Source: a virus. From it: a stretch of DNA of 28,314 nucleotides. Under the pieces are notes generated by a model, which worked only from the letters and a program-made list of their open reading frames with translations, made no database searches and had not been told where the DNA came from. Where the stretch lies: the IMG/VR virus record IMGVR_UViG_3300040811_000564, positions 1 to 28,314 of that record, one strand, 5' to 3'. This document shows, piece by piece, positions 1 to 28,314 of this stretch. Position 1 is the stretch's first letter. Every line of letters starts with the position of its first letter. The position numbers were made by a program, and so were the translations under genes.

Positions 1-1
1 C

Positions 2-73
2 GAAGTTGAAGCACAGGTTGAAAAAAATATAGATGGTAGTATAAGTATAGACAAGATTATAAAACCAAAATAA
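2..73 (+). CDS. C-terminal fragment of an unknown protein
   Basis: An open frame enters from the left edge and ends at TAA 71-73. It encodes 23 residues, roughly EVEAQVEKNIDGSISIDKI followed by a basic IKPK end. The stop overlaps the ATG of the next gene (TAATG), the same coupling used throughout this window, which supports it as a real gene end. The fragment is too short to assign a family. Confidence 0.6.
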   Translation, partial: EVEAQVEKNIDGSISIDKIIKPK

Positions 74-1185
74 TGAAAATTTCAATTGTCGGAAGAGGCA
101 ATGCAGGCTGTATTTCAGCAATGCACTTTGCACATTACAGGAATTTTTTAAACACAAAAATTGAATTAGAATTACTATTTGACTCTAAAATACCACCTGT
201 TCCAACTGGTCAAGGAACAACTTTAGAATTTCCTCAACTTTTATTTGAAACATTTAACTCAGGTTATTTGAATAAATTTCCAACAACTATGAAAACAGGT
301 ATAATGTATGAAAATTTTGGGACTAAACAAGATAAGATATTTCATCATTTTCCTGTTGGAAGATATTCCTTACATTTTGAACCAAAACAATTTCAGGACT
401 TTGTTTGTAATAATTTAAAAGTAAATTTTAAAGAAATAGATGAGAACATAACTAATTATAATCAAATTGATTCAGATTACATCATAGATTGTAGAGGTAC
501 TCCTAAAGATTTTACTGATTATGATACATTAAATAATCCTTTAAACTGTGCCTTGTTAGCCTCTCTTCCTAAAAAAGAAAATGACGTTAAGTACACTAGA
601 TCTATAGCACACAAAAATGGTTGGTGTTTTTATATACCTTTACCTGACAAAACATCACTTGGTTATATATTTAATAAAGATTTAACCTCTATTGAAGATG
701 CAAAAAAAGATTTTATGAAATCTTTTGGAGTAGAAAAAATTAATAAAGTTTTTCCTTTTTCGCAATATGTTGCTAAAGAACCTATTATAGATAATAGAGT
801 TTTTTTAAACGGTAATAAGTTATTCTTTTTAGAACCATTAGAAGCAACCGCTATGGGAACTTACATAAATGCTACTAGATTTTATTATGATTTTATATTT
901 AATAATGTAAACAAAAAAGAAACTGTATTTAAAGTAAAAGATTATATTAACAAAGTACAAGACTTTATTTTATGGCATTATTCAACAGGTTCAAAATATG
1001 ATACAATCTTTTGGAGATATGGAAAAGATCTTTGGGATAAACACGAAAAAATACATATTGAAAAAACTATTAAAATAGTTAGAGGTATGTCAAATTTAGA
1101 TATTGAAAAAAGTCGTAACTCAAATTTTCAGTATGCTCAATGGCAAGAATGGAATTTTGATAACTGGATAAAGGGGACAGAATGA
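73..1185 (+). CDS. Divergent flavin-dependent halogenase-like protein
   Basis: This 370-residue protein aligns by eye with the tryptophan-halogenase family along its length. It has an N-terminal FAD-binding GRGNAG loop (about residues 7-12), a GQGTTLEF segment where the family has GVGEAT, and K74 in PTTMKTGIMYENF, matching the catalytic Lys of PrnA (K79). It also has an IIDCRG strand and NGWCFYIP (182-189), matching the WxWxIP signature. E257 in FLEPLEA matches the catalytic Glu of EPLES. Two signature positions differ: the second Trp is Phe (F186) and the Ser after the Glu is Ala (A258). It is also much shorter than the usual ~500-540 residues. Lys and Glu are retained, so it may be active with altered substrate use, or be an FAD monooxygenase-like relative. 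It overlaps the unknown gene upstream and the endolysin downstream (ATGA). Confidence 0.72.
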   Translation: MKISIVGRGNAGCISAMHFAHYRNFLNTKIELELLFDSKIPPVPTGQGTTLEFPQLLFETFNSGYLNKFPTTMKTGIMYENFGTKQDKIFHHFPVGRYSLHFEPKQFQDFVCNNLKVNFKEIDENITNYNQIDSDYIIDCRGTPKDFTDYDTLNNPLNCALLASLPKKENDVKYTRSIAHKNGWCFYIPLPDKTSLGYIFNKDLTSIEDAKKDFMKSFGVEKINKVFPFSQYVAKEPIIDNRVFLNGNKLFFLEPLEATAMGTYINATRFYYDFIFNNVNKKETVFKVKDYINKVQDFILWHYSTGSKYDTIFWRYGKDLWDKHEKIHIEKTIKIVRGMSNLDIEKSRNSNFQYAQWQEWNFDNWIKGTE

Positions 1186-1661
1186 ACTTAAGTCGTAATT
1201 TTACTTTACAAGAATTAATTAAATCAGATACAGCTATTAGATTAAATATTGATAACAATCCTAATGGTGATCAAATTGATAAATTAAAACAACTATGTGA
1301 AAATGTACTTCAGCCAGTACGAGATCAATTCGGCAGAGTTAAGGTGACTAGCGGATTTAGGAGTCCACAACTTTGTAAAGCAATAGGTAGTTCAGAAAAC
1401 TCACAGCACGCCAAAGCTGAGGCCGCAGACTTCGAGGTAATTGGCGTAGACAACGCTGAACTAGCAGATTGGATACATAAATATTTAGAGACAGATCAAT
1501 TAATTTTGGAGTTCTATACTCCTGGTGAGCCAAACAGCGGATGGATTCACGCAAGTTGGATACCATACCAGCCCAGAAGACAATTCTTACACGCTTATAG
1601 AGAAGATAAGAGGGTTAAATATAAACCTATTATTGGTAAAGCAGTAGATCTTTTAAAATGA
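1182..1661 (+). CDS. Peptidase M15-family endolysin (L,D/D-Ala-D-Ala type carboxypeptidase)
   Basis: This 159-residue protein has the zinc-peptidase M15 layout. SGFRSPQLCKAIGSSENSQH carries H76, followed by D83 in AEAADFEV (the HxxxxxxD zinc pair). The third ligand H123 lies in SGWIHASW, and E110 before it is a candidate catalytic acid. The FTLQELIKSD start is typical of these phage lysins. Known members cleave peptide crosslinks of peptidoglycan, so a role in host lysis is expected. No signal peptide or membrane segment is seen, so export would need a holin; the holin-like gene is about 26 kb away at 27913. The ATG overlaps the halogenase-like gene's TGA, and its own stop overlaps the next ATG. 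Its position between two modification genes is unusual. Confidence 0.88.
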   Translation: MNLSRNFTLQELIKSDTAIRLNIDNNPNGDQIDKLKQLCENVLQPVRDQFGRVKVTSGFRSPQLCKAIGSSENSQHAKAEAADFEVIGVDNAELADWIHKYLETDQLILEFYTPGEPNSGWIHASWIPYQPRRQFLHAYREDKRVKYKPIIGKAVDLLK

Positions 1662-2164
1662 AACCAATAGTTGTCAAAGATAACTTTTTTGAAAACCCAG
1701 AACAAGTTATTGATATAGCCAAATCTGTTGAATGGCTTAAGCCTAATGAATCCCATAATTGGTGCGGTTTAAGAAGTTCAGATTTATCTAAGATCGATAC
1801 TAATTTAAATTGGTATATCGTAAGTAATTTTTTATATTTGTATTACAACAAAAGTGATATTAAAGTTGACTACACTCATGTTTGTTTTCATAAAATAAAT
1901 AAAGAAGATTGGTTAAATAGAAAAGAATATGCTCAAATACATCAAGATGGCACTGAGTTAGCTGGAGTAATTTACTTAGATAAAGAGCACAATTTTAACA
2001 ATGGTACTTCGATATATAACAATGAGGATTTAAGTATAAAAGTAGGATCTAAGTTTAACAGACTTGTAGCATATGATGGTAACTTTAGGCATGGTATATC
2101 AGACTTGGAAAATGAAGAAAGATTAAGTATAGTAATATTTTTAAATAATATAAAAATAAGATAG
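1658..2164 (+). CDS. 2OG-Fe(II) oxygenase (first of nine in the window)
   Basis: This 168-residue protein has a double-stranded beta-helix dioxygenase pattern. IHQDGTELAGVIYLD carries H95-x-D97, then NGTSIY, NRLVAYDGNFRHG with H145, and ERLSIVIFL with R155. H145 and R155 are ten residues apart, the classic spacing of the distal iron His and the 2-oxoglutarate-binding Arg. All three iron ligands and the Arg are present, so it is probably catalytic. The substrate is unknown; family members hydroxylate proline, lysine or small molecules. The start ATG overlaps the endolysin stop. It stands about 7.4 kb from the main oxygenase cluster, next to the short halogenase-like gene, so both enzyme classes also occur together here. 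Confidence 0.82.
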   Translation: MKPIVVKDNFFENPEQVIDIAKSVEWLKPNESHNWCGLRSSDLSKIDTNLNWYIVSNFLYLYYNKSDIKVDYTHVCFHKINKEDWLNRKEYAQIHQDGTELAGVIYLDKEHNFNNGTSIYNNEDLSIKVGSKFNRLVAYDGNFRHGISDLENEERLSIVIFLNNIKIR

Positions 2165-2171
2165 GAGACAT

Positions 2172-2300
2172 ATGGCAATATCAAGATCCTCAATGGCTCA
2201 ACAAATAGATGGTAAATTACGTGGGGCAAAAAAAGAAAAAAAGAAGAAGCTTAAAGTTAAAAAACCCAATAAAAAGAATTCTACTACATTTACTGTTTAA
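2172..2300 (+). CDS. Small Lys-rich protein (42 aa)
   Basis: The ATG at 2172 follows AGGAG (2163-2167) at good spacing and reads 42 codons to TAA. After MAISRSSMAQQ, about 14 of residues 15-36 are Lys or Arg, and the end is STTFTV. It is very basic with no recognisable fold. Small basic proteins occur repeatedly near structural genes here (2772 and 17998), which suggests binding to DNA or to acidic virion partners; that is inference. It is too short to be identified by family. Confidence 0.62.
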   Translation: MAISRSSMAQQIDGKLRGAKKEKKKKLKVKKPNKKNSTTFTV

Positions 2301-2317
2301 GCCAAAAGTGGTACAAT
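2289..2317 (+). promoter_or_regulatory. Candidate sigma70-type promoter before the structural block
   Basis: TTTACT (2289-2294, four of six matches to TTGACA) is followed after 17 nt by TACAAT (2312-2317, five of six matches to TATAAT). TG at 2309-2310 forms an extended -10 (TGGTACAAT). The predicted start is near 2324, in the 100-nt gap between the 42-residue gene and the gene at 2401. The -35 lies inside the end of the upstream gene. Confidence 0.45.
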
Positions 2318-2400
2318 CTAAGAAGTTGTACAACCGCAAAAGGCTAAAAACCTTCAATATGGAGTAATATAGCAATGTGGCCACAAAAAAGGAGTCAATA
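2301..2400 (+). promoter_or_regulatory. Intergenic leader with palindrome and small hairpins
   Basis: This is the longest non-coding gap in the window. GTTGTACAAC at 2325-2334 is a perfect 10-bp palindrome lying exactly at the predicted start site of the candidate promoter, so it could be an operator. GTACAA (2311-2316) can also pair with TTGTAC (2326-2331). A small AAGG/CCTT hairpin follows in the predicted leader at about 2340-2354. There is no U-run, so it is not an intrinsic terminator. Confidence 0.35.
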
Positions 2401-2760
2401 ATGGCAAAGAAATCTCAAGGTCCTTGTTGGGACGGTTATGAAATGGTTGGCATGAAAAAAAAGGGAAGTAGAAGTGTTCCTAATTGCGTGCCAGTAAAAA
2501 AGAAATTTGCAGGAGGTATAATTCCAGCAATTGGTCCAGCTCAAGCAATAGCTGCAGCACAGCAAGCTACCCCTCAAGATTATATTAATTATAAAACTTC
2601 AGGTAATACACAACCTATTGAAAAGCAGATGACTCCTGTTAAAAACAAAAAAGAAAAAGTTACGGAAGCTTACTCAGGTAAGTTTATTGATGTTGAGATG
2701 GACGGAAAAAGATATAGTAACCCATCTTTAAAAAGTTACTATAACGATTTATTAAAATAA
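2401..2760 (+). CDS. Small virion-associated protein with CWDGYEMVGMKKKG motif
   Basis: ATG 2401 is preferred over an in-frame GTG at 2377 because AAGGAG (2389-2394) lies six nt upstream of the ATG. The protein is 119 residues. Residues 7-31 hold a Cys-Trp-Asp-Gly-Tyr...Gly-Met-Lys-Lys-Lys-Gly...Pro-Asn-Cys-Val-Pro motif with two Cys. I recognise this short element from many marine phage structural proteins; its function is not established to my knowledge. It is followed by FAGGIIPAIGPAQAIAAAQQ, a small hydrophobic Gly/Ala stretch, and a polar C-terminus. The two Cys might pair or bind metal; that is speculative. It is likely the first gene of the transcript starting near 2324. Confidence 0.72.
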   Translation: MAKKSQGPCWDGYEMVGMKKKGSRSVPNCVPVKKKFAGGIIPAIGPAQAIAAAQQATPQDYINYKTSGNTQPIEKQMTPVKNKKEKVTEAYSGKFIDVEMDGKRYSNPSLKSYYNDLLK

Positions 2761-2771
2761 GGAGAAACACT

Positions 2772-2900
2772 ATGATGAAAACTATGCCAGGTGGCGGAAA
2801 CGCATACGCAAGAATGTCCTCTCTTAAAACCGAAAAAGCTAAATACGGTAAAGAGATGAAGAAGAAAAAGGATAAAAAGAAAAAGAAAAAAGATAAGTAA
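2772..2900 (+). CDS. Small Lys-rich protein (42 aa)
   Basis: The frame opens with ATG-ATG at 2772/2775, about 6-9 nt after GGAG (2761-2764). It ends at TAA 2898-2900, whose last A is the first base of the next ATG (TAATG). The N-terminus MMKTMPGGGNAYARMSS is followed by a C-terminal half that is almost only Lys with a few Asp (KKKKDKKKKKKDK). Such tails suggest interaction with DNA or an acidic surface. No fold is recognisable. Its tight coupling to the adaptor-like gene supports a virion-assembly role. Confidence 0.65.
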   Translation: MMKTMPGGGNAYARMSSLKTEKAKYGKEMKKKKDKKKKKKDK

Positions 2901-3589
2901 TGGCTACAAGCGGCACAACATCTTTTGATTTATCTATCGATGAGATAGTAGAAGATGCCTATGAGAGAATAGGTATGAGAATTAATTCTGGTCATGATAT
3001 TAAGTCAGCTAGAAGAAGTTTAAATATTTTATTTTCAGAATGGGGTAATAGAGGTGTGCATTTATGGAAGGTAGCTTTAAATGAAGTTGCTTTAGTTGCA
3101 GGTCAAGCAAACTATACAGTACCAACAAATGTTAGTGATGTATTAGAAGCTTATATCTCAACTGCAGGGGGAACTCCTGGAACAACCACTAATGATTTAA
3201 CTTTATCTAAAATTGATAGATCAGCTTATGCCGCTTTACCAAATAAAGGTGTTCAAGGACAGCCTTCTCAATACTATGTAGATAGACAAACAACACCAGT
3301 TATTTATTTATATCAAACTCCAGATTTATCGACTTATACTTATTTAAAATATTATTCAATTAATAGAATAGAAGATGCAGGTGCTTACACAAATACTGCA
3401 GACGTATCTTACAGATTTATTCCATGTATGATTTCTGGATTAGCTTATTATTTAGCTATGAAACGTTCTCCAGAAAGACTACAGTTTCTTAAGTTGGTTT
3501 ATGAAGACGAAATGAAAAGAGCCTTAGATGAAGATGGTTCTAGAACAAGTTTATTTATAACTCCAGAGAGTTATTTTCCGCAGGGGTAA
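2900..3589 (+). CDS. Head-tail adaptor/connector-like protein
   Basis: This 229-residue protein starts with a helical segment (FDLSIDEIVEDAYERIGM, then IKSARRSLNILFSEWGNRG) and continues with a beta-rich middle (QANYTVPTNVSDVLEAYIS). A C-terminal helical part contains YYLAMKRSPERLQFLKLVYEDE. This helix-beta-helix architecture, and a second protein of similar design at 4018, resemble the adaptors that sit below the portal in P22/SU10-type phages. The identification is architectural and from memory of marine phage homologues, not from a catalytic motif. A role at the head-tail junction is inferred. Confidence 0.6.
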   Translation: MATSGTTSFDLSIDEIVEDAYERIGMRINSGHDIKSARRSLNILFSEWGNRGVHLWKVALNEVALVAGQANYTVPTNVSDVLEAYISTAGGTPGTTTNDLTLSKIDRSAYAALPNKGVQGQPSQYYVDRQTTPVIYLYQTPDLSTYTYLKYYSINRIEDAGAYTNTADVSYRFIPCMISGLAYYLAMKRSPERLQFLKLVYEDEMKRALDEDGSRTSLFITPESYFPQG

Positions 3590-3592
3590 ATT

Positions 3593-4015
3593 ATGGGAAG
3601 ATTTGCAAGAGGTAGTAGAGCTTTATCAATATCAGATAGATCAGGAATGCAATTTCCTTATCAAGAAATGGTAAAAGAATGGAATGGTTCCATTGTCCAT
3701 TATTCAGAGTTCGAGAAAAAACATCCACAGCTAGATCCAAAGTATCATGCTGCAGATCCACAAGCTTTAAAAAAAGCTAGACCTGATACATCAAGAGGGA
3801 CTGGTATTACAGTACCACTTGATTTACAATACTGGCCTGGACAATACTTATCTAATGGTATGCAACCTGGTACATCACCAGATGAAGAAAATGCTAAAAG
3901 ACAAGCAGGGATATCCATAGGAAATATTGAGATAGCTTTTCCTACTCAAACAGCAAATACCACAGGGACAACTACAACAAGTAACACAGGAAGTGTTACA
4001 ATAACAATATTATAA
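3593..4015 (+). CDS. Conserved marine-phage structural protein of unknown function
   Basis: This 140-residue protein carries SDRSGMQFPYQEMVKEWNG and VHYSEFEKKHPQLDPKYH, then ADPQALKKARPD. I recognise this combination from many marine phage genomes, where it lies near head-tail connector genes. The C-terminal third is low-complexity Thr/Ser/Gly (TANTTGTTTTSNTGSVTITI) and probably beta or disordered. No catalytic motif is visible. It lies between two adaptor-like genes, so a minor head-tail junction role is plausible. An AGGGG stretch just upstream can serve as the ribosome-binding site. Confidence 0.68.
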   Translation: MGRFARGSRALSISDRSGMQFPYQEMVKEWNGSIVHYSEFEKKHPQLDPKYHAADPQALKKARPDTSRGTGITVPLDLQYWPGQYLSNGMQPGTSPDEENAKRQAGISIGNIEIAFPTQTANTTGTTTTSNTGSVTITIL

Positions 4016-4017
4016 AT

Positions 4018-4722
4018 ATGACATACGCAGAATTATTACAAAAAGTTAGAGATTATACAGAAGTAGACTCAAATGTTTTAACTGATTCTATTATCGAAGA
4101 CTTTATTAGAGATACCGAATTAAAGATTTTTAGAGAAGTAGATGCAGATTACGCTAGAGAATATGCAACAGCTTCACTTATAGCAAACACACCTTATTTA
4201 GACTTACCTAATGCAACATCTAGTTCTGGATTAACCTCTACCAGAAGAGCTATTATTGTAAGATCATTTTTAGTAGAAGATTCTAACCAGTCTCCTACAA
4301 CTAAAGAATACGTAGAACCTAAAGACACTAGTTTCATATTTGAATATAATTCAACAGGAGCTACAGGAGTGCCTAAATATTATGCAATGTGGAAAGAGAC
4401 AACTATTATAATGGCTCCAACCCCAGATCAAGCTTATAACGTACAATTAAGCTATATTTACACTCCAGATCATCTGTCAGCTACAAATACAACAACATAT
4501 CTATCAGACAATGTACCAGAGTTATTACTCTACGGCACTTTGGTAGAAGCGTATGGGTTTTTAAAAGGACCCTTAGATATGTACAAACTGTATTCAGACA
4601 AGTATAATGTAGCTATGCAAGGTTTTGCGTTGGAACAAGTAGGTAGAAGACGTAGAGACGAATATCAGGATGGGACACCTAGAATATTAGTACAGGCACC
4701 ATCTCCTGATAAAGGTAATTAA
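4018..4722 (+). CDS. Phage adaptor protein (SU10/P22 gp4-like architecture)
   Basis: This 234-residue protein begins MTYAELLQKVRDYTEVDSN, followed by IIEDFIRDTELKIFREVD. This pattern is typical of the adaptor ring proteins I associate with the SU10-type family. A beta-rich middle (YLDLPNATSS to VQLSYIYTPD) is followed by a helical end with DNVPELLLYGTLVEAYGFLK and an Arg-rich GRRRRDEYQD. Known relatives form a ring joining portal to tail. It starts two nt after the preceding stop with no strong Shine-Dalgarno, so translation is probably coupled. Confidence 0.66.
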   Translation: MTYAELLQKVRDYTEVDSNVLTDSIIEDFIRDTELKIFREVDADYAREYATASLIANTPYLDLPNATSSSGLTSTRRAIIVRSFLVEDSNQSPTTKEYVEPKDTSFIFEYNSTGATGVPKYYAMWKETTIIMAPTPDQAYNVQLSYIYTPDHLSATNTTTYLSDNVPELLLYGTLVEAYGFLKGPLDMYKLYSDKYNVAMQGFALEQVGRRRRDEYQDGTPRILVQAPSPDKGN

Positions 4723-4745
4723 AATTATTTATAAGGAGTAATAAA

Positions 4746-5174
4746 ATGGCAATAGCACAAGCAGTATGTAATTCATTTAAACAAGAAATTTTAGAAGGTA
4801 TCCATGATTTTGAAACTGGTGGAGACGAGTTTAAATTAGCACTGTATACATCAGATGCAAATTTATCTGCAGCAACAACTGCATACAGTGTAACGAATGA
4901 AGTACCAAATTCAGGTGAATATTCAGCTGGAGGAGGAACGTTACAATCTCAACAAACAGGTCTAGACACAGGCGTAGCAATTGTTGACTTCGCAGATTTA
5001 TCTTTCACAGGTGTTACTTTAACAGCTAGAGGAGCTTTAATTTACAATACAAGTGAATCTAATAAAGCAGTATGCGTGTTAGATTTTGGATCAGATAAAA
5101 CTGCAACTAGTGGAACTTTCACTATTCAGTTTCCAGCATTCACATCTTCAGCTGCTATATTAAGAATAGCTTAA
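4746..5174 (+). CDS. Conserved virion structural protein
   Basis: This 142-residue protein follows AAGGAG (4733-4738). Its N-terminus MAIAQAVCNSFKQEILEGIH and then GGDEFKLALYTSDANL mark a small, beta-rich protein family I recognise in many marine phages as a virion component. Later segments, GALIYNTSESNKAVCVLDFG and TIQFPAF, continue the beta pattern. The exact position in the particle (tail tube, decoration or fibre base) is not known from sequence. Its neighbours are adaptors upstream and the WG-repeat adhesin downstream, consistent with a tail role. Confidence 0.7.
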   Translation: MAIAQAVCNSFKQEILEGIHDFETGGDEFKLALYTSDANLSAATTAYSVTNEVPNSGEYSAGGGTLQSQQTGLDTGVAIVDFADLSFTGVTLTARGALIYNTSESNKAVCVLDFGSDKTATSGTFTIQFPAFTSSAAILRIA

Positions 5175-5192
5175 TAACGGGCAGGATTATGA

Positions 5193-7136
5193 ATGGCAAC
5201 TACTTGGGGTACAAATACCTGGGGATCTAACTCATGGGAAAGTGATTTAAATATAATCACCCCAAGTAGTAATGTCATAACTGCATCATCAGGAACATTA
5301 GAAGCCTATCAAATAAACGGTTGGGGCGGTCAATTTTGGGGAGTACAAAGTTGGGGTAACCTAACTGATGCTTTCGCAACTGTAACAGGTCAAGAACTTA
5401 CATCATCATTAGGAACAGAAACCGTAGACGGTGAAATCAACTCTGGTTGGGGTGGTGAAGCTTGGGGAGAAAACGGTTGGGGTATCTTTGGAGACGTATT
5501 AATTTCTGGAGAGGAATTAAATTTAACAGTAGCTTCAGTTACTGTAGACGCTCAAATTCAAATTGGTTGGGGTGGTTTATCTTGGGGCGATGGTGAATGG
5601 GGAGATTTAGCAAACCCAGATCTTCAAGTTTCAGGAATAGCTTTAACATCTAACACAGAAGATGTATCTATTATTGCAGATGCAAATGTAGGTGCAACAG
5701 GAAATGAAATAACAACAGATACAGATGGAGCTGTTGCAGGAACTTCAGCAGCACCTATTGCAACTGGTATAGAATTATCATCTGACACGGACGGAGTATT
5801 TGCAGGGGAACTTGTAACAGTAGAACTATCATCACCTTCAAACGACCCTTGGGGTAATGAAGTTTGGGGTAATGGTCAGTGGGGTGCTGGAGATGGTACA
5901 TCAATTTTAGGAGACGCTGTTGTTGATTTACAAGGTAATGCAAATGTTATCCCTACAGGAGCAGAAGCTACAGGTCAAACAGGAGATTTAGGTCAAGCTT
6001 CTATTTACAATGTAACTAATGGATCTGAAAATTCAGTTGAGTTTACTGCATATAACCAAGCACAATTATCTACAGCTCAAGCTAAATTTGGAACAGCATC
6101 TTTATTATTAGATGGTACAAATGATTATGTAGAATCTAACTCAAATGTTGATTTAAGCTCTGGTGATTTTACAGTTGATGTTTGGATAAGACCAAGTAGT
6201 GTTTCAGGTTACAAAGGTATTTGGCAATCAGGAACAAGTACAACAGAACAATCTTATTTATTAGGTAACACAGTTTATTGGAGTGTAAATCCATCAACAA
6301 TTATAAGTAGTTCAGTTACTGTTAATGCAAATGAATGGACTATGTTGTCTTATGAAAGACAAGGCACCACCCACAGGATTTATAAAAATGGAACTTTAGA
6401 AGATACAGCTTCCACGGGTAATAAACAGGATAATGGTCCATTTAGTATTGGTGAAAATGGCTTTGGAGATTTCAATGGTTACATTGATGAATTTAGATTA
6501 TCAGATATTGCAAGATACGGAGGTTCAAGTTTCACTGAACCTACAGGAGCGTTTGTACCAGATTCAAATACAACATTCTTGTTACACATGGATGGGGCAA
6601 ATGGATCTACAAATATAGTAGACGATTCTCCAGGAGTAACTATTGCAAGATTCGATATTGGAGCAGCGTTTGGTGGAGAAGTTGTAGAAGTACAAGTTAG
6701 AACAGCTTCAGCACAACCTTGGGGTAACGAAGCTTGGGGTAATGGAGAATGGGGACAATCTGTTGGTACAGATATTGCAATAGGAGCAGATGCAGTACTA
6801 ACACCTTCAATAGATGTTCCTGTTACAGGAGAACAATTAAACTGGACTATTGGAACAGAAACTATTAAAGCAGATGCTAACGTTTCTGTTACAGGTCAAG
6901 AGATAGAATCTTTATTAGGAGATGAAAACGCTTTCACAGACGTGACTGTTGAGTTAATTTCTCGTGAAGAAAACACTGTATCTATAGGTAATTTTGTAGC
7001 TGGAATAAGTCAATTAATTGTACCTACAGGCTTGGAAGCTACTACAACTAGTGGTACAATGGGTGTAAACGCGTGGGCAGTTGTTGAAACTAGTTCTAAT
7101 ACAACTTGGACAGTTGTTGACAAAGCAGCGGCTTAG
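5193..7136 (+). CDS. WG-repeat tail/adhesin protein with an inserted LamG-like domain
   Basis: This 647-residue protein is preceded by AGGA (5183-5186); ATG 5193 is the start in this frame. It has an N-terminal WGTNTWGSNSW and five WGxxxWGxxxWG motifs at residues about 44-55, 86-97, 126-137, 220-231 and 510-521. These are separated by beta repeats such as VTGQELTSSLGTETVDGEI. Between the fourth and fifth motifs, residues about 285-470 form a concanavalin/laminin-G-like module: FGTASLLLDGTNDYVE, FTVDVWIRPSS, HRIYKNGTLED and GYIDEFRLSDIARY. LamG modules usually bind glycans or proteins, so this is a strong receptor-binding candidate. Fibre or tail-surface location is inferred from the repeats and neighbours. 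No enzymatic motif was seen. Confidence 0.76.
   Translation: MATTWGTNTWGSNSWESDLNIITPSSNVITASSGTLEAYQINGWGGQFWGVQSWGNLTDAFATVTGQELTSSLGTETVDGEINSGWGGEAWGENGWGIFGDVLISGEELNLTVASVTVDAQIQIGWGGLSWGDGEWGDLANPDLQVSGIALTSNTEDVSIIADANVGATGNEITTDTDGAVAGTSAAPIATGIELSSDTDGVFAGELVTVELSSPSNDPWGNEVWGNGQWGAGDGTSILGDAVVDLQGNANVIPTGAEATGQTGDLGQASIYNVTNGSENSVEFTAYNQAQLSTAQAKFGTASLLLDGTNDYVESNSNVDLSSGDFTVDVWIRPSSVSGYKGIWQSGTSTTEQSYLLGNTVYWSVNPSTIISSSVTVNANEWTMLSYERQGTTHRIYKNGTLEDTASTGNKQDNGPFSIGENGFGDFNGYIDEFRLSDIARYGGSSFTEPTGAFVPDSNTTFLLHMDGANGSTNIVDDSPGVTIARFDIGAAFGGEVVEVQVRTASAQPWGNEAWGNGEWGQSVGTDIAIGADAVLTPSIDVPVTGEQLNWTIGTETIKADANVSVTGQEIESLLGDENAFTDVTVELISREENTVSIGNFVAGISQLIVPTGLEATTTSGTMGVNAWAVVETSSNTTWTVVDKAAA
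5322..6755 (+). repeat. Five WGxxxWGxxxWG coding repeats, split by a LamG-like insert
   Basis: Within the gene at 5193, the triple-WG motif recurs five times. The segments before the fourth and fifth copies match closely: FAGELVTVELSSPSNDPWG and FGGEVVEVQVRTASAQPWG. The spacing between copies is about 40 residues for the first three, then about 94, then about 290, where the LamG-like domain is inserted. This indicates duplication followed by domain acquisition. Confidence 0.75.
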
Positions 7137-7166
7137 TAATAAAATTAGGATATTTAGGAGTTATAT

Positions 7167-7817
7167 ATGGCATCAAGTTATTCGACAGATTTAAAACTGG
7201 AACTAATGGTAACAGGGGAAAACTCTGGTACATGGGGTGATAAAACAAACACAAATTTAAACTTAGTACAACAAGCGATTGCAGGTTACGAAGCTGTAAC
7301 TGTAAGTGGTACAGGTGATACTGCATTAGTGATGACTAATGCTGCACTTTCAAATGCAAGAAACGCTGTTATTAAATTAACAGGTACAATTACAGGAAAC
7401 ATAACAGTATCTATTCCTGATGGAATAGAAAAAACTTACATTGTAGAAAACGGAACTACAGGAGCTTTTACAGTACAGTTTAAAACATCCTCTGGAACAG
7501 GCCCTACTTTTTCTGCAACAGACAAAGGTATTAAAGTTTTATATTCTGATGGTACTGATGTTAAAGATGTATTAGGAAATGCATCACAAATTAATTTAGT
7601 AAATCAGAACGAAGTAAGATTTGAAGATGCAAGCGGTGGTGAATATGCAGGATTAAAAGCACCAGCAACTGTATCTGCAAGTTATACACTTAGCCTACCA
7701 ACAGCAGATTCTGCTAACAGTGGCTATGGTTTAACAACAGACGGAGCTGGACAATTAAGTTTCACTGACGTCGCATCAACAGGTAAAGCTATAGCTATGG
7801 CTTTAGTTTTTGGTTAA
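7167..7817 (+). CDS. Conserved virion protein (YSTDLKLELMVTGENSGTWG family)
   Basis: This 216-residue protein follows AGGAG (7156-7160). Its start, SSYSTDLKLELMVTGENSGT, then TNTNLNLVQQAIAGYEAVTV, is a signature I recognise from tail-fibre or tail-associated proteins of marine phages. The rest is beta-rich with NARNAVIKLTGTITGNITVS and YIVENGTTGAFTVQFKTSSG, a repeating-strand pattern typical of fibre shafts. The C-terminal half (LKAPATVSASYTLSLPTADS, GYGLTTDGAGQLSF) resembles phage fibre repeats. Receptor-binding or structural roles cannot be separated. Confidence 0.68.
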   Translation: MASSYSTDLKLELMVTGENSGTWGDKTNTNLNLVQQAIAGYEAVTVSGTGDTALVMTNAALSNARNAVIKLTGTITGNITVSIPDGIEKTYIVENGTTGAFTVQFKTSSGTGPTFSATDKGIKVLYSDGTDVKDVLGNASQINLVNQNEVRFEDASGGEYAGLKAPATVSASYTLSLPTADSANSGYGLTTDGAGQLSFTDVASTGKAIAMALVFG

Positions 7818-7842
7818 AATTATAATTAATAAGGAGTAAAAA

Positions 7843-8208
7843 ATGGCAGCACCAAATCTAGTAAACGTAAGCACAATTACTGCAAAGTCAGTACAAGGAG
7901 CTTTAACAACTACTTTAACAACTGAATTTCTTGCTAATGCAGCAGCTTCAGGTATGGTATATAAAGTAAATAACATCTTAGTAGCAAACATTGATGGAAG
8001 TAACGCAGCGGATGCATCTGTATTTATAACTAAATCAGGTGGATCACCAATTGCAATCGCTTCTACAATTTCTGTACCAGCAGATTCTACTTTGACTGTA
8101 GTTGATAAAAACACAGCTTTATACCTTGAAGAAGGTGACAATATCGAAGCAGGAGCTAGTGCAGATTCAGATTTAGTTATTACTATAAATTACGAAGAAT
8201 TAAGCTAA
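7843..8208 (+). CDS. Small beta-rich virion protein
   Basis: This 121-residue protein is preceded by AAGGAG (7831-7836). It has NVSTITAKSVQGALTTTLTT, then VYKVNNILVANIDGSNAADA, and ends with GDNIEAGASADSDLVITINY. This is the pattern of a small beta-sandwich protein found in marine phage structural modules. The protein at 17664 has a similar plan (a strand with 'KSISVTNEH', then a polar loop, an acidic 'LEESDGI' turn and a final beta strand), so the two may be distant paralogues. No catalytic residues are visible. Confidence 0.6.
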   Translation: MAAPNLVNVSTITAKSVQGALTTTLTTEFLANAAASGMVYKVNNILVANIDGSNAADASVFITKSGGSPIAIASTISVPADSTLTVVDKNTALYLEEGDNIEAGASADSDLVITINYEELS

Positions 8209-8226
8209 TAACAGGAGGCATTAACG

Positions 8227-8667
8227 GTGGCTCATAAACTGTTCGCAATTTTAGATGAAACAAATTTTGTAAGTGATTTGCAAGTCGGTTCTGATGAACT
8301 TAGTTCAGAACAGGCGATGGCTGATTTCTTAGGAATTAATGTTTCTAAAGTAAAAGAGTATAGTCAGGATGGTACTTTTTTAAGCAGAGGTGTTGCTGCT
8401 ATTGGAAAAGAATATAGACCGACTCAGAACGATTTTATAGTAGAACAGCCTTATCCAAGTTGGATTTGGCATGAAGCGGACAAGAAATGGAGAGCACCAG
8501 TTACATCACCTTCAGCGTATGATGAAACTTATAATTTTTGGTGGGAAGAAGATTCACAAAAATGGAGAGGATATCCAAACAATGGAGCTCCACTTTATGA
8601 TCCAGCAGAGGATCCTAGAGTAGATTACTATTGGAATCCTGAAACATCACAATGGGAGGCAGTATAA
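8227..8667 (+). CDS. Trp-rich tail-associated protein (GTG start)
   Basis: This 146-residue protein starts with GTG at 8227, eight nt after a strong AGGAGG (8213-8218); there is no better ATG in frame. After an N-terminal part (FAILDETNFVSDLQVGSDEL), the second half has repeated aromatic W segments: QPYPSWIWHEADKKWRAPVT, then YNFWWEEDSQKWRGYP, then VDYYWNPETSQWEAV. I recognise this W-rich pattern from small proteins next to marine phage tail fibres. The Trp spacing suggests a beta-hairpin repeat. Function is unknown; a fibre chaperone or attachment role is possible. Confidence 0.6.
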   Translation: MAHKLFAILDETNFVSDLQVGSDELSSEQAMADFLGINVSKVKEYSQDGTFLSRGVAAIGKEYRPTQNDFIVEQPYPSWIWHEADKKWRAPVTSPSAYDETYNFWWEEDSQKWRGYPNNGAPLYDPAEDPRVDYYWNPETSQWEAV

Positions 8668-8668
8668 A

Positions 8669-9511
8669 ATGGCTAGACAATATTATAACAATGGTGGATT
8701 AATAGGACCTGATAATGATCCTTCAAATACTCCAGAATCAATTTCAACCTTCACAGGTGGTGGAACTTTTACACCCTCTGGAGCAACTACAGCAGAAGTC
8801 GTAATCGTCGGTGGCGGCGGTGGTGGGGGCTCAAACCGTGGTGGAGCGGGCGGAGCGGGTGGTGTATTATATGCATCATCTTACACTTTACCTGGATCAC
8901 CTGTTTCAGTTTCTATCGGAGGCGGTGGAACTTATGCATGGACAGGTACAAATGGTGGATCTTCAAGTTTTGACGGCCATACGGCACAAGGTGGCGGTGG
9001 CGGAGGAGCACACGGAGGTAATTATGCGGCTAAACCTGGAGGATCTGGCGGTGGAGCTGGACACGCTATGGGTGGTATGGCAGCAGGATCAGGAACACAA
9101 TCTCCATCAGGAGATTTTACAGGATATGGAAATCCAGGCGGTGACGCTGGAGACCCAGCAGCGGGCGGAGGCGGAGCGGGACAATCTGCTCGTGGACGAA
9201 CTGCAGGGGGACAAGGTATTCCATTAACAGTTAACACACCTACAGCATCACCAACTACTTACTACTTCGGTGGTGGTGGCGGTGGCCCAAGAACTTCAGG
9301 TGGACAGGGTGGCGGACGTCACGGTCAACCAGGAGGAGATAACCAAGGTGGCGGTGGCGGATCACACGGTACAGGTACAGGTGGTACTAGTCCTACAGCA
9401 CAAGCTGGTTATGTAGCTGTTAAAGAACCTGCATTTTTTGCAGGGGCACCTGGTGTTTGGAGACTTCAAGAAGTTTACGAACTTGTAAAAGACGGAAACT
9501 GGTCATCTTAA
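8669..9511 (+). CDS. Glycine-rich tail fibre adhesin
   Basis: This 280-residue protein has residues about 48-240 dominated by Gly in runs (GGGGGGG, GGGAGHAMGGMAAGSG, GGGGAGQ, GGQGGGRHGQPGG). Gly-rich repeats of this kind occur in phage adhesins such as the gp38 type of T-even phages, where polyglycine-II helices hold receptor-binding loops. The N-terminus (STFTGGGTFTPSGATTAEVV) resembles the entry strand of such domains. The C-terminus has GVWRLQEVYELVKDGNWSS, a motif I recognise at the ends of marine phage fibre proteins. Inferred role: host recognition at the fibre tip. It immediately precedes the oxygenase run. Confidence 0.68.
   Translation: MARQYYNNGGLIGPDNDPSNTPESISTFTGGGTFTPSGATTAEVVIVGGGGGGGSNRGGAGGAGGVLYASSYTLPGSPVSVSIGGGGTYAWTGTNGGSSSFDGHTAQGGGGGGAHGGNYAAKPGGSGGGAGHAMGGMAAGSGTQSPSGDFTGYGNPGGDAGDPAAGGGGAGQSARGRTAGGQGIPLTVNTPTASPTTYYFGGGGGGPRTSGGQGGGRHGQPGGDNQGGGGGSHGTGTGGTSPTAQAGYVAVKEPAFFAGAPGVWRLQEVYELVKDGNWSS
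8810..9388 (+). repeat. G-rich low-complexity coding tract
   Basis: This tract of the glycine-rich adhesin is made of repeated GGN and GCN codons (for example ggtggcggcggtggtggggg). It is strikingly G-rich against the AT-rich window. The tract could recombine or slip, giving fibre variation. Confidence 0.6.
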
Positions 9512-9513
9512 TA

Positions 9514-9542
9514 TAGACTTAAGATATTAATTAGTGTATTAA
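9514..9542 (+). promoter_or_regulatory. Candidate promoter giving a leaderless mRNA for the oxygenase run
   Basis: TAGACT (9514-9519, four of six to TTGACA) and TATTAA (9537-9542) are 17 nt apart. The -10 box begins exactly 12 nt before ATG 9549, so the predicted +1 is the A of the ATG. No Shine-Dalgarno sequence lies upstream. It shares TTAG-TGTATTA with the sites at 15561 and 20077. Confidence 0.45.
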
Positions 9543-9548
9543 CTTTGT

Positions 9549-10220
9549 ATGAAGTTAATGAAAGGTCCTACTATACCTCAACCTAAAATATTAGTAGTAG
9601 ACGATTGGTATTCTAAAGAAGAAGAGGAAAGAGTTTGGAAAGAACTTGAATTCTATACTCAACCTAATAAATTTGATAGAGCCGAGAATGGTAATGTAGC
9701 TTTAGATGAAGACAATAAAGTATTAGGAGAACATTTTAGAGTTCATTTAGATCAGTTATATACACCAAAAGCAAGGGATTTATTAAATATATCTGATATT
9801 TTAAACTACCATTCAAAACTTCAAACACCTCAGTTTCATGAAGCCATAAAAAAAGCTAATCCAACTTACTATAGAATGTTTAGAGAAACAAATATAACTT
9901 ATTCTTTAATATCTTATTATGATGCAAATGATTATTATAAACCTCATCATGATATATTTATGTGGACTGTGCTTATTTGGTTTTACAAACAACCTAAAGC
10001 TTATACAGGTGGTGATTTAATTTTTCCAGAATATAATAATTTTAGAGTTGAATCTTTGCATAATAGAATGATAGCTTTTCCTAGTTATTATTTACACGGT
10101 GTAGAAACAATTAATTTGCCTGAAGATAAAACAAACAAAGGACTAGGAAGATATACAATAACTCATTTTTTACACACTCATGCAGGAGGAAAGTATTGGG
10201 AAAATGAACTTATTAAATAA
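9549..10220 (+). CDS. 2OG-Fe(II) oxygenase (cluster gene 1)
   Basis: This 223-residue protein has an iron site at KPHHDIF with H133-x-D135, a GGDLIFP turn near residue 154, MIAFPSYYLHGV with H183, and an Arg R201 in LGRYTITHFL. These fit the prolyl-4-hydroxylase-like branch of 2OG-Fe(II) dioxygenases, using 2-oxoglutarate and O2. The substrate is unknown. Its start is unusual: ATG 9549 has no Shine-Dalgarno, and a -10-like box ends six nt before it, so it may be leaderless. M4 at 9558 is an alternative start. It is the first gene of an overlapping chain that runs to 15549. Confidence 0.82.
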   Translation: MKLMKGPTIPQPKILVVDDWYSKEEEERVWKELEFYTQPNKFDRAENGNVALDEDNKVLGEHFRVHLDQLYTPKARDLLNISDILNYHSKLQTPQFHEAIKKANPTYYRMFRETNITYSLISYYDANDYYKPHHDIFMWTVLIWFYKQPKAYTGGDLIFPEYNNFRVESLHNRMIAFPSYYLHGVETINLPEDKTNKGLGRYTITHFLHTHAGGKYWENELIK

Positions 10221-10812
10221 ATTTTGGTATTTTGAAACAGGAGTGCCTTTACATTTTTGTGAAGAGATAATTCTTTCTGCTCAAGATAAAGGTGTTGTAG
10301 ACGGTGTAACTGACGATATCAAAAGAGAAGACATTGTAAGACTATCTAAGCAGAAAAAAAATACAAGAAATAGTAAGGTATGTTTTTTAAATAATAAGTG
10401 GATTATAGATCAATTAGAACCTTTTTTTTGGGATGCTAACAAACAAGCAGGTTGGGATTTTAGCATTTCACATTATGAAACCTGTCAGTTTACTTATTAC
10501 GACGGGCAAGAAAAACATTTTTATGATTGGCATTTAGATGCAGGACAAGAACCATATAAAGAAGGCTACTGTAAAGGCACTATACGAAAACTATCAATGG
10601 TTGTCCTTCTTAATAAACCAAATGATTTTGAAGGTGGTCAATTAGAATTTGATTATAGAAATAAAATTAATCCAAAAATTGATAGAGCACCTTTAACAAA
10701 GCAAGGTTCATGTGTTGTATTTCCGTCTTTTTTATGGCATAGAGTAAAACCAGTAACTAAGGGATTTCGTTACTCTTTAGTTGTTTGGGCTACAGGAGAA
10801 AAGTACAAATGA
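10204..10812 (+). CDS. 2OG-Fe(II) oxygenase, PKHD/prolyl-hydroxylase-like (cluster gene 2)
   Basis: ATG 10204 is chosen because it overlaps the upstream gene's end and matches the usual N-terminus; an in-frame ATG at 10180 would add eight residues. The 202-residue product has the full dioxygenase set: FYDWHLDA with H110-x-D112, GGQLEFD near 145, VVFPSFLWHRV with H179, and R189 ten residues on in GFRYSLVVW. It is the most canonical member of the run, close to the PKHD-type hydroxylases. AGGAGG at 10184-10189 is 14 nt upstream of the chosen ATG, rather far, so translational coupling may matter. The substrate is unknown. Confidence 0.86.
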   Translation: MNLLNKFWYFETGVPLHFCEEIILSAQDKGVVDGVTDDIKREDIVRLSKQKKNTRNSKVCFLNNKWIIDQLEPFFWDANKQAGWDFSISHYETCQFTYYDGQEKHFYDWHLDAGQEPYKEGYCKGTIRKLSMVVLLNKPNDFEGGQLEFDYRNKINPKIDRAPLTKQGSCVVFPSFLWHRVKPVTKGFRYSLVVWATGEKYK

Positions 10813-11399
10813 AAAAAGATTATATAAAAATTAAAAAAGCTTTGTCAAAAGATATCTGTGACTTTTTATGCAACTATTCAATGATTAAAGCACAGGCTTT
10901 AGCAGAACTAAAAAGAAATGATTTTATATCTATCTATGATACTAGATGGGGTTTTTTTGGAGATGATCAAGTTCCTGATAAAAATACATATTGTTTATAC
11001 GGGGACGCTGCTTTTGATAGTTTACTTATAAAATTACAACCACTTATAGAAAAAGAATTAAAAAAAGAACTAATACCTATGTATAGTTTTATTAGAATAT
11101 ACAGAAAAGGGAATGATTTAAAAAGACATACAGATAGAAAGGCTTGTAAGTATAGCATTACATTAAATCTTGGTGGAGATGATTGGCCAATATTTATGGC
11201 TGGAAAAAAATGTGAGATGAATCAAGGCGACTTAGTAATTTACGATGGTTGTAAAACAGAACATTGGAGAGAACCTTTTGAAGGCAATATATGTATTCAA
11301 TGTTTTCTTCATTATAATGAAAAAGATGAGAACTCAGATAAAAATCTATTTGATTCTAGGGTTGCTCTAGGTACTTGGTCGACATGCACAAGGGAGTAA
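10809..11399 (+). CDS. 2OG-Fe(II) oxygenase-like protein with 'EHWREPF' active-site variant (cluster gene 3)
   Basis: ATG 10809 overlaps the upstream TGA (ATGA); an in-frame ATG at 10785 is less likely. The product has 196 residues. LKRHTDRKACKYSITLNLGG carries H107-x-D109, and GDLVIYDGCKTEHWREPF carries H152. There is no Arg ten residues after H152; R154 lies beside it instead, a pattern I recall from a family of marine phage dioxygenases ending in QCFLHY. 2-Oxoglutarate may therefore be bound differently. The ~20 residues after FLHYNEKDEN look variable. The substrate is unknown. Confidence 0.77.
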   Translation: MKKDYIKIKKALSKDICDFLCNYSMIKAQALAELKRNDFISIYDTRWGFFGDDQVPDKNTYCLYGDAAFDSLLIKLQPLIEKELKKELIPMYSFIRIYRKGNDLKRHTDRKACKYSITLNLGGDDWPIFMAGKKCEMNQGDLVIYDGCKTEHWREPFEGNICIQCFLHYNEKDENSDKNLFDSRVALGTWSTCTRE

Positions 11400-11926
11400 G
11401 CTTTCAAGTTTTTGACGATCTAGTTCCTTTTGTCAAACAACAATATATCTATGATTTTTGTATAAACTCTAGCTATGCATTAAAAGGTTGGAACGATAGG
11501 TTAGATTTACATATTACAAAACACGATCTACATTCTAGGTGGAACCTAGATGATTTGATTAGATCTGGTTTATACGAACATGTATTAGAGGCATTGGATA
11601 AATCTAATACAGGATTTACAAGTGAACACTTTGAACACACTACAGTTAATATTGTGAGAAAAGATGATTATTATTACTCTCACACACATGGTAAAGATTG
11701 TTTAGTTGTTTTATATTATGCAAATTTAGAATGGCATCAAGAATGGGCAGGGGAAACTATATTTTTTGATAAACAAAATAAAGAAGCGATTGCTGTGAAT
11801 AGTTTTAAGCCAGGAAGAATTATTGTATTTGATGGTAATGCACCTCATTCAATACGACCACAATCAATAGTCGCTCCTGATTATAGGTTTACTATAGGAA
11901 CTTTTTTTAGAAAATGTACGAAGTAA
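11384..11926 (+). CDS. 2OG-Fe(II) oxygenase-like protein with HxH site (cluster gene 4)
   Basis: ATG 11384 is preferred to an in-frame TTG at 11375; it overlaps the previous gene's end. The product has 180 residues. VLYYANLEWHQEWAGETIFF is the typical strand with a W and a GGET-like turn. FKPGRIIVFDGNAPHSIRPQ holds the distal H155, and YRFTIGTFF holds R168. Before the first strand, YYYSHTHGKD shows H100-T-H102 where HxD would be expected. I recall phage relatives with the same HxH, so this may be a family feature rather than damage, but metal chemistry could differ. The substrate is unknown. Confidence 0.76.
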   Translation: MHKGVSFQVFDDLVPFVKQQYIYDFCINSSYALKGWNDRLDLHITKHDLHSRWNLDDLIRSGLYEHVLEALDKSNTGFTSEHFEHTTVNIVRKDDYYYSHTHGKDCLVVLYYANLEWHQEWAGETIFFDKQNKEAIAVNSFKPGRIIVFDGNAPHSIRPQSIVAPDYRFTIGTFFRKCTK

Positions 11927-12408
11927 TAGATAATTTTTTATCTGAAGAAGACTTAATAAAAATAGAAGAGGTAATCTTAAGGAGTGTAGATTTTCCTTGG
12001 TACTATCAGCCTAGTATATCGTTTGATGAAAAAAAATCTAAGTCTGTATTATTTTATTTAATACATATGTTTTATTCAAACCACAGACCCTCTAGTAACT
12101 ATTTTCCTCTGGTTATTCCTTTACTTAACAAACTACAACCTAAAGCTTTAATTAGAGTCAAAGGTAATTTTTACCCTAATCAAGGAGTAAAAGATTTAGA
12201 TGAGATGCATCAAGACTATCCTTTTAAACATAAAGGAGCTATATTTTCTTTAAATACATGTAATGGAGGAACTTTACTTAAAGATAAAACTTTGATAAGC
12301 AGTGTAAGAAATAGAATGCTTTTGTTCGACCCAAGCGAATTACATGATTCCATTGGTTGCACAGATAATAATAAAGCTAGGATAAATATAAATATTAATT
12401 ATTTTTAA
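11914..12408 (+). CDS. 2OG-Fe(II) oxygenase-like protein (cluster gene 5)
   Basis: This 164-residue protein begins MYEVIDNFLSEEDLIKIEEV and has FPWYYQPSI near residue 27. The iron site is DEMHQDYPFKHKGAIFSLNT with H99-x-D101, then a short NGGTLL turn. LLFDPSELHDSIG carries H144, and KARINININ carries R156, twelve residues on. Its N-terminus and FPWY segment match the gene at 14995 closely, so these two are paralogues flanking the rest of the cluster. The start overlaps the previous gene by 13 nt. Confidence 0.77.
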   Translation: MYEVIDNFLSEEDLIKIEEVILRSVDFPWYYQPSISFDEKKSKSVLFYLIHMFYSNHRPSSNYFPLVIPLLNKLQPKALIRVKGNFYPNQGVKDLDEMHQDYPFKHKGAIFSLNTCNGGTLLKDKTLISSVRNRMLLFDPSELHDSIGCTDNNKARINININYF

Positions 12409-13002
12409 ATGAAATTTGAAAAATCAAGTATAAGTTCAACAGTTCTAAAAGGTAGATTTGAAGAACACAAGGAAGTTAAAAAGAAACTTTTAGATTTACA
12501 AAAAGATGCTCCAGGTGAACCTTGTGTTTTATTAGACGATTATCATACAGATAATATCTCTTTTACAGATTGGTTCCATGCAGGGGATTTAGAAAATAGA
12601 CCTTGGGTAAAATATTTCATGCCTAGATTTACACCTTATTGGGGAGAGATGGCAAAAGAACTAGGTTTTGAAAATCTACAAATTAATAAATTATGGTTTC
12701 AAAGATATAATCAAGAAAGCTTTCATAACTGGCATACACATGCCTCTAATTATACAGGGGTATATTATCTAGAACTTCCAGAAGGAAGTGGTCAAACAGA
12801 ATTTATAGATCCAACTGATTTAAGAACTACATGGTTTAATGATGCAAAAGAAGGTGACATTATATTTTTTCCATGTCATTTAATACATAGGGGATCGATT
12901 CAACAAATTAATAAACAAAAAACAATTATTTCTTGGAACTTAGACTTTCAAACTATTAGAAGGGATGTGTTAAAAGTAGGTGCAACTTCATCAACAAAGT
13001 AA
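12409..13002 (+). CDS. 2OG-Fe(II) oxygenase-like protein with HTH site (cluster gene 6)
   Basis: The ATG directly abuts the previous stop. This 197-residue protein has FHNWHTHASNYTGVYYLELP with H109-T-H111, a pattern I associate with phage 2OG oxygenases of the 'HxHP..SGVYYL' type. It then has GSGQTEFIDP, and DIIFFPCHLIHRGS with H160. In NKQKTIISWNLDF, K171 sits where Arg is usual. As at 11384, Asp of HxD is replaced by His. Whether iron is bound by this set is untested. The C-terminal SST overlaps the next GTG start by 23 nt. Confidence 0.75.
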   Translation: MKFEKSSISSTVLKGRFEEHKEVKKKLLDLQKDAPGEPCVLLDDYHTDNISFTDWFHAGDLENRPWVKYFMPRFTPYWGEMAKELGFENLQINKLWFQRYNQESFHNWHTHASNYTGVYYLELPEGSGQTEFIDPTDLRTTWFNDAKEGDIIFFPCHLIHRGSIQQINKQKTIISWNLDFQTIRRDVLKVGATSSTK

Positions 13003-13468
13003 TTTTCTTACAAAAGAAGAATGTAAGTTTTTTATTGATTTTCACAATAATAACTTTTTTAAACTTCCTGAACTTTTTAAAGAAATTCATAGAGATACGG
13101 AAGTTATTCATTACTCTAAATTAATTAGAGAAGATATTTTTAACTACGTTTATTGCAAGATTGCTTATTTTATACAAAGTATTAATAAAAACTATTATCC
13201 AAATTATGTACAAATAGTTAAATGGCCTAATCAAGCTAGTCAGCCAGAACATAAAGATTTTGACTACCATCCTTTTACATCTATTATTTATTTGAACGAT
13301 GACTATGACGGTGGTGAAACGTTTGTAGAAGATAAGGTTATTAAAAAAGAAACTGGAAAAATTGTAGGATTTACAGGAGCTAACTTAGCTCACGGTGTAA
13401 ATAAAATTAATAATGGGACTAGATTTACTATCCCTGTTTGGTATAAAGATATCTATGGTAGTAAATAA
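12980..13468 (+). CDS. 2OG-Fe(II) oxygenase, prolyl-4-hydroxylase-like (cluster gene 7, GTG start)
   Basis: This 162-residue protein is a compact, fully canonical member. QPEHKDFDYHPFTSIIYLND has H91-x-D93, then YDGGETFVED. GKIVGFTGANLAHGVNKINN has H138, and GTRFTIPVWY has R148, ten residues on. The frame has no ATG near the domain start; GTG 12980 gives MQLHQQSNFLTKEECKFF, which resembles the usual 'xFLTxEEC' start of this family. Its stop region overlaps the halogenase ATG by 14 nt. Confidence 0.82.
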   Translation: MQLHQQSNFLTKEECKFFIDFHNNNFFKLPELFKEIHRDTEVIHYSKLIREDIFNYVYCKIAYFIQSINKNYYPNYVQIVKWPNQASQPEHKDFDYHPFTSIIYLNDDYDGGETFVEDKVIKKETGKIVGFTGANLAHGVNKINNGTRFTIPVWYKDIYGSK

Positions 13469-15008
13469 AATTATAATTGTTGGTGGTGGTAGTGCAGGGT
13501 GGATGACTGCAGCAACTTTAATAAGACTTTTTCCTAATAAAAAAATTACATTAATTGAAAGTGCTAATACACCTGTTGTAGGTGTAGGTGAAAGTACCTT
13601 AGGTTTTATAAATCATTGGTTACAACTTCTTAAAATTAAAGATGAAGATTTTATGAAAGAGTGTGATGCTACTTATAAATTAAGTATAAAGTTTAATAAT
13701 TTTTATTACGAAAGATCTGGAAGTTTTCATTATCCTTTTGGAGAACCCTTTGAGGACGATTTACCAGGAGGTAAAAATTCTTGGTATTTTAAAAAATTTT
13801 TATCTAAGTTACCTCTTCCGTGGACAGATTATGCTAACTTCTTATACCCAGCTATGGCTTTAGTTAAACATAATCGTTTTGGTGAAAACATAAACGGTGA
13901 TTTAAGTAATTTTGATTTAGTTCAAAATAGTGCCTATCATTTTGATGCAATTAAATTCGGTCAAGTTTTAAAAAATAAAATATGTATACCAGAAGGTGTT
14001 GAACATATTATTGATGATATTAAAACATGCCAAAGAAACGAAAGAGGTTATGTTACTGGTTTAAATGATAAGTATGCAGCTGACCTTTACATAGACTGCA
14101 CAGGTTTTAAATCACTGTTAATTGGCGAAATGATGGAGGTACCTTTCATAAGTTATAACGATTTATTACCAAATGATTCAGCACTTGCAGGGCAGATACC
14201 TTACAAAGATAAAGAAAAAGAATTAGTATCTTATACAGAATGTAGTGCAATACAAAATGGTTGGGTTTGGAGAATACCTAGCTGGAATAAAATAGGAACA
14301 GGGTATGTTTACAGTTCTAAGTATGTGGATGATAAACAAGCTGAAATAGAAATGCATACTCACATGTTTGATACATGGGGTTTAGATACGAGAGATACTT
14401 TAGAACTTAAGAAAATTAATATGAGAGTTGGAAGGCATAAAGATATTTTTTATAAAAATGTTTGTGCTATTGGCTTATCTGCTGGTTTCATAGAACCTTT
14501 AGAAAGTAACGGTCTATTTACAGTACATCAATTTTTAATAAATTTAGCAAGAACCTTACACCATGAAAGTATAAATCAATTTGAAAGAGATGCTTTTAAC
14601 CATAGATGTAATTTAGAGTTTGATAGATTTGCTGAGTTTGTTGCTATGCATTATTACTTAACTAATAGAAAAGATACTAAGTATTGGAGAGATTTAAAAG
14701 ATAAACAAATTATAGATTTGAAGAAACAACCTAGTATGGATATTAACAACGGTCTTAATTTAAAAGTATTTAATAACTATGAATCAAATGGTGGTATGCA
14801 TTGTGTAGGCACAGGTATGAGACAACTTCCTATTGATCCTACAGAAATATGTTTACAAAATAACATTACAGACTTTGAGGCATTTTCAAAACAACATATA
14901 GAACCATACATTAAAAGAAGAGACGATTTGGTGAAGTCTTGGGATCTTATAGCTCAAACAAAACCTAAGCTAATAGACGTATTAAAGAAAATACATGAAG
15001 GTAATTGA
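13455..15008 (+). CDS. Flavin-dependent tryptophan-halogenase-family enzyme
   Basis: ATG 13455 (517 residues) is preferred over an in-frame ATG at 13413, because the FAD loop GGGSAGW then starts at residue 10 as in the family. All signatures are intact: GVGEST (43-48), the catalytic Lys K75 in ATYKLSIKF (PrnA K79), GWVWRIP with W270-x-W272, and GFIEPLESNG with E350-S351 (PrnA E346-S347). Length fits the family (about 500-540). Members use FADH2 and O2 to halogenate electron-rich rings through hypohalous acid; a partner flavin reductase is needed and none is seen here. Related enzymes from marine phages, including a cyanophage iodinase, are described in the literature. It sits inside the oxygenase run, so an aromatic or tyrosine/tryptophan residue in a protein could be its substrate. 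Confidence 0.9.
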   Translation: MVVNKIIIVGGGSAGWMTAATLIRLFPNKKITLIESANTPVVGVGESTLGFINHWLQLLKIKDEDFMKECDATYKLSIKFNNFYYERSGSFHYPFGEPFEDDLPGGKNSWYFKKFLSKLPLPWTDYANFLYPAMALVKHNRFGENINGDLSNFDLVQNSAYHFDAIKFGQVLKNKICIPEGVEHIIDDIKTCQRNERGYVTGLNDKYAADLYIDCTGFKSLLIGEMMEVPFISYNDLLPNDSALAGQIPYKDKEKELVSYTECSAIQNGWVWRIPSWNKIGTGYVYSSKYVDDKQAEIEMHTHMFDTWGLDTRDTLELKKINMRVGRHKDIFYKNVCAIGLSAGFIEPLESNGLFTVHQFLINLARTLHHESINQFERDAFNHRCNLEFDRFAEFVAMHYYLTNRKDTKYWRDLKDKQIIDLKKQPSMDINNGLNLKVFNNYESNGGMHCVGTGMRQLPIDPTEICLQNNITDFEAFSKQHIEPYIKRRDDLVKSWDLIAQTKPKLIDVLKKIHEGN

Positions 15009-15549
15009 TAATTATCTTGATAAAGATACTTTTAAAAAAATAACTGATTTAATACTTTCAGATAATTTTCCTTGGTTTTATAACGAAAACATAACCCAAG
15101 ATAAATTGAATGAGCATGTATTTAGTTATGGGTTTACTCATATATTTCATGATGGGGAAATGCGGAATACCTACTATGCTGAGTTAATGACTCCAGTTAT
15201 TAATAAGATAAAACAAACCGCAAGAGGCTCAGATATTCTAAGATCAAGATTAGATATGACTATGAGTGTGTCTGGCAAATATTTACATAACCCACATATA
15301 GATTACCCCTATGATAATATAACTACAATATTTTATTTAAATGACTCAGATGGGGATACTGTTTTATTTGATGAATATGGTAAAGATGTTAATACTATAT
15401 ACAGTCAAAGTACTTTAAAAGAGGTACATAGAGTTACCCCCAAAGCTAATAGATTGTTAATATATGAGGGTAATCGATTGCATACAGGAAATTCCCCTAC
15501 AAAGAATAAGAGACGTGTACTATTAAATTCGAATTTCACTTATTTATAA
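14995..15549 (+). CDS. 2OG-Fe(II) oxygenase-like protein (cluster gene 8)
   Basis: This 184-residue protein overlaps the halogenase stop by 14 nt. It has MKVIDNYLDKDTFKKITDLI and FPWFYNENI, closely echoing the gene at 11914. YLHNPHIDYPYDNITTIFYL carries H101-x-D103, followed by GDTVLFDEY. LLIYEGNRLHTGNS carries H163, and KRRVLLNSNF carries R173/R174 about ten residues on. All expected ligands are present. It ends the modification run; about 30 nt further on is a fresh promoter candidate. The substrate is unknown. Confidence 0.8.
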   Translation: MKVIDNYLDKDTFKKITDLILSDNFPWFYNENITQDKLNEHVFSYGFTHIFHDGEMRNTYYAELMTPVINKIKQTARGSDILRSRLDMTMSVSGKYLHNPHIDYPYDNITTIFYLNDSDGDTVLFDEYGKDVNTIYSQSTLKEVHRVTPKANRLLIYEGNRLHTGNSPTKNKRRVLLNSNFTYL

Positions 15550-15571
15550 GTATATTTAAATAGTGTATAAT
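15543..15571 (+). promoter_or_regulatory. Candidate promoter giving a leaderless mRNA at 15578
   Basis: TATAAT (15566-15571) is a perfect -10 and begins exactly 12 nt before ATG 15578, as at 9549. A weak -35, TTTATA (15543-15548), lies 17 nt upstream. AGTG directly precedes the -10, giving TTTAAATAGTGTATAAT, close to the sites before 9549 and 20112. No Shine-Dalgarno is present. Confidence 0.55.
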
Positions 15572-15577
15572 ACTGTT

Positions 15578-17500
15578 ATGTCACTAAGAAAAGTGCAATT
15601 TGCACCAGGATTTAATAAACAAGCTACAGATTCACAGGCCGAAGGTCAGTGGGTAGATGGCGATAATGTTCGTTTTCGATATGGTTCACCTGAAAAAATA
15701 GGTGGATGGGAACAGGTACTTGATAGTACCCTTGTCGGTGCAACAAGAGCAATACATACCTGGTCAGATTTAGGTGGTAGAAAATACGCCGCTCTTGGTA
15801 CAAATAAAATTTTATATATTTATAATGGAGATGACTTTTATGATGTTACTCCAATCGATACTAATATAGCCGTGAGCGGAGGTGACATTACCACGGTTAA
15901 CGGATCACGGACAGTAACTATTACAACTCCATCAGCTCATAATTTAGAGATAGGAGACATTACTACTTTTGAAAATGCAGGTTCATTTACTGGTGGTCAA
16001 ACAGATTATGTGGCAGCAGACTTTGATGATGTTTTATATGAAGTACAGTCTATACCAACAATTACTACTTTTACAATTCAAATGGCTACTGCAGAAACTG
16101 GAACAGGAGCAACGAACGATGGTACTTTAGATACACAACCTTATTACAAAATAGGTCCAATACTACAAGCATTTGGTTATGGTTGGGGTACTGGAACATG
16201 GTCGGCTTCTACTTGGGGAACACCAAGACCTTCTTCGAATGCAGTTTTAGATCCTGCATCATGGTCATTAGATAATTATGGAGAGCTATTAATAGCAACT
16301 ATTAAAAATGGTGCTACATTTCAATGGGATCCCAATGGCGGTGCTGGTATAAATGCTAGAGCAACTTTAGTAACTAATGCTCCAACAAAAGCAGTGATGA
16401 CACTAGTGTCTGATAGAGATAGACATTTAATATTTTTAGGTACAGAAACAACAATTGGTTCTCCAGGAACACAGGATAAAATGTTTATTAGGTTTTCTGA
16501 TCAAGAAAACATTAATGATTACACACCAACGTCTACTAACACAGCAGGTACATTTAGAATAGATTCTGGAACTAAAATCATCGGTGCTGCAAAAGGTAAA
16601 GATTATATTTTAATTTTAACAGATACTTCAGCATATTTAATGCAATTCATAGGAGCACCTTATACGTTTAGTATTAGACAAGTTGGTTCTAATTGTGGTT
16701 GTGTTGGACAACATTCTATTGTGTATGCTAACGGTGCAGTATTCTGGATGGGAGACTCAGGGGGTTTCTTTGTATTTGATGGTACAGTTAAATCAATGGG
16801 TTCTTTAGTAGAAGATTTTGTATTTACTACAACAGCAGATAATCTAGGTTTTAACTTTGCTTCAGGTTCTGAATTAACTTATGGAACACACAATAGTCTA
16901 TATCAAGAAATTACTTGGTTTTATCCAACAGCTAGTTCTAATTATGTTAATAGATGTGTTACGTATAACTATGGAGAAAGAGTATGGACTACAGGAACTT
17001 TAGCAAGAACAGCTTATTCAGATGCTCATGTATTTGATAGTCCAATGGCAACTAAATTTGATTTAACGGTTGCTCCAACAACACCAGTAGTACAAGGAGT
17101 ATCAAATGGTGCTTCTTATGTGTTTGATCAAGAAGTTGGTGTTAATGAAGTATTAGACAATGGTAACGTTGTAAATGCTATACCTGCATATATTGAATCA
17201 GGAGATTTTGATTTAGATGAAGGTGGAGATGGCGAATATTTTATGAAGATAAGAAGATTTATTCCTGACTTTAAAGACCTACAAGGTAATGCTAAGGTTA
17301 CAATATTACTAAGAAGATACCCTGCCGATACTCAAACAAGTTCTACGTTAGGACCCTTTACAGTTAACTCTTCTACTGATAAAGTAGACACAAGAGCTAG
17401 ATCAAGACTAGCTTCTGTAAAAATTGAAAATGATGCTATTAATGAAAGATGGCGTTATGGAGTATTTAGAGTAGATATACAACCAGATGGAAGAAGATAA
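15578..17500 (+). CDS. Large virion protein, P22 gp10-like (tail stabilisation) candidate
   Basis: ATG 15578 gives 640 residues. A GTG at 15563 would add five but would place the -10 box inside the gene. The N-terminus MSLRKVQFAPGFNKQATDSQ, then GDNVRFRYGSPEKIGGWEQV, is a signature I recognise from marine phage structural proteins. A WG motif (GWGTGTWSASTWG, about residues 205-220) recalls the repeats at 5193. The middle (LIFLGTETT, LILTDTSAYLMQFIGAPYTF, GCVGQHSIVYANGAVFWMGD) repeats short beta strands like a propeller, and the end is Arg-rich (RARSRLASVKIENDAINERW). This suggests a tail hub or closure protein of the gp10 type. The match is from memory and architecture, so the exact role is uncertain. 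Confidence 0.64.
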   Translation: MSLRKVQFAPGFNKQATDSQAEGQWVDGDNVRFRYGSPEKIGGWEQVLDSTLVGATRAIHTWSDLGGRKYAALGTNKILYIYNGDDFYDVTPIDTNIAVSGGDITTVNGSRTVTITTPSAHNLEIGDITTFENAGSFTGGQTDYVAADFDDVLYEVQSIPTITTFTIQMATAETGTGATNDGTLDTQPYYKIGPILQAFGYGWGTGTWSASTWGTPRPSSNAVLDPASWSLDNYGELLIATIKNGATFQWDPNGGAGINARATLVTNAPTKAVMTLVSDRDRHLIFLGTETTIGSPGTQDKMFIRFSDQENINDYTPTSTNTAGTFRIDSGTKIIGAAKGKDYILILTDTSAYLMQFIGAPYTFSIRQVGSNCGCVGQHSIVYANGAVFWMGDSGGFFVFDGTVKSMGSLVEDFVFTTTADNLGFNFASGSELTYGTHNSLYQEITWFYPTASSNYVNRCVTYNYGERVWTTGTLARTAYSDAHVFDSPMATKFDLTVAPTTPVVQGVSNGASYVFDQEVGVNEVLDNGNVVNAIPAYIESGDFDLDEGGDGEYFMKIRRFIPDFKDLQGNAKVTILLRRYPADTQTSSTLGPFTVNSSTDKVDTRARSRLASVKIENDAINERWRYGVFRVDIQPDGRR

Positions 17501-17664
17501 TGGCTAAAGTACAAGTGTTTTTACCTGAACCGCCGCAGGAATATACTCCTGATGCATTTAGACAAATTCAATTAGCTTTAGAAAGTTTACAGAATCAATT
17601 AAACACTAACTATCAAAAAGAAACAAAAGAAGAGGATCAGGCATTTGCTTGGTTTAATAGTTAA
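17500..17664 (+). CDS. Small structural-module protein (54 aa)
   Basis: This 54-residue gene lies between two larger genes. TAATG overlaps join both ends: the ATG at 17500 shares its A with the previous TAA, and its own TAA (17662-17664) shares its A with the next ATG. The product is MAKVQVFLPEPPQEYTPDAF, then IQLALESLQNQLNTNYQKET, and an AFAWFNS end. A Pro-rich start followed by a helix is a pattern I recall in small marine phage proteins at this position. Function unknown. Confidence 0.68.
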   Translation: MAKVQVFLPEPPQEYTPDAFRQIQLALESLQNQLNTNYQKETKEEDQAFAWFNS

Positions 17665-18005
17665 TGGCATTACAATATAAAAATCAAGGTTTTATTTTAA
17701 ACACTACAGACTTAACAACAGTGCTTACTATTGCAGCTGATTCAAGAGCACTTGTTAAAAGTATTTCAGTAACTAATGAACACAACAGTAATAATTTAGT
17801 TGAGATGTATTTAACAGATAGTTCTGCTGGAATTGATTATGAGTTTTTTCATGAGTTAATGACAGCAGATGAAACAGCTCAAGCGGCAGGACAAGTTTTA
17901 GTTTTAGAAGAAAGTGATGGAATTAAAATGCAAGCAGCTACAGCAAATGTAGTAAAAGGTGTCATATCTTATGCGTTAATAAATAGATCAGAGGAAAATG
18001 GCTAA
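17664..18005 (+). CDS. Small beta-rich virion protein
   Basis: This 113-residue protein has QYKNQGFILNTTDLTTVLTI, then RALVKSISVTNEHNSNNLVE and LTDSSAGIDYEFFHEL, then LVLEESDGIKMQAATANVVK and a final strand VISYALINRSEENG. It resembles the small beta-sandwich at 7843 and a family common in marine phages. The last eight nt overlap the next small gene. A decorating or tail-associated role is likely but not shown. Confidence 0.62.
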   Translation: MALQYKNQGFILNTTDLTTVLTIAADSRALVKSISVTNEHNSNNLVEMYLTDSSAGIDYEFFHELMTADETAQAAGQVLVLEESDGIKMQAATANVVKGVISYALINRSEENG

Positions 18006-18129
18006 ACAAAAATTTACACATTTCGTACCTAGAGCAAAGCCTAAGAAGCGTCCTAGACGTCACACTAAGAGGTTGAATAAAAGTAAAAAACGTAGTATAA
18101 AGAAGTATAACCGACAAGGGAGACCATGA
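17998..18129 (+). CDS. Small Arg/Lys-rich protein (43 aa)
   Basis: The ATG at 17998 sits five nt after GAGG (17991-17994) and overlaps the previous gene. Reading runs 43 codons to TGA, which overlaps the next ATG (ATGA). The sequence MAKQKFTHFVPRAKPKKRPR, then a mixture of Lys, Arg and His such as RHTKRLNKSKK, and finally NRQGRP, is extremely basic. I recognise 'KPKKRPxRHTKR' proteins in marine phage genomes. DNA condensation or packaging is plausible; that is inference. Confidence 0.68.
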   Translation: MAKQKFTHFVPRAKPKKRPRRHTKRLNKSKKRSIKKYNRQGRP

Positions 18130-18359
18130 GTATAAAAGATAGACCAAAGACAGTTGTTATTAATGGTGAAGAAGTACCTGTATTACCAGCAGAGGTAACT
18201 GAAACTATTAAAAATAAAAGAACAGGTAAAGTCTATGCTAGTAAGGAAGAATTCGATAAAGATGTAGCTGATGCTACAACCGATACAACTACTGATGACC
18301 TACAACAAGATGTAGGTATTAGGGTTGCATCTTTGACAGTTTTTGGTAAAACTAAGTAA
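18126..18359 (+). CDS. Conserved hypothetical protein (77 aa)
   Basis: This small acidic protein reads MSIKDRPKTVVINGEEVPVL, then ETIKNKRTGKVYASKEEFDK, then a Thr/Asp-rich loop (DATTDTTTDD) and VGIRVASLTVFGKTK. I recall proteins of this type ('VINGEEVPVLP...NKRTGKVY') beside structural genes in marine phages, but no function. The strand-turn-helix pattern suggests a small alpha/beta fold. The start overlaps the upstream TGA. Confidence 0.6.
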   Translation: MSIKDRPKTVVINGEEVPVLPAEVTETIKNKRTGKVYASKEEFDKDVADATTDTTTDDLQQDVGIRVASLTVFGKTK

Positions 18360-18361
18360 TA

Positions 18362-19285
18362 ATGCAATTACCGAAAGGTGGAACGGAGATACAAGAAGCG
18401 TATCTTCGCAAACACGTTAAAAAAGAATTATTAGATAAAATAAGTTTAACTACTTCTATTCCAGAAAAACAACCCTTAGTTATAGATAGGTCTAATGTAT
18501 TATGGGTTCATAATAGTTATGACCAAGCTAATTTAGTACCTTGGTTTAAAAATAAACTTAATCATGGGAAATATGATTGGTATGTATTTAATAGTCATTG
18601 GACATATGAAAAATATAGATACTTCTTTGATATTCCGACAGAACAATCTTTAGTTATTACAAATGGTTTTGATGACGACCTAGTTCTTAAAAAGAACTTT
18701 GAACCTCATCCAAAGATTAAAATGGTATACACCTCAACTCCTTGGAGAGGATTAGATGTTTTATTAGCAGCAATGGAAGCTGTACAAAAAAATCAACATG
18801 TTGAATTAGATGTTTACTCAAGTACACAAATATATGGCGATCATTTTAAACAACACAATGATGATGCATTTAAACATTTATATGAAAAAGCAGAGAAATT
18901 AACTAATGTAAATTACAAAGGATATATAGATCATTCTGAGTTAATGAAAAAATTACATACTTATGATGTTTATGTACATCCTTCTACATTTGAAGAAACT
19001 TTTTGCTTGGCAGCTATGGAATCTTTAGCAGCGGGTTTAATTGTAGTGACTACAGATTTAGGTGCTTTACCTGAAGTTTGTGCAGGGTTTCCAATTTATG
19101 TTCCCTACATGAAAGATAAAAAACAACTAGCTCAAAAATTTGCATATACAATAAATCAATTGCCTATGTTTGTTAATGCAGCTAACCCCGATGCATTGAA
19201 GTTTCAACAAGACTACTATAGAAACTTTTATCATTGGGATATTATAAAAGGATATTGGGAGAATTTTTTAAATGGCATTAAATAA
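18362..19285 (+). CDS. GT-B glycosyltransferase (GT4-like)
   Basis: This 307-residue protein has a C-terminal GT-B nucleotide-sugar-binding half: YTSTPWRGLDVLLAAMEAVQ near 123-142, YDVYVHPSTFEETFCLAAME near 201-220, then LAAGLIVVTTDLGALPE. E212 and E220 form the E-x7-E motif. It is short for a two-domain GT4 enzyme, and the N-terminal half (VLWVHNSYDQANLVPWF, YVFNSHWTYEKY) is abridged. The donor sugar and acceptor are unknown. It starts at ATG 18362, two nt after the previous stop, and is followed by an overlapping GT-A gene. In a phage this may glycosylate virion or host-surface structures. Confidence 0.82.
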   Translation: MQLPKGGTEIQEAYLRKHVKKELLDKISLTTSIPEKQPLVIDRSNVLWVHNSYDQANLVPWFKNKLNHGKYDWYVFNSHWTYEKYRYFFDIPTEQSLVITNGFDDDLVLKKNFEPHPKIKMVYTSTPWRGLDVLLAAMEAVQKNQHVELDVYSSTQIYGDHFKQHNDDAFKHLYEKAEKLTNVNYKGYIDHSELMKKLHTYDVYVHPSTFEETFCLAAMESLAAGLIVVTTDLGALPEVCAGFPIYVPYMKDKKQLAQKFAYTINQLPMFVNAANPDALKFQQDYYRNFYHWDIIKGYWENFLNGIK

Positions 19286-20063
19286 TATAAGAATATTTGT
19301 AGCAACACCTGTGCATTCAGACGTATCAATACACTATTTCAAAGCTTGTCTAGAATTTCAAAAAGAATGTTTTATTAGAAAGATACCTGTTCAATTTCAA
19401 GTAATGAAATCATCCTTAGTTACACAAGGTAGGAATTTATGTGTATCAGGTTTTTTAGATTCTGACTTTACACACATGTTATTTATAGATTCAGATATGA
19501 CTTTTAATTTTAAGATGATAGAAAGAATGCTTAACTATGATAAAGAAGTTACATTAATTCCGTATCCTGTAAAAACATTTGATAACGATAAAATAGTAAA
19601 TGCAATAAAAGCAGGGGTAGATATAAAACCACAAATGCTAGGTAATCAATATACTTTATCTGTAGAAGATCCTAAAAATGTAAAAGTAGAAGGTGGTTTT
19701 GTAGAGCTTAGTAGAGGTCCTACGGGTTGCATGTTAATTAGAAGAGATGTGTTTGATAAATTAAAAAAAGAATACCCAGAGTTTGAGATCAAACAGAAAA
19801 CATTAATTGATGGTAAACTAGTTGATAGAACTAACTTATATAATTACTTTGATACTTATTGGAATAAAAACGACAAAACCTATACAGGGGAAGATTTTTT
19901 CTTTTGTAAATTATGTAAGCATGCAGGTATTAAAATGTACGGTTTAATTGATGAATACATTGAACACTATGGCGAGTTTGCGTATACAGGAAGATTAATT
20001 GACGAATTTACGATAAATAAAGCTTTAGGAAAAGTATCACCCAAAGTATTGAATTCTGACTAA
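19272..20063 (+). CDS. GT-A-type glycosyltransferase
   Basis: This 263-residue protein opens with RIFVATPVHSDVSIHYFKAC, a GT-A first strand. It then has SLVTQGRNLCVSGFLDSDFT and HMLFIDSDMTFNF, where D73-S74-D75 is the DxD metal/nucleotide-sugar motif. GPTGCMLIRRDVFDKL, TYTGEDFFFCKLCKHAG and YIEHYG follow, the expected acceptor-side acidic GED and a late His. It overlaps the GT-B gene by 14 nt and was probably co-expressed with it. The acceptor is unknown. About 48 nt separate it from the internal-virion block. Confidence 0.84.
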   Translation: MALNNIRIFVATPVHSDVSIHYFKACLEFQKECFIRKIPVQFQVMKSSLVTQGRNLCVSGFLDSDFTHMLFIDSDMTFNFKMIERMLNYDKEVTLIPYPVKTFDNDKIVNAIKAGVDIKPQMLGNQYTLSVEDPKNVKVEGGFVELSRGPTGCMLIRRDVFDKLKKEYPEFEIKQKTLIDGKLVDRTNLYNYFDTYWNKNDKTYTGEDFFFCKLCKHAGIKMYGLIDEYIEHYGEFAYTGRLIDEFTINKALGKVSPKVLNSD

Positions 20064-20076
20064 AAAGCCTTTAAAA

Positions 20077-20100
20077 TAGGTGTATTATATATAATAGGAG
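20077..20100 (+). promoter_or_regulatory. Candidate promoter before the internal-virion block
   Basis: CTTTAAAATAGGTGTATTAT (20069-20088) repeats the TTAA-TAG-TGTAT core of the other two sites. TATTAT (20083-20088) or TATAAT (20090-20095) could be the -10. Unlike those sites, AGGAG (20096-20100) follows 11 nt before ATG 20112, so this transcript would carry a ribosome-binding site. Confidence 0.4.
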
Positions 20101-20111
20101 TTATTTAACAT

Positions 20112-21113
20112 ATGCCGTTACCCGCGTTTTTAGTACCCGCATTAACATCTTTTGCTTTAGCAAAACTAACAGGAGCTAGTACAAAAAGTGCACTTAAAGG
20201 TGCACTCATTGGAGGACTGACAGGAGGAATTGCAGATAAGTTAACTACCCCTGCAACAGCGGCAAATGCTGCTAATCAAGTACGAACAGCAACACAAGCT
20301 GCAAACATTGCAAGTATGGGTGCTGATCCAGGAACTGCAGCGGGAATAGTTGGAACAAACGCGATCCCACAAGGTGGAATTGTTACAGCAGGAATAGAGT
20401 CAGCTAAACAAGGTTTAAAAAAACCTTTGTTTGATATGTTTGGTAAAACAGTTACAGGTGGAGATGCTTTAAAGTATGGATTACCTGCAGCGGCAATTTA
20501 TAAATCATATGCAGATGCAGCTAAAGCTCCAAAAGAAACAATGTTCTATGGTGCTAACCTAGCTTATGCTAATCCAGATATTTATTCTCAAGTAGGTCCA
20601 ACATCATTTAAAGTAGGTCAGTATGATGATGCAGGTCAAATGACAACAACTGGTATTGAAGGTGCTGAAGATTATGTACCACCAGAAGAAGTATATGCAA
20701 GAGGAGATCAAGCTCCTATGCCGTATGCAGTTGGTAAACAATTAATTAGTGCTAGCACAGGTGGATTAGCTACATTAAAAGGAATTCAAAAATACAATGC
20801 TGGTGGACAAGTTCTACCAAGTAAAATGAATTACGATGAAAATGACGCTAACAATTATGTTAGAGCAAATGGTCATGTAGTAGATATGTCAGACTTAGCT
20901 GACAAAGATGAAGATACAGTTTTAGCTCAACTTGCAGATGGGGAATTTGTAACTAGAGCAGATGGCGTGTTAGGAGCAGGAATATTAGCAGGTGCAAATC
21001 CAGGTAACATGGAGGAGATGAGAAAAAAAGGTGCTAAATATTTTTACGAACAACAAGCTAAGTATAAAAGAATTTTTGATCTTTTGCGAAAGAAAAAACA
21101 AGAGGCTAATTAA
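20112..21113 (+). CDS. Internal virion/ejection protein with N-terminal hydrophobic segment
   Basis: This 333-residue protein has an N-terminal hydrophobic Ala/Gly-rich part (LPAFLVPALTSFALAKLTGA and ALKGALIGGLTGGIADKLTT), a glycine-zipper pattern seen in membrane-inserting ejection proteins. The C-terminal part has VDMSDLADKDEDTVLAQLAD, then GEFVTRADGVLGAGILAGAN and KGAKYFYEQQAKYKRIFDL, which I recognise from phage tail or internal-virion proteins of marine phages. Role in DNA ejection or as a tape-like element is inferred. It follows AGGAG (20096-20100) by 11 nt, and its stop overlaps the next ATG (TAATG). Confidence 0.65.
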   Translation: MPLPAFLVPALTSFALAKLTGASTKSALKGALIGGLTGGIADKLTTPATAANAANQVRTATQAANIASMGADPGTAAGIVGTNAIPQGGIVTAGIESAKQGLKKPLFDMFGKTVTGGDALKYGLPAAAIYKSYADAAKAPKETMFYGANLAYANPDIYSQVGPTSFKVGQYDDAGQMTTTGIEGAEDYVPPEEVYARGDQAPMPYAVGKQLISASTGGLATLKGIQKYNAGGQVLPSKMNYDENDANNYVRANGHVVDMSDLADKDEDTVLAQLADGEFVTRADGVLGAGILAGANPGNMEEMRKKGAKYFYEQQAKYKRIFDLLRKKKQEAN

Positions 21114-21535
21114 TGCATTTAATTCAGTTTAAAGCTGAAGAAATTGATAAAGTTTGGGCACTTGTTAAAGATAAAGTTCAAGACGCATTAGATCGAAACC
21201 ACAATTTTCGAGACAACCAACATGTCAAAGAAAGTTGTAAAAAAGGTTTAGAACAACTATGGGTTATCGTAGATGATAAAGACGACATCCATGGTGTTTG
21301 TATAACAGCGGTTATACAACAACCTAACTATAATATAGGAACAGTTAGGTTGGCTACAGGACATGATTTACCTTTATGGGTAAACCAAGTCAAACACTTT
21401 GAAAAGTGGGCACACGATGAATATGGATGTAAGAAAATTGAAATCTATGGAAGACCAGGTTGGAAAAGAGCATTAACACCATTAGGATATGATTTTAGTC
21501 ATGTTCAAATGGATAAATTTTTAGGAGGAAACTAA
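21113..21535 (+). CDS. GNAT-fold, T7 gp13-like internal virion protein
   Basis: This 140-residue protein has a GNAT-like outline: LWVIVDDKDDIHGVCITAVI strands, GTVRLATGHDLPLWVNQVKH, then YGCKKIEIYGRPGWKRALTP and LGYDFSHVQMDKFLGG. Internal virion protein gp13 of T7 has similar length and is reported to have an acetyltransferase-like fold. Its position at the head of the internal-virion genes fits. It could instead be an active acetyltransferase; a Q/RxxGxG/A loop is not clear, which favours a structural role. The start is TAATG-coupled. Confidence 0.6.
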   Translation: MHLIQFKAEEIDKVWALVKDKVQDALDRNHNFRDNQHVKESCKKGLEQLWVIVDDKDDIHGVCITAVIQQPNYNIGTVRLATGHDLPLWVNQVKHFEKWAHDEYGCKKIEIYGRPGWKRALTPLGYDFSHVQMDKFLGGN

Positions 21536-21536
21536 T

Positions 21537-22382
21537 ATGTCATCAGGTGGTGGAAGTGGCGGAGGCGGATCAGCTCCCGCAGTACAAACACAGATAGTTA
21601 GAGAAGCCCCAGGTATCGAAGAACGTAAACTGGGTTTGATGGATATTGGTCTACAATTAGGTCAACAACCTGTTAACATACCTCAAGTTCAAGTAGCAGG
21701 GCCAACGGGCCTTGAACAAGCTGCGTTTCAACAAGCAGGAACTACAGGCGTAGGTGCGGGTGCTCAACAAGCAGGTATAGCTGCATTGCAATCAGCTGCA
21801 GGTGCACCGAACATTTCACAATTTTTTAATCCATATCAAAATTATGTAATAGATGAAATTAATAGACAAGCACAACAAGGTGTTGTTAGAACACAAGGAC
21901 AAGCTGTTGAAGCAGGTGCTTTTGGTGGTGGAAGAGAAGGTGTTCAATTAGCAGAGCAAGAAAGAAATAGATTAGGTTTAGTTGGTCAAGCACAAGCTTC
22001 AGGATTCCAACAAGCTTTAAATGCTGCTCAACAACAGCAACAAACACAATTAGGAGCTGGTCAAGCTTTAGGTGCTGCAGGTCAATCTCAACAAGCTATG
22101 CAACAAGCTGATATCCAAAGTCAGTTAATGGCAGGTGGAGCACAAAGACAGTTACAGCAACAACAATTAGATGCGGCTAGAGCTACTGAACTACAAAGAG
22201 CTTACGAACCTTTCCAAAGAGCTGAGTTTATTAAAAACATTTATGCAGCGGGTCCTACTTCACAGTCAGGTATTACTGCAGCTACAACACCAACAGTAAA
22301 CCCATTAGCTCAAACAGTAGGAACAGGTATTGCTGCTTATCAAGCTTATGCAGCATCACAACCTAAAACAATTGTAAAATAG
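21537..22382 (+). CDS. Gln/Gly-rich internal virion protein (gp14-like position)
   Basis: This 281-residue protein follows AGGAGG (21523-21528). It begins with a Ser/Gly tract (SSGGGSGGGGSAPA), then SQFFNPYQNYVIDEINRQAQ and VEAGAFGGGREGVQLAEQER, a motif I recognise from marine phage internal-virion proteins. Residues about 155-225 are Gln-rich (QQQQQTQLGAGQ, QRQLQQQQLD) and helical. The C-terminus is Ala-rich. T7-type counterparts sit in the ejectosome core, so the same place is inferred. No catalytic motif is visible. Confidence 0.62.
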   Translation: MSSGGGSGGGGSAPAVQTQIVREAPGIEERKLGLMDIGLQLGQQPVNIPQVQVAGPTGLEQAAFQQAGTTGVGAGAQQAGIAALQSAAGAPNISQFFNPYQNYVIDEINRQAQQGVVRTQGQAVEAGAFGGGREGVQLAEQERNRLGLVGQAQASGFQQALNAAQQQQQTQLGAGQALGAAGQSQQAMQQADIQSQLMAGGAQRQLQQQQLDAARATELQRAYEPFQRAEFIKNIYAAGPTSQSGITAATTPTVNPLAQTVGTGIAAYQAYAASQPKTIVK

Positions 22383-22391
22383 GAGACCTGA

Positions 22392-24656
22392 GTGGACGAT
22401 CCAGTACTACATAGAAAGATGTTCAGGCACACAGCCTTACGTGTGGGTAAACTAAAACCTAAAAAGTATAACGTAGGTACTCCTGGATATGGTGTATCTC
22501 CTTATGGTCCTTTCTTAACTAATGAGTCTCAAGGTCTTAGTCCAATTGAAAATCAACCAGGTAATAGAATAGTAATTAAAGACGGTAGAAGAATGACTGT
22601 TGATAGATTTGGTAATGTAATTAAAACAGAATATTTGCCAACGGTTTATAAAAAACCAGGATTAGGTACAAGAATGGGTAACACCTTTTTTAATATTGCA
22701 TCAAGAATTCCAGGGGTCGGTACTCCTGAAGGTATGCAGAAAAATGTAGAAGCTATAAAAAAATTTGGTCAAGCTGCTGTAAATCCAAAAACATATATAA
22801 GAGGTGCACAAACTGTTGGAAAAGGTATAGCGGGTATTGCTAAAACAACTCCTGCAGCAATTGCAGTTGAACAAGGATTATCGAAGACAGGTTTAAATCC
22901 TGTTGATAAAGCTTTAGGTATGGGTGAAACTGGTTTTGCAACATTACTTACATCAGAAGGTGCTAGAGCAGCTTCTAATAAATTATTAAAAAGTCCTAAC
23001 ATGCTTAAAAGAGGTATTGGACAAGTATTAAGAGTGCCTGGTGCCCCTGCAATGATTAGAGCAGCAGGTCAAAGAGTTATGATGAGCCCAGTGGGTATAG
23101 CAACAATGGCTGTTGGTGGTGCTGGTTATGGTTTAAAAAAATTTGAAGACTATTTAAGAGCTACGTATCCTGATTACAAAGCAGCGGCAGAAAAAGCACA
23201 AGAAGACTCTAAAACATTTTTATCACCAGATGATATGTTTAATTCAATGACTAGTGAACAAATAGATGCACTAAGATCTAGTGTACCAAACTCTAAACTT
23301 GACGTAAAAGATGAAGCACCTATGACTAAATCAGATTTAGAAACTACAGGTGAGATAGCTCAGTTACAGGAAAAAGAAAAAGGGACAACGGACATCGAAC
23401 CAGGTGGAGAAGTTCCTTCTGGCGGAACAAATAAACCAGGTGGTGATGTACCCGACAATAAAACTTTAGAAGGTAATATTAGTGATTCAGCTAATACTCC
23501 AACAGATTTAAATAACCCTATAAAACTTAACACAAAACTAACAGGTATTGATGCGAAGATACCAGGTAAATCTATATTTGATAAACTAGGAAATTTTGCA
23601 AGAACAACTGCAGGTAATATGTTTATGCTTAAGTTTGCAGCGGGTTTATTATCAGGTAAAGGTAACTTTGGTGAAGTAGTAGGACAAGCACTAAATCCTG
23701 CCGTAGATTTATTAGCAGCATACAGATTAAAAGAAGATGAAAATGCTTACAAACAAATGAAACTTTTATTAGATGCTAAAGGTAAAACAGAAAATGAAAG
23801 AGGAATGGTTAGAATTGTAGAAGATGGAGTAGTTAGAGCTGTACCTGCAATTAGAGATAAAAAGACTTTAGAAACTTACAGAGTGTTCGGTGATGGTAGT
23901 AAAGTTTTAGTAGATGATCAAAATGTTGCTTCAGGTTTTAGAACTTACAATGCATCAAAAGCAACTGATGTGGTAGATGCTTTAAGTGCTTATAGTAACG
24001 TAGCTACTGCAAGGTCTTTAGCTGAATTTGTTAAAAATACTGACACTGCATTACTTGGTACTTCTGGTTTCTCTAAAAAATTATTTGATAGAATTATTGG
24101 AGCAGGTAAGGGTTACTTTGAAGCTATGAGTAAAGCTGATGTAAAAGGAACTACTTTCACAGATGCAAACGGTAACGTATTAACAGGAGATGCTAAAAAA
24201 GCAGCAGAAGATACTTGGAATAATATTACTAAAGAGTCTTCAAATATATTTAATAACGCAGACGCTACAACTAAAAAACGTTTACAACAATTAGGATTAA
24301 CGGAAACAACTTTAAGATATTTCCTAGCTAATGCATTTAAACAAAAAGACAGATTAACAAACGTTGACTTAAACTTGATTAACGATCTTGTAATTACAAT
24401 GGGTGCAACAATATCTGGGGAACAAGTACAAGATAGAATGGAAGCACTAATTAGTATTCTTGATGAGAAAATGGATACGTATAAAGAAAACGTTAGAGAA
24501 TATGGTATTGATGATTATCAATTTGCTACAAGATTCTACCAACAACCAGGAGCTAAAATTACTTTTGGTTTAATATCTGATCAAGATCAAACAGACTTTA
24601 GTAAATTACAAGGTAAAGAGTTAGATGACTTCTTAAGAAGCAAAGGATTTAAGTAA
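22392..24656 (+). CDS. Large internal virion protein (754 aa, GTG start)
   Basis: GTG 22392 lies six nt after AGGAG (22381-22385) and there is no better ATG. The N-terminus MDDPVLHRKMFRHTALRVGK is a recurrent start for marine phage virion proteins. A Gly-rich hydrophobic segment (PVGIATMAVGGAGYGLKKF, about 230-250) is followed by a disordered acidic/Gly-Pro region (about 300-385) and a helical C-terminal half with AGNMFMLKFAAGLLSGKGNF and LNLINDLVITMGATISGEQV. No lytic-transglycosylase signature was spotted. Role in DNA ejection is inferred from its place between gp14-like and 1037-residue proteins. Confidence 0.65.
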   Translation: MDDPVLHRKMFRHTALRVGKLKPKKYNVGTPGYGVSPYGPFLTNESQGLSPIENQPGNRIVIKDGRRMTVDRFGNVIKTEYLPTVYKKPGLGTRMGNTFFNIASRIPGVGTPEGMQKNVEAIKKFGQAAVNPKTYIRGAQTVGKGIAGIAKTTPAAIAVEQGLSKTGLNPVDKALGMGETGFATLLTSEGARAASNKLLKSPNMLKRGIGQVLRVPGAPAMIRAAGQRVMMSPVGIATMAVGGAGYGLKKFEDYLRATYPDYKAAAEKAQEDSKTFLSPDDMFNSMTSEQIDALRSSVPNSKLDVKDEAPMTKSDLETTGEIAQLQEKEKGTTDIEPGGEVPSGGTNKPGGDVPDNKTLEGNISDSANTPTDLNNPIKLNTKLTGIDAKIPGKSIFDKLGNFARTTAGNMFMLKFAAGLLSGKGNFGEVVGQALNPAVDLLAAYRLKEDENAYKQMKLLLDAKGKTENERGMVRIVEDGVVRAVPAIRDKKTLETYRVFGDGSKVLVDDQNVASGFRTYNASKATDVVDALSAYSNVATARSLAEFVKNTDTALLGTSGFSKKLFDRIIGAGKGYFEAMSKADVKGTTFTDANGNVLTGDAKKAAEDTWNNITKESSNIFNNADATTKKRLQQLGLTETTLRYFLANAFKQKDRLTNVDLNLINDLVITMGATISGEQVQDRMEALISILDEKMDTYKENVREYGIDDYQFATRFYQQPGAKITFGLISDQDQTDFSKLQGKELDDFLRSKGFK

Positions 24657-27600
24657 TGTCTATTAAGGATAAAATTCAAGAGCAGATTAACAGCAAGTCT
24701 TTTAATCCTAGAGAGTACTCGCCTGATCAGTTAAGTGTAATAGATAGTATGTTACAACAAGGTGTCCTTCAAGGCCCAAGAATGAAAGACATCGTTACTG
24801 AATTTGAAGGAACTGCACAACAAATATCAAAAGAAAAAGAATTTGCTAAAGATCCATTAGGATATGCATTACAAGATAAATCAATATTTCAAGGAGAGCT
24901 CACTGGTTTAATACCAACGAGAGCAGGATCAGAACTAATAGGAGATTTAACAGGATCCATATTACCGTACATACGAAACAACAAAGCACTTGTACAATCT
25001 TTATCAATGCCTAAAGCTGCACAAAGTAAACAATTTGCAAAAGCAGCTATTGGTTTAGCTAATCAATTAGAAAAGATTCCAAGAATAGGTAAGTTTTTTA
25101 AATTTACAAAACCATTATTATACAGAATGGGTAAAGCAGCGGACACTGCAACGGGTGCAAGACTAAAACCTTTAATTGCAACTGAAGCACAGTCTTTAGC
25201 AGGTGGAGCAATAGGAGCTGGTGCAGGTACAGTAGGTTATGATTTAGTTAATCAAACAGTAGGAAAAGATTTAGCAGTGGCGATTAATAATGATTTAGCT
25301 GATATGCCAGAACAAGAAGTTAAAACAGATACAGTAGCTTCAGCAGTAGAAGCAATGAAGAATTCTTTAATGTGGGGAGCTGCAGGAACAGCAATGATGC
25401 CTATCTTAGGTATATTAGGTAAAGGTGGTAGAACTTTATTTGGTTTAAAAGGAGACAAAGCGAGAGAACTATCTGAATATGCACAAAAGAAAGGTTTACC
25501 GTTACCTTTATTAGCTACAATGTCTAAAGAACAAAAAGGAGCAATCCTTGCAAACTTAGGTAAAACATATTTTAAAACAATTGGTCTGTTTCCATTCATA
25601 GCACCTGTTGGAGAGAAAGCTATAGCAGCGGCTGAAAGAGCAGGAACAACAGCTTACTTAGATGATATATTAAACATCGCACCTATTACTAAAACTTCAA
25701 TGTTAGGTGTAGGATCATTAAATGCATTTAGAGAAAACTTTCAAAAGTATGGTGAATTAATATCAGATGGTTACAAAGCTTTTGATGCTAAAGTAGCAGA
25801 TGTAGGTAACCCTGCAATTATACAATTAAATAAAACACAAGAGTTTGCACAACAAATAGCAAATGATTTTGGTCAAGAGATACCTTTAATTGGTAAGTAT
25901 ACTGGTATGATCCAAAGAGGTTATAGAGAAGAACTTGCAACAGGTGCAGAACGATTAGCAGATGAAGCATTAGATAAAACATTAATCGGTGATTTATCTG
26001 ATAGAGCTGATCCATTAGTACAACTGTTCGCTAACTTAGCTATCAGACAAAACAAGCCAATGACTATTAAAGAATATGTTGGTTTACAAAAAATAGCAAC
26101 TAAAGCTTATCAACAAACTAATTTAAAATTACCAAGAGAAATGGTTTTAGGTTTAAAAGAATCTTTAGATAATGACTTTGCACAATCTATTCCATTATTA
26201 ACGAAAGATGACATGTTAAAAGATGCAGCACTTAAAGCTGAATATGATGCAACAGTACAAGTATCAGGACAGAAAGCGGCAGATAACTTATTAGATTTAA
26301 GATACAAAGCAGCACAAAGTTTAAATGATGAATTAAAATTGGCTAACACACAGTTTGCAAGATTCCTTAGACCTTTTGAATATAGCTCAGTAGCACAAGC
26401 TATTAAAGCAGGGGACAGATCTTTATTTACAAATAAACAACTATTAGGAATATCTGGTAGAGAATCTATTCCAGCTGACTTAATGTTTGAGGCAGTAGAA
26501 AAATCTACCTTTAGACAAGGTAGTCCAATAGCTGTAAAACAATTAAAGTTTTTATATGGTCAAGATGCTGGCGGTAAAGAAATGTTTAATAGAGCTTTTT
26601 CTAGATACATGTATGATTCTTACTTAGGTGCCTTTAGTGAAAAAGGTATTAGTGATTCATCAGTATTTAATTATGTTAAAAAACAAATGAATGAAAGTCC
26701 TAGAAGTAAAATGATTAGCGATGTTTTACAAAGAGGTGGTATGGACGATTTAGAAGCTGCATACGGAACTACAGTAAAAGATATTACATCAGGTGCAGGG
26801 GATGAAGCTATTGAAGTTACATTTGGTAAAGGTGATTTTGCAGAATTTGATGCAGATGCTTTTGCAAGAAACTTAGGTCTAACAGGATCTAGAGCTATTC
26901 AAAGAAGAGAAATGTTAAAAGAAGCTTATGGTGGTGGAGAAAAAGGTGCTAAAGCTTTAAAAGATTTAGATGACTTTATTAAATATGCTAAAGCTATATC
27001 TGAAGTACCTATTTCAGAACCGTCTGCATTCTTACAAAGACGTATTACACTAGGTGGATTTGGTTCAGCACTTGGTGGTGTGGTAATGGGTGGAACTTTA
27101 TTTGCAGCTAATCCCTTAGCACCAGTTATTATGTTAGCAGCTGGATTAAAAATTGGTAGTGTTTTAACTAACCCTACATCAATTAGATACATGATGGATG
27201 CATTGGGGCCAGAAGAAAGATTAAAAGCAGCTCAAGGTATGGTAGGTTTAAAGAAAACAAGAGGTATACCAACAACATATGGTGAAACAGAATCAAGAGC
27301 ATTTGCTAGATTTATGAATTATCTGCATGAAGAAGATAATGATATACCTAAAGTAGATCCAAAGAATATTAATCCAGAAGAAATTATAAATAGACTTCAA
27401 GGCGTTTCTACAAAGATACCTAAAAGAGGTTTTAAATATGAAAATCTTCCAGACAATGAAAAGAAAAGAATGTTTCCTGAAAGAGAATTAGCAGACAAGA
27501 TACCGACTGAATTACTAGCAGAAGCTGATCAATTTGGTAAAGGTTATGAAATGGGTCAAGAGGCAGACATAAAAGCAGTAAATGTAGATTATGGTTTAGA

Positions 27601-27769
27601 GCCTGAAGAAGGTGAAGAGCAGCAACAAGCAGCTATTCCAGGAGCTGAAGGTATACCAACATTACAAGCACCTAAAGTTAATACTATAGAAGCACCACAG
27701 GTTAGAGCGAATAAGTATGCTAAACTATTTCCATTTGATGTAACAGGTCAGGGTATAGCGGAGAGTTAA
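24656..27769 (+). CDS. Very large internal virion/ejection protein (1037 aa)
   Basis: This is the largest gene of the window, TAATG-coupled to its predecessor. It is rich in predicted helix. Hydrophobic segments lie at about residues 235-260 (LMWGAAGTAMMPILGILGKG), about 300-320 (TYFKTIGLFPFIAPVGEKA) and about 798-842 (GGFGSALGGVVMGGTLF, then APVIMLAAGLKIGS), which could insert into the host envelope during ejection. The length and position match the T7 gp16 role. I saw no SLT-type transglycosylase motif, so peptidoglycan cleavage cannot be assumed. The C-terminus is acidic and Gln-rich (LEPEEGEEQQQAAIPGAEG). A tape-measure protein of a long-tailed phage is the alternative. Confidence 0.6.
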   Translation: MSIKDKIQEQINSKSFNPREYSPDQLSVIDSMLQQGVLQGPRMKDIVTEFEGTAQQISKEKEFAKDPLGYALQDKSIFQGELTGLIPTRAGSELIGDLTGSILPYIRNNKALVQSLSMPKAAQSKQFAKAAIGLANQLEKIPRIGKFFKFTKPLLYRMGKAADTATGARLKPLIATEAQSLAGGAIGAGAGTVGYDLVNQTVGKDLAVAINNDLADMPEQEVKTDTVASAVEAMKNSLMWGAAGTAMMPILGILGKGGRTLFGLKGDKARELSEYAQKKGLPLPLLATMSKEQKGAILANLGKTYFKTIGLFPFIAPVGEKAIAAAERAGTTAYLDDILNIAPITKTSMLGVGSLNAFRENFQKYGELISDGYKAFDAKVADVGNPAIIQLNKTQEFAQQIANDFGQEIPLIGKYTGMIQRGYREELATGAERLADEALDKTLIGDLSDRADPLVQLFANLAIRQNKPMTIKEYVGLQKIATKAYQQTNLKLPREMVLGLKESLDNDFAQSIPLLTKDDMLKDAALKAEYDATVQVSGQKAADNLLDLRYKAAQSLNDELKLANTQFARFLRPFEYSSVAQAIKAGDRSLFTNKQLLGISGRESIPADLMFEAVEKSTFRQGSPIAVKQLKFLYGQDAGGKEMFNRAFSRYMYDSYLGAFSEKGISDSSVFNYVKKQMNESPRSKMISDVLQRGGMDDLEAAYGTTVKDITSGAGDEAIEVTFGKGDFAEFDADAFARNLGLTGSRAIQRREMLKEAYGGGEKGAKALKDLDDFIKYAKAISEVPISEPSAFLQRRITLGGFGSALGGVVMGGTLFAANPLAPVIMLAAGLKIGSVLTNPTSIRYMMDALGPEERLKAAQGMVGLKKTRGIPTTYGETESRAFARFMNYLHEEDNDIPKVDPKNINPEEIINRLQGVSTKIPKRGFKYENLPDNEKKRMFPERELADKIPTELLAEADQFGKGYEMGQEADIKAVNVDYGLEPEEGEEQQQAAIPGAEGIPTLQAPKVNTIEAPQVRANKYAKLFPFDVTGQGIAES

Positions 27770-27770
27770 A

Positions 27771-27923
27771 ATGATATGCAACGATTGTGGAAACGAAGCA
27801 CATTGTGGAGAGGTTTTAAAAGATGAAATCAACGGAGTTCAAACAATCGAATGTAAAAAATGCAAATGCACTGAATGTAAAGATTTTGAACGGCCACTCG
27901 AGGATGAATTCAATGGAGCCTAA
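27771..27923 (+). CDS. Cys-rich zinc-ribbon-like small protein (50 aa)
   Basis: The ATG at 27771 lies one nt after the previous stop, with GGAGAG (about 27756-27763) upstream. Fifty codons read MICNDCGNEAHCGEVLKDEI and then IECKKCKCTECKDFERPLED. Cys at 3, 6, 12, 28, 31, 33 and 36 form CxxC...CxxC (C3/C6 and C28/C31) plus an extra CxxC (C33/C36), the pattern of a zinc ribbon. It could bind zinc and touch nucleic acid or protein; function is unknown. Its 3' end overlaps the holin-like gene in another frame by 11 nt. Confidence 0.72.
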   Translation: MICNDCGNEAHCGEVLKDEINGVQTIECKKCKCTECKDFERPLEDEFNGA

Positions 27924-28116
27924 AACTACTAGAGAACATATTCTTGATCTTGAAGGTCAAGTCAAAGGTGTAAAAAGAGAAATCTTTCACATTAAAAAAC
28001 AAGCCGAACATACTCACAAAGACATAGAAAAAACATCTTCTAAGATAGATTGGATACTAGGTCTTATAATTGCTGGTTTAGCATTTATAGCGTCAAAAGC
28101 ACTGTTTGACCTTTAA
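27913..28116 (+). CDS. Holin-like (XhlA-type) membrane protein
   Basis: ATG 27913 (67 residues) is preferred because GAGG (27900-27903) is nine nt upstream; in-frame ATGs at 27904 and 27823 would overlap the zinc-ribbon gene. The product starts MEPKTTREHILDLEGQVKGV with a coiled-coil-like helix to about residue 45. It ends with one membrane segment, WILGLIIAGLAFIASKALF (47-65). This is the plan of XhlA-type proteins and small phage holins or holin partners. With the distant M15 endolysin it would complete the lysis set. A spanin or anti-holin role cannot be excluded. Confidence 0.64.
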   Translation: MEPKTTREHILDLEGQVKGVKREIFHIKKQAEHTHKDIEKTSSKIDWILGLIIAGLAFIASKALFDL

Positions 28117-28125
28117 AAAAACCTC

Positions 28126-28139
28126 CTGAGAAGCCTCAG
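28126..28139 (+). terminator. Hairpin after the holin-like gene (possible minus-strand terminator)
   Basis: CTGAG (28126-28130) pairs with CTCAG (28135-28139) around the loop AAGC. On the + strand no T-run follows. On the minus strand the hairpin is followed by GAGG and seven Ts (the A-run 28115-28121). It could stop antisense transcription or be a weak bidirectional stop. The five-bp stem makes this uncertain. Confidence 0.25.
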
Positions 28140-28165
28140 AATTAACGTTTGACATCTTTTTGATA

Positions 28166-28186
28166 CTAGGATACCCCTAGATTTTT
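28166..28186 (+). terminator. Possible intrinsic terminator at the end of the late block
   Basis: CTAGG (28166-28170) pairs with CCTAG (28176-28180) around the loop ATACC, followed by ATTTTT (28181-28186). Stem and T-run are short but in the right order for a + strand terminator after the lysis genes. TTGACA (28149-28154) just upstream could instead belong to a promoter, although no good -10 (TACCCC at 17 nt) is seen. Confidence 0.35.
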
Positions 28187-28314
28187 ATGAAAATCATCAA
28201 AACAAGTAACGGATTTGAGATAACAGGTTTTGCCTGGGACCGTAATAAATATAACTATAGAACGTTTACTAGACAAGAAGACGAGATTAGCGGACAACGG
28301 ACATACAATGTTGA
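28187..28314 (+). CDS. N-terminal part of an unknown protein (runs off the window)
   Basis: The frame opens with ATG 28187 and stays open to the edge, giving MKIIKTSNGFEITGFAWDRN, then KYNYRTFTRQEDEISGQRTY and further. No Shine-Dalgarno precedes it and the last T of a possible terminator is adjacent, so the start is uncertain. Composition (Lys, Asn, Tyr) fits the phage. Its family is not recognised. Confidence 0.45.
   Translation, partial: MKIIKTSNGFEITGFAWDRNKYNYRTFTRQEDEISGQRTYNV

Follow-up and report, generated by a model that had tools for sequence, protein, structure and literature searches.

Arrays of diverged 2-oxoglutarate (2OG) oxygenase genes with a halogenase have been described in T4-like Synechococcus myoviruses. 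In S-CREM1 (ORF67-80), the gene of a collagen-like protein is followed by a halogenase gene and nine 2OG genes placed back to back. In Syn10/syn9 the corresponding array lies beside fibre genes, which in Syn10 are followed by two halogenase genes and a long series of oxygenase genes. The S-CREM1-type cassette was published as a set of metabolic genes and not as a fibre-linked system (PMC9964418). From HTVC023P-type pelagiphages, Wittmers 2022 reported eight non-orthologous 2OG genes together with a gene labelled "ferrochelatase" (PMC9599517); these were "frequently nearby, although not adjacent," and that text makes no mention of a halogenase. VirX1, the flavin halogenase of cyanophage Syn10, was tested on small aromatics, many of which it accepts, and has an open active site that takes bulky substrates (PMC8407142). 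In T4-like pelagimyophages, a variable island of tail fibres and glycosyltransferases forms a host recognition cluster (Zaragoza-Solas 2020, PMC7029224); the available portion of that text does not discuss oxygenases or a halogenase as part of it. The scheme proposed for vCPH of PBCV-1, in which a viral structural protein is hydroxylated and then glycosylated, is also the logic of the reading favoured below. Mimivirus L230 is another viral collagen hydroxylation system.

We analyzed a 28,314-nt stretch of viral DNA (here called the window; IMGVR_UViG_3300040811_000564, positions 1-28,314), a linear fragment representing part of a genome. Its sequence places the virus, a marine phage, among HTVC023P-type podoviruses (pelagiphage-like, of the SAR11-infecting type), as the structural gene STAB matches those of the Pelagibacter phages HTVC023P and HTVC027P at 56% and 53%, respectively, and the order fibre-STAB-g17664-GT1-GT2 is shared. 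The window shares virus group and gene families with the phages of Wittmers 2022 and differs in that the genes are contiguous and include a halogenase, and in that the "ferrochelatase" partner is here a predicted oxygenase. Unlike the Synechococcus arrays, it has other enzyme subtypes in another order and does not belong to a T4-like myovirus. A preliminary description of this DNA had set the density of the cassette against the single oxygenases or halogenases known from marine phages; the idea that such density is unprecedented does not hold, because the arrays of S-CREM1 and Syn10 are similar. Gene families and arrays of this kind were already known, and the linkage to fibres and the correction of the "ferrochelatase" label are new. 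The features discussed below, with their predicted identities, are as follows.

73..1185, + strand: HAL2, short Trp-halogenase-like flavoprotein (PF04820 1e-32; WCFYIP)
1658..2164, + strand: P10, DUF6445-type oxygenase (PF20043 2e-6, above cutoff; H95, D97, H145, R155)
5193..7136, + strand: LamG-domain fibre protein (PF13385 8e-18; baseplate/virion PHROGs)
8227..8667, + strand: g8227, small Trp-rich fibre-cluster protein (phrog_7759)
8669..9511, + strand: glycine-rich fibre protein at the island's left border (PF21722 2e-14)
9549..10220, + strand: P1, 2OG-Fe(II) oxygenase (PF13640 1.5e-7, above cutoff; H133, D135, H183, R201)
10204..10812, + strand: P2, PiuC/YbiX-like 2OG-Fe(II) oxygenase (PF13640 3.3e-15; phrog_61 7e-32; H110, D112, H179, R189)
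10809..11399, + strand: P3, phage family annotated "ferrochelatase" (phrog_2954 1.1e-43; H107, D109, H152, Gln164)
11384..11926, + strand: P4, 2OG-FeII_Oxy_3 protein with HxH (PF13640 2.2e-6, above cutoff; H100, H102, H155, R168)
11914..12408, + strand: P5, 2OG-type oxygenase of phrog_274 (1.5e-42; H99, D101, H144, R156)
12409..13002, + strand: P6, 2OG-FeII_Oxy_5 protein with a three-histidine site (PF13759 1.4e-8; phrog_81 5e-31; H109, H111, H160)
12980..13468, + strand: P7, 2OG-type oxygenase (phrog_2297 2e-27; phrog_61 2e-10; H91, D93, H138, R148)
13455..15008, + strand: HAL, full-length flavin-dependent halogenase, VirX1-like (PF04820 3.9e-102; phrog_2928 9e-138)
14995..15549, + strand: P9, 2OG-Fe(II) oxygenase (PF13640 7.8e-7, above cutoff; phrog_274 2e-44; H101, D103, H163, R174)
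15563..17500, + strand: STAB, virion structural protein (stabilisation-type), anchor gene and right border of the island (phrog_3287 2e-95)
18362..19285, + strand: GT1, group-1 glycosyltransferase, conserved 3' of STAB (PF00534 1e-17; synteny)
19272..20063, + strand: GT2, second glycosyltransferase-like gene (weak PF03452; conserved pairing with GT1)

Predicted oxygenases and halogenases of the window

Positions 9549-15549 hold eight double-stranded-beta-helix oxygenases (P1-P7 and P9) and one full-length flavin halogenase (HAL), all nine ORFs lying on the + strand with overlapping or abutting frames. This is the layout given in the preliminary description, and profile matches and the modelled fold of P3 agree with it, pointing throughout to dioxygenase folds. 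Beyond the cassette, a ninth oxygenase (P10) and the short halogenase-like HAL2 lie near the left end. Matches to the Pfam 2OG-FeII_Oxy_3/5 families exceeded the gathering cutoff for P1, P2, P4, P6, and P9, while P3, P5, and P7 stayed below it in Pfam and matched PHROG profiles at 1e-43, 1e-42, and 2e-27, respectively. Profile membership in the superfamily was found for P1, P2, and P9 (Pfam), P7 (phrog_61), and P5 (via its paralogue P9). Sub-cutoff matches linked P2 to the NCBIfam PKHD-type profile and P4 to a FlmC-family profile (2.6e-13). As 2OG- and Fe-dependent oxidising enzymes, P1-P7 and P9 are thus far predictions.

Each gene had been said to keep its own ligand set. Metal-site residues are indeed conserved within each oxygenase family across relatives, and the HxD/E...H triad with its distal Arg/Lys is conserved in P1 (metal-site residues kept in 9 relatives), P2 (residues compared in 120), P5, P7, and P9, but the statement needs qualifying for three members. 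P4 itself has HxH in place of HxD, with the Arg present; P6 has HxH...H without a conserved Arg (about 134 of 149 relatives also have the HxH), which makes its 2OG dependence doubtful; and P3 carries Gln at the usual Arg/Lys position.

Recent tandem duplication was ruled out, in line with the earlier remark that the genes are too diverged to be recent copies: P5 and P9 are the sole detectable paralogue pair (28.6%, E 7e-19), and every other pair gave E > 0.005. Against the nearest independent relative, dN/dS was 0.066 for P6, 0.074 for P7, 0.078 for HAL, and 0.103 for P9, compared with 0.067 for the structural neighbour. These are the four genes for which a near relative allowed the comparison, and purifying selection acts on all of them. 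The label "DNA endonuclease V" attached to phrog_274 (P5, P9) was rejected, as no DenV-type Pfam match appeared at E up to 1 and members of the family show a 2OG Pfam match (P9) and the oxygenase triad. A role in anti-phage defence was likewise set aside: the only PADLOC match was to a generic CRISPR-associated 2OG profile, and it was read as a resemblance at the level of the superfamily.

HAL retains the GxGxxG, WxWxIP, EPLES, and Lys motifs of flavin halogenases, the same set as VirX1 (6qgm), its closest solved relative (5.9e-104), and is about 43% identical to the Syn10 homologue; its halogenating activity is predicted on this basis. The closest NCBIfam profiles, both sub-cutoff, are QhpG and LodB, enzymes that mature protein-embedded residues. 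No flavin reductase partner of HAL was recognised within the window. HAL2 is shorter and has WCFYIP instead of the WxWxIP signature; a homologue sits inside the fibre island of one related locus (L057).

The family annotated "ferrochelatase"

P3 is the least certain member of the oxygenase set. Its model (pLDDT 93.4) shows a double-stranded beta-helix of the prolyl-hydroxylase type, with Foldseek matches to P4H, vCPH, and PHD2 (E down to 5e-8, for P4H) and a VIA Z of about 15. Fold neighbours include the protein hydroxylases P4H-EF-Tu, viral collagen P4H, and PHD2, although the small-molecule enzyme SnoN is level with P4H as best structural match. The fold is close to that of PBCV-1 vCPH, with about 14% identity between the sequences, and the window showed no recognisable substrate with collagen repeats. 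A P3 profile search of PDB sequences found nothing, and ferrochelatase models from Pfam and NCBIfam matched none of 29 P3-family members. The metal triad is invariant (104/104), and Gln occupies the usual 2OG-binding Arg/Lys position in 103/104, so that use of 2OG by P3 is putative. On the grounds of profiles, residues, and predicted fold, the ferrochelatase label was rejected. Because the model confidently adopts a prolyl-hydroxylase-type fold, the "ferrochelatase" name of the family looks wrong; by predicted fold, P3 is a 2OG-type oxygenase.

Position of the island and its relation to fibre type

The comparison set comprised 272 distinct related loci anchored on STAB, with equal DNA taken on each side. 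Upstream of STAB, on the fibre side, 408 oxygenases and 10 halogenases were found in 923 kb, versus 41 oxygenases and no halogenases in 910 kb downstream, where 33 of the 41 fell between g17664 and GT1, ahead of the two conserved glycosyltransferase genes. In relatives, too, the oxygenases are found between fibre genes and STAB; the placement noted earlier for the cassette, between fibre genes and a virion gene, is conserved, and the genes co-occur at this fibre-side position rather than being scattered. Islands contained 224 oxygenases, 7 halogenases, and 30 other genes (86% oxygenase among non-fibre genes), a composition that rules out a general cargo hotspot. Guest enzymes included carbamoyltransferases in four loci (L004, L009, L015, and L309) and sulfotransferases in two (L009 and L327). 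The oxygenase count ranged from 0 to 8 in the 52 relatives that have 6.5 kb or more upstream, with the window at the top, and gene content and order were shuffled from one relative to another. The island lies partly on the opposite strand in HTVC027P, HTVC008M, and L009; co-transcription with the fibres is therefore not universal.

The Gly-rich/W-rich fibre module (see below) occurs in unrelated backbones, namely the podovirus HTVC033P and the T4-like HTVC008M, and oxygenases are found 3' of the gp12 fibre in S-PM2 and 3' of the collagen-like protein in S-CREM1. Large T4-like phages also carry many 2OG genes away from fibres, and tandem clustering of 2OG genes was only modest in three large phage genomes.

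Three changes of the island map onto the STAB tree, and fibre type changed alongside in 3/3; with only three independent events, the sign test gives p 0.25. Loci without an island have a different neighbouring fibre set (three independent cases), and the fibre genes of close relatives with (L170/L177) and without (L179/L183) an island are entirely different. Oxygenases accompany the Gly-rich/W-rich fibre module in 24/24 loci and still occur in 31/41 loci that lack it (Fisher p 0.01 with a 5-kb cut, 0.08 and 0.14 with longer cuts; the loci are not phylogenetically independent), and one clade has the island without Gly/W fibres. A strict link between oxygenases and this module is weakened by the 31 module-less loci.

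Directly 5' of the first oxygenase in 15/54 islands lies g8227, possibly a fibre chaperone or tip protein. The N-terminal part of its model (pLDDT 88) weakly resembles the Pam3 fibre chain 7ypx_a (Z 5.8, the best VIA match), followed by the Mu fibre/chaperone (Z 2.5), and Foldseek found no significant match in the PDB. These matches are too weak to assign g8227 by structure. Its matches in a viral structure library are proteins without names.

Candidate substrates and roles

We consider oxidative and halogenating tailoring of virion receptor-binding proteins the best explanation of the island, at a probability of roughly 45%. The enzymes would be made together with structural proteins and find their substrates in the cytoplasm, among freshly synthesised fibre or receptor-binding proteins, the oxygenases hydroxylating side chains and the flavin halogenase halogenating aromatic residues. 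New hydroxyls would then be extended by the downstream glycosyltransferases and, in relatives, also by carbamoyl- and sulfotransferases, and the receptor-binding surface would be diversified or stabilised. Three elements of this scheme are inferred: a virion protein as the substrate, the reaction at every site, and the gain to the phage. Arguing for it are the fibre-side position, an island composition unlike that of a general cargo hotspot, the co-change with the fibre set, the oxygenases of all 24 loci with the Gly-rich/W-rich module, the recurrence of the module in unrelated backbones, the downstream oxygenases found between g17664 and GT1, the company of glycosyl-, carbamoyl-, and sulfotransferases, the conserved sites, the protein hydroxylases among the fold neighbours of P3, the QhpG/LodB profiles of HAL, and the bulky substrates taken by VirX1. 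Arguing against it are the SnoN tie for P3, the characterisation of VirX1 on small molecules, the small number of co-change events, the clade without Gly/W fibres, the 2OG genes of T4-like phages located off fibres, and the opposite-strand islands. For S-CREM1 and S-SCSM1, whose virion proteomes have been published, no modification of this kind is reported, and the texts consulted are silent on whether one was sought. The multi-step tailoring system suggested in the preliminary description is partly supported, by the guest carbamoyl- and sulfotransferases and by oxygenases beside glycosyltransferases.

The main rival, which we regard as unlikely, is that the enzymes, glycosyltransferases included, act on the surface of the infected cell and change its LPS or other glycans, so that superinfection is blocked or receptors are displayed differently; the island would adjoin fibres since the choice of receptor drives the evolution of both. 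The co-change with fibre type suits this as well as it suits a protein substrate, glycosyltransferases are conserved near STAB, and such a role was proposed for the pelagimyophage host recognition cluster by Zaragoza-Solas 2020 (PMC7029224). However, the window ORFs (28 kb of genome) include no nucleotide-sugar synthesis or membrane O-antigen machinery, the closest folds to P3 include protein hydroxylases, and glycans offer the halogenase no obvious aromatic group to act on.

It is quite unlikely that the cassette oxidises and halogenates a host or phage-made metabolite, such as a Trp-derived antimicrobial. A metabolite pathway does not predict co-change with fibre type or a fibre-side position, and no scaffold enzyme (NRPS, PKS, or RiPP maturase) or precursor peptide was found among window ORFs of at least 80 aa in this 28-kb linear fragment, even though halogenases, carbamoyltransferases, sulfotransferases, and 2OG enzymes are classically employed to tailor natural products, VirX1 accepts small aromatics (PMC8407142), and the S-CREM1 authors suggested chlorotryptophan/pyrrolnitrin (PMC9964418).

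Very doubtful is a reprogramming of host metabolism in which the oxygenases mainly consume 2-oxoglutarate or sense iron or nitrogen, as hypothesised by Sullivan 2010 (PMC3037559) and from the 2OG-"ferrochelatase" pairing of Wittmers 2022 (PMC9599517). Iron uptake does rise in HTVC027P infection (PMC12753301), but burning 2OG does not call for eight diverged enzymes that are non-redundant and have conserved sites of their own, P6 lacks canonical 2OG-binding residues, the "ferrochelatase" partner is a predicted oxygenase, and the fibre-side position is left unexplained.

It is highly improbable that the genes serve to modify or repair nucleic acids, whether in an AlkB/TET-like manner or as the "DNA endonuclease V" of the annotation: 2OG enzymes can act on DNA, the phrog_274 label and cyanophage annotations suggest it, and HTVC023P-type phages have DNA hypermodification genes (PMC9599517), but phrog_274 members carry the 2OG-oxygenase signature described above and the genes adjoin fibres, not replication genes. 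We give equally little credence to an often-recombining fibre region that gathered oxygenase genes without shared function, which would suit the shuffled content and order but not the dominance of one superfamily, the strong purifying selection where tested, or the conserved active sites.

Beyond this locus, it is conceivable, at somewhat short of even odds, that in several marine phage lineages a dedicated, modular island adds hydroxyl and halogen groups to the phage's own receptor-binding proteins and afterwards glycosylates, carbamoylates, or sulfates them, host range evolving by fibre chemistry as well as fibre sequence. Should the link to fibres prove right, many "auxiliary metabolic genes" of marine phages, a large class that lacks an explanation, would become virion-maturation machinery. 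A likely "ferrochelatase" misannotation, on which an iron/heme interpretation had been built, is removed, and the islands are a place to look for halogenases, possibly ones with proteins as substrates. Phages of this kind may chemically modify their own host-recognition proteins.

Composition of the oxygenase-halogenase island

The preliminary description had placed eight 2OG-type oxygenase genes (P1 to P7 and P9) around a flavin halogenase gene (HAL) at window positions 9549-15549, and all nine were found there at the correct coordinates. P1, P2, P4, P6, and P9 exceeded curated Pfam cutoffs for the 2OG-Fe(II) oxygenase superfamily, and P3, P5, and P7 gave strong PHROG profile matches. Only P5 and P9 aligned with each other by BLASTP, all other oxygenase pairs being unalignable, and metal-site residues were kept within each oxygenase family across relatives. 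Using L003, the nearest independent relative, as reference, dN/dS was 0.07 to 0.10 for P6, P7, HAL, and P9, close to the value of 0.067 for the structural neighbor; for the remaining island genes, comparison was limited to relatives farther removed, for which dS is close to saturation. We conclude that the island genes are working rather than decaying.

HAL matched the Trp_halogenase Pfam model (3.9e-102) and carries the complete motif set of the halogenase class. Its nearest solved structure is VirX1 of cyanophage Syn10, which has an open site, halogenates many aromatics, and prefers iodide (PMC8407142). The nearest NCBIfam profiles were QhpG and LodB, with scores far below their cutoffs. Both are maturases that target residues within proteins; the likeness may serve as precedent for a protein substrate of HAL, not as evidence of one. 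HAL homologues were also seen in another phage context (L011, L017, and L018), in L011 flanked by putative fiber proteins without 2OG neighbors. Separately, an M15 peptidase lies ahead of the adaptor gene (window 73-2164), grouped with a DUF6445-type oxygenase and a further halogenase-like gene, this one short. Since the M15-adjacent slot holds a halogenase in L268 and two oxygenases in L090, this may be a second small island.

Active sites and family names

HxH replaces HxD in P6 and in P4 of this phage. The P6 family has no conserved Arg/Lys at the usual position, which raises the possibility that P6 is a three-histidine enzyme independent of 2OG. The P6 family (window 12409-13002 and ~149 relatives) has a conserved HxH...H site that lacks both a carboxylate ligand and a conserved Arg; its members may be three-histidine, non-2OG oxygenases within 2OG-FeII_Oxy_5.

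P3 belongs to phrog_2954, named "ferrochelatase," and P3 matches are present in 154 phage records, many bearing that annotation. Pfam and NCBIfam ferrochelatase models gave zero matches across 29 family members. The P3 triad is invariant, with Gln at the normal 2OG-binding Arg/Lys position. The AlphaFold2 model (pLDDT 93.4, pTM 0.89) was matched by Foldseek to bacterial prolyl hydroxylase (4j25, 4iw3), viral collagen prolyl hydroxylase (5c5t), and PHD2, and gave VIA Z scores of ~15 against SnoN, P4H, and PHD2. The name is thus most likely wrong, and a published iron/heme pairing depends on it (PMC9599517). The phage "ferrochelatase" family of phrog_2954/phrog_3531 (window 10809-11399) seems to consist of misnamed oxygenases in which an invariant Gln occupies the 2OG-anchoring position. 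For phrog_274 (P5, window 11914-12408; P9, 14995-15549), the name "DNA endonuclease V" was likewise unsupported by Pfam profiles and site residues; genes so labeled, including HTVC008M 24214-24702 and 26549-27034, bear 2OG-oxygenase residues.

Position of the island and its link to fiber genes

The source record is a linear IMG/VR fragment of 28.3 kb. Its structural anchor gene, STAB, is 56% and 53% identical to those of Pelagibacter phages HTVC023P and HTVC027P, and all three share the order fiber genes, STAB, g17664, and the glycosyltransferase pair GT1 and GT2; we therefore infer a SAR11-type host. Much of the island is kept in L006, L007, and L033 (P1, a P9-like gene, P2, P3, P5, P6, and HAL at ~63 to 65% identity, with P7 in L006 and L007), and its content is reshuffled in other relatives. 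Across 272 distinct STAB loci, 408 oxygenases and 10 halogenases lay upstream of STAB (923 kb), compared to 41 and none downstream (910 kb); 33 of those 41 were located in the interval from g17664 to the two glycosyltransferase genes, and 28 of the 33 were no more than 1.5 kb away from GT1.

The 55 islands tallied held 224 oxygenases and 7 halogenases; non-fiber genes of any other kind numbered just 30. Guests in these islands and in halogenase-anchored loci included carbamoyltransferases (L004, L009, L015, and L309), sulfotransferases (L009 and L327), and an APS-kinase-like protein (L034), along with a weak radical-SAM match (L009). Hydroxyl groups are the target in carbamoyl-, sulfo-, and glycosyl-transfer alike, and the oxygenases could supply such groups to these guest and neighboring transferases. 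At L009 11538-13089, beside the halogenase island, the radical-SAM match accompanies an unassigned 251-aa protein, suggesting additional chemistry that modifies peptides or metabolites.

In a maximum-likelihood phylogeny of STAB, three changes of the island were seen, each accompanied by a switch of fiber type (p = 0.25, three events being too few to reach significance). L170 and L177 carry the island and Gly-rich fibers; their close relatives L179 and L183 have neither, and a wholly different fiber set. Oxygenases were present at all 24 loci with the module of a glycine-rich fiber and a small W-rich protein (p = 0.01 to 0.14, varying with the length cut). The association is one-way, since a separate clade has oxygenases without the module. 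Upstream of LamG genes in L179, L183, and L076, alternative fiber arrays built from repeated paralogous cassettes, whose proteins start MAYTTINKPSDYF and end PATAR, stand in place of the whole Gly-fiber and oxygenase module. The W-rich protein g8227 (window 8227-8667) and 29 distinct relatives have repeated W-containing motifs, occur in fiber clusters of unrelated marine phages, and, for g8227, show weak structural likeness to the Pam3 fiber chain.

The module also occurs in the unrelated backbones HTVC033P and HTVC008M. In S-PM2, oxygenases come immediately after gp12, and in S-RIM32 immediately after the gene at the corresponding position; in S-TIM4 they lie near the fiber together with a carbamoyltransferase. 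In S-CREM1, a collagen-like protein precedes a halogenase and a set of nine genes of 2OG type, of which eight are labeled 2OG and one JmjC. Other 2OG genes of large T4-like genomes are dispersed, with modest clustering.

Possible roles of the island

Many marine-phage 2OG genes and halogenases, long arrays included, have been published (PMC3037559, PMC9964418, PMC9599517, and PMC9602691, the last reporting 24 2OG genes). The papers that we searched did not contain quantified fiber-side confinement of oxygenases, co-change of island and fiber type, carbamoyl- or sulfotransferase guests in these podoviruses, or reassignment of the "ferrochelatase" family.

Modification of the host surface is the strongest competing role, though an unlikely one; it shares most of the positional evidence with a role on virion proteins, and published work on the pelagimyophage host recognition cluster provides a basis for it (PMC7029224). 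Tailoring of a metabolite fits more poorly and is improbable, and control of 2OG or iron, also a poorer fit, slightly more so. DNA modification and a neutral hotspot are likewise poorer fits and are both very improbable.

We favor, at a probability of roughly 45%, tailoring of the virion's receptor-binding proteins, a reading for which gene content, protein folds, active sites, purifying selection, island position, joint change with fiber type, and the accompanying hydroxyl-modifying transferases are shown, and in which we infer the substrate, the modified sites, and the benefit. Oxygenases would provide hydroxyl groups on these proteins, and carbamoyl-, sulfo-, and glycosyltransferases would act on them.
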